Assembly (NCBI GenBank): GCA_003220495.1
Contig: QHSP01000056.1
Location: 1-48,867 of the forward strand
Length of the DNA: 48,867 nt
Source: Candidatus Rokuibacteriota bacterium
GTDB taxonomy: Bacteria > Methylomirabilota > Methylomirabilia > Rokubacteriales > CSP1-6
Direction of reading: 5' to 3'
Shown: one piece after another, positions 1 through 48,867 of the stretch
Layout of the letters: each line of letters starts with the position of its first letter
Numbering within the stretch: position 1 is the stretch's first letter
The notes under the pieces: model-generated
Database searches by the model: none
What the model was told of the DNA's origin: nothing
Seen by the model: only the letters and a program-made list of their open reading frames with translations
Position numbers and translations under genes: made by a program

Positions 1-302
1 TCGACCGCCGCGTCCTCGGGCAGCGGGAAGACGTAGATGCCTTCCGCCCACGCGCGGCTCGAATTCGTGAACTCCTGACGAACGGTCGCGCGCGCGACGA
101 TGCCGGTTACGACGATGCTGACGTCGGTCTTGAGCGTCGGGGCCGGCACGAGCGTATCCTGCTCTGCGCTGCGCCAGAACAACGTACCCTCCGTGACGCC
201 GTCCGTACGCCCACGGGCGTCACCGGCCGCCTCCGCTCTGGCGGCCGAAGCCGCCAGAGCGAAGATCAGACTCACGAAGATCAGTCCTCGAACCGACCTC
301 AT
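1..302 (-). CDS. VIT-domain (inter-alpha-trypsin-like) exported protein, N-terminal part
   Basis: Only the first 100 residues are in the window; the gene runs off the left edge. The ATG at 302-300 is followed by a basic start and a hydrophobic signal peptide ending near ARAEA. The stretch from about residue 55 (TDVSIVVTGIVARATVRQEF, then EGIYVFPLPEDAAV) matches the beginning of a VIT domain, which normally precedes a von Willebrand A domain in long exported proteins. It starts 8 bases after the stop of an OmpA-like gene on the same strand, so the two are probably cotranscribed. An OmpA-family protein beside a VIT/VWA protein is the arrangement of the proteobacterial dedicated-sortase system (families TIGR03788/TIGR03789); no sortase is visible here, so that assignment is tentative. 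Confidence 0.7.
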   Translation of the reverse strand, partial: MRSVRGLIFVSLIFALAASAARAEAAGDARGRTDGVTEGTLFWRSAEQDTLVPAPTLKTDVSIVVTGIVARATVRQEFTNSSRAWAEGIYVFPLPEDAAV

Positions 303-310
303 GGACCGGG

Positions 311-919
311 CTACCGGTCGCCGGCAGCCGCGCGAACGTCGGCCTGGGCGCGGTCGGTCCCGTCAGTCCCAGCGAACGGCGGATCCGGCACCGCGGCCAC
401 GAGCTTGCGAAACTCGAGATGGACACGGCGATTGAGCTCCTGGCACTCCTTACCCGGGTCGTCGCACAGGGCGCCGTCCCGGCCCATCGTCACCATCTTG
501 ATCGCCGTCTCGGGCACGCCGAGGTCGACGAGGAAGCGCTTCACCACCTGGGCCCGACGCTCGGCGAGCCCCCGGTTGTAATCGGCCGGCCCCTGGGTAT
601 CGGTGTAGCCCTGGACCAGTACCACCCACGCGTTGCTCAGATCCATGCGCCCCGTCGTCTCCTGGAGCACGCGGGCGGCGTCGGCGCGCAGGCGCGTGCT
701 CTTGAAGTCGAAGTAGACGTCGGCGTGGAAGACTCCCGCCGGCGGCGCGGGAATCGCGGCACGAGGGCCCGTCGGCTCCTTGCTGGCGCCCGGCGCCGCC
801 TCGACACCCTGCGAGTGCATCCAGTACGTTCCAATCGCGCCGGCGATCACCGTCAGGAGGATCCCGACGAGGATCACCAGCTCCTTCACACCACCGATCT
901 CCTTGCGTTGCGTGTTCAT
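311..919 (-). CDS. OmpA-family peptidoglycan-binding protein with N-terminal membrane anchor
   Basis: A 202-residue protein. I chose the ATG at 919 because an AAGGGA-like ribosome site lies just upstream and the next residues lead into a single hydrophobic segment (about residues 11-31, VKELVILVGILL onward). An OmpA C-terminal domain follows (about 75-180): VYFDFKSTRL, then GYTDTQGPADYN and LAERRA, and finally LNRRVHLEF, which keeps the Asp and Arg used to bind diaminopimelate. Most Pal-like proteins are lipoproteins; this one has no lipobox and is anchored by a transmembrane helix. The C-terminal tail of about 20 residues is polar and disordered-looking. It is followed after 8 bases by the VIT-domain gene. 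Likely role: tethering the envelope, or the partner protein, to peptidoglycan. Confidence 0.8.
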   Translation of the reverse strand: MNTQRKEIGGVKELVILVGILLTVIAGAIGTYWMHSQGVEAAPGASKEPTGPRAAIPAPPAGVFHADVYFDFKSTRLRADAARVLQETTGRMDLSNAWVVLVQGYTDTQGPADYNRGLAERRAQVVKRFLVDLGVPETAIKMVTMGRDGALCDDPGKECQELNRRVHLEFRKLVAAVPDPPFAGTDGTDRAQADVRAAAGDR

Positions 920-1112
920 GATCCTGTCCCTTCTTTCTCGAGACGTCCCGCGTCTCGCTGATCGGGTCACTCGGTCCGCCCGGTGCGGCCGGCGCCCAGC
1001 CGACACCCAGAGCAACGCGCGCGCCACGTCGGCGACATGCGATCGCGATGCGGGAATGCAGCGAGTTCGGAGACTTGGCCTGCGAAAGCGGTAGGCGATC
1101 GATCGGGGCGAC

Positions 1113-1127
1113 GCGGGGACTCCCCGC
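1113..1127 (-). terminator. GC-rich hairpin downstream of the CHASE2 regulator gene
   Basis: GCGGGG (1113-1118) and CCCCGC (1122-1127) pair around a 3-base loop, about 40 bases beyond the stop of the gene ending at 1169. There is no T-run, so this is at best a GC-rich terminator-like hairpin. The rest of the 249-base gap (920-1168) holds no gene that I can support. Confidence 0.3.
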
Positions 1128-1168
1128 ATCCCCGCACCAGTTCCGGCGCGTCCCCGCGAGGGCGGGTT

Positions 1169-3790
1169 TTAGACCTTCACGGTCGACGAGCGGCGGTCGA
1201 AGTGCTGGCGAACGAGCAGCTCGAGCGAGCGGAAATGGCGCTCAGGAAGATTCTTGAAGCGTCTCCGGCACGCGGCGATGGCTTCCTCGGGAGAGCTGAA
1301 ACCCTCGATCACCCGCAGCAGGTGCTCGGAATACTCGCGGAGCTTCAGCTCCACCGTCCGACCGAGCGCCGGATCGCCCGCCAGCTCCAGGGCCGCCTTG
1401 CCGCGGTCCCCACCCGCGTCGACGAGCGCCCGGAACCCGAGGCCCTTGAGTCGCTGGGTGACCGTGCTCCGGTCCCAGCCGAGCACGCGAGCCGTGGTCT
1501 GCATGTCGAAGCCGTGCTGGCGGAGGGTGGCGAGAACCGTCTCATCGCCGCCCGTGTCCTCGCGGACCGGCTCCCGGGCGGCAAGCCGCAGATCAGCGAC
1601 CGTGATGGCGGCGCCGTCGGCGAGCGCCAGCGCCTGGCGCAGACAGTTCTGGAGCTCCCGTGCGTTGCCGGGCCAGTCGTTTCGCTCGAGCGCCGCCAGC
1701 GCGGCCTCGGACAGCGGCAGGGGCGGACGTCCGACCTCAGCAGCGGCCTCGCGGACGAAGCGCGCGGCCAGGAGCGGCACGTCCCGAGGCCGCTCGCGCA
1801 GCGGTGGCAGGCGCAAGACCAGTCCCTTCAGCCGGAAATAGAGATCCTCGCGGAACCAGCCCTCGGCGCTGCCTCGCTCGAGATCGCGATTGCTCGCGGC
1901 GACCACCCGTACGTCGACGGTCGTCGGTCGCGGCGCGCCGACCCGGTAGAAGCTCTTGTCCTGGAGCACGCGAAGCAGCTTGCTCTGATGCTCGGGGCGC
2001 AGCTCGCCGACCTCGTCGAGGAAGATCGTTCCCCGGTTCGCCTGCTCGAAGAGCCCCTTCCGATCGGCGACGGCGCCGGTGAAGCTCCCGCGGACGTGGC
2101 CGAACATCTCGCTCTCGAACAGCTCTGCCGGGATTGCCCCCATGTTGACCGCGACGAACGGCCCATCGGCGCGTGGGCTCAGACGGTGGGCGGCCCGCGC
2201 GAAGAGCTCCTTGCCGGTGCCCGGCTCGCCGGCCAGGAGGATCGGCAGGACCGAGCGCGCGGCCTTCTCGAGGTCGCGAAAGAGTGCCAGCATCGCGGGG
2301 TCGCTGGTGACGATGCCGAGCCGCTCGCACTCACGCTGCAGGCGCTCCTGCTCGGCGTCGCCGAGCGGCGCCTCGCGGACGTCCCCGGCGCTCCACGTCC
2401 GCGCCCGGCGCTCGAGCTCTTCGAGCCGGGCGCGCGTCTGCTCTTCCTGAGCACGCGCGGCCGCGAGCTGGGCCCGCAGCGCGTCCTCGCCGCCGGTCGA
2501 GCGCGCCACTGCGGCTCGCGCGGCCTCCAGATCCTCCTCGAGGGCCTCGACCACCGATTCCTGACGTACGAGGCCCTCGCGGATCGCCGTGACTTCGCCC
2601 TCGAGGCGGCGAACTCGGTATGCGGACGTGAGCTGGTGCCAGAGGAGCGAGCTCACCGAGGAGACGGCGAGTGCCACGAATGGGATCGCCAGAGGCAGCA
2701 AGAGGCCGGTCAGCGACGCGGAGGACGAGACGGTCACGACGTAGCCGAGCGCCAGGATCGCGGTGGCGATCGCGGCCTTCCACCATCTGATTGCCAGCCA
2801 GAGCCACGCCGCGAGCCCGGAGAGGAGGAGGCTGCCGAGCACTGTCCATGCAAACGGAGTTTGTCTCGGCCAGGCGCCGCTCAGGATCCTGTCGAGCAGG
2901 TTCGCCTGGGTGACCATCCGATTCGTCCCCGCCACGGGTTCGACGAGCAAGAGCACGATCCGATCGGCGACCAGGTTCTGAAGCGATTCGGTTTGTCGCT
3001 GATCGATCGCGGACACGACATCGGCGAACGTGACGACCTTGAAGCCGCGGGGTATCCACGAGCCGGCGGCGCGCACGAGCACGTGTCCGTGTCGGTCGGC
3101 GGGGATCCGCGCGGCATCGATGTTCCCGAACGCGGCCGCCAGCGCCAGGCCGTACGCCGGCACTCGTCGATCGCCGACCCGGACGAAGAGCGGCACGCGC
3201 CGAGCCACACCATCGGGATCGGCCGAGGTGAGCGTGTGGCCAACACCCTTCGCGTACTGGGCGAATCCGGGAAGCGAGCCACTCAGCGGCCGGTATCGGG
3301 GAACGTTCTGAGAGGTCCCGGACAGCGGCAACCACGAGCGATGCTGCGGCAACGGCGCGGTGGTGCCGTCACCGGCGGCCGGCGGAGCGGGCGTGTCGGC
3401 CGGCTCGAGCGGGATCGGCAGCACGACATTCTCGGCGAGCGCGATCGCCTGGCTCAGGAGCGCGTCGCTGGAGGCGCCGCCGCGGCCGGGCGCGCTCGGC
3501 TGACCGAGTGGGGCATCCAGGCCGATGACGGCGGCGCCGGCGCGAGACAGGCTCGTGACGAGACTGGCGAGAACGGCGCGGTCCCACGCGCCGGAGCCGA
3601 ATCGGGATTCGCTCGCCGCGTCGCGGACCACGATGACGGGTGCGGCACCCGTGGGCGCAGGCGCGCGCAGCCATCGCTCGTACGCGGACCACTCGAACGC
3701 CGTGACCGCGGCGCTTCCCGAAGCTGCCACGGCCGCGGCCACCGCGGTGGCTGCCAGACCGATCACCGCGGCCAGCGCCACGGTCTTCAT
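1169..3790 (-). CDS. CHASE2 membrane sensor fused to a sigma54-activator AAA+ domain
   Basis: An 873-residue protein starting at the ATG at 3790, which opens a hydrophobic N-terminal helix; a longer reading upstream is low-complexity and overlaps the preceding gene. Domain order: signal/anchor helix (1-25), extracytoplasmic CHASE2 sensor (about 33-290), three transmembrane helices (about 315-384), coiled coil (about 390-480), sigma54-interaction AAA+ domain (about 490-730), and a Fis-like helix-turn-helix near 785-810 with an 85-residue tail. Walker A is GEPGTGKE (521-528), Walker B is GTIFLDEVGE, and the sigma54-contacting loop reads GSFTGA (568-573) instead of GAFTGA, a tolerated variant. 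CHASE2 usually sits on kinases or cyclases; here the sensor is joined directly to the transcription activator. It starts 13 bases after the TPR lipoprotein gene. The signal sensed is unknown. Confidence 0.9.
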   Translation of the reverse strand: MKTVALAAVIGLAATAVAAAVAASGSAAVTAFEWSAYERWLRAPAPTGAAPVIVVRDAASESRFGSGAWDRAVLASLVTSLSRAGAAVIGLDAPLGQPSAPGRGGASSDALLSQAIALAENVVLPIPLEPADTPAPPAAGDGTTAPLPQHRSWLPLSGTSQNVPRYRPLSGSLPGFAQYAKGVGHTLTSADPDGVARRVPLFVRVGDRRVPAYGLALAAAFGNIDAARIPADRHGHVLVRAAGSWIPRGFKVVTFADVVSAIDQRQTESLQNLVADRIVLLLVEPVAGTNRMVTQANLLDRILSGAWPRQTPFAWTVLGSLLLSGLAAWLWLAIRWWKAAIATAILALGYVVTVSSSASLTGLLLPLAIPFVALAVSSVSSLLWHQLTSAYRVRRLEGEVTAIREGLVRQESVVEALEEDLEAARAAVARSTGGEDALRAQLAAARAQEEQTRARLEELERRARTWSAGDVREAPLGDAEQERLQRECERLGIVTSDPAMLALFRDLEKAARSVLPILLAGEPGTGKELFARAAHRLSPRADGPFVAVNMGAIPAELFESEMFGHVRGSFTGAVADRKGLFEQANRGTIFLDEVGELRPEHQSKLLRVLQDKSFYRVGAPRPTTVDVRVVAASNRDLERGSAEGWFREDLYFRLKGLVLRLPPLRERPRDVPLLAARFVREAAAEVGRPPLPLSEAALAALERNDWPGNARELQNCLRQALALADGAAITVADLRLAAREPVREDTGGDETVLATLRQHGFDMQTTARVLGWDRSTVTQRLKGLGFRALVDAGGDRGKAALELAGDPALGRTVELKLREYSEHLLRVIEGFSSPEEAIAACRRRFKNLPERHFRSLELLVRQHFDRRSSTVKV

Positions 3791-3803
3791 CGTGGCGTCG
3801 GGC

Positions 3804-5093
3804 CTAGGGACGAACCGGCGAGGATGGGGCGGCCTCGGTGCTGGCCGAGATCTCCTGAAGCAGCCGTTGGGCGTCCTCGTGCGGCGTCGACTTGAGGAGG
3901 CTGATCGCGTGGGCCGTGTCCTTCGGCACGCCGAGACCGGCCGCATAGAGCTTCGCGAGCGCGATCCGGGCGCGCACCTGCCCTTCGTCGGCGGCGGTCT
4001 TGAAGTAGCTCAGGATCCGCGCGTCGTAGGGAGGAACCTGGCCGGCAGCCCCACGATGGTAGAGATCCTCGAGCGCTGCCTGAGCCGGCTCGCTGAACGC
4101 GAGAGCCTCGGAGATCAGCACGGGCACCGCTTCGGAGCCACGGCCCTGCCGGAGCAGCGCCCCGCCGACCGTGTCGTCGTCACCGTTCTTCGTCAGGTCC
4201 GGATATTCGCTCCAGAGCGCACTCCGATAGTCTCGAAACGCCTGCTCGCCGGCGCGCCGCTCGGCCGGTGCGCGCCTGGTCTTGCCGAGCGCGGTCTGCC
4301 GCAGCTCGACGAGCGCCACGGTCGCTTCGAGGTTGCCCTGATCGCCCGCGCGCGACCACCACGCGATCGCACGCGCGAGATCGGGCGCGACGCCCAGGCC
4401 CCTGGCGTACGCGGTGCCCGCGAAGAACTGGGCCCGCGCGTGCCCGGCGCGCGCCGCGGCCAGGAATTCCGGCGTCGCCTCGGCGTCGCGATGGGTCAGC
4501 TTCAGGACGAGGGCCAGGTTGTATCTCGCGTCCGCTTGCTCGGGGCTCCGGGCGAGGACCTGCCGGTACGCTTCGATCGCCCCGTTCAGATCGCCGAGCG
4601 CGTAGCGCGCGAGCCCGAGGCTGTAGAAGGCCTGGACGAGATCGGGTTGGCGGCGCAGGACCTCCTCGAGCTCGGCGCGCGCGGCCGGCCAGTCCTGCTT
4701 CGCCATGAGCGCCGTGGCGAGAACCTGCCGGGCTCGTACGGCATCCGGGTGCTGGCGCAAGAGGGCGCGAAGCTCCTCGACCGTCCCATCGAGGTCGCCC
4801 ATCTCGTAGAGGGCGAGCCCCAGGCCCTCGCGGGCCTCGATCAGGGTGGGCTGAAGCCGGAGCGTCTCACGGAACGATCTGGCGGCCGTCGCCGAGTCAC
4901 CGCGCGCCATCGCCGCCCGGCCGCGCTCGAGAGTCTCCCGCGCCCGGGGCTCGCTTTGCGCGACGGCTATCGCGGAAGGAGCTCGCGTCGGTTCGCCGGC
5001 GGCGGTCGGAGTCGCCGAGCGCTCGGCGCCACCGGTTGCACAACCGGCACCGAACGCGGCGAGGAGCGCGAGGCTGGCGGTAGTCGAGCGCAT
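3804..5093 (-). CDS. TPR/Sel1-repeat lipoprotein
   Basis: A 429-residue exported protein. I use the ATG at 5093 (GGAAG lies 8 bases upstream) rather than the in-frame TTG six bases earlier. The signal peptide ends in a lipobox, FGAGC, with the acylated Cys at residue 18. Tetratricopeptide repeats cover about residues 50-205 (for example ARRSF-like helices followed by YNLALVLKL). Sel1-like repeats follow (HARAQFFAGTAYARGLGV; VRARIALAKLYAAGLGVPKD), the second close to the C terminus. Such proteins are scaffolds for envelope complexes. It lies directly upstream of the CHASE2-sigma54 activator on the same strand with a 13-base gap, so the pair is probably one transcription unit and may act in the same envelope-sensing pathway. 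No enzymatic function is visible. Confidence 0.8.
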   Translation of the reverse strand: MRSTTASLALLAAFGAGCATGGAERSATPTAAGEPTRAPSAIAVAQSEPRARETLERGRAAMARGDSATAARSFRETLRLQPTLIEAREGLGLALYEMGDLDGTVEELRALLRQHPDAVRARQVLATALMAKQDWPAARAELEEVLRRQPDLVQAFYSLGLARYALGDLNGAIEAYRQVLARSPEQADARYNLALVLKLTHRDAEATPEFLAAARAGHARAQFFAGTAYARGLGVAPDLARAIAWWSRAGDQGNLEATVALVELRQTALGKTRRAPAERRAGEQAFRDYRSALWSEYPDLTKNGDDDTVGGALLRQGRGSEAVPVLISEALAFSEPAQAALEDLYHRGAAGQVPPYDARILSYFKTAADEGQVRARIALAKLYAAGLGVPKDTAHAISLLKSTPHEDAQRLLQEISASTEAAPSSPVRP

Positions 5094-5116
5094 AGGCAAC
5101 TTCCGATGATAGCAAA

Positions 5117-5157
5117 GCCGCCGCGTCGTCTCGCGAATCCCGAGACGGCGCGACGGC
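5117..5157 (-). terminator. Imperfect hairpin downstream of the thiolase gene
   Basis: CGTCTCG (5127-5133) and CGAGACG (5141-5147) form a 7-bp core stem, extended imperfectly on both sides by GC-rich sequence. It lies between the thiolase stop (5179) and the next gene start (5093). On the minus strand it is followed by a short GGCTTTG. It is a plausible but weak intrinsic terminator. Confidence 0.35.
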
Positions 5158-5178
5158 CGACCTGCCTGGCGCCGTGTT

Positions 5179-6366
5179 CTAGCTGTACGCCTCGAAGAGC
5201 CCCGCCGCGCCCTGACCGCCGCCGACGCACATCGTCACCACGCCGTAGCGCGCCTTGCGGCGAAGCAGCTCGTTGGCGATGGTGCCGACCATGCGCGAGC
5301 CCGTCATGCCGAACGGGTGGCCGATCGAGATCGAGCCGCCGTTGACGTTGAGCTTCGCCGGATCGATGCCGAGGCGATCGCGGCAATAGATGACCTGCGA
5401 GGCGAAGGCCTCGTTCAGCTCCCACACGTCGATGTCGTCGATCTTCAGGCCGAGGCGCTTCAGGAGCTTGGGCACCGCGTACACGGGACCGACTCCCATC
5501 TCGTCCGGCTCGCAGCCGGCGACCGCGAAGCCGCGGAAGACCAGCTTGGGTCGGATGCCGAGGGCCTTGGCGCGGTCCATCGACATGACGAGCGTCGAGC
5601 TCGCGCCGTCGGAGAGCTGCGAGGAATTGCCGGCGGTCACCGTGCCCTGGCCGGAGTCTTTGTCGAAATGCGGCGGCAGCTTCAAGAGGCCTTCGAGGGT
5701 CGTGTCGGGGCGATTGCACTCGTCCTTCTCGACGTAGTACGGCTCCTGCCCGACGACCGCGCCCGTGTTCTTGTCGAGGATGCCGCGCGTCACGTGCATC
5801 GGCGCGAGCTCTTCCTTGAAGAAGCCTTCCTGCTGGGCGCGCGCCGTGCGCTGCTGACTCAGGAGCGCGTAGCCGTCCTGCGCCTCGCGGCTGATCTTGT
5901 AGCGCTTGGCGACGACCTCGGCGGTATCGCCCATCACCATGTAGATGCCCGGCAGATGCTCCTTCACCCACGGATTGGGGTCGGCGTCGCGCTTGGCCAT
6001 CGTGATCGACTCGACGCCGCCCCCGATCATCGCGTCGGCGCCGTCGTTGATGACGTAGTTCGCGGCGATCGCGATCGCCTGGAGACCCGAGGAGCAGAAG
6101 CGGTTCAGGGTGAGCCCGGCCACCGACACCGGGAGCCCCGCGCGCATCGCCGCGACGCGCGCGATGTTGTGGCCCTGCGACCCGTGCGGCTGGCCGCAGC
6201 CCATGATCACGTCCTCGACCTCTTTGGGATCGAGCTGCGGCACCTTGCCCAGGACGTCCTTGATGGTGTGGGCGGTGAAGTCGTCGGGGCGCGTCAGGTT
6301 GAACGCGCCGCGGAACGACTTGGCGAGCGGGGTCCGCGAGCTGGCGACGATGACGGCTTCTCTCAT
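5179..6366 (-). CDS. Acetyl-CoA C-acyltransferase (thiolase)
   Basis: A 395-residue thiolase of the usual length. It condenses or cleaves acyl-CoAs (3-ketoacyl-CoA plus CoA to acetyl-CoA plus shortened acyl-CoA) in the cytoplasm. The nucleophile Cys91 sits in NRFCSSGLQA, His350 in GHPFGMTGSR, and the second catalytic Cys380 in MCVGGGQGAAG; the NEAFA motif is also present. All catalytic residues are intact. The ATG at 6366 is preceded by a GGAGACCC ribosome site. It stands alone on its strand between the RidA-type gene and the TPR gene. FadA-type beta-oxidation and acetoacetyl-CoA thiolase roles cannot be separated from sequence alone. The enoyl-CoA hydratase-like gene near 9 kb and the acyl-CoA ligase near 23 kb would fit a beta-oxidation role. 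Confidence 0.92.
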   Translation of the reverse strand: MREAVIVASSRTPLAKSFRGAFNLTRPDDFTAHTIKDVLGKVPQLDPKEVEDVIMGCGQPHGSQGHNIARVAAMRAGLPVSVAGLTLNRFCSSGLQAIAIAANYVINDGADAMIGGGVESITMAKRDADPNPWVKEHLPGIYMVMGDTAEVVAKRYKISREAQDGYALLSQQRTARAQQEGFFKEELAPMHVTRGILDKNTGAVVGQEPYYVEKDECNRPDTTLEGLLKLPPHFDKDSGQGTVTAGNSSQLSDGASSTLVMSMDRAKALGIRPKLVFRGFAVAGCEPDEMGVGPVYAVPKLLKRLGLKIDDIDVWELNEAFASQVIYCRDRLGIDPAKLNVNGGSISIGHPFGMTGSRMVGTIANELLRRKARYGVVTMCVGGGQGAAGLFEAYS

Positions 6367-6387
6367 GAGAGGGGTCTCCTTTGATAG

Positions 6388-6436
6388 GCGCGCCTCGGTC
6401 GGCGGGGCCCCAGCCCCGCGACGACCGGCAGCGCGC
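6388..6436 (+). repeat. 49-base palindromic intergenic repeat, copy A
   Basis: Begins GCGCGCC and ends GCGCGC, with the core GGCGGGGCCCCAGCCCCGCG. The core folds as GCGGGGC/GCCCCGC, and the outer GCGCGC ends pair with each other. Related copies lie at 12439, 12500, 20487 (inverted) and 22497. This copy sits between the thiolase start and the RidA-type stop. Confidence 0.85.
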
Positions 6437-6442
6437 TCAACC

Positions 6443-6793
6443 TTAATTAATAGCCGCGACCGCCATGATCTCGACGAGGTACTTCGGCGAAGCCAGCCGC
6501 GCCTCGACGGTCGCCCGCGCCGGCGTGTTGGCCGGATCGACCCAGGCGTCCCAGGCGGCGTTCATGTCGCCGTAGATTCCCATGTTGGCCACGTAGACGG
6601 TGGCGGAGAGGATCTTCGACTTGTGGCTCCCGACCGCCGCCAGGGTCTCGTCGATCTTCTTGAGGATCTGCTGGGTCTGGCCCTTGGCGTCAGCCGAGGG
6701 ATCGGCCGCCACCATGCCGGCGAGGTATACCGTGTCGCCGTGGACGACCGCCTGGCTCAAACGAGGTCCGACGCCGTGCCGCTTGATCGTCAT
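6443..6793 (-). CDS. RidA/YjgF-family protein
   Basis: A 116-residue cytoplasmic protein of typical Rid length. Rid proteins hydrolyse reactive enamines/imines released by pyridoxal-phosphate enzymes; some subfamilies act in catabolic deamination instead. The C-terminal signature PARATVEARLASPKYLVEI keeps the Arg that binds the substrate carboxylate in archetypal RidA. VVHGDTVYLAGMVAAD matches the N-terminal signature. The ATG at 6793 is preceded by AAAGGA. It is on the same strand as the thiolase, separated from it by repeat copy A. The exact Rid subfamily cannot be fixed without alignment. Confidence 0.88.
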   Translation of the reverse strand: MTIKRHGVGPRLSQAVVHGDTVYLAGMVAADPSADAKGQTQQILKKIDETLAAVGSHKSKILSATVYVANMGIYGDMNAAWDAWVDPANTPARATVEARLASPKYLVEIMAVAAIN

Positions 6794-6917
6794 CGCCTGA
6801 TCCTTTCCACTCCGGAAATGGGGGGTTCCTGAACGGTACCCGAGATCATACTCCGACCGGGCCGGCGGATAAACTCGCCTTGCACTAGCCCCGGGCGCTC
6901 AGTAAAGTTTGGAGTCC

Positions 6918-7346
6918 ATGAGCATCGTCAACGACTTCGAGAAAGCGTTCAATCGGCAGGACGTCGGCGCGTTGCTCTCATGCTTCGCCGAGGGCGCCAG
7001 CTACCGCGACAACTTCTACGGCGAGCACCGAGGCCACGCCGCGCTCCGGGCGATGTTCGAGCGGATGTTCCGCGAGGGCCGGGACTACCGCTGGGTCATG
7101 GACACCGTGGTCGAGGCGGGGAACCGGGCGACCGCCGAGTGGACGTTCGGCTACGTCGTGACCGACGCGGTGCCGCGGAGCGCCGGCCGCAAGATCGGGT
7201 TCAGGGGCATGAGCCTCTTCGAGCTCGAGTGCGGCAAGATCGGAGTCTATCGCGAGTATTTCGACGTGGGCCAGGCGCTGCTGCAGCTGGGCTTCGCGCC
7301 CGAGGCGCTCACGAAAGTGCTGCGGCGCAAGCTCGAGGAGCACTGA
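6918..7346 (+). CDS. SnoaL/NTF2-like domain protein
   Basis: A 142-residue protein of the NTF2-like superfamily (SnoaL-type polyketide cyclase fold). The features are an N-terminal helix (SIVNDFEKAFNRQDV), the FAEGASYRDNFYGEHRG segment and beta strands ending FELECGKIGVYREYFD. The fold makes a cone-shaped pocket used by isomerases, dehydratases or as a ligand-binding module, so a specific reaction cannot be assigned. I chose the ATG at 6918; a TTG three codons earlier is possible. It is followed after one base by the DinB-like gene, so the two are cotranscribed. It is divergent from the RidA-type gene. Confidence 0.75.
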   Translation: MSIVNDFEKAFNRQDVGALLSCFAEGASYRDNFYGEHRGHAALRAMFERMFREGRDYRWVMDTVVEAGNRATAEWTFGYVVTDAVPRSAGRKIGFRGMSLFELECGKIGVYREYFDVGQALLQLGFAPEALTKVLRRKLEEH

Positions 7347-7347
7347 G

Positions 7348-7842
7348 ATGGCGCTCGACCGCGCGAAGCGGCAGGCCTTGATCCAGCAGTACGCCGACGG
7401 TCCCGCTCGGCTGCGAGCGGCGCTCGCCAAGGTGCCGTCGCAAGCCCTCAAGTGGCGCCCGGCGCCCAAAGAGTGGTCGGCCCACGAGGTGATCTGCCAC
7501 TGCGCCGACTCCGAGACCAACGCTTACGCGCGTATCCGGTTCCTCGTGGCCGAGAAGAGCCCGAGCATCCAGGGCTACGACCAGGACAACTGGGCCTCGG
7601 TCTTCGCCTATCACGACTTGCCGCTCGAGCCCGCGCTCGCGGTCGTCGACTCGGTCCGCGCCACTACCGCCGCGCTGATCCGCGGTCTGCCCGACGAAGC
7701 GTGGACGCGCGTCGGGACCCACACGGAGTCCGGGCGCTACGGCGCCGAGGACTGGCTGCAGATCTACGCCGACCATCTCGAGATCCACGCGCGGCAGATC
7801 GAGAACAATGTCGAGCAGTGGCGATCGAAGCAGGCGCGCTAG
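7348..7842 (+). CDS. DinB-like (DUF664/DinB_2) metal-binding protein
   Basis: A 164-residue four-helix-bundle protein of the DinB superfamily. The three-His metal site is visible: His51 in EVICHCADSE and two His in the late helix YADHLEIHARQI. EWSAHEVICH is the typical N-terminal signature. Family members include bacillithiol and mycothiol S-transferases and many uncharacterised proteins, so the substrate is unknown. It begins one base after the stop of the SnoaL-like gene, which indicates translational coupling. Confidence 0.85.
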   Translation: MALDRAKRQALIQQYADGPARLRAALAKVPSQALKWRPAPKEWSAHEVICHCADSETNAYARIRFLVAEKSPSIQGYDQDNWASVFAYHDLPLEPALAVVDSVRATTAALIRGLPDEAWTRVGTHTESGRYGAEDWLQIYADHLEIHARQIENNVEQWRSKQAR

Positions 7843-7852
7843 CCGCGCGACT

Positions 7853-8575
7853 TTACCCGCGCACCAGCAGCACGAGCCCGGAGAGCAAGATCAGCACGAA
7901 GACCAGCTGACGGAAGCGTCGCTGGTCCACGCGCTCGAATAGCAGCGCGCCGGTGACCGCGCCGGCGATCGCGGGCAGCGCGAATGCCAGGGTGAGATTC
8001 CAGACTTCGCGCGTCAAGAGCCCGGCCCACCAGTAGCCGACCAGGATCGCGCCCTGGTTCACGACGAAGAAGGCCTGGAGATTGGCCTTGACCGTGCGCG
8101 CGCTCCAGCCCTGCGTGGCCGCATAGAGCACCACCGGCGGGCCCGGCAGACCGACGGCGCCGCCGATGACGCCGGCGAGGACGCCGGCGCCGAGCCCCCA
8201 TCGACGGCCCTCGAGTTTCGTCGGATAGAGCCCTCGGATCTCGAGCACGTACGCCGCGACGAGCATCAGGCCGATGAGCCGGTTCAAGGCGCTCGCGGGG
8301 AGCGCCGCGAGCCCCCACACGCCCAGCGGCGTGCCGGCGACGGTGCCGACGAGCAGATCGAGGATCGCGCGCGCGACCACGTCGCGGCGGAGCTGGACCA
8401 GCATCGCCAGCGAGAAGAGGGCCGCGTAGATCGTCAGCAGCACGATCGCGTCCGGGGTCGACATCAGATACGGCAGGAAGGCGAGCGCGACCAGCGCGAT
8501 GCCGAACCCCGCGAGCCCCATCACGAAGCTCGCCGCGGCGATGACGCCGGCGGCCGCCGCCCACGCGAGTGTCAC
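7853..8575 (-). CDS. TauE/SafE (TSUP) family permease
   Basis: A 240-residue integral membrane protein with about seven or eight predicted helices in two halves. The first half contains SFVMGLAGFGIALVALAF, a typical TSUP motif, and the second contains GGAVGLPGPPVVLYA. TSUP members move sulfite, sulfoacetate, taurine-derived compounds or other small anions across the inner membrane; the substrate here cannot be read from sequence. I chose the GTG at 8575 because the frame upstream runs into the preceding gene and lacks membrane character. It starts 10 bases after the enoyl-CoA hydratase-like stop, so it belongs to that operon. Sulfur genes elsewhere in the window make a sulfur anion an attractive guess, nothing more. 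Confidence 0.82.
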   Translation of the reverse strand: MTLAWAAAAGVIAAASFVMGLAGFGIALVALAFLPYLMSTPDAIVLLTIYAALFSLAMLVQLRRDVVARAILDLLVGTVAGTPLGVWGLAALPASALNRLIGLMLVAAYVLEIRGLYPTKLEGRRWGLGAGVLAGVIGGAVGLPGPPVVLYAATQGWSARTVKANLQAFFVVNQGAILVGYWWAGLLTREVWNLTLAFALPAIAGAVTGALLFERVDQRRFRQLVFVLILLSGLVLLVRG

Positions 8576-8585
8576 GCGGAGAGAA

Positions 8586-9461
8586 TCAGTCGCGCGACGC
8601 CGAGGACGGGCGCGAGCGCCACCAGGGATAGAACGGCGGCAGGTCCACGCTCGGCCGCAGCGGGAACCGCGCCGGACGCTTCTCGAGGAAGGCCGTGATG
8701 CCTTCCCGGGCGTCCGCCGAGCGTCCGGTCCAGAACATCGCCTGCGAGTCCAGAAGGTGCGCGTCCATCGGATTGTCGGCGCCAAGGAGCTTCCACATCA
8801 TCTGTCGGGCCAGGGTCACCGAGATCGCCGAGGTGTTGTCGGCGATCTCACGGGCCAGCTGTCGGGCGGCCGAGAGCAACGCGTCCGGCGCGACGACCCG
8901 GCTCACGAGCCGGCCGGCCAGCGCCTCCTCGGCGCTGAAGACGCGCCCCGTGTAAACCCACTCGGCGGCCTGGCTGATCCCGACGAGCCGCGGCAGGAAC
9001 CACGTGCTGCAGGCCTCGGGCACGACGCCGCGCCGCGCGAAGACGAAGCCGATCCGCGCCGCCGAGGACGCGATGCGGATGTCCATCGGGAGGGTCATGG
9101 TGATTCCAAACCCGACCGCCGGACCGTTGATCGCCGCGATCACGGGCTTCTTCATGTCGAAGATCCGCAAGGTCACGGTGCCGCCGCCGTCGCGATGCTC
9201 CTCGGCGGTGGCGGCGCGGCCTCGTGCGGCCGTGTCGAACGTCGACCCACCCGAACCGAGATCGGCGCCCGCGCAGAACGCGCGGCCCGCGCCGGTCACG
9301 ATGACCGCGCGCACGGAGTCGTCGGCGTCGGCGCGGTCCCACGCCTCGCCGAGCTCGCGCAGCATCGTCGTCGTGACCGCGTTGAGCCGGTCCGGCCGGT
9401 TCAAGGTCACCGTGCAGACTCCGTCCTCGACGTCGTAGCGGATCTCGGAGAAGGGCGTCAC
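8586..9461 (-). CDS. Enoyl-CoA hydratase/isomerase (crotonase) family protein
   Basis: A 291-residue crotonase-fold protein. The oxyanion-hole region AFCAGADLG and the AINGPAVGFG turn are present. Against rat enoyl-CoA hydratase, the second catalytic Glu is kept (AAEWVYTG) but the first aligns with Phe in RIGFVFARRG, and the conserved PGAGG is PEACS. It is therefore of the VPEA subgroup, and hydration versus isomerisation or another CoA reaction is open. The start is a GTG at 9461 whose last two bases are the first two of the TGA ending the AsmA-like gene (GTGA overlap). This fixes the start and implies coupling. A longer in-frame reading upstream is only the shadow of that gene. Confidence 0.85.
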   Translation of the reverse strand: MTPFSEIRYDVEDGVCTVTLNRPDRLNAVTTTMLRELGEAWDRADADDSVRAVIVTGAGRAFCAGADLGSGGSTFDTAARGRAATAEEHRDGGGTVTLRIFDMKKPVIAAINGPAVGFGITMTLPMDIRIASSAARIGFVFARRGVVPEACSTWFLPRLVGISQAAEWVYTGRVFSAEEALAGRLVSRVVAPDALLSAARQLAREIADNTSAISVTLARQMMWKLLGADNPMDAHLLDSQAMFWTGRSADAREGITAFLEKRPARFPLRPSVDLPPFYPWWRSRPSSASRD

Positions 9462-12421
9462 TGCTCGATCTGGAACTCGATACGACCTTCGGCGGCTTCG
9501 TCGCTCGCCGGGGCCTGGGTCGTGCTGGAGAGCAACCGCTCGGCGGGAATCCCCTCGGTCTTCACGAGGGCTTCGCGGACCGCCGCGACGCGGCGCTCGA
9601 GCAGCTCGCTCATCTGCGCATCGGGAAGCGGCTCGCGCTGGCGAAGGGCGGCGAGCTGCTCTTCGCCCGACGCGGGCGGCGTGACGCCGGGCAGCTGCTC
9701 CTTGAACGCGGCCGTGACGGCGGTGTTGAAGTCCGGTAGCCCGCGCGCCTTCTGGAGGCGCTGAATCCTCAGCGTCACCTCCTGCGCCTTGAGGCTCTCG
9801 GCGTCGCGCGGCGCCGCGACCGGCGCCAGGGCGAGCTTGATCATCGGCGCCTGCTTGAGGAAGTCGGCCACCTCGGTCAGGTGCTTGCCCATCTCGGGAT
9901 CCACGTCCGCGCTGCCGGCGGCGAACGTGACCGGGTCGACCTGGAGATCTTCCAGCGAGTCGCCCTTGCCCTTGAAGACCTTGCTGATCGAGCGGAACGG
10001 CGCGCTCACGATGTTGACGACCGCGTTCCGGACCGCGGTCCAGATCGCGTCGCTCATGCCCGTCTTCACCTGATTCAGCTCGCCCGAGAGCGGGACGTTG
10101 ACCTGGATGCCGTTGTCCGCGTCGGTGATGAGCGCGACGATCATGCCGAGCGGCAGACCGATCTTCTTTTTGACCTCGTCGTTCTGCCGCGTGGGCGCGA
10201 CGGTCAGGTTCCGCACGATGACCTCGTTCTCGGCCGTGAGCTGGTTCTTCTCGATCCGGTAGTGAACCTTGACCGCGAGCTGACCCGTCTTCATCGCCCA
10301 CGCGATGATCGGGTCGGCATAGGGATTCACGCTCGTCAGCTTGAAGTCGCGCAGCTCACCGGCCAGATCGGCGTACACCTCGCCGAACGGCGCGATCTCG
10401 CCCTTGAGATCGAACACCGAGCTGCCGCCGATGACCGCCTCGGTCGCGAGCCGCGCGCGGCGGCCGGGAGTCGAGCTGAGGCCCTCGATCGTCAGCCCGA
10501 ACCGCGAGATCGTCTCGGTGAAGGGCGGCGCCGTCGTGCGATCGACGAACTGGGCGCGGCCCTCCTGGATGACGATCATGCCGATCTCGACGGGGATCGG
10601 CAGCCCGCCGGGCTGCTCGGGCTTGGCGCGCGCTGCCGGCGCCAACCCATCCCTCTTCGGCGGCTCGGACGCGGGCGCTTCGGGCTTCGGCGCATCGGCT
10701 TTCGCCGGATCGGCGAAGAGCTTTCGGAGCGAGATCGAGCCGTCTGGGTCGCGCTCGACGCGAACGTCCGGCTTGGTCAGCGCGATCTTCGACACCTTCG
10801 CGTACGTCGGCCACGAGAAGTCGATGCCGTCGAGCGCCAGGCGGTCGAAGCGCGCCGTCGGAGTCGTCTCGCCCGGCGCGAAGAGGGCGAACTTCTCGAT
10901 CCAGTTCCTTCCGCGCGACGTCGCCGTGAGCGTGCCGTTGTCGATGGTCACGTGATTGCGGCTGTCGGCGTTGAAGGAGCCGGCGAACCGCGCCCTGACC
11001 GGCATGTACGGCTGGAACGGCTCGACCGTTCCGCCGCGCAGGGTGCTCTCGAAATCGATGTCGAAGGGCACCGGCGTGACCGCGCCCTTCAGCTCGACTC
11101 GCCCCGACTTCGGCATCTTCATCGAGACGGCGAAGGTCGCCGGCCCGGTGACGGGCCAGCTGATGTCCTTCACGTCCGCCGACAGATCCGTGACCGTCAG
11201 CGTGGTGAGGGGCTTGACGGCCTCGTCCCTGAACGCCAGCTCCGCTCGGCGCAACGTGATCTGCTCGACCTTCACCTTGAAGTCGGGCTTGGCCGAGTCG
11301 GCCACCGCGGCGCGAGCTGGTTCGGCCCCGGCAGGTCGAGCCGAGTCGGCGGCCGCAAGACTCGCCGCGACAGGCGGAGGCGCCGCGTCGTTCGCCGCGC
11401 CGCGTGGTCCGGCGAGGGCCGTGAGATCGATCCGCTGCTGAGCGTCTCGAACGGCGCGGCCCGCGAGCCCTTCGATCCCGAGCGCGCCGATCGTCACCGA
11501 GCGCGCGGCGAAGTCGGCCTCCTTGATCTCGAGATCGAGACGCGAAACTTTGAGAAAGGGCTCGGTGCGGCCGGTCTGGAAGACTTCGACGCCGGCCGTC
11601 GTCATCTTGCCCTGAACGCTGCCGCGCTTGAGTCCTGTCGGTCCAAGCTCGACGGCGGCCGTCATCGCGAGGCTGACCCGTCCGGAGCGGGGCGCGGCCG
11701 GGACGCTCGCAGGCAGATAGACCTGAACCGGAGCCAGGTCGAAGCCCTCGATGGTCGCGCGCGCCTTTGCCGCCAGCGGGGCGAGCACGAGCGAATCGCT
11801 CATCACCGCGATCGGCGCGTCGTTCAGCTTGAAGCTCAGTTGCAGGCGGCCTGGCTGCGCGCCGGGCCCGATCATCAGGCCGTTCGCCGCGAGGTTCAGG
11901 TCGTCGATCCGCCAGACGCTCTCGGGGGAGGTTGTCTGGTCTCGCCCGACACCCGTCAAGCGCTGCACGGTCAGGCGCTCCAGGGTCACCGTCCACTTCG
12001 AGGGCTCCTTGGACGGCTCGCCTCCCTTGAAGAGATCCAGCAAATCGGAGAAGTCGAACTCGGTGGGGCCGCGGCGCAGAACCTGGACCTTCGGCGCCAC
12101 CACCGTGATCTCGGTCACGCGCACGTGGCGGACGAAGAACGGCAGATAGTCGAGCCGAACGTCGATACGCTCGATCTCGTATGCTCGTTCGTTCGTGCCG
12201 GGCGCCTGCACCTTCACGCCCTTCAGCGCCAGGTGGCCCGTGAAGAGATTCAGGTCGACGTCGTCCAGCAGCAGGATGCGGTGTGTGAGCTTGGGGACCT
12301 GAGCGATCGCGACGCGGCGCACGATCTCGGGCAGAACCGCCAGGAACAGCCCACCGAGCACCACCATCGCCACGAAGACGCCGACCAGGATCTTGCGCGC
12401 GCGGCCGGAGACGCGGAACAT
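9458..12421 (-). CDS. AsmA-like DUF748 envelope protein
   Basis: A 987-residue protein with an N-terminal transmembrane helix (about 9-30, KILVGVFVAMVVLGGLFLAV), a long beta-rich body typical of AsmA/DUF748 proteins, and two low-complexity Ala/Pro-rich linkers (about 340-375 and 560-600). AsmA-like proteins span the periplasm and are linked to lipid movement or outer-membrane assembly. The last 170 residues contain DPVTFAAGSADVDPEM and a separated LLERRVAAVREAL, which resemble an OmpA-like fold with an insertion. The ATG is at 12421, just after repeat copies B and C. The 3' end overlaps the crotonase gene by four bases. The link between an envelope protein and a CoA enzyme is unexplained. Confidence 0.85.
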   Translation of the reverse strand: MFRVSGRARKILVGVFVAMVVLGGLFLAVLPEIVRRVAIAQVPKLTHRILLLDDVDLNLFTGHLALKGVKVQAPGTNERAYEIERIDVRLDYLPFFVRHVRVTEITVVAPKVQVLRRGPTEFDFSDLLDLFKGGEPSKEPSKWTVTLERLTVQRLTGVGRDQTTSPESVWRIDDLNLAANGLMIGPGAQPGRLQLSFKLNDAPIAVMSDSLVLAPLAAKARATIEGFDLAPVQVYLPASVPAAPRSGRVSLAMTAAVELGPTGLKRGSVQGKMTTAGVEVFQTGRTEPFLKVSRLDLEIKEADFAARSVTIGALGIEGLAGRAVRDAQQRIDLTALAGPRGAANDAAPPPVAASLAAADSARPAGAEPARAAVADSAKPDFKVKVEQITLRRAELAFRDEAVKPLTTLTVTDLSADVKDISWPVTGPATFAVSMKMPKSGRVELKGAVTPVPFDIDFESTLRGGTVEPFQPYMPVRARFAGSFNADSRNHVTIDNGTLTATSRGRNWIEKFALFAPGETTPTARFDRLALDGIDFSWPTYAKVSKIALTKPDVRVERDPDGSISLRKLFADPAKADAPKPEAPASEPPKRDGLAPAARAKPEQPGGLPIPVEIGMIVIQEGRAQFVDRTTAPPFTETISRFGLTIEGLSSTPGRRARLATEAVIGGSSVFDLKGEIAPFGEVYADLAGELRDFKLTSVNPYADPIIAWAMKTGQLAVKVHYRIEKNQLTAENEVIVRNLTVAPTRQNDEVKKKIGLPLGMIVALITDADNGIQVNVPLSGELNQVKTGMSDAIWTAVRNAVVNIVSAPFRSISKVFKGKGDSLEDLQVDPVTFAAGSADVDPEMGKHLTEVADFLKQAPMIKLALAPVAAPRDAESLKAQEVTLRIQRLQKARGLPDFNTAVTAAFKEQLPGVTPPASGEEQLAALRQREPLPDAQMSELLERRVAAVREALVKTEGIPAERLLSSTTQAPASDEAAEGRIEFQIEQ

Positions 12422-12438
12422 CAGACCTCCACTCCTTT

Positions 12439-12487
12439 GCGCGCCTGGGGCGGGCGGGGCCCCAGCCCCGCGACGGCCTGCGGCGCG
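12439..12487 (+). repeat. 49-base palindromic intergenic repeat, copy B
   Basis: The same core as copy A (GGCGGGGCCCCAGCCCCGCG) with GCGCGCC at the left and GCGCG at the right. It forms a close direct pair with copy C (61-base period) immediately upstream of the AsmA-like gene. Confidence 0.85.
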
Positions 12488-12499
12488 GACTACTTATAC

Positions 12500-12548
12500 G
12501 CGCGCCTCGACCGGCGGGGCCCCAGCCCCGCGACGATCTGCGGCGCGC
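12500..12548 (+). repeat. 49-base palindromic intergenic repeat, copy C
   Basis: The best-preserved copy: outer GCGCGC ends, identical core, and CTCGACC left flank like copy A. It lies directly downstream of the small lipoprotein stop (12559) on the minus strand, where a transcript hairpin could act as a terminator or 3'-end protector. Confidence 0.85.
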
Positions 12549-12558
12549 ACTGCGGAAA

Positions 12559-12834
12559 TCAGCTCGAGCGCTGGTAGCCCGCGCCCGTCATGCAGTCGCT
12601 GAATGCATTAGCCTGCCGCGACTCTTGAGCGGCAATGCGACCAACGTCGAGCAGGCCGCCGAGAATCAGATCCGGCCCCGGTCCGATCTCGAACGCCTTC
12701 CTGGCGCATTCGACCTCGACGAGGGAGACGTCCTGGAACATGGCCCCGGGCTTTTTCCACTCGGTTCCTCGGAGATCCAGGGTGCAACCCGTGAGCAGCA
12801 GCACCGCGGCCAGCAAGGCGGCATAGGCTCGCAT
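12559..12834 (-). CDS. Small lipoprotein of unknown function
   Basis: A 91-residue protein. The signal peptide MRAYAALLAAVLLLTGC contains a clear lipobox (LLTGC, acylated Cys17). The mature part has two more Cys (VECARKAFE and FSDCMTGAGY) that could form a disulfide, and ends GYQRSS. This Cys pattern and length are common in small Gram-negative envelope lipoproteins of unknown function. It has its own divergent upstream region (12835-13012) and is followed by repeat copies C and B. I do not recognise a named family. Confidence 0.75.
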   Translation of the reverse strand: MRAYAALLAAVLLLTGCTLDLRGTEWKKPGAMFQDVSLVEVECARKAFEIGPGPDLILGGLLDVGRIAAQESRQANAFSDCMTGAGYQRSS

Positions 12835-13012
12835 GAAGTCTCCTCTCGTTCGGAGCTACGAGGATACCAGGGAATCGATCGGGCGGGCCGACCGGCAAGA
12901 ATCGGGCAATTCACCCGGGGCCGCGAGCCAGCGGCCGCCAAAACGCTGTAATTCCTCGTGATTGCCGGTGGCACGCGGCCTGCTTAGTAATGGCGTCAGA
13001 GGAGGACGGGCG

Positions 13013-13186
13013 ATGGCACTGGCGAACTTGATCGCGTACATGGTCGTGTTCGGACTTCCGATCTGGCTCGTTGCCGAGGAGATCGTTCATCGGGTCGCTT
13101 CGATGCAAAAGGCCGAGGCCGCGCAACCGGCCGGCCTCAAGCGACGCGCCCCCGAGGGCGTGGGCGCTCACGCGTCGTTCGTCTAG
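13013..13186 (+). CDS. Small single-pass membrane protein
   Basis: A 57-residue protein. The ATG at 13013 has a strong GGAGG ribosome site seven bases upstream; an earlier in-frame ATG lacks one. Residues about 5-24 ([20 protein letters not shown]) form one transmembrane helix, followed by a basic, probably cytoplasmic, tail. No family is recognised. It lies upstream of mscL on the same strand with a 127-base gap. Confidence 0.6.
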
Positions 13187-13313
13187 CCTGCCTCGGGGCC
13201 GGGTCTCACCGGCCCCTCGCGCCCCGCCAGGCGCCCGTTGTAGAGTGTGCGCACTCCGAGTTGGCCAGGAGGGCGCACCACGCGCTCGCGCCGCTCGGAC
13301 AGGGGAGAGGCCC

Positions 13314-13745
13314 ATGCTGAGCGAATTCAAGACGTTCATCATGCGGGGCAACGTTGTCGATCTGGCGGTCGGGGTGATCATCGGCGCCGCGTTCGGCAGT
13401 ATCGTCACCTCGCTCGTCAACGACGTCCTGATGCCGCCGATCGGGCGGCTCCTCGGCGGCGTGGACTTCAAGGATTTCTTCATCAGCCTCTCGGGGCAGT
13501 CCTTCCCGACGCTCGCCGCTGCGAAGGCCGCCGGAGCGCCAACGCTCAACTACGGCCTGTTTTTGAACTCGGTGATCAACTTCCTCATCATCGCCGCCGC
13601 GGTTTTCCTCATGGTCCAGCAAGTGAACCGCATGTTCCCGAAGCCGGCGGCGCCGGCGATGAAGGAGTGCGCGTGGTGCGCGACATCGATCCCGGCCGCA
13701 GCCAAGCGGTGCCCGCACTGCACGTCGAACCTGTCGGGGGCCTGA
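13314..13745 (+). CDS. mscL: Large-conductance mechanosensitive channel with C-terminal zinc ribbon
   Basis: A 143-residue protein. Residues 1-108 are Msc[21 protein letters not shown] begins the first pore helix, NDVLMPPIG follows, and [17 protein letters not shown] is the second helix. The channel opens under membrane tension to release osmolytes. The usual amphipathic C-terminal bundle is replaced by a short Pro-rich hinge and a zinc ribbon, CAWC...CPHC (Cys119, 122, 133, 136). Such ribbons occur in some MscL proteins, but their role is unclear. The ATG at 13314 is preceded by GGGGAGAGG. It appears monocistronic, with the MFS gene 109 bases downstream. Confidence 0.95.
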
Positions 13746-13854
13746 GCGAGCCCGCTGGAAGCACCGAAGATCCGTTCCACCGCCCGGCTCGTGCTGAAGA
13801 AGATCGCCCGGTGACAGGCCCCGGCTGCGGCGCGCGCGCGGACACTCCGGGCCG

Positions 13855-15063
13855 GTGACCTATCCCCACGGTCTGCGCGCGCTGAATCACGACGAGTTCC
13901 GTCGCTTTTACTTCTCTCAGCTCGCGGCGCAGGTCGGAAGCTGGATGCAGAACGTGGCGCAGGCCTGGCTCGTCCTGCAGCTGACCAACTCGCCCTTCAA
14001 GCTCGGGCTCCTCGCGACCTTGCAGTTCTCGCCGGTGCTGCTGTTTTCGATCGTCAGCGGCGCCGTGGCCGACCGCCTGCCGAAGCGCCCGCTCCTCGTC
14101 GCGACCCAGACCACGCTCGCCTGCCAGGGGCTGTTGCTGGCCATGCTGGTGGCGACCGGTCACGTCGAGTACTGGCACGTCGCGGCGCTGGGCCTGGCGC
14201 TCGGCTTCGCCAACGTCGCCGATCAGCCGGCGCGCCAGTCGTTCGTGATGGAGCTGGTTGGCCGCGCCGACGTGTCGAGCGCGGTCGCGCTCAATTCGGC
14301 CGGGTTCAACCTCGCGCGGATCGTCGGGCCGGCCATCGCGGGCGTGGTGATCGGGCGCTTCGGCGTGGGGCCGACGTTCTTCATCAACAGCCTCGGCTTC
14401 ATCGGCGTCATCGTCACGCTCTTGCGGATGAAGACGCGCGGCCAGCCGTCCGACGCCCCGCGGGCGTCGATCTTCGAGGAGATCGCCGAAGGCATGCGCT
14501 ACGCCGCGGCCACGCCGCGACTCCGGCTCGCCATCGGCCTCGTCTTCGTGGTGAGTCTCTGCGTCTTCAACTTCAGCGTCTACGTGCCGCTCCTGGCCAA
14601 GAACGTGCTCGGGCTCGGCGCTGAAGGCTTCGGATTCCTGATGGCGTCCCTCGGCGCGGGCGCGGTGGGCGGAGCGCTCACCGTCGGCGCACGCGCCTCG
14701 CGCTACCCGTCGATCCGCTCGATGCTCGTGTCGGCCACGCTGGCGCTCGGCATGCTCCTGGGGCTCGGCGTGACCCGGCGCATCGAGCTGGCGGTGCCGC
14801 TGCTCTTCTTCACCGGCTACTGGGGCATCATGCTGATGGCGAGCTGCAACACGTCGATCCAGCTCCAGGCGCCCGACGCCCTCCGCGGGCGCGTGATGAG
14901 CATCTACACGTGGGTGTCGGGCGGCGTCTTTCCGATCGGCGCGTTCATCGTCGGCACGATCTCACAGTGGTGGGGCGTGTCGGCGGCGTTCCTCTGGAAC
15001 GGCGCGCTCGGCCTGAGCGCCGTGGGCGCCCTCCTGCTCTGGTGGCGCCTCCGGCGCGACTGA
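13855..15063 (+). CDS. MFS transporter (MFS_3/EntS-like exporter)
   Basis: A 402-residue protein with about 12 membrane helices. The N-terminal DEFRRFYFSQLAAQVGSWMQNVAQAWLVL (residues about 14-42) and VADQPARQSFVMELVG are signatures of the MFS_3 group, which includes the enterobactin exporter EntS. The loop between helices 2 and 3 carries DRLPKRPLL. Family members export small molecules, siderophores or drugs; the substrate is unknown. The start is a GTG at 13855. It is convergent with prpE, whose stop is only 13 bases away. Confidence 0.88.
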   Translation: MTYPHGLRALNHDEFRRFYFSQLAAQVGSWMQNVAQAWLVLQLTNSPFKLGLLATLQFSPVLLFSIVSGAVADRLPKRPLLVATQTTLACQGLLLAMLVATGHVEYWHVAALGLALGFANVADQPARQSFVMELVGRADVSSAVALNSAGFNLARIVGPAIAGVVIGRFGVGPTFFINSLGFIGVIVTLLRMKTRGQPSDAPRASIFEEIAEGMRYAAATPRLRLAIGLVFVVSLCVFNFSVYVPLLAKNVLGLGAEGFGFLMASLGAGAVGGALTVGARASRYPSIRSMLVSATLALGMLLGLGVTRRIELAVPLLFFTGYWGIMLMASCNTSIQLQAPDALRGRVMSIYTWVSGGVFPIGAFIVGTISQWWGVSAAFLWNGALGLSAVGALLLWWRLRRD

Positions 15064-15075
15064 CGGCGGGGCGCC

Positions 15076-16977
15076 CTACTTCTTCGGGTAACCCCGGGTG
15101 CCGAGCGCTTCGGTGATCTCGGTGAGGATCACCGGATCGTCGATCGTCGCCGGCGCGACATACTCCTGGCCGTCGGCGATCTTCTTGATCGTCCCGCGCA
15201 GGATCTTGCCCGAGCGCGTCTTGGGCAGGCGCTTGACGACGAGCGCGGTCTTGAACGCGGCGACCGGACCGATCCGCTCGCGCACCTTCTCGACCAGCTC
15301 CCGGACGATCTCGCCCTCGTCGCGCGCGACCCCGGCTTTGGTGACGACGAAGCCGACGGGAACCTCGCCCTTGATCTCGTCGGCGACACCGACGACCGCG
15401 CACTCGGCGATATCGGGATGGGCGGCCAGCACCTCCTCCATCGCGCCGGTCGAGAGGCGATGTCCCGCGACGTTGATGATGTCGTCGACGCGACTCATGA
15501 TGTAGACGTAGCCGTCGGCGTCCTTGTAGCCCGCGTCGCCGGTCAGGTAGTGGCCGGGATGCGTCGTGAGATAGGACTTCTCGTACCCGGCGTCGTTGTT
15601 CCAGAGGGTCGGCAGGCATCCCGGCGGCAGCGGCAGCCGGAGCGCGATCGAGCCGATCTGACCCGCCGGCGTCTCCTGATTGTCCTCGCCCAGCACACGG
15701 ACGTCGTAGCCCGACACCGGCTTCGTGGGCGACCCCGGCTTCACCGGCAGCATGCCCAGGCCGACGCAGTTCGCGGCGATCGGCCACGCCGTTTCGGTCT
15801 GCCACCAGTGGTCGACCACGGGCACGCGCAGGCGGTCCTCCGCCCAGTGGAGCGTGTCGGGGTCGCAGCGCTCGCCCGCGAGGAAGAGGGTACGGAACCG
15901 CGCGAGGTCGTACTTCGCCATGTACGTCCCGTGCGGGTCCTCTTTCTTGATCGCGCGAAACGCCGTCGGCGCGGTGAAGAGCGCGTTGACCCCGTGGTCG
16001 GCGCTGACGCGCCAGAACGCGCCGGGGTCGGGTGTGCCGACCGGCTTGCCCTCGTAGAGGATCGTCGTGCAGCCCTTGAGCAGCGGCGCGTAGACGATGT
16101 AGGAGTGGCCGACGACCCAGCCGATGTCCGAGGCGGCCCAGAACGTTTCTCCGGATCCCATGCCGTAGACCGCGTTCATCGACCACTTGAGCGCGACGGC
16201 GTGACCGCCGTTGTCGTGCACCACGCCCTTGGGAATGCCGGTCGTGCCCGAGGTGTAGAGGATGTAGAGCGGATCGGTGGCGGGGACCGGCACGCACTCG
16301 ACCGGCGTGGCGCCGGCCAGCGCGTCGTTCCAGTCGATGTCGCGCCCGCGCACCATCGGTGCCGTCTCCTGCGGCCGCTGGAGGATCACGCAGCGGTCCA
16401 CCTTGTGCCGCGCCAGCTCGATCGCGACGTCGAGCAGCGGCTTGTAGGGGATGACGCGGTTGACCTCGATGCCGCAGGAGGCGGAGAGAATCGCCGTGGG
16501 CCTGGCGTCGTCGATCCGCTTGGCGAGCTCGTTGGAGGCGAAGCCGCCGAAGACCACGGAGTGGATCGCGCCCAGGCGCGCGCACGCGAGCATCGCGATC
16601 ACGGCCTCGGGCACCATCGGCATGTAGATGATCACGCGGTCGCCCTTGTCGATTCCCTGACGCCGGAGCATGCCGGCGCAGAGGGCGACCGCGTCGCGGA
16701 GCTCGAAGTAGGTGTACGTCCGCACCGTGCCGGTGACCGGGCTGTCGTAGACGAGCGCCCGCTGCTTGCCGCGGCCTCGATCGACGTGCAGGTCGAGCGC
16801 GTTGTAGCACGTGTTGAGCTCGCCGCCGGTGAACCAGCGATAGAAGGGCCGGCGCGAGTCGTCGAAGACTCGGTCCCAGCGTCGGTCCCAGTGGATGTCC
16901 TCCGCGGCCGCGGCCCAGAAGCCCTGGGGATCCCGCATCGACCGCGCGTATGTCTCGTCGTAGATGCTCTTCGCCAT
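15076..16977 (-). CDS. prpE: Propionyl-CoA synthetase
   Basis: A 633-residue AMP-forming acyl-CoA ligase. It converts propionate (possibly also acetate), ATP and CoA to the acyl-CoA via an acyl-adenylate. The P-loop-like YTSGTTGIPKGVVHDNGGHA and SDIGWVVGHSYIVYAPLLKG match PrpE. VDHWWQTETAWPIA is the adenylate-binding motif, and PKTRSGKILRG carries the catalytic, acetylation-controlled lysine (Lys591, at the same place as in Salmonella PrpE). The ATG at 16977 has an AGGAGG site eight bases upstream; the open frame further upstream is the antisense shadow of the reductase gene. It is divergent from the sulfite reductase operon across a 129-base gap. Acetyl-CoA synthetase is the alternative, but the length and motifs favour PrpE. 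Confidence 0.88.
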   Translation of the reverse strand: MAKSIYDETYARSMRDPQGFWAAAAEDIHWDRRWDRVFDDSRRPFYRWFTGGELNTCYNALDLHVDRGRGKQRALVYDSPVTGTVRTYTYFELRDAVALCAGMLRRQGIDKGDRVIIYMPMVPEAVIAMLACARLGAIHSVVFGGFASNELAKRIDDARPTAILSASCGIEVNRVIPYKPLLDVAIELARHKVDRCVILQRPQETAPMVRGRDIDWNDALAGATPVECVPVPATDPLYILYTSGTTGIPKGVVHDNGGHAVALKWSMNAVYGMGSGETFWAASDIGWVVGHSYIVYAPLLKGCTTILYEGKPVGTPDPGAFWRVSADHGVNALFTAPTAFRAIKKEDPHGTYMAKYDLARFRTLFLAGERCDPDTLHWAEDRLRVPVVDHWWQTETAWPIAANCVGLGMLPVKPGSPTKPVSGYDVRVLGEDNQETPAGQIGSIALRLPLPPGCLPTLWNNDAGYEKSYLTTHPGHYLTGDAGYKDADGYVYIMSRVDDIINVAGHRLSTGAMEEVLAAHPDIAECAVVGVADEIKGEVPVGFVVTKAGVARDEGEIVRELVEKVRERIGPVAAFKTALVVKRLPKTRSGKILRGTIKKIADGQEYVAPATIDDPVILTEITEALGTRGYPKK

Positions 16978-17062
16978 CGATGAGCCCTCCTGCGATCCCG
17001 CCGCCGGGCGGCCCGGGAACGTTAGCACGGCCCTCGGCCGCACCGCCAAGGCGATCCACCTC

Positions 17063-17092
17063 TTGACAATCTCGATCGACAATGGGTATTTT
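17063..17092 (+). promoter_or_regulatory. Sigma70-type promoter upstream of the zinc-ribbon/reductase operon
   Basis: TTGACA (17063-17068, perfect -35) is separated by 18 bases from TATTTT (17087-17092, -10). Transcription would start near 17099, leaving a leader of only about eight bases before the ATG at 17107. GACAAT occurs twice, 13 bases apart, across the -35 and spacer (from 17065 and 17078), which could be an operator. This AT-rich patch contrasts with its surroundings. Confidence 0.65.
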
Positions 17093-17106
17093 CTCACGCA
17101 GCCGAG

Positions 17107-17316
17107 ATGACTACGAGGGTTGAGCAGGCGACGTCCCTTCGCTGCCCGGTCTGCCGGGCGAAGGTCGTCGTGGCTCTGCAGAACGAGGTCGTCATCCACA
17201 ACGCCATCCTGAAGGTCGACCCGCCCACCGGTCGTGTGACGGCCAAGTGCGCGCGATGTAAAGGGTGGGTCCAGGTTCCACTGAGGTACACCGGGGAGAT
17301 GACGACTCCCTCGTAA
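17107..17316 (+). CDS. Small zinc-ribbon protein
   Basis: A 69-residue protein with two CxxC knuckles, CPVC (about residues 13-16) and CARC (about 49-52), separated by beta-strand-like sequence (VVVALQNEVVIHN). This is a treble-clef or zinc-ribbon shape similar in size to Com-like or ribosome/RNA-binding ribbons. The ATG at 17107 follows the TTGACA/TATTTT promoter closely, so the message is nearly leaderless. The gene lies upstream of the sulfite reductase gene, with a strong hairpin between them. A role in regulating that operon is possible but only inferred from position. Confidence 0.65.
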   Translation: MTTRVEQATSLRCPVCRAKVVVALQNEVVIHNAILKVDPPTGRVTAKCARCKGWVQVPLRYTGEMTTPS

Positions 17317-17340
17317 GGCAAAGTCGAAACCAAGGACATG

Positions 17341-17382
17341 AGCCGGGAGGAGGGCCGAAGAAGGGTTCGCCTCCCGGCTTTT
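17341..17382 (+). terminator. 10-bp hairpin with short T-run between the zinc-ribbon and reductase genes
   Basis: AGCCGGGAGG (17341-17350) pairs perfectly with CCTCCCGGCT (17370-17379) around a 19-base loop and is followed by TTT (17380-17382), making a TTTT with the stem end. It ends 18 bases before the reductase ATG and just before its GGAGG ribosome site (17391-17395). It can be a terminator of the small gene or an attenuator controlling read-through into the reductase operon. Confidence 0.6.
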
Positions 17383-17400
17383 ACGCTTCTGGAGGTACCG

Positions 17401-19098
17401 ATGAGCGAGGCCGTGAAAGAGACGAAGGCGCAGCGGGTCGAGCGGCTCAAGCGCGAGCTGAATCCCTGGGAAGCCTATGCCGACATCCAGCGCTTCGCGC
17501 GCGAGGGCTGGGATGCCGTCCCGCCCGAGTGGCTCGGCACGTACTTCCGCTGGTGGGGGATCTATACGCAGGGCGACGGCGTCGGCGCGATCGGGGGCAA
17601 GGGCGGCGAGGGCAAGGCGGTCAGGCATCTGATGGTGCGGATCCGCATTCCGAACGGCGTGCTCGCGTCGCACCAGGTTCGGACGATCGCCGATCTCGCC
17701 GAATGGCACGGGCGCGGCCTCGCCGACATCACGGTCCGCCAGAACTTCCAGCTCCACTGGGTGACGCTCGAGGGCCTGCCGGACGTCTTCCAGGCGCTCT
17801 GGCTCCAGGGCGTGACCACCATGGGCTCGTGCGGCGACGTCACGCGCAACGTCACCGGCTGCCCGGTCGCCGGCTTCGACGCCGAGGAGCTGATCGACGC
17901 TTCGCCGCTCGTCCTCGAGGCGACCGAGCTCGTGAACGGCAACGCCGCCTTCTACAACCTGCCGAGGAAGTTCAAGGTCTCGATCTCCGGCTGCCGCACC
18001 TGGTGCACGTATCCCGAGATCAACGACATCGGCCTCACCGCGGTGCGCCACCCGGCGACCGGCGAGGTGGGCTTCGCCGTCCGCGTGGGTGGCGGACTTT
18101 CGACCGATCCCCACCTCGGGGTCAGGCTCGACGCGTTCGTGCCGCGCGCGCGCGCTCTGGCAGTCTTCCAGGCGATCGCCGAGATCTTTCGCGACTCCGA
18201 TGTGCTCCGGCAGAATCGTGAGCGCGCCCGGCTCAAGTTCCTCTTCCTCCAGCACGGCTGGACGGCCGAGCGCTTCAAGGCCGCGATCGAGGAGAGACTG
18301 GGCACTCCGCTCGCGCCGGGGGTTCCGGACGACCCGCCCGACGACGCGTATCGCGATCACGTCGGCATCCACGCGCAACGGCAGCCCGGCTACTGCTACG
18401 TCGGCGTCGTCGTGCTCCGCGGGCGCCTCACGGCGGACCAGCTGCGGGTCGCCGCCGACCTCGCCGATCGGTACGGCACGGGCGCGCTCAGGACGACCAG
18501 CATGCAGAATTTCCTGATCCCGAACGTTCGCCGCGAGAGCGCTCACACCCTGGCGCGCGAGCTCGAGGACGCCGGCTTCGCGCTCGACGCCTCGCCGTTC
18601 CGGCGCGGCACCGTCGCGTGCACGGGCTCCGAGTTCTGCAAGCTGGCGCTCACCGAGACGAAGGGCTTCGCGCGCGGGCTCGTGGAGAGCCTCGAGCAGC
18701 GCCTGCCGGGATTCGACCAGCAGCTCCGGATCAACGTCACGGGGTGCCCGAACAGCTGCGGCCAGCACTGGATCGCCGACCTCGGGATCGAGGGCAAGAA
18801 GATCAAGGTGGATGGCGCGATCGTGGACGCCTACTACTTCTGCGTCGGCGGCGCCGTCGGCAGCCATCAGGCCATCGCCCGGCCCATCGGGCTTCGGCTG
18901 CCCGCGACGGCGGTGGCCCCGGCGATCGAGCGACTCCTGCGAGCGTTCCTCGCCGAGCGCCGCTCGAACGAGAACTTCCGCCAGTACGCCGCCCGACACA
19001 CGGACGAAGAGCTGCGCGGACTCCTCGCCGGTGAGCTCGTCGAGGCGGTCGCCCGCGATGCGGCGGCCGAGCGCCCGCCCCACGGCGTCGACGGCTGA
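17401..19098 (+). CDS. Ferredoxin-type sulfite (or nitrite) reductase, siroheme/4Fe-4S
   Basis: A 565-residue assimilatory reductase that adds six electrons to sulfite (to sulfide) or nitrite (to ammonia). The 4Fe-4S/siroheme ligands are intact: Cys407 and Cys413 in CTGSEFC, Cys449 and Cys453 in GCPNSCG. Anion-site residues map to Arg113 (TVRQNFQ), Arg149 (DVTRNVTG), Lys190 and Lys192 (LPRKFK). Known sulfite reductases have Lys at the last position, while plant nitrite reductases have Asn (RKWN), which favours sulfite. The ATG at 17401 has GGAGG at the right spacing. The next genes make siroheme, its cofactor. Annotation pipelines may call it NirA. It is cytoplasmic. Confidence 0.88.
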   Translation: MSEAVKETKAQRVERLKRELNPWEAYADIQRFAREGWDAVPPEWLGTYFRWWGIYTQGDGVGAIGGKGGEGKAVRHLMVRIRIPNGVLASHQVRTIADLAEWHGRGLADITVRQNFQLHWVTLEGLPDVFQALWLQGVTTMGSCGDVTRNVTGCPVAGFDAEELIDASPLVLEATELVNGNAAFYNLPRKFKVSISGCRTWCTYPEINDIGLTAVRHPATGEVGFAVRVGGGLSTDPHLGVRLDAFVPRARALAVFQAIAEIFRDSDVLRQNRERARLKFLFLQHGWTAERFKAAIEERLGTPLAPGVPDDPPDDAYRDHVGIHAQRQPGYCYVGVVVLRGRLTADQLRVAADLADRYGTGALRTTSMQNFLIPNVRRESAHTLARELEDAGFALDASPFRRGTVACTGSEFCKLALTETKGFARGLVESLEQRLPGFDQQLRINVTGCPNSCGQHWIADLGIEGKKIKVDGAIVDAYYFCVGGAVGSHQAIARPIGLRLPATAVAPAIERLLRAFLAERRSNENFRQYAARHTDEELRGLLAGELVEAVARDAAAERPPHGVDG

Positions 19099-19099
19099 G

Positions 19100-19729
19100 A
19101 TGGGCTACTACCCGGTGCTCCTCGACCTCGCGGACCGGCGCTGCGTCATGGTCGGCGGCGGTCTCGTTGCCGAGCGACGCGTCGAGGGCCTGCTGGCGGT
19201 TGGCGCCCACGTGATCGTCATCAGCCCTCGGCTGACGCGGGCGCTCGCCGCGCTGGCCGCCGCGGGGCGCATCGAGCACGAGCCGCGCGGCTATCGCGAC
19301 GGCGATCTCGCCGGCGCCGATCTCGCGTTCGTCGCGACGGACGCGGGCGAGGTCAATGCGTCCGTCGCCCGCGAGGCGAGGGAGCGTTCGGTCTGGATCA
19401 ACGCGGCCGATGACCCCTCGCGCTGCACCTTCATTCTCCCGGCGCTCGTGCGCCGCGGCGACCTCACCGTCGCCGTCGCGACCGGCGGCTCGAGCCCCGC
19501 GCTCGCGCGCGCGATCCGCGAGGAGCTCGAGGCTTACCTGACCGACGACTACGCCACGCTCGCCTCGATCGCGGCCGAGGCCAGGCGCGAGGTGCGGGCG
19601 GCGGGAAAGCCCGTGACCGCCGAGGCCTGGCGGCGCGCGCTCGGCCCGGAGGTCCGCCGGCTCATCGTCGAGCGCGGACGCGACGACGCCAAGCATCGGC
19701 TGCTCGAGCTCCTCGGGGTCGAATCGTGA
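19100..19729 (+). CDS. Precorrin-2 dehydrogenase / sirohydrochlorin ferrochelatase (Met8/SirC-like)
   Basis: A 209-residue cytoplasmic protein matching the N-terminal half of CysG. It oxidises precorrin-2 to sirohydrochlorin with NAD+ and may insert iron to give siroheme. The nucleotide fold is seen in YPVLLDLADRRCVMVGGGLVAERR, and NAADD carries the Asp needed for both activities in Met8p and CysG. ILPALVRRGDLTVAVATGGSSPALAR is the family signature. It begins one base after the reductase stop, and its TGA overlaps the GTG of the methyltransferase gene. Together with the next gene it replaces a fused CysG. Confidence 0.9.
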   Translation: MGYYPVLLDLADRRCVMVGGGLVAERRVEGLLAVGAHVIVISPRLTRALAALAAAGRIEHEPRGYRDGDLAGADLAFVATDAGEVNASVAREARERSVWINAADDPSRCTFILPALVRRGDLTVAVATGGSSPALARAIREELEAYLTDDYATLASIAAEARREVRAAGKPVTAEAWRRALGPEVRRLIVERGRDDAKHRLLELLGVES

Positions 19730-20562
19730 GGGTCGGCACGGTCGCCCTCGTCGGGGCCGGCCCGGGGGATCCCGGCCTCATGACGGTGCGCGGCCTCGAG
19801 CTACTGCGGCGCGCTCAGGTCGTCGTGTACGACCGGCTGGTCGATCCGCGACTCCTCGACGAAGCGCCCCGCGCCCGCCGCATCTTCGCGGGCAAGGCAT
19901 CCGGGAATCACGCGCTACCGCAGGAGCAGATCAACATGCTGCTGATCACGCACGCGCGGCGGGGGCGGCGGGTCGTGCGGCTCAAGGGCGGCGATCCGTT
20001 CGTGTTCGGGCGCGGGGGCGAAGAGGCCGACGCCCTGGCGCGGGCGCGGATTCCGTTCGAGGTCGTTCCCGGCGTCAGCTCGGCGGTCGCCGTCCCCGCG
20101 TACGCGGGCATCCCGGTCACCCATCGCGGCGTCGCCTCCTCGTTCACGGTGGTGACGGGCCACGGGAGCGCCTCGGGGCGCGAGTCGAGCGTCGACTGGG
20201 CCCGGCTCGCGTGCTCCGCCGACACGCTCGTGGTGCTGATGGGGGTCGAGAGCCTCTCGCGGATCGCGCGCGAGCTGATCGCCCACGGGCGCCCGGCGGC
20301 GACACCCGTCGCCCTCGTCCGCTGGGGGACCACGAGCGCGCAGGAAACGGTGACGGGCACCCTCCGCGACATCGCGGCGCGCGCCGCCCGCGCGCGGCTC
20401 GAGCCTCCCGTCGTGATCGTGATCGGCGACGTCGTCGCGCTCCGCGATCGGCTCCAGTGGTTCGACGACAACCGCGTTCCCATTGTGCGCGCTGCAGGAC
20501 GTCGCGGGGCTGGGGCCCCGCCGTTCGAGGCGCGCTTTCAGCCCATGGAGGTCGCTCAGTGA
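19726..20562 (+). CDS. cobA: Uroporphyrinogen-III C-methyltransferase (SUMT)
   Basis: A 278-residue SAM-dependent enzyme that methylates uroporphyrinogen III twice to give precorrin-2, the first step toward siroheme (and cobalamin). Signatures: VGAGPGDPGLMTVRGLELL at the N terminus, RLKGGDPFVFGRGGEEA, and PGVSSAVAVPAYAGIPVTHR. The GTG start at 19726 forms a GTGA overlap with the preceding stop, and the next gene starts within this stop. The last 25 or so residues (from about VPIVRAAGRR) are encoded by inverted copy E of the palindromic repeat and do not belong to the conserved fold, so the natural C terminus appears to have been extended or replaced. Catalytic parts are intact. Confidence 0.92.
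   Translation: MRVGTVALVGAGPGDPGLMTVRGLELLRRAQVVVYDRLVDPRLLDEAPRARRIFAGKASGNHALPQEQINMLLITHARRGRRVVRLKGGDPFVFGRGGEEADALARARIPFEVVPGVSSAVAVPAYAGIPVTHRGVASSFTVVTGHGSASGRESSVDWARLACSADTLVVLMGVESLSRIARELIAHGRPAATPVALVRWGTTSAQETVTGTLRDIAARAARARLEPPVVIVIGDVVALRDRLQWFDDNRVPIVRAAGRRGAGAPPFEARFQPMEVAQ
20487..20535 (-). repeat. 49-base palindromic repeat, copy E, inside the 3' end of cobA
   Basis: Read on the minus strand, this is the same element as copies A-C: GCGCGCCTCGAAC, then the core GGCGGGGCCCCAGCCCCGCG, ending in GCGCGC. Here it is translated as part of the CobA tail (residues about 254-270), unlike the other copies, which are intergenic. Confidence 0.8.
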
Positions 20563-21518
20563 ACGTTCGACTGCCAGCGCCCATCGGCATCCTCGACGAG
20601 CATCCGGAGTGGTCGGCCCGGCTCATCGCCGAGCTCGAGCATCGGCGGCTGCCGTACGAGAAGATCGACCATTCGAACCACGGGTTCGATCCGCGCGATC
20701 GGGTGGCGCGCTATTCGGTCATCGTCAATCGCACGAGCCCCTCATCGCACCGGCGCGGCCACGGGAGCGTCCTGTTCTACACCGAGGCGCTCCTCGCCCA
20801 CTGGGAGTCGCTGGGCGTACCCGTGATCAATCCCGTTCGCGCCTACCGCTTCGAGAAGTCGAAGGCCCTCCAGATCGGGCTCTTCGAGCGCCTCGGCATC
20901 GCCTATCCGCGAACGATCGTCGTGAACCACCGCGATCAGGTTCTCAAGGCGAGCGGCGAGCTGCGCTTCCCGATTCTCATCAAACCGAACATCGGCGGCT
21001 CGGGCGCGCTCATCGAGCGATTCGACTCGCGCGCGGATCTCGACGCGCGCGCGGCCGCGCTCGACTTCGGCCCGGATGGGACCGCGCTGGTCCAGGAGTT
21101 CGTCGAGTCGCAGGACGGCGCAATCGTGCGGGTCGAGGTGCTGGACGGCCGCTATCTGTACGCGATCCGGATCGTGCGGCCCGCGTCCGACTTCAACCTC
21201 TGCCCGGCCGACATCTGCCGGCTCCCCGAGACGCCACCGAGCGCCGATCTCGGCGCCTGTCCCGTCGAGGCCAAGCCCGGGCTCCAGGTGACCCGCTACG
21301 ACCCCCCGCCGGCCGTCGTCGAACAGGCGCGCGCCCTCGCGCGCGGCGCGTCGATCGACGTGGGCGGCGTCGAATATCTCGTCGGCCGTGACGACGGCCG
21401 GGTCTACTTCTACGACGTCAACGCCACGTCCAACTTCGTCGCCAACGCGCCGACGGTGCTCGGGTTCGATCCGTTCCCGCAGTTCGCGGACTACATCGTC
21501 CGGGTGGCGGCCCGCTGA
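20559..21518 (+). CDS. ATP-grasp (RimK/glutathione synthetase-like) ligase in a siroheme/sulfite reductase operon
   Basis: A 319-residue ATP-grasp protein. The nucleotide-binding core is visible: ALQIGLFERLGIAYPRTIVV, FPILIKPNIGGSGALIERF (glycine loop), ALVQEFVES (adenine-contacting strand), and the metal-binding end RVYFYDVNATSNF. ATP-grasp enzymes join a carboxylate to an amine, thiol or other nucleophile through an acyl-phosphate. A Cys-rich patch (NLCPADICRLPE) sits between the lid and the last domain. The GTG at 20559 overlaps the cobA TGA (GTGA), so it is the last gene of the operon. I do not recognise a characterised subfamily; the operon suggests a role linked to sulfur, nitrogen or siroheme metabolism, but the substrate is unknown. 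Confidence 0.82.
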   Translation: MNVRLPAPIGILDEHPEWSARLIAELEHRRLPYEKIDHSNHGFDPRDRVARYSVIVNRTSPSSHRRGHGSVLFYTEALLAHWESLGVPVINPVRAYRFEKSKALQIGLFERLGIAYPRTIVVNHRDQVLKASGELRFPILIKPNIGGSGALIERFDSRADLDARAAALDFGPDGTALVQEFVESQDGAIVRVEVLDGRYLYAIRIVRPASDFNLCPADICRLPETPPSADLGACPVEAKPGLQVTRYDPPPAVVEQARALARGASIDVGGVEYLVGRDDGRVYFYDVNATSNFVANAPTVLGFDPFPQFADYIVRVAAR

Positions 21519-21531
21519 CGCCGAAGCCGCG

Positions 21532-21543
21532 CTGACGCGTCAG
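21532..21543. terminator. Palindrome between convergent ATP-grasp and cyclase genes
   Basis: CTGACGCGTCAG is a perfect 12-base self-palindrome in the 21-base gap between two convergent stops and includes the stop codon of the minus-strand gene. There is no T-run. It may be a weak bidirectional terminator or coincidence. Confidence 0.25.
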
Positions 21544-22478
21544 GGCGCCAGCGCGATCGCCCGCAGCGGCGAGCCGCTGGCGCCCTGGATCCTCAGCGGG
21601 GTCAGGATCAGCAGCGCGACGTACGCCTTCGCGTCGGCGAGTGGCTCGAGGTTGGCGTTCTCCACGATGTAGATGCCGCTGTCGGCGAGCAGCATCATGT
21701 GAACGCTGAAGAGCTCCTTGCCGTACGCGGCCGGGCGCTTCTCGAACGTCGCGGTGTCGTCGCCCGCGAGCCGCACGCCCTTGTCGATGATCCAGCGCGC
21801 GCCGTCCCGGCCCGGCCCGGGAGACTGCTCGCCGAGATACTTCCCGTTGTCCTTGGCGAAGTACTGGCCCCAGCCCGTGCGGATCATCACCGAATCGCCC
21901 TTGCGCACTTCTACGCCCTGAGCCTTCGACGTCTGCTCGAGGTGCGCGCCGGTGATCTCGAAGCCGGGCGGAAGCGGGTCTGGACGGCCACTCGCCATCT
22001 GCCGCGCGACGTCCAGGAGGACCACGCGGTTCACCATCAGGTCGGCCGGGAAGCTGTCGATCCCGAGATTCGCCCCGATGCCGGCCGGCGTGGACGTCGC
22101 GGCGACTGCATCGACCCCGCCGTGGAGCTTGAGGTCGCGCCCGATGTGGCCGATCGCGTCGATGGTCGGCGCGCCGTGCTGGCCGCTGAAGTACATGATG
22201 TCCGACGCCCAGGACACGCGGCTGCCCGGCGCCTGACCGAAGATCTCGTGCGTCATCTTGTGGGTCCGGTTGAGCGCGAACGAGTAGGGCGGGTTGAGGC
22301 TGAGCACGGGCGACTGCTCGTTCCACGTGAAGGAGAGGTCGAACATCCGCGCGCCCTTCACGGTCCGGATCAGCTCGTCGGCCGAGGGACGGCTCTGCGC
22401 CGTCGCCGCGCCCGCGAACGCCGCGACACCGAGGGTTACCGCCGAGCCGAGCCACCGCCGCCGCGACACGTCGTTCAT
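21540..22478 (-). CDS. Cyclase-family (kynurenine formamidase-like) hydrolase with TAT signal
   Basis: A 312-residue exported protein. The N terminus MNDVSRRRWLGSAVTLG followed by a hydrophobic stretch and ATAQS is a twin-arginine signal peptide, so the folded, probably metal-bearing enzyme goes to the periplasm. The body is the cyclase/arylformamidase fold. The metal motif normally written HxGTHxDxPxH reads HGAPTIDAIGH, keeping two His and the Asp but with Thr in place of the middle His. Members hydrolyse amide or lactone-like bonds; the substrate is unknown. The ATG at 22478 has AGGAGG seven bases upstream. It is divergent from the acyl-CoA ligase, with repeat copy D in between. Confidence 0.82.
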   Translation of the reverse strand: MNDVSRRRWLGSAVTLGVAAFAGAATAQSRPSADELIRTVKGARMFDLSFTWNEQSPVLSLNPPYSFALNRTHKMTHEIFGQAPGSRVSWASDIMYFSGQHGAPTIDAIGHIGRDLKLHGGVDAVAATSTPAGIGANLGIDSFPADLMVNRVVLLDVARQMASGRPDPLPPGFEITGAHLEQTSKAQGVEVRKGDSVMIRTGWGQYFAKDNGKYLGEQSPGPGRDGARWIIDKGVRLAGDDTATFEKRPAAYGKELFSVHMMLLADSGIYIVENANLEPLADAKAYVALLILTPLRIQGASGSPLRAIALAP

Positions 22479-22496
22479 GCGCTCCTCCTGACATAC

Positions 22497-22542
22497 GCGC
22501 GTGTCGGCCGGCAGGGCCCAGCCCCGACGGCCGGCAGCGCGC
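22497..22542 (+). repeat. Palindromic intergenic repeat, copy D (degenerate)
   Basis: GCGCGTGTCGG at the left, a shortened core (GCAGGGCCCAGCCCCGACGG) and a GCAGCGCGC end. It is three bases shorter than the other copies but has the same order of parts and the same ATAC left flank as copy C. It lies between the divergent cyclase and ligase genes. Confidence 0.7.
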
Positions 22543-22634
22543 GGGCGAGAGTTCGCAGGGAGCGTAAGCGGCGCGCCCATCCGGCGCAAGTGGTCATGGG
22601 GTAAACTTGCGCAAGCCCGTTCGAAGGAGCGCAC

Positions 22635-24218
22635 ATGAGCGAGTTTCGCCACGTCTATCGCACCGAGCTCTCTCCGGTGAGCTTCCTCACCCGGAGCGCG
22701 TACGTCTTCCCCGACAAGACCGCCGTCGTCCACGGCGCGCGGCGGTACACCTACCGGCAGCTCGAGGAGCGGGTGAATCGGCTCGCCTCGGCGCTGCGCG
22801 CCGCGGGTCTCGACAAGCACGACCGCGTGGCCTTTCTCTGCCCGAACATTCCCCCGATGCTCGAGGCGCACTACGGCGTGCCGGCCGCGGGGGGCGTGCT
22901 CGTCGCGATCAACACGCGGCTCAGCTCGGACGAGATCGGCTACATCCTCGACCATTCGGGCGCCAAGTTCCTCTTCGTCGACGCCGAGCTCGAGCCGCTC
23001 GTGAAGCCGCTCCCGCTGGCCGGTCTGCGCGTCGTGCGCGTGGACGACACCGGCACCGCGGGCGATCCGTACGAGGACTTTCTCGCGGGCGGCTCGCCGG
23101 CGCCGGTCGAGAGCTGGCTCGAGGACGAGGAAGAGATGCTCGCGATCAACTACACCTCGGGCACCACGGGCCGGCCCAAGGGCGTCATGTATTCGCACCG
23201 CGGCGCCTGGGTCAACGCGCTCGGCGAGGTGCTCGAGTCACAGATGGGCTTCGACACGCGCTACCTCTGGACCTTGCCGATGTTCCACTGCAACGGCTGG
23301 TGCTTCACGTGGGGCGTGACGGCGGTCGGCGGCACCCACATTTGCCTGCGCCGGGTCGAGTCCGGGCGCATCTGGGAGATGATCGACAAGGAAGGCGTGA
23401 CGCACTACAACGGCGCGCCGACCGTCCACATCAGTGTGGTCAACGATCCCAAGGGGCACAAGCTCGCGCGGCCGGTCACGGTGTGCGTCGCGGGGGCCCC
23501 GCCCTCGCCGACCTTGCTCGGCCGGCTCAAGGAGCTCGGCTTCCGGCCCGTGCACGTCTACGGGCTCACCGAGACGTACGGGCCGCACACGGTGTGCGCG
23601 TGGCACGAGGAGTGGGACGCGCTGCCGCTCGACGAGCAGTCGCGGCTGGCCGCCCGCCAGGGCCAGGGCTACGCGATCTTCGACCTGGTGCGCGTGGTCG
23701 ACGGCAACATGCGCGACGTGCCGCGCGACGCCGAGGCGCTCGGTGAAGTCATCATGCGGGGCAACAACGCGGCGATGGGCTATTTCCGGCAGCCCGAGGC
23801 GACCGCCGAGGCGTTCCGCGGCGGCTGGTTCCACTCCGGCGACATCGCGGTGTGGCACCCCGACGGCTACGTCGAGCTTCGCGACCGGAAGAAGGACATC
23901 ATCATCTCGGGCGGCGAGAACATCTCGACGATCGAGGTCGAGCAATGCGTCGCCCGGCACCCCGCCGTGCTCGAGTGCGCGGTCGTCGCGATCCCCGACG
24001 ACAAGTGGGGCGAACGGCCCAAGGCGTTCGTCACCTTGAAGCCGGGACAGAACGCGACGGCGCCGGAGATCATCGAGTTCTGCCGCCAGCACCTCGCGCA
24101 CTTCAAGTGCCCGGCGGCGGTCGAGTTCGGCGACCTGCCGAAGACGTCGACCGGCAAGGTCCAGAAGTTCGTGCTTCGCGACAAGGAGTGGAAGGGCCGG
24201 GAGAAGCGGATCAACTAG
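22635..24218 (+). CDS. AMP-forming acyl-CoA synthetase (fatty acyl-CoA ligase)
   Basis: A 527-residue ligase that activates a carboxylic acid with ATP and CoA. The ATP-binding motif YTSGTTGRPKGVMYSHRG, the GLTETYGPHT adenylate motif, SGDIAVWHPDGY, and the hinge DRKKDIIISGGENIS are all intact, as is the C-terminal catalytic Lys in LPKTSTGKVQKF. MFHCNGWCFTWGV is typical of the medium/long-chain and methylmercaptopropionate (DmdB-like) ligase group. Chain-length preference cannot be read from sequence. The ATG at 22635 has AAGGAG upstream. The luciferase-like gene starts at the very next base after the stop, giving a tight operon. Confidence 0.9.
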   Translation: MSEFRHVYRTELSPVSFLTRSAYVFPDKTAVVHGARRYTYRQLEERVNRLASALRAAGLDKHDRVAFLCPNIPPMLEAHYGVPAAGGVLVAINTRLSSDEIGYILDHSGAKFLFVDAELEPLVKPLPLAGLRVVRVDDTGTAGDPYEDFLAGGSPAPVESWLEDEEEMLAINYTSGTTGRPKGVMYSHRGAWVNALGEVLESQMGFDTRYLWTLPMFHCNGWCFTWGVTAVGGTHICLRRVESGRIWEMIDKEGVTHYNGAPTVHISVVNDPKGHKLARPVTVCVAGAPPSPTLLGRLKELGFRPVHVYGLTETYGPHTVCAWHEEWDALPLDEQSRLAARQGQGYAIFDLVRVVDGNMRDVPRDAEALGEVIMRGNNAAMGYFRQPEATAEAFRGGWFHSGDIAVWHPDGYVELRDRKKDIIISGGENISTIEVEQCVARHPAVLECAVVAIPDDKWGERPKAFVTLKPGQNATAPEIIEFCRQHLAHFKCPAAVEFGDLPKTSTGKVQKFVLRDKEWKGREKRIN

Positions 24219-25226
24219 ATGCTCCGGCTGGGCGTGCTCGATCAATCACCCGTGCGCAGCGGCGGCGTCGTGGCGGACGCCATCCACGAGACGCTCGAGC
24301 TCGCCGAGCTCTGCGATCGGCTCGGCTTCCATCGCTACTGGCTCGCCGAGCACCACTCGACACCGGGGCTGGCGGGCTCGAGCCCCGAGGTGCTGATCGG
24401 CCAGGTCGCCGCGCGCACCTCGCGGATCCGCGTCGGCTCCGGCGGCGTCATGCTCCAGCACTACAGCTCGCTCAAGGTCGCCGAGAGCTTCCGCGTGCTC
24501 GAGACGCTCTTTCCCGGTCGGATCGATCTCGGCGTCGGGCGCGCGCCCGGGAGCGATCAGCTGACGGCGCGCGCGCTCCGCGACGACGGGAGCCCCGACT
24601 ACTTCCCGCAGCAGATTGCGGACCTCGCGGGGTTCCTGCACGGCGCGCTGCCGCCGGGCCACGTCTACTCCCAGGTCCTCGCGATGCCGACCGGCCCGAC
24701 GGCGCCGGAGATGTGGCTGCTGGGATCGAGCGATCAGAGCGCGGCCGTCGCCGCGCACTTCGGCACCGGCTTCTCGTTCGCGCACTTCATCAACCAGGAT
24801 GGCGGCGCCGAGGTCACGCGTGCCTATCGGCGGCAGTTCCGCCCGTCGCCGTGGCTCGACACACCGCGATCGAGCGCCGCCGTGTTCGTCGTCTGCGCCG
24901 ACACCGAGGCGGAAGCCCAGCGGCTGGCGAAGAGCCGCCAGCTCTTCATCGTGCGTCTCTACACCGGCCGCGCGGGCCGCTATCCCTCGATCGAGGAAGC
25001 GGAGACGTATCCGTACAACGAGCGCGAGCTGGCCATTCTTCGCCACGCGCAGCAGCGCACGGTGGCCGGCAATCCCGAGCAAGTGCGCGAGCGGCTCGAG
25101 GCGCTCGCCGCCGACTACGAGGCCGACGAGCTGATCGTCGTCACGATCACCCACGATCCGAAGGCACGGCGCCGGTCCTACGAGCTCCTGGCCAAGGTCT
25201 TCGGGCTCGAGGAGCCAACCGCATGA
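24219..25226 (+). CDS. LLM-class (luciferase-like) flavin-dependent oxidoreductase
   Basis: A 335-residue TIM-barrel protein of the bacterial luciferase-like superfamily, using FMN or F420. Signatures: LGVLDQSPVRSGG at the N terminus, FHRYWLAEHHSTPGLAGSSPEVLIG, RIRVGSGGVMLQHYSSLKVAE, and RIDLGVGRAPGSDQ. This pattern matches the single-component MsnO8-like group often annotated as luciferase-like monooxygenases. The substrate is unknown. The ATG directly follows the ligase TAG with no gap, and its TGA overlaps the next ATG (ATGA), so it is translationally coupled on both sides. Confidence 0.88.
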   Translation: MLRLGVLDQSPVRSGGVVADAIHETLELAELCDRLGFHRYWLAEHHSTPGLAGSSPEVLIGQVAARTSRIRVGSGGVMLQHYSSLKVAESFRVLETLFPGRIDLGVGRAPGSDQLTARALRDDGSPDYFPQQIADLAGFLHGALPPGHVYSQVLAMPTGPTAPEMWLLGSSDQSAAVAAHFGTGFSFAHFINQDGGAEVTRAYRRQFRPSPWLDTPRSSAAVFVVCADTEAEAQRLAKSRQLFIVRLYTGRAGRYPSIEEAETYPYNERELAILRHAQQRTVAGNPEQVRERLEALAADYEADELIVVTITHDPKARRRSYELLAKVFGLEEPTA

Positions 25227-25904
25227 CCCGCATCCTCGCGCTGGCGGCGCTGATCGCCCTGGCGCTCGGCGTCACGGGATCCGCGACGGCCCAGGGATCG
25301 CGGTGGACCGCCACGATCACATCTGGGTCATCCAGCGGCCGAAGACTTTGACCGAGGACGAGCGTGGCGCCACGTTGAATCCTCCGCGCTCGCTCTGCTG
25401 CGCGCCGGCGCCGCCGGTGCTCGAGTTCGACGCCGACGGCGTGCTCGTGCGCTCGTGGGGCGGCCCGGGCGCCGGCTACGAGTGGCCCCTGAACGAGCAT
25501 GGGATCTTCGTGGACCATCAGGACAACACGGGCTCCTCTACGTGTGCGACCGGATGAACAACCGCATCCAGGTCTTCAAGAAGGACGGGACGTTCGTGAG
25601 AGAGTTCGTCGTCGCGCCCGCCACGCGTGGCAACGGCTCGGTCTGGGATCTCGACGTCTCGCACGACGCGCCGCAGACCTGGCTCTACAACGCCGACGGC
25701 GAGAACAGCCACATCTGGACGCTGCTGCGCGACAACGGCCAGATCGTCGGGAAGTTCGGCCGCCATGGACGTCAGGCAGGACAGCTCCACTGGGTGCATA
25801 ACCTGGCGGTAGACTCCAAGGGCAACGTCTACACGGCTGAAGTCGACTCGGGCAAGCGTGCCCAGCAGTTCGTCTTCAAGGGCGTCGGTCCGGCAGAGCC
25901 CTGA
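25223..25904 (+). pseudogene. NHL-repeat/peptidyl-amidating-lyase-like protein, broken by internal deletions and frameshifts
   Basis: The ATG at 25223 (ATGA overlap) encodes a signal peptide ending ATAQG, then the frame ends at 25351. The homologous sequence resumes in a second frame near 25303 (VDRHDHIWVIQRPKTLTEDE to EHGIFVDHQD) and again in a third frame from about 25530 (GLLYVCDRMNNRIQVFKKDG to GKRAQQFVFKGVG, stop 25904). Intact relatives of this exported six-bladed NHL beta-propeller family have, from memory, about 40 residues between the signal peptide and AVD..DHIW, and about 100 more between IFVDH and LYVCDR. Both stretches are absent, and each junction changes frame. This is a decayed gene unless the assembly is faulty. 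Confidence 0.75.
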
Positions 25905-25979
25905 CGCCCCGCGAGTCGCCGACGGGCGCGCAGGACCTCTGAACTTCGTGGGGACACGAGCTCGGTTCGACCCGACGCG

Positions 25980-26093
25980 GGCCGGTTCGAGCACTTCGCG
26001 CTCCATTTCTCACGCGCGGAATGGAGGAAGGTCTGCGCGCGCGTGAAACAGGTGGGCGTCCGGATTCGCGGCCGCCGCGGCCAACTTGCCTGA
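25980..26093 (+). pseudogene. Possible C-terminal relic of a small enzyme (VOC-like)
   Basis: The 242-base gap 25905-26146 contains an open stretch reading GRFEHFALHFSRAEWRKVCA and then RVKQVGVRIRGRRGQLA, ending TGA at 26091-26093. EHFALHFSRAEW followed by a K/R-rich G-V-x-I-R-G turn resembles the middle of glyoxalase/VOC proteins, but no start codon with a ribosome site or complete domain is present. It lies directly behind another broken gene. Treat as a weak relic call. Confidence 0.3.
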
Positions 26094-26146
26094 CCCTCTC
26101 CGGAGGATTACGCTAGACCCGCTCGACTCCGACGAAAGGGAACCTA

Positions 26147-26398
26147 ATGCCACTCTATCTCGATGTGCACCATAAGATCGACGGCCTGAAGGCTAAGGCG
26201 CTGGGTGACGCGCACCAGAAGGATCTCCAGGTCCAGCACAAGTACGGTGTCAACTATCTGCGCTACTGGTTCGACGAGGGGACCGGCAAGGTGTTCTGTC
26301 TCGTCGAGGCACCCAGCAAGGAGGCCGCGGCAGCGGTCCACCGCGAGGCGCACGGGTTGGTCGCGGACGAGATCATCGAAGTGAAGGAAGGGTCGTAG
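26147..26398 (+). CDS. DUF4242 (SCO4226-type nickel-binding) protein
   Basis: An 83-residue ferredoxin-like-fold protein. MPLYLDVHHKIDGL, HQKDLQVQHKYGVNYLRYWF and VFCLVEAPSKEAAAAVHREA are strong signatures of the DUF4242 family. The Streptomyces homologue SCO4226 binds nickel; His residues at the N terminus (VHH) and in HREAHG could serve here. The physiological role is unknown. The ATG at 26147 has an AAAGGGAA site upstream. It precedes the cyclase-AAA-TPR regulator by 25 bases on the same strand. Confidence 0.85.
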   Translation: MPLYLDVHHKIDGLKAKALGDAHQKDLQVQHKYGVNYLRYWFDEGTGKVFCLVEAPSKEAAAAVHREAHGLVADEIIEVKEGS

Positions 26399-26423
26399 CC
26401 GACGCCGCGCGTCGCTCGGTCCG

Positions 26424-29400
26424 ATGTCGTGCCCGCAGTGCGGACATCCGAACCCGGCCGACGCCAAGTTCTGTAGCGACTGCGGCGCGGCGCTGGAGCT
26501 CAGGTGTCCGAGATGCGGATGCGGCAGCGCCCGCGAAAGCCGGTTCTGCACCGAGTGCGGCGAGGCGCTGAGGCCGACATCGGCTCGGGCCGCGCCGCAA
26601 TCCTATACGCCGCGGCATCTCGCCGAGCGAATCCTCACCTCCCGCAGCGCGCTCGAGGGCGAGCGCAAGCACGTCACCGTCCTTCTGGCAGACCTGAAGG
26701 GCTCCATGGAGCTCTTGGCCGACCGCGATCCGGAAGAGGCGCGCCAGCTCCTCGACCCGGTCCTCGAACGCATGATGGAGGCCGTTCATCACTTCGAGGG
26801 CACCGTCAATCAGGTCATGGGCGATGGGATCATGGCGCTCTTCGGCGCGCCCATCGCGCACGAGGACCACGCGGTCCGCGCCTGCTACGCGGCCTTGCGC
26901 ATGCAGGAGCGGGTGAGCCGGTACGGTGACGAGATACAACGGACGCACGGCGTCCCGATCCAGATCCGGGTCGGGATCAACTCGGGCGACGTCGTGGTCC
27001 GGTCGATCGGGAGCGATCTGCACATGGACTACACCGCCGTCGGCCAGACGACGCATCTGGCGGCCCGCATGGAGCAGATGGCCAAGCCCGGTTCCAGTCT
27101 CCTCGCGCCCCCGACCCTGCGGCTCGTCGAGGGCTACGTACGGGTCCGGTCGTTCGGACCCGTCACGATCCGCGGACTTGCCGAACCCGTGGAGGTGTTC
27201 GAATTGCTCGGCGCGTCATCGAGCCGGACGCGTCTTCAGGTGTCCGCGGTCCGCGGCCTCACTCGCTTCATCGGCCGGAGCGCCGAGCTCGAGCAGCTGC
27301 GCGCTGCGCTGGAGCGAACCCGCGCCGGACGGGGCCAGGTCGTGGCCGTGGTCGGCGAGCCCGGCGTCGGCAAGTCGCGTCTCGTGCTCGAGCTCGCCGA
27401 CTCGCACCGCACCGACGGTTGGCTCGTCCTGCGGTCGAGCGCGGTGTCCTACGGCAAAGCAGCGCCGCTCCTGCCCGTCATCGAGCTGATGAAGACGTAC
27501 TTGGGAATCGATGATCGTGACGACGAGCGACGCGTTCACGAGAAGCTGACCGGCAAGGTCCTGACGCTCGACGAGGGCCTCCGGTCGGCGCTTCCGGCGC
27601 TGCAAGCGCTCCTGGAAGTGCCCGTCGACGCCGCCGACTGGAGAAGCCTGGGCGCCGATCAGCAGCGCCGGCGAACCCTCGATGCCGTGCGGCTCGTGTT
27701 GCTGCGCGAGAGCCAGAGACAGCCGCTGCTGCTCATTCTCGAGGACCTGCACTGGATCGACGCGGACACGCAGGCGCTGCTCGAGAGCCTGGTCGAGACC
27801 CTGCCCTCGCGCCCGTTCCTGTTGCTCGTGAACTACCGGCCCGAATACCGTCACGGCTGGGGCGGCAAGACTTACTACGAGCAGATTCGCCTCGATCCGC
27901 TGGCGCCGACGTCCGCCGAGGCTCTCGTGGAGGTCCTCTTGGGAGGGGACGCCGCGCTCACGCCGCTCACGGCTCTCTTGATCGCTCGCGCTCAGGGCAA
28001 CCCCTTGTTCCTCGAGGAGAGCGTGCGCGCGCTGGCTGAGACGGGGGTCCTCGCCGGAGAGCGGGGCGCCCATCGTCTCGTGAAGGCCGCCCCGGTCATT
28101 CACCTGCCCGCGACGGTTCAGGCCATCATCGCCGCGCGGATCGATCGCCTGCCGCCGGAGGACAAGAGTCTTTTGCAGTGCGCATCGGTCGTTGGCGAGG
28201 ATGTGCCCCAGGCGCTGCTGCACGCGATCGCCGGCCTTGGGGAGCCCGACGTGACCCAGGCCCTGGCCCGGCTGCAGTCGGCGGAATTCATTTACCAAAC
28301 GCGACTGTTCCCCGACGCGGAGTACACGTTCAAGCACACGCTGACCCACGAAGTCGCCTACGGAACCCTTCTGCAGGAGCGCCGCCGCGCGCTGCACGCC
28401 CAGGTCGTGGACGCCATCGAGCGTCTGTTCCCGAGCGCCTTGGCCGAGCATCGCGATCGGCTCGTCCATCACGCCTTCCGCGGCGAGGTCTGGGGCAAGG
28501 CGGTCGCGCACCTGCGCGACCTCGCCGAGGTGGCGTCGCCGGCCGAAATCGACAACGTGATGGGCTCCAGCACCGAAAGCGCCGGCCAGTTCTGGTGGAG
28601 TGGTGAGTACGAGCAGGCGATCAGGGCCGCGGAGCGCGATCTCGCGGTCGCCACGTCGTTCGGCAACTTCAGCATGCTCGTCATGGGCACCTGCCGGCTC
28701 GCGCAGGCGAATCACGCGCTGGGTAACTATGAGCGGGCCGCCGACATCTTTCGACAAGTCGTCGCCAGAGTCGGCGGCGACCTCGTGCACGAGCGTCTCG
28801 ATATGGCCGCGCTTCCGTCGGTGTGGGCGCGCTCGTGGCTGGCCTGGACACTCGCGGAACTCGGCGACTTCGATGAAGCCGCGGCAATCGCCGAGGAAGC
28901 GCTGGCGATCGCGGTGTCCGCGGACCACACGTACAGTCGCTTCCAGGCGTTCTACGGCCTCGGCATCGTCCATCTGCTCAGAGGGCGCCCCGGCCTGGCG
29001 GTGCCCACGCTGGAGCAGGGGCTCGTGCTCGCGCGGCTCGAGAACAATCGCTTCTTCGTCCCCTTCATCGCGGCGCCGCTCGGGGCGGCGTACGCGTTCG
29101 CCGGACGGGTAGAAGGCGGCATCACGATGCTGGAGCAGGCGGTCGAGCAGGCCGCGTCGATGCGGCTCGTCCCCACCCAAGCGTTACGGTTGGCGTGGCT
29201 CGGTCAGGCCCATCTCATGGCGGGCCGCCGCGAAACGGCCCTGGGGCACGCGCGGCGGGCACTCCAGTTGGCAGAGGATCGGCGGGAGCGTGGCCAGCAG
29301 GCCTACGCCGAGCGTCTGCTGGCCGATATCGACGCCGAGGCACGGCCGGCAGACCTATCGGTGGCCGCCGGCGCCTATCGCCGGGCGCTCGACCTGGCGG

Positions 29401-29576
29401 AGAGTCTCCACATGCGGCCCCTGGTCGCTCAGTGCCTGCTCGGCCTGGCCCGGTTGCACCGGCAGGCGGGGGAGCGAGACCAGGCGCGCAAGGGGCTCGC
29501 CGACGCGATCGCGCGATTCTCCACGATGGGGATGACGCTCTGGGTCGAGCGGGCGCAGGCGGATCTGGACGCGTAG
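26424..29576 (+). CDS. Zinc-ribbon / class III cyclase / AAA ATPase / TPR regulator
   Basis: A 1050-residue cytoplasmic protein. Two tandem zinc ribbons start it: CPQC/CSDC (residues 3-20) and CPRC/CTEC (28-45). A class III nucleotide cyclase domain follows (about 82-262) with both metal Asp residues (Asp90 in LLADLKG, Asp134 in MGDGIMALF) and the transition-state Arg215. However, the purine-binding Lys aligns with Gln130 and the conserved Asn with His211, so catalysis is doubtful. An AAA/NACHT-like ATPase begins near 280 (Walker A GEPGVGKS, 311-318; Walker B LLLILEDLHWID near 440). TPR-like helices fill the remainder from about 700. Cyclase-ATPase-TPR proteins of this type are common in actinobacteria and GC-rich soil lineages, and their signals are unknown. 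Confidence 0.88.
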   Translation: MSCPQCGHPNPADAKFCSDCGAALELRCPRCGCGSARESRFCTECGEALRPTSARAAPQSYTPRHLAERILTSRSALEGERKHVTVLLADLKGSMELLADRDPEEARQLLDPVLERMMEAVHHFEGTVNQVMGDGIMALFGAPIAHEDHAVRACYAALRMQERVSRYGDEIQRTHGVPIQIRVGINSGDVVVRSIGSDLHMDYTAVGQTTHLAARMEQMAKPGSSLLAPPTLRLVEGYVRVRSFGPVTIRGLAEPVEVFELLGASSSRTRLQVSAVRGLTRFIGRSAELEQLRAALERTRAGRGQVVAVVGEPGVGKSRLVLELADSHRTDGWLVLRSSAVSYGKAAPLLPVIELMKTYLGIDDRDDERRVHEKLTGKVLTLDEGLRSALPALQALLEVPVDAADWRSLGADQQRRRTLDAVRLVLLRESQRQPLLLILEDLHWIDADTQALLESLVETLPSRPFLLLVNYRPEYRHGWGGKTYYEQIRLDPLAPTSAEALVEVLLGGDAALTPLTALLIARAQGNPLFLEESVRALAETGVLAGERGAHRLVKAAPVIHLPATVQAIIAARIDRLPPEDKSLLQCASVVGEDVPQALLHAIAGLGEPDVTQALARLQSAEFIYQTRLFPDAEYTFKHTLTHEVAYGTLLQERRRALHAQVVDAIERLFPSALAEHRDRLVHHAFRGEVWGKAVAHLRDLAEVASPAEIDNVMGSSTESAGQFWWSGEYEQAIRAAERDLAVATSFGNFSMLVMGTCRLAQANHALGNYERAADIFRQVVARVGGDLVHERLDMAALPSVWARSWLAWTLAELGDFDEAAAIAEEALAIAVSADHTYSRFQAFYGLGIVHLLRGRPGLAVPTLEQGLVLARLENNRFFVPFIAAPLGAAYAFAGRVEGGITMLEQAVEQAASMRLVPTQALRLAWLGQAHLMAGRRETALGHARRALQLAEDRRERGQQAYAERLLADIDAEARPADLSVAAGAYRRALDLAESLHMRPLVAQCLLGLARLHRQAGERDQARKGLADAIARFSTMGMTLWVERAQADLDA

Positions 29577-29600
29577 CGCGCGCGGACGTCGCGCCGGCGG

Positions 29601-30020
29601 CTACGCGGGCGCGTGCACGAAGGGCAGGACGGCGTAGCGGGCCCGCTCGACCTCGATCGCGAGAACCACGCGCTGAGCAGGGTTGTCCCGGAACGGAAAC
29701 GGCTTGCCGGTGTACTTGTGCGAGATCCGGTCCATCGTCTTGAAGTCGGCGTCGGGCCTCCGCTCGGCGACCCGCCCCCGGATCTGCGCTTCCCGGTACG
29801 GATTGTCCACGGCGACGATCGAGAGCCCGACGCGCGCGTCGCGGCGCGTGTTCTTCGCCTTCAGCGATCCCTCGCCGGTGCTGACGAGGATGAAATCTCG
29901 GTCGAGATCCACCCAGACCGGCGCGACCTGTGGCGAGCCGTCGGGCATGAGGGTCGCGAGATGCGCGAAGTTCGCGCCGCGCACGAGCGCCTTGACGTCG
30001 TCGGAGAGCTTGACCGGCAT
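29601..30020 (-). CDS. PPOX-class (pyridoxamine oxidase-like) F420/FMN-dependent protein
   Basis: A 139-residue split-barrel protein of the PPOX-class F420-dependent group. NFAHLATLMPDGSPQVAPVW is the typical first strand pair, and NTRRDARVGLSIVAVDNPYR the cofactor-side motif. Members reduce or oxidise small molecules with F420H2, FMN or heme; the cofactor is not decidable here. The ATG at 30020 has an AGGAGG site seven bases upstream. It is the last gene of the minus-strand cluster mtoX-SCO1-sulfurtransferase, starting 11 bases after the sulfurtransferase stop. It is convergent with the large regulator gene (24-base gap). Confidence 0.85.
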   Translation of the reverse strand: MPVKLSDDVKALVRGANFAHLATLMPDGSPQVAPVWVDLDRDFILVSTGEGSLKAKNTRRDARVGLSIVAVDNPYREAQIRGRVAERRPDADFKTMDRISHKYTGKPFPFRDNPAQRVVLAIEVERARYAVLPFVHAPA

Positions 30021-30031
30021 GCGGGGACCTC

Positions 30032-30892
30032 CTATGTCTCGATCGGCGTGTCGCCGTCGCCGCCCCACTCCGTCCACGAGCCATCGTACACCGCGACATC
30101 GGGCCGCCCGATCGCGTAGAGGCCGAGCGCCAGAACGGACGCGGTGATGCCGGACCCACATGACGTGACCACGGGCTTGTCGAGATCGAGGCCCGACGCC
30201 TCGAACTTCTGGCGGAGGGCGTCGGGCGGCAATAGCGTGCCGTCTTTTTGATAGAGCTCGTCGTACGGAAGGTTCAGGCTTCGCGGGATGTGCCCCGCCC
30301 GAAGCCCCGCGCGCGGCTCCGGTTCGGTGCCGGCGAAGCGCCCGCGCGACCGCGCGTCGAGCACCTGCGCCTTTCGCGTCGTGAGGTTCCGACGCATGCC
30401 CGCGAGGTCGCGCACGAGGCTCCGGCGCAGGCGCGCGGTGAAGCGCCGCGGCTTCGGCGCCGCTGAGCCGGACTCGACGGGGCGGCCCTCGGCGCGCCAC
30501 CGGGGCAAGCCGCCGTCAAGGACGGCCACCGCGTCATGACCGAAGGCGCGAAACGTCCACCAGACGCGGGCCGCACTCACGACGCCCCGCGAGTCGTAGA
30601 CGATTACCCGATCACGATCACCGATGCCAAGGCGCCCCACGCTCCGCGAGAACTCGGCGGCGCGCGGCAGCATGTGCGGGAGCGATGTGCGCGGATCGGC
30701 GATGGCGTCGATGTCGAAGAACACCGCGCCCGGCACGTGGGCCTCGACAAATTCAGCGCGCGCGTCGCGCTTCAGCTGGGGCATGTGCCAGGAGCCGTCG
30801 ACTACGCGGACGTCGCGCCGGCCGAGGTTCTGGGCGAGCCACTCGGGGGTGACGAGGGGCGAGGCCTGCGGCGCGCGTGCCACCGGACTCAC
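30032..30892 (-). CDS. 3-mercaptopyruvate/thiosulfate sulfurtransferase (tandem rhodanese)
   Basis: A 286-residue protein with two rhodanese domains (about 12-135 and 160-280). The active-site loop of the second domain is CGSGIT (Cys245), the pattern of mercaptopyruvate sulfurtransferases rather than the charged loop of thiosulfate rhodaneses. The first-domain signatures VVDGSWHMP and GAVFFDIDAIAD also match this group. It moves sulfane sulfur from a donor to a thiol or cyanide acceptor. No signal peptide is visible, so it is probably cytoplasmic. The GTG start at 30892 makes a GTGA overlap with the SCO1-like stop. Its place behind mtoX suggests it handles the sulfide or sulfane sulfur released by methanethiol oxidation. 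Confidence 0.85.
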   Translation of the reverse strand: MSPVARAPQASPLVTPEWLAQNLGRRDVRVVDGSWHMPQLKRDARAEFVEAHVPGAVFFDIDAIADPRTSLPHMLPRAAEFSRSVGRLGIGDRDRVIVYDSRGVVSAARVWWTFRAFGHDAVAVLDGGLPRWRAEGRPVESGSAAPKPRRFTARLRRSLVRDLAGMRRNLTTRKAQVLDARSRGRFAGTEPEPRAGLRAGHIPRSLNLPYDELYQKDGTLLPPDALRQKFEASGLDLDKPVVTSCGSGITASVLALGLYAIGRPDVAVYDGSWTEWGGDGDTPIET

Positions 30893-31620
30893 CGAACGAC
30901 CTTCCGCTGAAGCCGGTGCTCGAGCCGGAGGGTCTTGATGTCGTTCATGATGACCTCGGGAAAGAGATACGCGGTCGTGTAAATCTCGCGGACGATCGCG
31001 CGCTCGTCGAGCAGGAACACCTTGAGCACGTGGGCGAACGGTCCGGTCGGCCGATCGTGCGCGTCGACCTCGATCCGCACGTCCTGGCCGAAGCCGTCGA
31101 GGAGCGGAACGAGGGTCCGCGGCCGGTCGGTCGTGAGGAACGCCCACTCGACACCATTCGGCGGCGCTCCCGCCGCGTAGTGTCGCATCACGGCCGGTCT
31201 GTCGCGCGCCGGATCGAAGCTGAGCGAGACCAGCCGCACGTGGTCTCGCAGCTCGGCATCCTCTGCGGCGCGGTGGCGCACCGTGCGGAAGACCTGGTAG
31301 GCGAGGGGACAGCCGCGCGCGTCGGCGCACGAGGTGTAGACGAATCCCAGGAGCGTGATCTTTCCCGCGGTGAAGCGCGACAGCGGAAGCCTTCGGCCGT
31401 CCGGGTCGAGCACCGGCCCGTCGGGCGCCGGCATGATCGCGTGAAGCGCGTAGCTGCCGGCCGGCGGCGGCACGAAGTCCATCGTGACGGCGGCCGGCAC
31501 GGTGTCGTCAGGCTCGTGCGCGTCGACGACGACCTCCGCGGCGGCCACGGCCGCCGCGAGGAGCACCGTGATCCATGCGCGGCGCGACTCAGCGAAGCGT
31601 CGCGCTGCGCTCGAGCCCAT
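30889..31620 (-). CDS. SCO1/SenC-like copper protein of the mtoX cluster
   Basis: A 243-residue thioredoxin-fold protein with an N-terminal membrane anchor or signal (about 14-32, RAWITVLLAAAVAAAEVVV). The core reads ITLLGFVYTSC (Cys98) with a second Cys at 104, a CX5C spacing rather than the usual CX3CP of SCO proteins. A His at 197 (FAHVLKVFLLD) occupies the place of the third copper ligand. SCO proteins deliver copper to cuproenzymes. SBP56-type methanethiol oxidase is copper dependent, and SCO1-like genes accompany mtoX in characterised clusters, which fits here. The ATG at 31620 overlaps the end of mtoX by 32 bases; a slightly later start is possible. Confidence 0.8.
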   Translation of the reverse strand: MGSSAARRFAESRRAWITVLLAAAVAAAEVVVDAHEPDDTVPAAVTMDFVPPPAGSYALHAIMPAPDGPVLDPDGRRLPLSRFTAGKITLLGFVYTSCADARGCPLAYQVFRTVRHRAAEDAELRDHVRLVSLSFDPARDRPAVMRHYAAGAPPNGVEWAFLTTDRPRTLVPLLDGFGQDVRIEVDAHDRPTGPFAHVLKVFLLDERAIVREIYTTAYLFPEVIMNDIKTLRLEHRLQRKVVR

Positions 31621-32914
31621 ACGCGGTCTTCATCGCCTTCGAGCCGAGCTTCATGTGGTGCGCGCGGCCGAGCTTCTCCTTGTAGAAATCAACCTCGAAC
31701 GCCGGCTTGAGCTCCTTGCCGTCCCAGGAAAAGCCGCGCACGAACTGCTCGTCGTCCGCCCCGCCCTTGTCCCAGTTCGCGAGCAGCGAGGAAGCGATGT
31801 AGACGCGCGTGCCGTCCCAGCTCTGCGAGATCATGTTGACCTGCTTGCCCGTGACCCGCTCGTAGGTCTGCTTCGGCTGCTCTGGGTTCGACAGGTCGAA
31901 GTAGCGGGTCTTGCCGTCCATGAACGTGTTGACCCAGAGCCCGGTGCCGTCCTTGTTGATGCTGATGTCCACCGGCAGGGGGACCTTTGCCGGATCGCCG
32001 ATGACGGCGACCTCCTTGGCCTGCCACTCGCCGGAGGCGTCCGGCTTGACGAGCCAGAGCTTCGAGGTGAGCGCGGAGGCGGTGATCGCCCAGCTGTCGC
32101 CGTCCTTGAGCGACCAGCGGATCTCCAGCGGCGCGCCGGGGACGCTCAGGATCTTCTTGGGCTTCATCGCCTTGAGGTCCCACACCACCATCGTGCTCCC
32201 GAAGCGCTTCATCGCCTCGGCGTCCTTGATCAAGTCTCCGAGGGCGCGCATGTAGTTCTTGCGTCCGGTGAAGCTCGACGTCAGCAAGACGTTCTGCTGT
32301 GGATTGATCGCGACGTCGTAGCCGTAGCCGTCGCCGCCGCCGGTCGTCGGCATGGGATACTTGGCGATCAGCTCACCCTTGTTGCTATAGAGCGCCATCC
32401 CGGTCACGCCGCCGCCGTCCGTGGTGTTCGACAGACCCTGGACGATCATCCGGCCCGGCATGGCGTAGAAGGTGTGCGGGCCGACGTAGCCGGTCTTGGC
32501 TGGCATGTCCGACATCGTCCGCACGAGCTTGGGCCGCGCCGGATCGCTCCCGACGTCGAAGATTGAGATGCGGCTACTGTCGAGGCCGCCGGCCCAGAGA
32601 TAGCGCCGGTCGTCGGTGAAGCCCATGTGGTGCGCCTCGCCCTGGCCGCGCACCGAGACCTTGTTGAGCACCTTGCCGTAGCGGCTCGACGCGGGATTCA
32701 CGTCGATGGTGACGAGCTTGTCGGAGCCATCGCCCGTTCCCTTGACTCCGAGCGCCCACACGTAGAGGTAGTCTTCCTGCCCCTTGATCAGATTGCCCAT
32801 ATAGGGCGAGTTGCACGTCTCGTCGGCGGTGGCCGGAAGCGCGGCGACGCCGGCCAGAGCCAGAAGACCGGCGATCACGCCGGCGCGCGCTGCGCGAAGT
32901 CGATTGCCATGCAT
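31589..32914 (-). CDS. mtoX: Methanethiol oxidase (periplasmic SBP56 family)
   Basis: A 441-residue exported protein. The signal peptide (residues 1-30, ending PATA) directs it to the periplasm. The mature start DETCNSPYMGNLIKGQEDYL, with Cys34, is the conserved N-terminal signature of the SBP56/methanethiol oxidase family, and EAHHMGFTDDRRYLWAGGLD, YDVAINPQQNVLLTSSF and GRAHHMKLGS are further family blocks. Characterised bacterial members (Hyphomicrobium) are copper-dependent and convert methanethiol to formaldehyde, sulfide and hydrogen peroxide. The ATG at 32914 has AGGAGG eight bases upstream. It is followed by SCO1-like, sulfurtransferase and PPOX genes. Selenium-binding protein is an older name for the same family. 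Confidence 0.9.
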   Translation of the reverse strand: MHGNRLRAARAGVIAGLLALAGVAALPATADETCNSPYMGNLIKGQEDYLYVWALGVKGTGDGSDKLVTIDVNPASSRYGKVLNKVSVRGQGEAHHMGFTDDRRYLWAGGLDSSRISIFDVGSDPARPKLVRTMSDMPAKTGYVGPHTFYAMPGRMIVQGLSNTTDGGGVTGMALYSNKGELIAKYPMPTTGGGDGYGYDVAINPQQNVLLTSSFTGRKNYMRALGDLIKDAEAMKRFGSTMVVWDLKAMKPKKILSVPGAPLEIRWSLKDGDSWAITASALTSKLWLVKPDASGEWQAKEVAVIGDPAKVPLPVDISINKDGTGLWVNTFMDGKTRYFDLSNPEQPKQTYERVTGKQVNMISQSWDGTRVYIASSLLANWDKGGADDEQFVRGFSWDGKELKPAFEVDFYKEKLGRAHHMKLGSKAMKTAYGLERSATLR

Positions 32915-32958
32915 GGAATGGCCTCCTGTCAGCTTCGGGTGAGCGGCTGTTTCGTGGC

Positions 32959-34263
32959 TTACTCGCGCGCGATTCGGGCGCCGAGGGCTTTCAAGCGTAC
33001 GTCGATACGCTCGTAGCCGCGGTCGACCTGCTGGACGTTGCGGATGACCGAGCGCCCCTGCGCCGCGAGCGCCGCGGCGATCAGGGCCATGCCGGCGCGG
33101 ATGTCGGGCGACACGATGGTTGCGCCGTGCAGACGGCTCGGGCCGATCACGAGCGCCCGGTGCGGATCGCTCAGGAGGATGCGCGCGCCCATCGCGATCA
33201 GGCTGTCGACGAAGAACAGCCGGCTCTCGAAGAGCTTCTCGTGGATGAGCACCGTGCCCTCGCATTGCGTCGCGAGCACGAGCGCCAGCGGCGTGAGGTC
33301 GGCCGGGAAGCCGGGCCACGGGGCGTCGTCGACCTTGGCGATTCCGCCGTCAACGTCGGGCGCGATGATCCGCTTCTGCGCCGCGGGCACCTGAAGACTC
33401 GTGCCCTCGATGTGGGTCTCGATGCCGAGCCGGGCGAGGACGAGCCGGATCATCCGGAGGTGATCGGGCGCGACCTCGCGCACACGAAGCGCGCCTCCGG
33501 TCATCGCGGCCACCGCGACGAAGGAGCCGATCTCGATGTGATCCGGGCCGACCTGATGTCGCGCCGGGCGGAGCTCGCGGACTCCGTCGATCTCGAGGAC
33601 GTTGCTGCCGATCCCCCGGATGCGCGCGCCCATCCCGTTCAGGGCGTGGCAGAGCCCCTGGACATGGGGCTCCGAGGCCGCGTTCAGGAGCCGGGTGGTG
33701 CCGTCGGCCATCGCGGCGGCCATGACCGCGGTCTCCGTGCCGGTCACGCTGGCCTCGTCCAGAAAGACCTCCGCGCCGCGAAAGCGGCCGACGAGCTCCA
33801 GCCGGTAATACGCGTCGTCCAGGGTGATGCGGGCGCCGAGCTCGCGGAGAGCCAGGAGATGGGTGTCGAGCCGCCGGCGCCCGATCTTGTCGCCGCCCGG
33901 CCGGGGCAGCACCGCGAGACCGGTCCGCGCCAGCAGCGGTGCGGCGAGGAGGAACGAAGCCCGAATCTCAGCGGCCAGCGCCGCATCCGGCCGCGACTCG
34001 CGGAGGCCTCCGGCGTGGACCGTGACGGAGTGGTCACCCGACCATTCGACGGAAACACCGAGAGCCCGAACCAGCTCGATCAGGGTGGTCACATCCCTGA
34101 TACGTGGCACGTTCTCGATCACCACGTTGCCGGACGCGAGCAGTGACGCGGCGAGGAGCGGCAGGGCCTCGTTCTTGTTCCCGCTCGGGATGACATCCCC
34201 CCCGATTGGATGGCCACCCTCGATTACGAACCGGTCCGCCGCCGTCGAATCCATAGAAGGCAT
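32959..34263 (-). CDS. murA: UDP-N-acetylglucosamine 1-carboxyvinyltransferase with Asp at the fosfomycin site
   Basis: A 434-residue enolpyruvyl transferase that makes the first committed peptidoglycan precursor from UDP-GlcNAc and phosphoenolpyruvate. The substrate Lys30-Asn31 ([11 protein letters not shown]), Arg101, the Asp in PGFPADL and the Arg in DIRAGMAL match E. coli Lys22, Asn23, Arg91, Asp305 and Arg397. The catalytic-loop Cys115 is replaced by Asp125 (GGDKIGRR, against GGCTIGAR). Asp at this site supports activity and gives intrinsic fosfomycin resistance in mycobacteria, Chlamydia and Borrelia. Two ATG starts (34263, 34254) are possible; neither has a clear ribosome site. It lies 44 bases upstream of mtoX on the same strand but is functionally unrelated. 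Confidence 0.9.
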
Positions 34264-34514
34264 CTCAAAGGCGTCGCCAGGAGGAGTCTACGTTAAACAG
34301 AACGGCCAAAGCCAAACAATGTCAGGCAGTCTCAGGCCTGCTGACATTTCCGTCATGCCCGGGGTTCCTAAGGCCCGATTTGCCGCCACCATGTAAGCCC
34401 TTCACTACGGTAAGGACTTTTCCAGGACTTCCTGCCCGGGTGCATCAGCTTGAAATTACTGGCTTGAGACCGATTGCTCGGTTCGGTCGCGTAGCGCTCA
34501 CGGCGGTTTAATTT
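34264..34514. other. Intergenic region between divergent murA and the Cys-rich gene, with two dyads
   Basis: No gene is seen here. It is less GC-rich than the surroundings. TGTCAG (34320-34325) and CTGACA (34341-34346) form one inverted repeat, and GACCGA (34468-34473) with TCGGTC (34483-34488) another; either could be a regulator site for the flanking divergent genes. AATTTTTGC-type A/T runs lie just before the promoter at 34515. Confidence 0.4.
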
Positions 34515-34544
34515 TTGCAAGGAAGGGATGCTGGCTACTCTAAT
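34515..34544 (+). promoter_or_regulatory. Sigma70-like promoter before the Cys-rich protein gene
   Basis: TTGCAA (34515-34520) and TCTAAT (34539-34544, 5 of 6 to consensus) are separated by 18 bases. Transcription would begin near 34551, 11 bases before the mini-ORF ATG at 34562, which has an AAGGAAGGG ribosome site. Its A/T content stands out. Confidence 0.6.
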
Positions 34545-34561
34545 ATGAGAAAGGAAGGGCG

Positions 34562-34588
34562 ATGCAGATTCTCGCCATAAACCGGTGA
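34562..34588 (+). CDS. Eight-codon leader ORF coupled to the Cys-rich protein
   Basis: ATG at 34562 behind AAGGAAGGG encodes MQILAINR and stops at TGA 34586-34588. That stop overlaps the GTG start (34585) of the next ORF in the GTGA pattern used by other coupled genes in this window. It may be a translated leader that delivers ribosomes to the GTG start, which itself lacks a separate ribosome site. It could also be chance. Confidence 0.4.
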   Translation: MQILAINR

Positions 34589-34821
34589 CGGATTACCTTC
34601 CGGACACCCCGTGTGTCGCCCGCGCCTACTGTCCCGGTTGTGAGCCCGACGCCGACCCCAGCCAGGAGATTCTCGACGTGCGCTGGTGCGAATCCCACTC
34701 TCCGGCGCGAGATGGCGCCGATGACGAAGTGGTGACCGCTTCCGCGTACCTCTCGGGAAGCGCCGAGGCCGGCGGCGACGACAACAGGCGCTGGTGCGAC
34801 ATCCTTCACGGCCGCCGCTAG
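34585..34821 (+). CDS. Small Cys/His-rich protein of unknown function
   Basis: A 78-residue acidic protein. CPGC (about residues 16-19) and the later WCESH (about 34-38) make a possible CxxC...CxxH zinc site in the first half. The second half (VVTASAYLSGSAEAGGDDNR to WCDILHGRR) has one more Cys. The start is a GTG at 34585 inside the leader-ORF stop. The codon third positions are strongly G/C, as in real genes here, and the upstream promoter supports expression. I do not recognise a characterised family. The opposite-strand reading of the same region lacks a ribosome site and domain features. Confidence 0.6.
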   Translation: MTDYLPDTPCVARAYCPGCEPDADPSQEILDVRWCESHSPARDGADDEVVTASAYLSGSAEAGGDDNRRWCDILHGRR

Positions 34822-34828
34822 CTACCGC

Positions 34829-35542
34829 CTAGCTCCCGGATGCCGTCAGCTCGTCGAGCGAGCGGATGATCCGGTGCGGTTGGACGGCGCTGCCGTCTGG
34901 TAAACCGAGCCCCCCGCGATCCATCCACACGCCGGTGAGCCCGAGCCGCTGAGGCGCCCCCACGTCCCATTCAAGATGGTCGCCGACCATCAACGCCTCG
35001 CCGGGAGTCATGCCGAGCGCCGTCAAGACGTGCCGATACACAGCCTCGTCCGGCTTGCCCGTCCCGAACTCACCCTCGACCAGGATCGTGTCGAAGAAGC
35101 GCGCGAGGTCGTGCCGCTGGATCTTGTCCCGCTGCTGGACGGCATCGCCGTTCGTGACCAGCGCGAGCGGGATGCCGCGCCGCCGGAGCTCGGTCAAGCA
35201 GGCGAGCGAATCGGGGAATAACCGCATCGCGGTCCGCCGCCGGGCGGCGTAGTCGCGCGCCACCGCGGACGCGAGGTCCGGAGCGGACCGGCCAAGACGC
35301 TCGAGGGCGAATTCGACGATGTGCTGCCAGGCCCCGAGCATGTTCACGCGCTCGCGGCGATGGCGCGCCGGGTCGTCCCAGAACCATCGCCGCGTCTGGG
35401 CGATCGCGGCCACGAGCGCCGCGGCGTCGATCCCGGCCGGAGCGCAGCACGAGGCGCACGCTTCCGTCCAGCTGCGATCGACGCCCCCGGAATAGTCGAG
35501 CAGCGTGTCGTCGAGGTCGAAGAGCAGCGCCTTCACGGTCAC
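34829..35542 (-). CDS. HAD-superfamily hydrolase
   Basis: A 237-residue haloacid-dehalogenase-like phosphatase (subfamily I cap). Motif I is LFDLDDTLLD, motif II is LALVTNGD, the motif III Lys is in GTGKPDEAVY, and motif IV is MVGDHLEWDV with the second metal Asp; all catalytic residues are present. The profile resembles YjjG/pyrimidine-5'-nucleotidase-type enzymes, but the substrate cannot be assigned. The GTG at 35542 overlaps the upstream TGA (GTGA), so it is translated with the DUF385 gene; a second GTG two codons later is an alternative. It is convergent with the Cys-rich gene (7-base gap). Confidence 0.85.
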   Translation of the reverse strand: MTVKALLFDLDDTLLDYSGGVDRSWTEACASCCAPAGIDAAALVAAIAQTRRWFWDDPARHRRERVNMLGAWQHIVEFALERLGRSAPDLASAVARDYAARRRTAMRLFPDSLACLTELRRRGIPLALVTNGDAVQQRDKIQRHDLARFFDTILVEGEFGTGKPDEAVYRHVLTALGMTPGEALMVGDHLEWDVGAPQRLGLTGVWMDRGGLGLPDGSAVQPHRIIRSLDELTASGS

Positions 35543-35871
35543 GCCGGGTCGAGCTCCACGACGAGACCGTCGCCCCAGCCGTACTTCTTCTCCGAGAGCT
35601 TCTTCACAGCTCGAGCCAGCTCGGGCTCGGCTTTCGCGTCGACCACACGCGCGTCGGCCGCGAACGAGCGGCGACCGACCCGCACGGCCACGCGGGGCGC
35701 CACCCTGAGATTTCGCACCCACTGAGCGCGCTCGCGATGCTCGGCGACGAGGTAGTAGAGGCCTCCCCGTTGCGTGAACCAGATCTCGATCTCGCGCGGC
35801 TGGCCCGTGCGTCGCCCCGTCGTCGTCAAATAGAGGTACTGGGTGGTCCTAGACTTGGCCGGCCTGGCCAT
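35539..35871 (-). CDS. DUF385 / deazaflavin-dependent nitroreductase-like protein
   Basis: A 110-residue split-barrel protein related to the F420H2-dependent nitroreductase (Ddn) family. TTTGRRTGQPREIEIWF is the family signature, and VAEHRERAQWVRNLRVAPRV the cofactor-contacting helix. It is short for the family and lacks the N-terminal extension of Ddn. The ATG at 35871 is preferred over an upstream in-frame TTG; either way the start overlaps the end of the pyroglutamyl-peptidase gene. It is coupled to the HAD gene downstream. Substrate and cofactor (F420 or FMN) are not determined. Confidence 0.8.
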   Translation of the reverse strand: MARPAKSRTTQYLYLTTTGRRTGQPREIEIWFTQRGGLYYLVAEHRERAQWVRNLRVAPRVAVRVGRRSFAADARVVDAKAEPELARAVKKLSEKKYGWGDGLVVELDPA

Positions 35872-36484
35872 CGCCGTGGGCAATCACACCCAGGATTGTC
35901 TCGACGGCCCGGAGCATGAGCGGGAAGTCCATGCTCGGCTGCTCCAGTCCGCTGGCCGCGACCGACGCCGGGAGCAGCGGGAAGTGGACGAAGCCGACCC
36001 GAGGCGGGCGAGGCATGTTGCGCACCGCGTGAAGCGTCCAGTAGAGCGTTTGATTACAGAGGTAGGTCCCGGCGGTATTGGACGTATAGGCGGGCATGCC
36101 CTCGTCGACGAGCGCCTTCAGCATCGCGGGCAGCGGCAGGGTCGAGAAGTACGCGGGCGGCCCTCCGGCAACGCACGGCTCGCCGCTCGCCCGATAGCCC
36201 GCGTTGTCGGGCACCTCGTAGTCCATGACGTTGAGGGCCACGCGCTCGAGCGCGATCCGGGCGCGCCCGCCGGCGAGACCGAGGTGAAGCACCGCCTCCG
36301 GATTGCTTTCGGCCAGCAGCGCGGCGAGCCGCGCCGCGGTGTCGTCGTGGTGCACGGGCAGGACCGCGCCCAGCACGGCAAAGTCGCCGACCCGCCGTCC
36401 GTCGACGGCCTTGGCGAGCCCTTCGGTCGGGTTGACGGAGTGCGCGCCGAACGGCTCGAAGCCGGTCACGAGAATCGTGCTCAC
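35849..36484 (-). CDS. pcp: Pyroglutamyl-peptidase I (C15 cysteine peptidase)
   Basis: A 211-residue cytoplasmic peptidase that removes N-terminal pyroglutamate. The triad is Glu80 (ALERVALN), Cys143 (TYLCNQ) and His167 (GFVHFP), within one residue of the positions in the Bacillus enzyme. The N terminus ILVTGFEPFG is diagnostic. The start is a GTG at 36484. It is the first of three overlapping minus-strand genes (pcp, DUF385, HAD). The MFS gene lies 24 bases upstream on the same strand. Confidence 0.93.
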   Translation of the reverse strand: MSTILVTGFEPFGAHSVNPTEGLAKAVDGRRVGDFAVLGAVLPVHHDDTAARLAALLAESNPEAVLHLGLAGGRARIALERVALNVMDYEVPDNAGYRASGEPCVAGGPPAYFSTLPLPAMLKALVDEGMPAYTSNTAGTYLCNQTLYWTLHAVRNMPRPPRVGFVHFPLLPASVAASGLEQPSMDFPLMLRAVETILGVIAHGDGQAGQV

Positions 36485-36508
36485 GCGCCTAGTCTGCCAT
36501 AGCGGGCG

Positions 36509-37699
36509 TCAGCCGCGCTGCACGAGCGGCGAGAGGCGTGGCAGGGTGACGACCACGGCCAGCGCGACCGCCGTCAGGACGAGCCAGGACGCCGCGTAGC
36601 CGCCGGTGGCTTCGAGGATCAGGCCGAAGATCGGGGGTCCGATGAGCGTGCCGCTCCACGAGCAGGCGGTGGCCGCGCCGGTGAGGAGTCCAGCATGGCG
36701 GGGCCCGCCGATCTCGGCGACGAGGGCGAAGTAGAGCCCGACCCAGCCGAATGCACCGGCGCCGGCGACGAAGGCGAGGGGATAGACGAGCCACTCGGGC
36801 AGCATGCTCCCGAGGGCGAGCGTGGCGTACGAGACCGCGCCGATCGCCGCGCTGGCGACGACGCCCGGCCGTCGCCGGCCGCCGAAGGACCGATCCGACA
36901 CGACGCCCCACAGGACGCGACTGACCGTCCCGCCGACCTGGGCGATCGCGAGAAACTGCGCGGCCCGTACTGCGGAAACATCGAAGGAGTCCTTCGCGTA
37001 GAGGACGAGATAGGCCAGGAGGGACGACTGAGCGATCGAGAGCGCGAGCCCGCAGCCGAAGACGACGAGGATCGGCGGGCGCCGCAGGAACTCGCCGAGC
37101 TCGGCGAGGCGCGGCTGTTCGACCGGGCTCGCGGTCGAGTGAGCGGGCTTCGAGCGATAGAAGATCGCGACGAGCATCGCGGACGCGAGCGACAGGAGCC
37201 CCGCTGTGGCGAGCGCGTGTCGCCAGCTCCAGGCCCGCGCGATCGGCGGCAGGAGCAGCGCCGCCGTCAGCCCGCCCAGGGTGAGGCCGGTCTGCTTCAC
37301 GCCCATCGCGATTCCTCGCTCCCGCGGCGGAAACCACTCCACCACGGCGCGGCCGGTCGCAGGATTCAGCACGCTGAAGCCGAATCCGCCGAGCACCAGC
37401 AAGAAGAGCAGGAGGCCGTAGCTCGGGCTCCAGGCCGCGAGCGTGATCATGGCGCCAACCAGGAGCTGGCCGAGCCCGAAGGTGAGGCGCACGCCGAGGC
37501 GATCGGTGAACCAGCCCGCCGGCAGGGCCATCAGCACGCCGCCGAGGTAGACCGCGGGCAAAAAGAGTCCGACCTGCACGCGTGAGAGCTCGAGCGACTC
37601 GAGGAGGAATGGCGCGAGCGGCGCCACCGCCAGGGCGGTGAGCGCGCCCAGGGCGTGGGCCAGGGTCACGAGTGCCAGGATCGGCCACCGGGACTTCAC
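36509..37699 (-). CDS. MFS transporter
   Basis: A 396-residue permease with about 12 helices. The helix 2-3 loop GWFTDRLGVR matches the MFS motif, repeated in the second half as GVVSDRSFGGRRR. GFSVLNPATGRAVVEWFPPRERGIAMGVKQTG, between helices 4 and 5, is typical of the MFS_1/oxalate-formate-like group. The substrate is unknown. The start is a GTG at 37699. It may be cotranscribed with pcp downstream (24-base gap), and is divergent from the 37802 membrane protein. Confidence 0.88.
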   Translation of the reverse strand: MKSRWPILALVTLAHALGALTALAVAPLAPFLLESLELSRVQVGLFLPAVYLGGVLMALPAGWFTDRLGVRLTFGLGQLLVGAMITLAAWSPSYGLLLFLLVLGGFGFSVLNPATGRAVVEWFPPRERGIAMGVKQTGLTLGGLTAALLLPPIARAWSWRHALATAGLLSLASAMLVAIFYRSKPAHSTASPVEQPRLAELGEFLRRPPILVVFGCGLALSIAQSSLLAYLVLYAKDSFDVSAVRAAQFLAIAQVGGTVSRVLWGVVSDRSFGGRRRPGVVASAAIGAVSYATLALGSMLPEWLVYPLAFVAGAGAFGWVGLYFALVAEIGGPRHAGLLTGAATACSWSGTLIGPPIFGLILEATGGYAASWLVLTAVALAVVVTLPRLSPLVQRG

Positions 37700-37801
37700 G
37701 GGGCTCGAGGTCGTCTCCCTCCCGTCGTCAGGTCTTTGCCCAGGATAGGAGTTCTCATCCCCGTCTCACCGTTGTTTCATCTGGGCGCGGCAGGATCAGG
37801 C

Positions 37802-38341
37802 ATGACGCTCACACAAAGGCTCGAGGCGCCGCGATCGGGACTCATCGTCGGCGCGGGCGCGGGTCTGGCCGGCGGCATCGTCGCCGCGGCCGTTCTGTCG
37901 ATCGTCGGGATCAAGGGCCGCCAGGGCGAGGTCACGCGCGCGATCACGCTGGTCTCGCACACCGTCGGCTCCGACACCTTCGTCGCTGGCTGGCTCGTCC
38001 AGATCGCGGCGGCCACGGCTCTCGGCGCCCTCTTTGGTGTCCTGTACACCGCGTCCGGGTTACGCCGTGAGTCGGCGGCCACCTGGTCGACGATCTACGG
38101 CCTCGCGTGGTGGATCGGCGGATGGTTCGCGGTGATGCCGCCTCCGCTTCGGTTCGCGCCGTGGGCGGCGGTGAAGGACCCGGCGCTGTTCCAGCTCGCG
38201 GTCGCAGGACTGCTCGCGTGCCTGGGCTTCGGGGCGGCGCTCGCGGGCGCCTTCAGCGTGTTCGGTCGCGCCGGCGACTCGACGCGCGATGCGCGAGTCC
38301 GCGCGGGGCACGCCGTGGCTCCCCGTCCAACGGCGCGCTGA
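37802..38341 (+). CDS. Small multi-pass membrane protein of unknown function
   Basis: A 179-residue protein with four predicted helices: about 13-35 (LIVGAGAGLAGGIVAAAVLSIVG), 60-85 (AGWLVQIAAATALGALFGVLY), 93-113 (WSTIYGLAWWIGGWFAVMPP) and 128-155 (LFQLAVAGLLACLGFGAALAGAF). The pattern GLAWWIGG...LMPP-like is shared with small membrane proteins found near oxidoreductases, but I cannot name a family. The C-terminal 25 residues are basic and disordered. The ATG is at 37802. It is convergent with treY (13-base gap containing a GCCGGCCGGC palindrome). Confidence 0.7.
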   Translation: MTLTQRLEAPRSGLIVGAGAGLAGGIVAAAVLSIVGIKGRQGEVTRAITLVSHTVGSDTFVAGWLVQIAAATALGALFGVLYTASGLRRESAATWSTIYGLAWWIGGWFAVMPPPLRFAPWAAVKDPALFQLAVAGLLACLGFGAALAGAFSVFGRAGDSTRDARVRAGHAVAPRPTAR

Positions 38342-38354
38342 CCGCCGGCCGGCG

Positions 38355-41081
38355 CTAGTCGGCGCGTTCCGCCGTCGGGTCGCTCGACTCGATCCGCGAG
38401 AGCAGCGCGACCGGAAAACGAGCCAGCAGGTCGGCGATGCGCACCACGTCCTGCACGACGTCGCCGGTGAGCTCGTTGCGCCACCGGCCCGGCGGCAGCT
38501 CGAGCGTCGTGTTCATCCAGTTGTCCTCGAGCCGCATCACGAGCCGCGGAGCCACGGCGATGGCGCCTTCGCCGCGCGCGAACGCCACGACGTGATCCGA
38601 CCGGGCGCCCATCGCCGTCAGCGGGCGATAGCGACCGTCCGCACCGAAGAGCGCCGGACGCTGCCGGCGGAGCTGCAAGGTCTGACGGATGACCCAGAGC
38701 TTCGGCAGGCCCTCATCGCTTCTCGCCATGATCGCCTCGGGTGTCGTCCGATCGAGGGCGGCGAGCAGACGACGGCGCAGCGCATAGTCGACCGGCCGCC
38801 GGTTGTCCGGGTCCACCAGGCTCAGGTCCCACAGCTCGGTCCCCTGATAGATGTCGGGGACCCCGGGGGCGGTGAGCTTCAGCAAGGTCTGTGCGAGCGA
38901 GTTGACGCGGCCCGCGGCGATCAGCGGCGCGACGAACGCCTCCACGTCGACGGTGAAGGTGAGGTCGGCCATCGCGGCTTCGACGAAGGCGCCCAGCGCG
39001 GCGTCATACGCGTCGTTTGGGTTCGTCCACGAGGTGTGGGCCTTGGCCTCGTGCGAGGCCTTCGTCATGTACGCGACCATCCGGTCAGTGTCGATGGGCC
39101 ACGCGCCGACCAGGGTCTGGTAGAAGAGGTACTCCGCGTTGCGATCCGGCCACTCGCCCCGGTGGTGCCGCGCGTTCAGCGCCGCCCAGCGCCGCACCAC
39201 CTCGCCCCAGCGCTCCGGCATCTCGGACAGGAGAGCGAGCCGGGCGCGCACGTCCTCGCTGCGCTTGGTGTCATGGGTGGAGGTGGCGAGCATCGTCCGC
39301 GGCCAGAGCTCCTGCGCCTCGTCGCACGCCTGGTGAAACTCCTCGACGCCGACGCCGAAGCGGGACGGGTCGCCGCCGACCTCGTTGAGCGACACCAGCC
39401 GGTTGAAGCTGTAGAACGCGGTGTCCTCGACGCCTTTGGCCATGACCGGCCCGGAGAGCTGCTGGAATCGCATCGTGAGCTCGGTTTCGAGATCTCCGAG
39501 CAGCCGCCGCCGCAGCAAGTCGCGGAGGAACTCGAACAGCTCGCCGTCCAGGTCGGGCCGGTGGGCGCGCGCGGTCTCGGTCGCCTCGACGATCCGGCGC
39601 GCGTCGTCCTCGTCGACGGCCGCGGGCTCGGGGCGCACGTAGGTGCGATAGACGGCGAAGCTCGCGAGCGTGTCGCGCAGGGCCTCGTGCAGCTCGTGCC
39701 GCGTGTAGTCGCGGTAGCGGCGACGGCGCTCGCAGATCGCGAGGAACAGCGCGGTCAGCCGGTTCAGGTCGCTGCCCATCGTCTCCCGCATCACCTGGTG
39801 CTTCTTGGCGCGCGCCACCTCGGCCCAGTCGGTCGATTCACCGGTGAGCTCGGCGTCGAGCTCGGTCAGCGCCTTCTCGCCCTCGGGGTCGACGAAGAGC
39901 CCGGAGACGCGGTTCAGAAAGTCGTACCCGGTGGTGCCGTCGACCGGCCAGGAGTCGCGCAGCGCCTCGCCCGGCTCGAGGATCTTTTCGACGGTGATCC
40001 ACGCCTCGGGCCCGGCGTCGCGCAGCCGATCCAGGTACGCCTCGGGATCGCGCAGGCCGTCGGGATGGTCGATCCGCAGCCCGTCGAGCGTGCCGTCCGT
40101 GAGCCATGCCAGCACGAGCCGGTGCGTGTCTCGAAAGACGTGCTCGTGCTCGACCCGCAGCCCGACCAGGCCGTTGATGTCGAAGAATCGCCGGTAGCCG
40201 AGGTCGCGCGCCGCCGCGCGCCAGTGCGCGAGACGGAAGTTCTGGCGCTCGAGCAGCGAGTCCAGCAAGTCGACGCTGGCATTCACCTCGGCGACCACCG
40301 CGTCAATCGCCCTGGCCGCGTCCGGGTGCTCGGCAAAGAGCCGCGCGAGCGAATCGTAGAGGATGTTCTTGTGTCGGTGGCGACGCTCGACGCTCGCCTG
40401 ATCGGTCGTCGTCGGCGAGGGGAGCTCGCCGAGCGCCTCGGCGATGAACGCGAGCGCTTCGGATCCCGTTCGCTCGGCCGCGGTCGCCAGCAGCATGTCG
40501 AGCGACTGGGGTGAGACCGGGAACACGTGGTTCTGGTACCGGATCGTGAACGCGACGCCCTCGCGAGCCAGGCGGAGGTCGCCGCGCTCGAGCACGCGAC
40601 CGTAGTGGTCGGCGAGCACCGGGAGGAGCACGACGTTGCGGAGCCGAGCCTCGGGCGGGTCCCAGTCGACGTCGAAGTACGACGCGTAACGGCTCGCGGG
40701 GCCGTTCTCCAGGACGTCCCACCACCAGGGGTTGTCGGGTCCACTGATGGCCATGTGATTGGGGACGATGTCGAGCACTTGCCCGAGGCCCGCTTCCCGC
40801 AACGCCTCGGACAGACGGGCGTGGCCCGGCGCGCCGCCGAGCTCGCGGTTGACGGCGCGCGGATCGACGATGTCGTAGCCGTGCGTGCTGCCCTTCGCGG
40901 CCTGGAGATAAGGGGAGCAGTAGAGGTGGCTGACGCCGAGCTCCGCGAGATAGTCCGCGATCGATGCGGCCGCGGCGAAGTCGAAGCCGGCGTGGAGCTG
41001 GACGCGGTAGGTGGCGCGGAGCTGTCTCTGCACGTTCGCGGGGCGGCCGGCCGTCGCATCTGGACGGCGAGACCGGTCCAT
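38355..41081 (-). CDS. treY: Malto-oligosyltrehalose synthase
   Basis: A 908-residue GH13 enzyme that turns the reducing-end alpha-1,4 bond of maltodextrins into alpha,alpha-1,1, making maltooligosyl trehalose. The N terminus RATYRVQLHAGFDF and HLYCSPYLQAAKGSTHGYD are diagnostic. The catalytic nucleophile Asp338 is in GLRIDHPDGL and the acid/base Glu365 in WITVEKILEPGE; STHDTKRSEDVRARL and PGVPDIYQGTELWDLSLVDPDN complete the set. It normally works with TreZ, which releases trehalose, and TreX/GlgX. None is next to it in this window, so its partners must lie elsewhere. Trehalose protects against drying and osmotic stress. Confidence 0.93.
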   Translation of the reverse strand: MDRSRRPDATAGRPANVQRQLRATYRVQLHAGFDFAAAASIADYLAELGVSHLYCSPYLQAAKGSTHGYDIVDPRAVNRELGGAPGHARLSEALREAGLGQVLDIVPNHMAISGPDNPWWWDVLENGPASRYASYFDVDWDPPEARLRNVVLLPVLADHYGRVLERGDLRLAREGVAFTIRYQNHVFPVSPQSLDMLLATAAERTGSEALAFIAEALGELPSPTTTDQASVERRHRHKNILYDSLARLFAEHPDAARAIDAVVAEVNASVDLLDSLLERQNFRLAHWRAAARDLGYRRFFDINGLVGLRVEHEHVFRDTHRLVLAWLTDGTLDGLRIDHPDGLRDPEAYLDRLRDAGPEAWITVEKILEPGEALRDSWPVDGTTGYDFLNRVSGLFVDPEGEKALTELDAELTGESTDWAEVARAKKHQVMRETMGSDLNRLTALFLAICERRRRYRDYTRHELHEALRDTLASFAVYRTYVRPEPAAVDEDDARRIVEATETARAHRPDLDGELFEFLRDLLRRRLLGDLETELTMRFQQLSGPVMAKGVEDTAFYSFNRLVSLNEVGGDPSRFGVGVEEFHQACDEAQELWPRTMLATSTHDTKRSEDVRARLALLSEMPERWGEVVRRWAALNARHHRGEWPDRNAEYLFYQTLVGAWPIDTDRMVAYMTKASHEAKAHTSWTNPNDAYDAALGAFVEAAMADLTFTVDVEAFVAPLIAAGRVNSLAQTLLKLTAPGVPDIYQGTELWDLSLVDPDNRRPVDYALRRRLLAALDRTTPEAIMARSDEGLPKLWVIRQTLQLRRQRPALFGADGRYRPLTAMGARSDHVVAFARGEGAIAVAPRLVMRLEDNWMNTTLELPPGRWRNELTGDVVQDVVRIADLLARFPVALLSRIESSDPTAERAD

Positions 41082-41199
41082 GCGGAGAGCCTATCCCCGG
41101 CCCACGGCCAGGACAACACGGGTAAATCCCGCGCGCCGTCTCAGGTATTTACCATCCGGCCAATGGCCCCCGATCGAAAGTTGGGCCATACTCTGCAAC

Positions 41200-42015
41200 A
41201 TGCTGATCGCCCAGATCACCGACACGCACATCAAGCCCCAAGGCGCCCTCGCGTACGGGCGTATCGATACGGCGCCCTACCTTGCGCGCGCCGTCGAGCA
41301 CCTCCTCGGGCTGAGGCCGCGCCCCGACCTCGTCCTCGCGACCGGCGACCTCGTCGACGGCGGGCGCCCCGACGAATATCGCCGGCTGCACGACTTGTTG
41401 GCCCCGCTGTCCATGCCGGTCTATCTCATCCCGGGTAACCACGACGATCGCGATGCGCTCGCGGCCGCGTTCCCCGAACATGCCTACCTCCCGCGGGGCG
41501 GTCGGTTCATGCAATATGTCATAGAGGGCTATCCCGTCCGGCTCCTCGCGCTCGACACGCTCGTGCCCGGCCAGGTCGGCGGCCTACTCTGCGCCGAGCG
41601 GCTCGGTTGGCTGGCGGCGCGCCTCGAGGAAGCGCCCGCGCGCCCAACCATGATCTTCATGCACCACCCGCCGTTCGCGACGGGGATCGCGCAGATGGAC
41701 GCCCACGGTCTCGCGAACGCCGGCGAGTTCGCCGAAGTCGTCAGCCGGCATCGGCACATCCAGCGCATCGTGTGCGGCCACTTGCATCGACCGATCCAGG
41801 CCCTCGTGGGCGGGACGCTCGCCACGACCGCGCCGAGCACGGCGCACCAGATTGCGCTCGACTTCGAGGACGAGCCGCTGGCGTTCACGATGGAGCCGCC
41901 CGCGTGCCAGCTCCACGTCTGGAATCCCGCGACGGGCCTGGTCACTCACACGAGCTACATCGGCCAGTTCGACGGGCCTTACCTCTTCGCCAACGGCGCC
42001 CGGCGCGCCGGGTAA
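41200..42015 (+). CDS. Class III cyclic-nucleotide phosphodiesterase-like metallophosphoesterase
   Basis: A 271-residue calcineurin-like phosphoesterase. The metal ligands are in order: ITDTHI (Asp8, His10), ATGDLVD, PGNHDD, MHHPP and CGHLHR. AYGRIDTAPYLARAVEHL is typical of the CpdA/GpdQ group, which hydrolyses cAMP, glycerophosphodiesters or other phosphodiesters with two metal ions. The substrate is not certain. The ATG is at 41200. It is divergent from treY across 118 bases in which I see no clear promoter. Its TAA overlaps the reading frame of the small exported protein downstream. Confidence 0.88.
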   Translation: MLIAQITDTHIKPQGALAYGRIDTAPYLARAVEHLLGLRPRPDLVLATGDLVDGGRPDEYRRLHDLLAPLSMPVYLIPGNHDDRDALAAAFPEHAYLPRGGRFMQYVIEGYPVRLLALDTLVPGQVGGLLCAERLGWLAARLEEAPARPTMIFMHHPPFATGIAQMDAHGLANAGEFAEVVSRHRHIQRIVCGHLHRPIQALVGGTLATTAPSTAHQIALDFEDEPLAFTMEPPACQLHVWNPATGLVTHTSYIGQFDGPYLFANGARRAG

Positions 42016-42371
42016 ACGCTCGCCTCCTCATCGCTTTCCTCGCGATCCTCGGGGCCAGCGCCCCCGCCCTCGCCGCGGACCCTCCCGCGGTCATCCCCGT
42101 GGTCCACGACGAGCTCAATCGGGCCCTGGACGACCTGGTGGGACAGGTTCACGGGCTCCTGGATCGCTGGCGCGACCACTTCGGACGCGGTGAGGCGCCG
42201 GCTGAGCGCCCGGTCATCACGCTCATGCTCAACTGGCGCCAGGAGCTGGCGCTGAGCGCGACCCAGGAACAGAGCCTCGAGCGGCTCCGCGCCGATTTTC
42301 AGCGTGAGGCGACGCGGCGCGACGCCGAACTGCGCGCGGCCGAGACGACCTTCGCCGTGGAGCCGCGATAG
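42012..42371 (+). CDS. Short Spy/CpxP-like periplasmic protein, start and C terminus unusual
   Basis: About 119 residues. From 42018 the frame encodes a clear signal peptide (ARLLIAFLAILGASAPALAA) followed by an all-helical mature part; LNWRQELALSATQEQSLERL and RADFQREATRRDAELRAAE match the Spy/CpxP heavy-metal sensor helix. No ATG, GTG or TTG lies at the expected start; the frame passes through GTA at 42012, overlapping the upstream TAA, so the start is non-canonical or a start codon has been lost. The protein ends soon after the helix (FAVEPR), well short of usual family length. It may be a decaying gene. Weak but real-looking coding signal. Confidence 0.45.
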   Translation, partial: VNARLLIAFLAILGASAPALAADPPAVIPVVHDELNRALDDLVGQVHGLLDRWRDHFGRGEAPAERPVITLMLNWRQELALSATQEQSLERLRADFQREATRRDAELRAAETTFAVEPR

Positions 42372-42390
42372 GCAGGCTCAGCGAGCCTGC
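42372..42390. terminator. Bidirectional hairpin between convergent Spy-like and lpd genes
   Basis: GCAGGCTC (42372-42379) and GAGCCTGC (42383-42390) form a perfect 8-bp stem with a 3-base loop. It spans the stop codon of lpd and lies just after the stop of the plus-strand gene, a common place for a shared terminator. There is no T-run on either side. Confidence 0.45.
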
Positions 42391-43766
42391 TGCAGCAAGG
42401 ACTCGGCGGCCTCCATCAAGGTCTCCGACAAGGTCGGGTGCGTATGGATGGTCACCGCGAGGTCCTCGACGGTCATCGCGGTCTCGATGGCGAGCGCGCC
42501 CTCGGCGATGAGCTCGCCGGCGCCGGGGCCCACGATCCCGACCCCGAGCACGCGGCCGGTGTCCGGATCGGCGAGGATCTTCGTCAGTCCGTCGCTGCGG
42601 CCGAGCGTCAGGGCGCGGCCCGAGGCGGCCCATTCACGCTTGGCGATCTTCACGGTGCGCCCCTCGCGCGCCGCGTCGGACTCGGTCAGCCCGCACCAGG
42701 CGACCTCGGGGTCGGTGAACACGACCGCCGGGACGACGACGTTGTCGAACGCCGCCGGACGGCCCGCGATCACTTCCGCGGCGACCTTGCCCTGACGCAT
42801 CGCCCGATGGGCGAGCATCGGTTCGCCGGTGACGTCGCCGACGGCGTAGATCGCCGGGTCGGCCGTGCGGCAGCGATCGTTGACGGTGACGAAGCCGCGC
42901 GCGTCGGCGCTCGCCCGCGTGTGCTCGAGCCCGAGCCCTGCGCTGGCCGGTCGCCGGCCGACCGCGACCAGCACGCGATCGAACGTCTGGGCATCGCCGG
43001 GCTCGAGGCGCGCTTCGATGGCCGAGCCTTTCTCGAGGAGCGACGTCACCTTCGTCCCCAGGTGGATCTTCGCGAAGAGCTTCTCGCACCGGCGGGCAAG
43101 CGGCTGGACGAGGGCTCGGTCAACACCCGGCAGAAGCTCGTCGGTCATCTCGACGACGGTGACCTGACTGCCGAGCGCCGCGTAGACCTGACCGAGCTCG
43201 AGACCGATGTAGCCGCCGCCGATCACGAGGAGCCGCTCCGGCACCTCGCCGAGCTCGAGCGCCGCCGTCGAGTCCATGACACGCTCGCCGGCGAGGGAGA
43301 GGCCGGGCAGTCGGGCCGGCGCCGAGCCGGTCGCGACGATCGCGTGCTTGAAGCGCACCTTCTGCGGCTCGTCGCCCTCGACGTAGAGCTCGCGCGAGCT
43401 CTCGAACACGGCGCGGCCGCCGATGACGTCGACCCCCTTGGCCTTCGCGACGGACGCGAGCCCGCGCGCGAGCCGGCCGACGACCCGCTCGCTCTTCCAT
43501 TTTCTCAGTGGGTCGAGTGAGACGCGCGGCTCGCCGAAGTCGACGCCGAGCTCGCGGGCGCGCTCGGCGTCCTCGATCAGCGCCGCGACGTGGAGCAGGG
43601 CCTTGGACGGGATGCAGCCCTCGAAGAGGCAGGCGCCGCCGAGGCGCTTGCCCCCGTCGACCACGACGGTCTCGAGCCCCAGCTCCGCGCAGCGAAACGC
43701 CGCCGAGTAGCCGCCGGGCCCGCCGCCCACGACGGCAACGTCCACCTCGACGACGAGATCGCCCAT
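42378..43766 (-). CDS. lpdA: Dihydrolipoyl dehydrogenase (E3)
   Basis: A 462-residue FAD enzyme that reoxidises dihydrolipoamide on E2 and passes electrons to NAD+. The FAD site is VAVVGGGPGGYSAA, the redox disulfide Cys46/Cys51 is in GGACLFEGCIPSK (the usual form is GGTCLNVGCIPSK), the NAD site is LLVIGGGYIGLELG, and the active-site His443/Glu448 lie in HTHPTLSE. I chose the ATG at 43766 over two GTG codons just upstream. It is the last gene of the 2-oxoacid dehydrogenase cluster and is preceded by the methyltransferase gene. The enzyme looks fully functional. Confidence 0.93.
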   Translation of the reverse strand: MGDLVVEVDVAVVGGGPGGYSAAFRCAELGLETVVVDGGKRLGGACLFEGCIPSKALLHVAALIEDAERARELGVDFGEPRVSLDPLRKWKSERVVGRLARGLASVAKAKGVDVIGGRAVFESSRELYVEGDEPQKVRFKHAIVATGSAPARLPGLSLAGERVMDSTAALELGEVPERLLVIGGGYIGLELGQVYAALGSQVTVVEMTDELLPGVDRALVQPLARRCEKLFAKIHLGTKVTSLLEKGSAIEARLEPGDAQTFDRVLVAVGRRPASAGLGLEHTRASADARGFVTVNDRCRTADPAIYAVGDVTGEPMLAHRAMRQGKVAAEVIAGRPAAFDNVVVPAVVFTDPEVAWCGLTESDAAREGRTVKIAKREWAASGRALTLGRSDGLTKILADPDTGRVLGVGIVGPGAGELIAEGALAIETAMTVEDLAVTIHTHPTLSETLMEAAESLLQQAR

Positions 43767-43786
43767 CACCACGGCGGGATCCGTCC

Positions 43787-44584
43787 TTACTCGACCTGGC
43801 CCCGCACCGCCCAGGCGCGGGCAATCAGATGGATGCTGCCGTCAGGCTTGACCGTCATCGTCGACCGGATCCGATCGCGGAGCGCGGCGCGCCGCTCTTC
43901 GGTGAGCGACATGCAGTATCCGGGCGCCGGGGCCTGGCCGCCGAGGAACGGGCTCCAGTAGTCGTCGAAGTCCTTGAAGACCGTCGGCACGTCGATCGCG
44001 AGGACGCGCACCTGAGTCAGACCGGCCGATTCGAAGAGCTCGACCAGCGGTCCGGGGCGCGCGATCGGAAATCGCCGTCCCTCGTCGAGCTCGAGCGCCG
44101 GCGGGTCGAGCGCGACCGCCGCATCCCAGAAGCGGCGCATCAGCTGCATCTCGCCGGCGTAGTCCCAGACGTACGCCGCGACGGTGCCGCCGGGAGACAG
44201 CGCACGCCTCATCTCCGCCATCGCGTGCGCCTGGTCCGGCACGAAGTTGAGCATGAGCCCGGAGACGACGACGTCGTGCTCGCCGTCCTTGACGGGAAGC
44301 GTCTGCGCGTCGCCCGGTCGGAAGCTGACGCGCGGATCCGTCACGCGCGCGCGGGCATACTCGAGATACTCCTCGGACCGGTCGACACCGACGACGGCAT
44401 CGGGCGAGCAGCGCGCGACGATGGCCTCGCTCAGCGCGCCGGTGCCGCAGCCGACATCGAGCCAGCGCAGACTTTCGGGGGCGTCGAGCCAGCGCAGGAA
44501 TTCCGGCGCGACGAGCCGGCTCCAGCGGCCCACGTAGGGCTCATAGGCGTTGCCGCTCGACCAGGTGTCTCGATGGTCGGGCAT
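43787..44584 (-). CDS. Class I SAM-dependent methyltransferase
   Basis: A 265-residue Rossmann-fold methyltransferase of the Methyltransf_11/25 type. Motif I is LDVGCGTGALSEAI, the acidic strand-2 loop is VVGVDRSEEYL, and the motif II/III region is PGDAQTLPVKDGEHDVVVSG. The N terminus (SSGNAYEPYVGRWSRLVAPEFL) is typical of small-molecule or UbiE-like enzymes; the substrate is unknown. The ATG at 44584 has AAGGAGG upstream. It is lodged between the E2 and E3 genes of the 2-oxoacid dehydrogenase operon, an unusual place with no obvious biochemical link. Confidence 0.82.
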   Translation of the reverse strand: MPDHRDTWSSGNAYEPYVGRWSRLVAPEFLRWLDAPESLRWLDVGCGTGALSEAIVARCSPDAVVGVDRSEEYLEYARARVTDPRVSFRPGDAQTLPVKDGEHDVVVSGLMLNFVPDQAHAMAEMRRALSPGGTVAAYVWDYAGEMQLMRRFWDAAVALDPPALELDEGRRFPIARPGPLVELFESAGLTQVRVLAIDVPTVFKDFDDYWSPFLGGQAPAPGYCMSLTEERRAALRDRIRSTMTVKPDGSIHLIARAWAVRGQVE

Positions 44585-44619
44585 GAGGACCTCCTTGTGT
44601 CTCATCACCAGGCCTCCAA

Positions 44620-46131
44620 TTACCAATCCAGCAGAAGCTGCTCGGGACGCTCGAGTCGGCGTACGATCGCGGCGGCGAAGCGGGCACCGTCGGCGCCGTC
44701 GGCGATGCGATGGTCGAACGTGAGCGAGATCGGCAGGAGCATGCGGGGCACGATCTTCCCCTCGTGCACGACCGGCTCTTCTCGCCCGCGGGCGACGCCG
44801 AGAATGGCCACCTCGGGATAATTGATGATCGGGATCGCTCCAGTGCCGCCGAGCGCGCCGATGTTCGTGATCGTGAACGTTCCCCCGCGCAGGTCCTCGA
44901 GCGTGGCCTTGCCCTCGCGCACTCGCTGCGCGAGAGCCGCCAGCTCGCGCTGAACCTCGACGAGCGGCTTCTGGTCCACGTCGCGGATGACCGGCACGAT
45001 CAAGCCGCGCTCCGTCGCCACTGCCACGCCCAGATGGTGGTAGCGCTTGACGATCAGCTCGCCCGCCGCTGGGTCGAGGCTCGCGTTGAACTGCGGGTGC
45101 TCTTGCAGCGCGAGCGCGGCGGCTTTCAGCAAAAAGCTCGTCAGGGTGAGGGTGAGGCCTCGCTCGCGCGCGGGCTCGACGTTGCGTCTGATGATCGCGT
45201 CGAGCTCGGTGATGTCGGCACGGTCGAAGTGCGTCACGTGGGGGATGAGCGTCGCCGAGAGCGTCATGCGCTCGGCGATCGTGCGACGCAGGTGCGACAG
45301 CGGCTGCCGCTCCACCGGCCCCCACTGCTCGAATCGCGGCAGCGCCGGCGGCTCCATGCCGACCGCCGCGAGCGGCCGCGCCACCGCCGCCCGCTCGGAA
45401 CCCCGCCCATCCACCACCGCCGCCGCACCCGACCGGCCCGCCCCACCGCGGGCCGCCTTCACATCGTCATCGGTCACGCGCCCGCCGGGACCCGTCCCGC
45501 GCACCGCGCGCAGATCCACCCCAAGCTCCCGCGCCAACCGCCGCGTAGCCGGCGTCGCGGGCACCGGTCCCGTCCCAACAGCCGGCGGCTGCGGCGTCAT
45601 TACCGCCGCCGGCCCGCCCGCGGCCAACTCCGCATCCGGTCCTACGCCCGCCCCAGCCGCCGAGGCCGAACCCGACGCTGCTACGGAGCGAGTCGTTGCG
45701 GTCGCCTGTGCTGGTCCGCCAGCACGACCGGGAGGTGCAGCCGTAGAAGCAGGCGAGAGCCCGCGCGTTCCCGCGGACGTGACGGGTTCCCGCCGGGGGG
45801 TGGGGGTGGGGTGGCGGGGAGGCGCGCCGGCGAGTGGGGTTCCGAAGCCGGCGGGCCTCCCCGCCACCCCACCCCCACCCCCCGGCGCCCCGACAGCGTC
45901 CTCGAACGTGACGAGCACATCCCCAACCTTGACGCTCTGCCCAGGCTGGACGTGAATGCGCGCCACACGCCCGGCGAACGGTGAAGGAATCTCGACGGTC
46001 GCCTTATCGGTCTCGACCTCGAGCAACGGCGCGTCCTCGACGAGCACGTCGCCCTCGTTGACGAGCACCTTGACGATCTCGGCCTCGGTGAGCCCCTCGC
46101 CCAGGTCGGGGAGCGCGAACGGTCGGGGCAT
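44620..46131 (-). CDS. 2-oxoacid dehydrogenase dihydrolipoyl acyltransferase (E2)
   Basis: A 503-residue E2. Lipoyl domain (1-78) with the modified Lys43 in ETDKATVE; a long Gly/Pro/Ala linker (about 80-190); peripheral-subunit-binding domain (about 193-232, ATRRLARELGVDLRAVRGTG); catalytic core (about 275-503) with the DHRIADGADG motif, His474 and Asp478. It moves the acyl group from E1 to CoA through the swinging lipoyl arm. Linker residues about 81-115 are encoded by a 97-base palindromic element, in frame. The gene lies 50 bases downstream of E1beta. Pyruvate and branched-chain oxoacid substrates cannot be told apart with confidence, so no symbol is given. Confidence 0.92.
   Translation of the reverse strand: MPRPFALPDLGEGLTEAEIVKVLVNEGDVLVEDAPLLEVETDKATVEIPSPFAGRVARIHVQPGQSVKVGDVLVTFEDAVGAPGGGGGVAGRPAGFGTPLAGAPPRHPTPTPRREPVTSAGTRGLSPASTAAPPGRAGGPAQATATTRSVAASGSASAAGAGVGPDAELAAGGPAAVMTPQPPAVGTGPVPATPATRRLARELGVDLRAVRGTGPGGRVTDDDVKAARGGAGRSGAAAVVDGRGSERAAVARPLAAVGMEPPALPRFEQWGPVERQPLSHLRRTIAERMTLSATLIPHVTHFDRADITELDAIIRRNVEPARERGLTLTLTSFLLKAAALALQEHPQFNASLDPAAGELIVKRYHHLGVAVATERGLIVPVIRDVDQKPLVEVQRELAALAQRVREGKATLEDLRGGTFTITNIGALGGTGAIPIINYPEVAILGVARGREEPVVHEGKIVPRMLLPISLTFDHRIADGADGARFAAAIVRRLERPEQLLLDW
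45791..45887. repeat. 97-base palindromic element with a 33-bp perfect stem inside the E2 gene
   Basis: Left arm 45791-45823 and right arm 45855-45887 are perfect reverse complements (33 of 33). After one mismatch, an inner 7-bp stem (45825-45831 with 45847-45853) continues the fold around a 15-base loop. The left arm has G-runs of 6, 5, 4 and 4 in the plus strand, enough for a G-quadruplex. In the E2 frame it encodes a Gly-rich stretch, a short bridge and a Pro/Thr-rich stretch without stops. I see no second copy in the window. Confidence 0.9.
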
Positions 46132-46181
46132 TCGTCTACGAGCTCCGTTCGCCTGCCGCGGAGGGGACCGCCATCACCACC

Positions 46182-47162
46182 TCAGAACGCGAGGGTCTCG
46201 CGGGCGGCGCTGACGACACGCGGCACGTCGGGGACGTTCGCCTTCTCGCGCGCGAAGCCGACGAACGGCACGTCGTGCGCGGTCACGCGGCGGATCGGCG
46301 CCTCGAGCGAGAGGAACGCGCCGTCCATGATCGAGGCGGCGATCTCGGCGCCGGGACCGAAGCTGCGCGGCGCCTCGTGGACGACGACCGCCCGGCCGGT
46401 CTTCTTGACCGAGGCGACGAGCGTCTCGCGATCGAGCGGCGAGATCGTGAGCAGATCGATCACCTCGACGGCGACCCTGTCCTCGTCGCGGAGGACGTCG
46501 GCGGCCTCGAGCGCCACGCGGAGCATGGCCCCGTACGCGATCAGGGTGAGCGCGTCGCCCTCGCGCGCCACCTGCGCCTGACCGATCGTCATGGCCTCGC
46601 TCTCGTCCGGCACCTCTTCCTTGGCGGCGTGGTAGAGCGACTTCGCCTCGAAAAAGATCACCGGATCGGGATCACGGATGGCGGCGGCGAGCAGCGCGCG
46701 CGCGTTTCGAGGCCCCGACGGGATGACCATCTTCAGCCCGGGGATGTGCGCGTAGAACTGCTCCTCGGATTCCGAGTGATGCTCGAGGGCACGGACGCCT
46801 CCGCCGTACGGCATGCGGATCACGATCGGGATGTGGAAGCGCCCCTGCGATCGCATCCGGTAACGCGCGCAGTGGTTCTCGATCTGATGGAAGCACTGGA
46901 ACGCGAAGCCCGAGAACTGGATCTCGCAGATGGGCTTGAGGCCGTAGAGCGCCATCCCGACCGCCGTGCCGATGATGGCCGCCTCCGCGAGCGGGCTGTC
47001 GATGACCCGCTGAGAGCCGTACGTCCGCTGCAGATCGTCGGTCACGCGGAAGACGCCGCCGTCCACGCCGACGTCTTCTCCCAGCACGAGCACGTCGCCA
47101 TCGCGCTCCATCTCCTGGAAGAGCGCCTGATTGAGTGCCTTGACCATGTTCAGCTTGGCCAT
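46182..47162 (-). CDS. 2-oxoacid dehydrogenase E1 component, beta subunit
   Basis: A 326-residue E1beta of normal length. It pairs with the alpha subunit to decarboxylate pyruvate or a branched-chain 2-oxoacid with thiamine diphosphate and acylate the lipoyl group of E2. Signatures: LVLGEDVGVDGGVFRVTDDL, RVIDSPLAEAAIIGTAVGMA, the Glu that activates the thiamine ring (in CEIQFSGFAFQ or the neighbouring SPLAE), and VVVHEAPRSFGPGAEI. The ATG at 47162 lies four bases after the E1alpha stop. The E2 gene follows. The complex is cytoplasmic. Confidence 0.92.
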   Translation of the reverse strand: MAKLNMVKALNQALFQEMERDGDVLVLGEDVGVDGGVFRVTDDLQRTYGSQRVIDSPLAEAAIIGTAVGMALYGLKPICEIQFSGFAFQCFHQIENHCARYRMRSQGRFHIPIVIRMPYGGGVRALEHHSESEEQFYAHIPGLKMVIPSGPRNARALLAAAIRDPDPVIFFEAKSLYHAAKEEVPDESEAMTIGQAQVAREGDALTLIAYGAMLRVALEAADVLRDEDRVAVEVIDLLTISPLDRETLVASVKKTGRAVVVHEAPRSFGPGAEIAASIMDGAFLSLEAPIRRVTAHDVPFVGFAREKANVPDVPRVVSAARETLAF

Positions 47163-47166
47163 GGCG

Positions 47167-48309
47167 TCAGCGCCGCGTCAGCCGCTGGCCCCGCATGGGC
47201 GTGGCCCCCGGCTGCGCCGTGAGTGCCGCGTCCTGGCGCGCCGGCACGGCGGGATCGCTGGCGGCCATCGCGTCGCGCTGGGCGGCAAGGTCCGGCGGGA
47301 GCTCGGCGTACACGTGGTCGAACATCGTCACGGGATCCGGAGTGGGCGTGGCCTCGAAGCGACGGATCGCCGCCGCGATCTCCTCGTCGACCTGCTGCTC
47401 GAGGCTCTCCTCGAGGAGGTTGCGCTTTTCCAGGTAGGCCTTGAAGCGGGTCAGCGGGTCCTTCTGCTCCCACATCGCCACTTCGGCGTCGCTCCGGTAC
47501 TTGGTGGGATCGTCGGCCGTCGTGTGCACGCCGAGGCGATACGTCACGCACTCGATCAACGTCGGGCCGTCCCCGGCGCGCGCCCGGTCGACCGCCTCGC
47601 GCGCGGCGGCATAGACGGCGAGCACGTCGTTGCCGTCCACCTGGATGCCGGGCAGCCCGTACGCCAGCGCCTTCTGCGCGATCGTGCGCGAGTGCGTCTG
47701 CTTCTTGAGCGGCACCGAGATCGCCCACTGGTTGTTCTGGCACACGAAGACGACCGGGACGTGCCACACCCCGGCGAAGTTCAGCGCCTCGTGGAAATCG
47801 CCTTCGGAGGTCGCGCCGTCGCCGAAGTACGCCATGACGACCACGTCGTCGCCCCGATACTGGGCGGCGTAGGCGAGGCCGACCGCATGGGGAAGCTGGG
47901 TCGCCACCGGGATCGTGATCGGAAGATCGTGTTGATCGGGCGCCGGTTGGCCACCCTCGAGGTGGCCCGCGAAGAAGAGCAGGAGCTTTTCGATCGGCCA
48001 GCCCCGCCAGATCATCGCCGCCGTCTCGCGGAAGGACGGGACCATCCAGTCCGTCGGCCGCAGGGTGAAGATACTTCCCATCTGGGAAGCCTCCTGGCCC
48101 TTGGTCGGCGCGAAGGTCCCGATGCGTCCCTGCCGCTGCAGCCGTACCATTCGCTCGTCCAGACGGCGAGCGAGCCGCATCGAGCGATAGAGCGACCTCA
48201 GATCCTTGTCGGCGAGCTTGGGCTCGAGCGCGGCGTCGAGGTTACCGTCGCTGTCGAGGATCGACAGGTGCTCGACCTGGAAACGTGGTTCGAGGGCGAT
48301 TCTGGGCAT
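47167..48309 (-). CDS. 2-oxoacid dehydrogenase E1 component, alpha subunit
   Basis: A 380-residue E1alpha. The thiamine-diphosphate motif spans residues 163-193 (GDGATSEGDFHEA to CQNN), with TQLPHAVGLAYA before it. The phosphorylation-loop region THSRTIAQKA and YRLGVHTTADDPTKYR match the family. The C-terminal 25 residues are an Ala/Pro-rich tail. The overall pattern (PTKGQEASQMGS; VPSFRETAAM) fits the pyruvate/branched-chain oxoacid group, so pdhA or bkdA1 are both possible names. The ATG is at 48309. It is the first gene of the operon E1alpha, E1beta, E2, methyltransferase, E3, and lies 40 bases downstream of the Ku gene on the same strand. Confidence 0.92.
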   Translation of the reverse strand: MPRIALEPRFQVEHLSILDSDGNLDAALEPKLADKDLRSLYRSMRLARRLDERMVRLQRQGRIGTFAPTKGQEASQMGSIFTLRPTDWMVPSFRETAAMIWRGWPIEKLLLFFAGHLEGGQPAPDQHDLPITIPVATQLPHAVGLAYAAQYRGDDVVVMAYFGDGATSEGDFHEALNFAGVWHVPVVFVCQNNQWAISVPLKKQTHSRTIAQKALAYGLPGIQVDGNDVLAVYAAAREAVDRARAGDGPTLIECVTYRLGVHTTADDPTKYRSDAEVAMWEQKDPLTRFKAYLEKRNLLEESLEQQVDEEIAAAIRRFEATPTPDPVTMFDHVYAELPPDLAAQRDAMAASDPAVPARQDAALTAQPGATPMRGQRLTRR

Positions 48310-48349
48310 TTGGGGCCCAAACCCATTCTAACGCCCGAGCCCCGGAACG

Positions 48350-48867
48350 CTACTTCTTCGCGGCTTGAGCTCGCTTGGGGGGGGCGGGGGCCGCTTCCTC
48401 GGACCGTTTGGCCTTGGCCAGGGGCCTCTTCTCGCCCGTGGCCACCCGCTTGGCCAGGCTTTCCTTCAGCGCCTCCATCAGGTCGATCACCTGGGCGCGC
48501 GGCGCCTCGGGGGCCGCGACGGTGACCTCCTTGCCCTCCACCTTCTGGTTGACCAGATCGAGGACCCGGTGGCGATACTCGTCCTCGTACTGCTCCGGGT
48601 GGAACTCGTCGCTGGACAGGCCGTCGATGAGCTGCCCGGCCAGGTCGAGCTCGCCCGGCTTGATCTTCGCCGATTGCCCGCGGTCGATCTCGCCGAAGTC
48701 GCGCACCTCGTCGGCGAAGTACATCGTGTGGAGCATGAGGCCGCCCTGCGCCGGCCGGATGAGCACGAGGCTTTCCTTGCCGCGCATGACGAACTTCGCG
48801 AGGGCGACGCGTCCCTGCTTGTCCATCGCGTCGGCGAGGAGCCGGTACGCCTTGTCGCCGCCCTTGT
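48350..48867 (-). CDS. ku: Ku non-homologous end-joining protein, C-terminal part
   Basis: Only the last 172 or so residues are present; the gene continues past the right edge. AYRLLADAMDKQGRVALAKF, then VLIRPAQGGLMLHTMYFADE and ELDLAGQLIDGL, are the bacterial Ku core. The homodimer ring binds DNA double-strand ends and recruits ligase LigD. The C terminus (from about VATGEKRPLAKAKR) is a Lys/Ala/Pro-rich tail, common in Ku proteins that bind DNA non-specifically. LigD is not visible in the window. The following E1alpha gene is unrelated in function. Confidence 0.92.
   Translation of the reverse strand, partial: KGGDKAYRLLADAMDKQGRVALAKFVMRGKESLVLIRPAQGGLMLHTMYFADEVRDFGEIDRGQSAKIKPGELDLAGQLIDGLSSDEFHPEQYEDEYRHRVLDLVNQKVEGKEVTVAAPEAPRAQVIDLMEALKESLAKRVATGEKRPLAKAKRSEEAAPAPPKRAQAAKK

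Follow-up and report, generated by a model that had tools for sequence, protein, structure and literature searches.

The mtoX-SCO1/senC-mauG operon is known from Hyphomicrobium sp. VS and Ruegeria pomeroyi DSS-3, and MtoX was described as requiring copper in the available text of the same report (PMC5739008). Copper-ligand histidines and an N-terminal substrate cysteine have been proposed for the enzyme, and the assignments used here follow the accessible parts of PMC5739008 and PMC10936201. According to the main text of PMC6548844, the mto clusters of Methylophaga thiooxydans combine MtoX with SCO-type maturation genes, there including a SCO1-MauG fusion, followed by sulfur genes for persulfide dioxygenase and sulfide quinone reductase. 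No test of MtoX copper supply or of the need for MauG was reported in the openly available text of the literature searched.

The locus described here lies in a window of 48,867 nt, positions 1 to 48,867 of contig QHSP01000056.1 (assembly GCA_003220495.1) of a Candidatus Rokuibacteriota bacterium (Rokubacteriales, CSP1-6), a soil bacterium represented by a Rokubacteria MAG. It resembles the operon of Hyphomicrobium sp. VS and R. pomeroyi DSS-3 in that a SCO gene directly follows mtoX and in the proposed copper histidines and substrate cysteine, and it shares with R. pomeroyi a CX5C loop in the MtoX-linked SCO. Unlike in those two organisms, no MauG gene stands behind SCO, a murA gene is found upstream, genes for a tandem rhodanese (RHOD) and a PPOX-class protein (PPOX) are found downstream, and the host belongs to the Rokubacteria. 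As in M. thiooxydans, MtoX and a SCO-type maturation gene are followed by a sulfur gene, but this encodes a mercaptopyruvate-type sulfurtransferase, and no MauG domain is present.

Gene content of the locus

The coordinates and the basis of each assignment are listed in Table 1. The initial annotation had placed four minus-strand open reading frames at 29601-32914; all four were found at that span, and their family names are backed by profile scores. The 32-base overlap of mtoX with SCO and the GTGA overlap of SCO with RHOD, which starts with GTG, are both real in the sequence. The annotation omitted murA, which precedes mtoX on the minus strand with 44 bases between them and matches the four genes in its conservation across the genus of the window.

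Table 1. Features of the mtoX locus and the evidence for their assignment
Feature	Coordinates	Strand	Evidence
PPOX-class protein, F420 type, 139 aa	29601..30020	-	TIGR03618; RHOD-linked without mtoX in G044, G045 and G075
Tandem rhodanese (RHOD), 3-mercaptopyruvate sulfurtransferase type, 286 aa	30032..30892	-	NF008557, two PF00581; adjacency to mtoX-SCO in the genus only
SCO-fold protein with CX5C loop, 243 aa	30889..31620	-	PF02630, SCO fold, loop counts, invariant residues
mtoX, SBP56-type methanethiol oxidase, 441 aa	31589..32914	-	NF052453, PF05694, invariant residues, model compared with 2ECE
murA-type UDP-N-acetylglucosamine 1-carboxyvinyltransferase	32959..34263	-	TIGR01072 (465.9 bits, cut-off 392.7); synteny

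The identification of MtoX was upheld by its score of 714.6 bits against the NCBIfam methanethiol oxidase model (cut-off 650), which exceeds the equivalog threshold, and by conserved residues. The Pfam SBP56 profile scored 137.7 bits, and the structure model matched 2ECE at the fold level only. His95, His96, His147, His419 and Cys34 were invariant across 15 aligned rows. With the four proposed copper-ligand histidines and the substrate cysteine in place, the enzyme is likely to be copper-dependent, as had been suggested. The MtoX proteins of the genus form one clade apart from those of other genera of the family (clade test p-AU 4.25e-06, on 35 rows picked after inspection of the tree).

RHOD scored 263.3 bits against the 3-mercaptopyruvate sulfurtransferase model (cut-off 250). 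Its two rhodanese domains and CGSGITA loop are those of the family, and nothing about the protein is unusual; the sole oddity is the mtoX-SCO neighbor. PPOX scored 102.2 bits against the F420-type model (cut-off 79.05). A hydrophobic leader was seen by eye at the N termini of SCO and of MtoX, the latter with a helix at 5-21 in the structure model, whereas no export signal was seen by eye at the N termini of RHOD and PPOX.

The SCO partner of MtoX carries a CX5C loop

The linkage of SCO to MtoX noted in the initial annotation holds well beyond the window. Of 116 loci whose MtoX reaches at least 49% identity, 112 have SCO as the next gene after mtoX, and the remaining 4 are cut by contig ends; this count, like the MauG and Trp counts given below, includes a fragment from one genome (G001) in which mtoX is split in three pieces.

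The SCO protein itself is atypical. It scored a low 38.5 bits against PF02630 (cut-off 22.8), and no NCBIfam model was matched in the profile search. It shares with the SCO1/SenC chaperones (PDB 4hde, 6n5u, 1wp0, 4bpy) the SCO fold, two loop cysteines and a distal histidine, but its copper loop is CX5C (C98, C104) instead of the canonical CX3C. Among distinct MtoX-linked SCO loci, the CX5C loop was present in 99 of 101; one of the searches for mtoX kept 80 of 444 confirmed loci, and records close to the source genome of the window may be missing from it. The loop was CX3C in all 90 unlinked SCOs examined, including SCOs from the same genomes as the linked ones. These controls comprised 70 loci (30 returned and 40 hand-picked among the further matches listed) and 20 more, taken from 30 loci that were themselves the best 30 of 42 matches. 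By eye, four of the unlinked SCOs (L191, L252, L219 and L245) have CX3C without a following Pro, and one (L253) has CX3C plus an additional chance motif.

The two exceptions among the linked SCOs (L036 and L037) have CX3C and nest within the MtoX-linked clade in a quick tree that included the loop columns; the CX5C loop is thus not essential everywhere. Because the loop is CX5C instead of CX3C, the SCO adjoining MtoX can be assigned to a distinct SCO-fold subclass rather than to the canonical SCO proteins. No earlier description of the CX5C loop in MtoX-linked SCO was found within the openly accessible literature searched. The terms "motif", "CxxxC" and "rhodanese" are absent from the available text of PMC5739008, and "motif" and "rhodanese" from the main text of PMC6548844.

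The widened loop, unlike that of every unlinked SCO examined, could also mean that the protein is a thiol-disulfide oxidoreductase that keeps Cys34 of MtoX or partners of the metal site reduced, and ResA/TlpA-like thiol-disulfide proteins do match the structure model with Z about 13-14. However, SCO structures were the best matches, with Z up to 18.9, both loop cysteines and the distal His197 were invariant in 23 of 23 SCO rows, and MtoX needs copper according to the available text of PMC5739008. We consider this function unlikely, and favor a copper chaperone.

RHOD and PPOX as probable resident genes beside the mtoX-SCO pair

The order of the four genes, which had been put forward for a check in relatives, proved to be conserved within one genus and nowhere else in the sample. 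In the nine genomes of the genus, mtoX-SCO was followed by RHOD in all nine and by PPOX in eight. Of 123 loci, 13 had RHOD or PPOX behind mtoX; these 13 belonged without exception to 8 genomes of the genus, 5 of the 13 being second copies, and neither gene followed mtoX at any of the 110 loci outside the genus. At four loci from other genera (L039, L042, L043 and L047) the neighbors of mtoX were unrelated genes, and at two further loci (L046 and L050) they gave no family match.

RHOD and PPOX also occur together without mtoX. Across 33 genomes from the family's other genera, RHOD stands apart from mtoX; a four-domain rhodanese precedes it in 26 of them, and PPOX was found near it in three (G044, G045 and G075). 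A P450 gene accompanies RHOD in some relatives. The order in G044, a genome of another genus, is MurA, divergent MFS, four-domain rhodanese, RHOD, P450 and PPOX. Because the four-gene order is restricted to the genus and the linkage of RHOD and PPOX occurs without mtoX, the suggestion that these two genes extend the methanethiol pathway is unsupported. Of the four genes, only the mtoX-SCO pair is conserved widely as a unit.

RHOD and PPOX might instead have been recruited to mtoX-SCO, RHOD taking sulfane sulfur or sulfide from MtoX and PPOX handling redox or peroxide side products. Spacing in the window is tight and operon-like, and RHOD is present in every genome of the genus and PPOX in all but one, so that co-transcription and a joint role are possible. 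Sulfane sulfur is made by three Rhodobacteraceae MtoX enzymes according to the accessible text of PMC10936201, and the M. thiooxydans clusters likewise hold genes of sulfur metabolism. Since the other neighbors of RHOD are genes of sulfur metabolism, the gene that mtoX came to adjoin was not a random one. RHOD might handle sulfur from MtoX. No literature precedent for a rhodanese at mtoX was found in the openly accessible text searched. Recruitment appears rather improbable, however, given the absence of either gene behind mtoX outside the genus and the three genomes that link RHOD and PPOX without it. Moreover, MurA, a HAD hydrolase and a pyroglutamyl peptidase belong to the same conserved genus order with no plausible role, and MtoX is probably periplasmic, whereas RHOD and PPOX lack a leader as judged by eye.

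We consider it quite probable that two units lie side by side, a methanethiol-oxidation pair of mtoX-SCO and a resident RHOD/PPOX group. Most likely, mtoX-SCO entered a resident block running from MurA through RHOD to PPOX, a direction of events that rests on few genomes, as only G044, which is 75% complete, shows MurA and RHOD in one retrieved block without mtoX.

A MauG gene is absent from the cluster

The absence of a MauG-like gene beside mtoX-SCO, noted in the initial annotation, was confirmed; the source genome has a single CCP_MauG gene, unlinked, on another contig (C153). Among 92 distinct loci with at least 2.5 kb of room, 13 further loci being too short, MauG was found near mtoX in 32 and no downstream MauG in 60. 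The four proposed copper histidines, Cys34 and seven tryptophans (W53, W107, W245, W297, W366, W381 and W397) were almost fully conserved with or without MauG. The variable tryptophans were W275, W287, W327 and, slightly, W267. W275 and W327 were more often Trp where MauG was linked, and more often Tyr or Phe in loci without MauG. A general requirement for MauG or a TTQ cofactor was rejected on these counts. The lack of a linked MauG here and at most of the loci counted, with the copper histidines conserved, argues that a linked MauG would not be generally required.

A TTQ-type cofactor has been proposed for the Hyphomicrobium enzyme in the available text of PMC5739008, and MauG might still be needed for it from an unlinked gene. 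In a search limited to the genus, six of nine genomes, the window's own included, carried an unlinked CCP_MauG gene, and both the 32 linked loci and the bias of W275 and W327 toward Trp fit such a need. But in the other three genomes of the genus no CCP_MauG gene was found despite the presence of MtoX, two of them being about 95% complete, and linked MauG is missing from the 60 loci above. A need for unlinked MauG is, in our judgment, distinctly improbable.

Discussion

Gene identities, conservation of the mtoX-SCO pair, restriction of the four-gene order to one genus, linkage of RHOD to PPOX in the absence of mtoX, and the association of CX5C with MtoX are established by the present analysis. 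On the mechanism that these suggest, exported MtoX would oxidize methanethiol at a copper site to which His95, His96, His147 and His419 contribute the ligands, and Cys34 would be the residue likely to bind the substrate. The overlapping gene would supply a periplasmic SCO-fold protein whose widened CX5C loop most likely loads copper into MtoX. RHOD, with P450 in some relatives, and PPOX would be resident and probably cytosolic. In the genus, mtoX-SCO occupies the gap between MurA and RHOD, where G044 has the divergent MFS and four-domain rhodanese.

A broader proposal is offered tentatively, as less likely than not. MtoX would have its own copper chaperone class, the CX5C SCO (usually C-x-[DE]-x-x-G-C-P), co-inherited with it across phyla, and the two proteins together would suffice to form the copper site of the oxidase with no help from MauG. 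In the Rokubacteria genus the pair would also have replaced the four-domain rhodanese that precedes a resident sulfurtransferase, so that the oxidation of methanethiol would be coupled to the transfer of sulfane sulfur.

Turnover of methanethiol, a foul-smelling gas, is a link between sulfur and carbon cycling. The system is ordinary overall, with one useful and apparently unreported marker, the CX5C loop of the MtoX-linked SCO. As this marker sets the SCO beside MtoX apart from the remaining SCOs in its genome, the question of maturation is directly testable. The gene-order result is a caution against inferring a pathway from the operon of a single genus, and in metagenomes the CX5C marker may help to distinguish genuine mtoX loci from the rest of the SBP56 genes.

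Results

At the four-gene locus (table), ORFs, overlaps and family searches bore out all four genes and their family names. Together the genes fill their span: the gene for the SCO1/SenC-like copper-chaperone-type protein (SCO) overlaps mtoX by 32 bases, the tandem rhodanese of 3-mercaptopyruvate sulfurtransferase type (RHOD) has a GTG start and overlaps SCO by GTGA, and the small PPOX-class gene begins 11 bases past RHOD. A MurA gene lies on the same strand, 44 bases 5′ of mtoX. MtoX exceeded its cut-off by a wide margin, and the sulfurtransferase assignment of RHOD by a narrow one (263.3 against 250 bits). Elsewhere in the window, the quinone reductase-like protein together with PPOX hints at F420 use, and the reductase and tetrapyrrole methylase pair resembles genes as in assimilatory siroheme-dependent reduction.

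Coordinates of the locus and of other features noted
Feature	Location	Strand	Remark
mtoX, SCO, RHOD, PPOX	window 29601-32914	minus	
Large regulator-like protein	window 26424-29576	plus	convergent with PPOX; zinc ribbon, nucleotide cyclase, AAA ATPase, TPR repeats
Small F420H2-dependent quinone reductase-like protein	window 35539-35883	minus	flanked by HAD hydrolase and pyroglutamyl peptidase
Nitrite/sulfite reductase, then tetrapyrrole methylase	window 17338-20562	plus	
2-oxoacid dehydrogenase complex genes	window 42378-48309	minus	E3-like, E2, two E1 parts
Four-domain rhodanese, example	L201:5643-7208	minus	usual upstream partner of RHOD in the family
mtoX in three pieces	L054:7681-8846		genome G001, same genus

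The MtoX protein carries the features of reported methanethiol oxidases. Its Cys34 sits in TCNSPYM, and PMC10936201 gives TCQSPYM with Cys28 for the R. pomeroyi group. By motif and spacing, His95, His96, His147 and His419 were matched to His89, His90, His140 and His412, the ligands proposed for Hyphomicrobium MtoX in PMC5739008. Cys34 and all four histidines were invariant in alignment A1. The top match of the predicted model was the solved SBP56 structure 2ECE, which was also the sole structure that the sequence search found. The three-piece mtoX of G001 is either a broken gene or an assembly error.

Gene order was examined in a phylum set of 95 genomes, in which MtoX was matched at E<=0.001 in 62 and above the cut-off in 18, and in further loci from named contigs (80 of 444 confirmed loci). 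The proposed mtoX-SCO linkage held: SCO came next after mtoX in 112 of 116 loci with MtoX of at least 49% identity, and contig ends cut the other four. The four-gene order was confined to the genus of the window. A same-strand RHOD or PPOX behind mtoX was found in 13 of 123 loci, comprising the 8 other genus genomes and five duplicates of their contigs, and in none of the other 110; the one rhodanese hit among these, a weak one in L157, is 6 kb away and oppositely oriented. Within the genus, RHOD follows mtoX-SCO in 9/9 genomes and PPOX in 8/9, G007 having solely a 61% PPOX elsewhere. The upstream MurA, HAD hydrolase and pyroglutamyl peptidase genes likewise keep their order in the genus (in L045 a contig end cuts them), so shared descent accounts for the order without shared function.

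RHOD and PPOX also occur together without mtoX. RHOD orthologs (at least 59% identity) were found in 33 other family genomes. In 26 of these, a four-rhodanese-domain protein is encoded on the same strand no more than 1 kb upstream of RHOD, and PPOX lies within 3 kb downstream in three (G044, G045, G075). None of these three RHOD-PPOX sites overlaps a phylum mtoX site; the phylum search gave no MtoX match in G044 or G075, and the matches in G045 are on other contigs. The order in G044 is MurA, MFS (other strand), four-domain rhodanese, RHOD, P450 and PPOX, and three genomes of the genus (L040, L048, L054) likewise have a P450 gene between RHOD and PPOX. A cupin was near RHOD in 9 of 14 non-genus loci examined, just at the cysteine-dioxygenase threshold (23.0 against 23). 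None of the 9 genus genomes has a closely similar copy of this four-domain protein; a 45-48% relative is on another contig in 8 of them. The four-domain rhodanese and RHOD, often with the cupin, may form a separate cysteine or persulfide module.

In trees, the genus MtoX formed one clade apart from that of other family genera, and forcing the two together was rejected (p-AU 4.25e-06; 35 rows, picked after the tree was seen), a result consistent with separate transfers. The most parsimonious reading has mtoX-SCO moving into a resident block containing RHOD/PPOX; the reverse direction is possible.

The canonical SCO copper site is CX3C with a distal His. The window SCO has a predicted SCO fold (Z up to 18.9), and C98, G103, C104, P105 and the distal H197 were invariant in 23 rows, but its copper loop, C-ADARG-C-P, is CX5C. 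Among 124 loci scanned, those with MtoX of at least 49% identity gave 110 CX5C, 2 CX3C and 4 cut; with identical MtoX copies removed, CX5C was found in 99 of 101 linked loci, two of which (L115, L145) read CTEPTGCA, without Pro. Unlinked controls agreed with the canonical spacing: CX3C was found in 70/70 phylum SCOs examined (30 returned by the search and 40 hand-picked from further matches) and in 20/20 examined from 12 named genomes, 11 proteobacterial and one verrucomicrobial (from 30 listed loci among 42 matches, MtoX-linked SCOs apart). In the same 12 genomes, the linked SCOs listed were CX5C in 10/10. The other SCO of the window's own genome reads CAEACP. In a quick tree of 196 SCOs, loop columns included, all 101 linked SCOs grouped together (SH-aLRT 100). 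Nested within this group are its two CX3C members (L036, L037; Skermanella and Microvirga plasmids), which provide a natural contrast for what loop spacing does. Eight loci had MtoX of about 40% identity, two without SCO; in the other six, a divergent subfamily (L070, L072, L074-L077) with NF052453 scores near 300, far under the cut-off, a CX3C SCO adjoins.

The absence of a MauG-like gene beside the window mtoX was confirmed locally and is a common state: among 92 distinct mtoX loci with at least 2.5 kb of downstream sequence, MauG was nearby in 32 and absent nearby in 60, and in the phylum set alone it was near mtoX in 1 of 29. The copper histidines, Cys34 and most Trp residues were conserved with or without nearby MauG, W275 and W327 being more variable at loci without it. 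No CCP_MauG gene was found anywhere in 3 of the 9 genus genomes, all incomplete assemblies.

Discussion

Beyond the gene identities and gene orders observed at the locus, family knowledge suggests how copper transfer and methanethiol chemistry might proceed. MtoX and SCO are most likely exported. SCO would hand copper to the MtoX His site via its two loop cysteines and His197, and methanethiol bound at Cys34 would be oxidised to formaldehyde and sulfide or sulfane sulfur. Sulfane sulfur is given as a product of three Rhodobacteraceae MtoX enzymes in PMC10936201, and H2O2, H2S and formaldehyde as those of the human homologue in the abstract of PMC10362175. RHOD and PPOX would work in the cytosol, each on its own substrates. 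Their role as an extension of the methanethiol pathway, proposed in the initial annotation, is an attractive idea that is unsupported, the order being genus-only and RHOD and PPOX being linked without mtoX elsewhere.

No mention of the wider CX5C loop was found in the main text of the open-access papers searched. The window holds a genuine mtoX-SCO locus in Rokubacteria, and the CX5C loop, a useful by-product of the analysis, is a subclass marker for MtoX-linked SCO.

Follow-up and report, generated by a model that had tools for sequence, protein, structure and literature searches.

The palindrome in the E2 gene

The window, by which the whole stretch of 48,867 nt that was analysed is meant, contains a single long palindrome, located within a gene for the E2 component (dihydrolipoamide acyltransferase) of a 2-oxoacid dehydrogenase. 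The features of the locus are the following.

44620-46131, minus strand: host gene, 2-oxoacid dehydrogenase E2 (dihydrolipoamide acyltransferase), reading frame open through the element
45791-45887, no strand assigned: whole palindromic element, an inverted repeat with a covariance model match at 45798-45881 (E = 3.8e-6)
45791-45831, plus strand: left arm of the inverted repeat, G-rich, with a quadruplex-type motif
45830-45845, plus strand: conserved 16-nt core GCGAGTGGGGTTCCGA, common to the family, its first two bases being the innermost of the left arm
45832-45846, plus strand: 15-nt loop separating the arms, with an inner 3-bp stem TGG/CCG
45847-45887, plus strand: right arm of the inverted repeat, C-rich

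The E2 protein is intact with 503 aa and has a lipoyl domain (residues 5-75), an E3-binding domain (190-225) and a catalytic domain (273-501). Genes for E1 subunits and a dihydrolipoamide-dehydrogenase-like gene are found near E2, so the context is that of an ordinary dehydrogenase gene cluster, and those relatives of the E2 gene that carry a name come from Candidatus Rokubacteria. The palindrome covers E2 residues ~82-114, and the domain matches thereby bear out the position in the linker between the lipoyl and subunit-binding domains that a previous sequence-only reading had proposed. An example of the E2 peptide encoded by the element is, by predicted translation, AGFGTPLAGAPPR.

The two 41-nt arms are 98% complementary, with 33 perfect outer pairs, a G·G mismatch (45824/45854) and then 7 inner pairs, which confirms the earlier description of a 33-bp perfect inverted repeat with an inner 7-bp stem. 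The folding energy is far below expectation (z = -10.4 as DNA and -9.4 as RNA), and equal stability was reached in 0 of 200 shuffles. The quadruplex-type G-run is present on both strands; the motif itself thus stands, and its assignment to the template strand alone does not. Since the element of 97 nt is not a multiple of three, the claim that it was inserted in frame leans on the statistics of the family presented below, which do support it. When 422 kb from this and two related genomes were scanned, in stretches partly picked around known copies, all palindromes with arms of at least 16 bp (at most one mismatch) carried the family core, and arms never exceeded 15 bp in shuffled controls.

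Extent and hosts of the palindrome family

A genome search with the element sequence, akin to the arm-sequence search that the sequence-only reading had suggested, returned further hairpins with different arms and an identical centre. The centre GCGAGTGGGGTTCCGA is also found in hairpins of a MutS2-like gene (MutS_V and Smr domains), rsmE (Methyltrans_RNA domain) and an indolepyruvate-oxidoreductase-like gene (IOR, named from its sequence and not by domain search). The pattern GAGTGGGGTTCCGA has exactly four exact occurrences in the 6-Mb genome, every one at the tip of a long hairpin, and the reversed pattern used as a control had zero exact matches in the same genome. In relatives, the loci with the exact core amounted to about 40 hairpins with locus-dependent arms. 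A covariance model built on 35 sequences (cut-off E <= 0.001, the E-values being rough) gave about 110 matches, which fell in 21 of 95 genomes from this phylum with a maximum of 24 per genome, and the 21 carriers belong to 8 genera of a single Rokubacteria family. A wider search of 388 genomes with the same model added no match, and none was found beyond this Rokubacteria family.

In the alignment of 103 distinct copies, long arms accompany the core GCGAGTG[TC/GG]GTTCCGA, together with a short GC/GC stem and a small internal loop. The arms are about 20-52 bp with a G-rich 5' side, a loose inner consensus and outer parts that are unrelated between loci. Arm positions 5-26 are 90-99% Watson-Crick paired in the 103 copies, most of them with several pair types. 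Five core matches (L120, L121, L154, L134 and L147) lacked convincing arms and were left out. In viral contigs there were 36 matches to the core pattern with 0 of these in a long hairpin, and plasmid and phage searches gave no family match. The Rfam search returned sub-threshold matches alone, nearly all to microRNA hairpin models, and none above the gathering threshold. No paper on palindromic elements in Rokubacteria was found in the open-access literature, which takes in a minority of the subscription journals, and the family is apparently previously unreported. Two palindromes of other kinds were also encountered, one long and with an unrelated centre in the same MutS2 linker of another genome (L174 in G019), and one a 23-bp inverted repeat with a TTC loop and without the family core on a Rokubacteria contig (L038:4509).

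The hosts in relatives, as identified by Pfam, include AMP-binding synthetases, a gamma-glutamyltranspeptidase, a B12/radical SAM protein and an MFS transporter, and sequence alone points to RND pumps and ABC-F proteins as well. The copies in AMP-binding synthetases (L137, L150, L351 and L364) occupy the same spot directly before YTSGTT in several genomes. Several copies lie inside one Pfam domain, which is matched on both sides of the element. In a coding-phase test, 38 copies were in frame and 9 were not (7 shifted in phase, 2 interrupted by a stop; p = 3e-11 against a null of one third in frame by chance); the test is coarse and made no call for 56 of the 103 copies, known in-frame ones among them. 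The family core is stop-free in six frames and all six are in use. The copies lie for the most part in frame, in linkers and loops of proteins that are conserved and mutually unrelated, and most likely they are translated as a tolerated extra peptide.

Change of arms, core and presence among relatives

Comparison of the E2 linker across relatives, another proposal of the earlier reading, showed palindromes at the same site in independent assemblies, some copies being decayed. The element is half-deleted in G007 and the hairpin has collapsed in G005. At the E2 sites of G001 and G008 the flanks and outer arms are similar and the centre is a different one, CTGAGAACNACGACAG, which G005 and G008 also contain at other loci, in one case with 52-bp arms. 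These four loci (L159 in G008 E2, L160 in G001 E2, L158 in G005 and L161 in G008) make up a second hairpin family with core CTGAGAACNACGACAG, in which L161 has the 52-bp arms, and L159 and L160 sit in arms resembling those of the E2 copies with the first core. In G004 the E2 match changes frame from one side of the element to the other (L139/L021), which is either an assembly error or a broken gene.

The arms of orthologous copies were compared between this genome (G000) and G003. There were 7 compensated changes and 1 one-sided change in the 41 pairs of E2, 9 and 1 in the 38 pairs of MutS2, and 5 and 1 in the 33 pairs of RsmE. The IOR arms differed by 3 compensated and 7 one-sided changes, and since this and similar pairs are mostly one-sided, homogenisation of the arms is not constant. 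Between the sisters G000 and G006 the RsmE arms showed two compensated transversions, each possibly a single mutational event, and one change at an unpaired position. The earlier reading would have been contradicted by relatives with the same amino acids and unpaired bases, and the opposite was seen, as the arm bases of intact copies differ between sisters and the pairing is kept. That the arms are locus-specific and yet change in step suggests that DNA copying, and not RNA function, maintains the perfect pairing.

Divergence was 1.0% in the core (14 positions), 16.8% in the arms and 15.7% in the flanks, and the two middle core bases show 30% differences, in which TC and GG often replace each other as a block. 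The conservation of the core is partly a matter of ascertainment because many copies were located via the core; several orthologues, e.g. RsmE of G006, G003 and G007, were retrieved by protein and not by core. The TC/GG block has switched between orthologues in RsmE (L116 versus L231 and L235) and in the radical SAM gene (L143 versus L285 and L305), and this looks like conversion from other copies. Inversion of the core, i.e. of the spacer, was not seen among the orthologue sets compared.

Presence also varies between genomes. The spacing between two conserved RsmE motifs is 33-35 residues in 12 genomes without the element and 48-51 residues in most carriers, a net gain of 14-17. As this is about half a palindrome, either the host gave up some sequence or it supplied one of the arms. 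The MFS copy occurs in G004 alone among the sisters compared, and no target-site duplication was evident at its junction, the single one examined. In MutS2, one arm is eroded in G001, and in G006 the core is deleted and the arms are intact. No mobilising enzyme was identified and copies were not caught moving; we infer the mobility of the element from the dispersion of its copies.

Comparison with known systems and interpretation

Palindromic repeats that code for protein have so far been described chiefly in Rickettsia. The sequence-only reading had suggested an element of this Rickettsia palindromic element (RPE) type (Ogata et al. 2000 and 2002, described in PMC10969869). Like RPEs, the Rokubacteria elements are short palindromic repeats lying in frame in unrelated conserved genes, absent from some sisters, with a predicted added peptide and without a known dedicated transposase. 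They differ from RPEs in the host phylum, which is GC-rich, in the conserved 16-nt core and in the locus-specific outer arms. The Rokubacteria arms also stay matched as they diverge, unlike RPEs, which according to PMC6649704 lose repeat identity over time. For R. conorii a CGTC tag has been reported at one RPE end (PMC3733652). This tag was not enriched here, with 22 occurrences near 204 element ends and 28 in the control, and its complement GACG was found 34 times near the same 204 ends versus 15 in the control. The suggestion holds for the kind of element, and the family is assigned to that kind rather than to RPE proper. With 103 distinct aligned copies dispersed over the genomes, and with copies in frame within conserved genes prevailing in the coding-phase test, the best reading is that the family consists of putative protein-coding palindromic elements that resemble RPEs.

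Near-perfect inverted repeats in coding genes, gained and lost between species, are likewise described for Nematomorpha mitochondria in PMC6649704, where arm identity is apparently kept by conversion or template switching. The arms in Nematomorpha, unlike those here, code for regions of protein that are conserved, and the text consulted mentions no core common to them; in Rokubacteria a common core defines a dispersed family found mostly in linkers and loops. Template switching makes or repairs perfect arms in one event and leaves multi-base compensated changes (PMC8794818, PMC8604942), and compensated arm changes are seen here too, with no wobble preference on the mRNA strand. Hairpins of that origin differ from the present family in that they reflect a mutation mechanism and not a repeat family, and inversion of the spacer would also be expected, which was not seen among the orthologous Rokubacteria copies compared.

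The E2 palindrome is real and part of something larger than first described, a family whose core is fixed and whose arms, specific to each locus, change in concert. We favour, with a probability of about 0.72, the reading that it is one copy of a dispersed Rokubacteria family of selfish, coding elements with a fixed core and with arms homogenised at the DNA level. Such a selfish DNA element would have spread to many sites by copying or transposition. Each arm would then template the other, by template switching during replication or by hairpin repair, and a mutation in one arm would be either copied into the other or erased, keeping the arms identical at the DNA level. DNA copying between arms is the simplest account of the restored arm identity. 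The fixed core is not accounted for by template switching on its own, and a separate constraint may act on it, e.g. recognition by some factor or conversion between copies. A function for the host need not be invoked.

A possible but unlikely alternative is that essentially only the 16-nt core and its short stem are mobile, the long outer arms being made at every new site from adjoining host DNA by template switching and held identical afterwards. If this were true, the exchange of cores within inherited arms, as in the second core of the G001 and G008 E2 genes and in the TC/GG blocks, would be its signature, as would the RsmE gain of about half a palindrome.

Less probable still is selection on RNA structure, by which an mRNA hairpin or quadruplex would serve to slow transcription or translation from one domain to the next; a slowing structure had also been put forward by the sequence-only reading. 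The RNA fold is indeed very stable, changes of pairs are compensated, and a quadruplex-type motif lies in the 5' arm on the core strand in 33 of 102 copies and on the other strand in 26, with 0 in control flanks. Wobble pairs are however not preferred on the mRNA strand, the mismatches of in-frame hosts being 27 G·U versus 36 A·C, and relative to the mRNA the core points the same way in 16 copies and the opposite way in 22. The hosts are moreover unrelated, some copies lie within one domain and not between domains, and some sisters are without the element. On these grounds the slowing structure is not upheld.

The dispersed hairpins with a conserved apex, some of them within genes, also recall REPs, which are 20-40 bp with a GTAG or CGTC tag at the end and RAYT transposases (PMC3733652), and a REP-like element mobilised on single-stranded hairpins by a Y1 (RAYT/IS200-type) transposase was considered. 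G·T outnumbers A·C on the core strand of the 103 copies (97 versus 54, p = 6e-4), which could point to a single-stranded form; the mRNA strand of the hosts shows no such excess. The Rokubacteria family has, in contrast to REPs, neither the GTAG tag, found 3 times near 204 element ends and 2 times in the control and thus not enriched, nor a RAYT-type gene. The Y1 transposase domain PF01797 is absent from this genome, its sisters, the copy-rich G018, G061, G069 and G048, and all other carriers except G054 (fragments) and G016. Such mobilisation is therefore very improbable, and membership of the REP/RAYT group is contradicted by the missing tag and the lack of Y1 transposases in most carriers.

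It is hardly credible that ribosomes bypass the hairpins and leave them untranslated, as in yeast mitochondrial genes. Hairpins inside coding genes are a known substrate for this, as mentioned in PMC6649704, but bypassed DNA would be free to lose frame and gain stops, and the dominance of in-frame, stop-free copies favours translation. A chimeric hairpin from assembly or library preparation, a concern raised earlier to which the metagenome-derived contig and the difficulty of long palindromes for short reads lend weight, is rejected with near certainty by the palindromes at the same site in independent assemblies, their diverged yet complementary arms, the open frame and the core common to many loci.

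The Rokubacteria elements represent a separate and apparently unrelated family of coding palindromes, located inside conserved enzymes of a GC-rich uncultured phylum. With many copies at fixed inherited sites and with arms that are matched but changing, they offer a natural experiment for template-switch homogenisation in bacteria. The family also poses a testable question, namely what causes the fixity of a 16-nt core amid changing surroundings.
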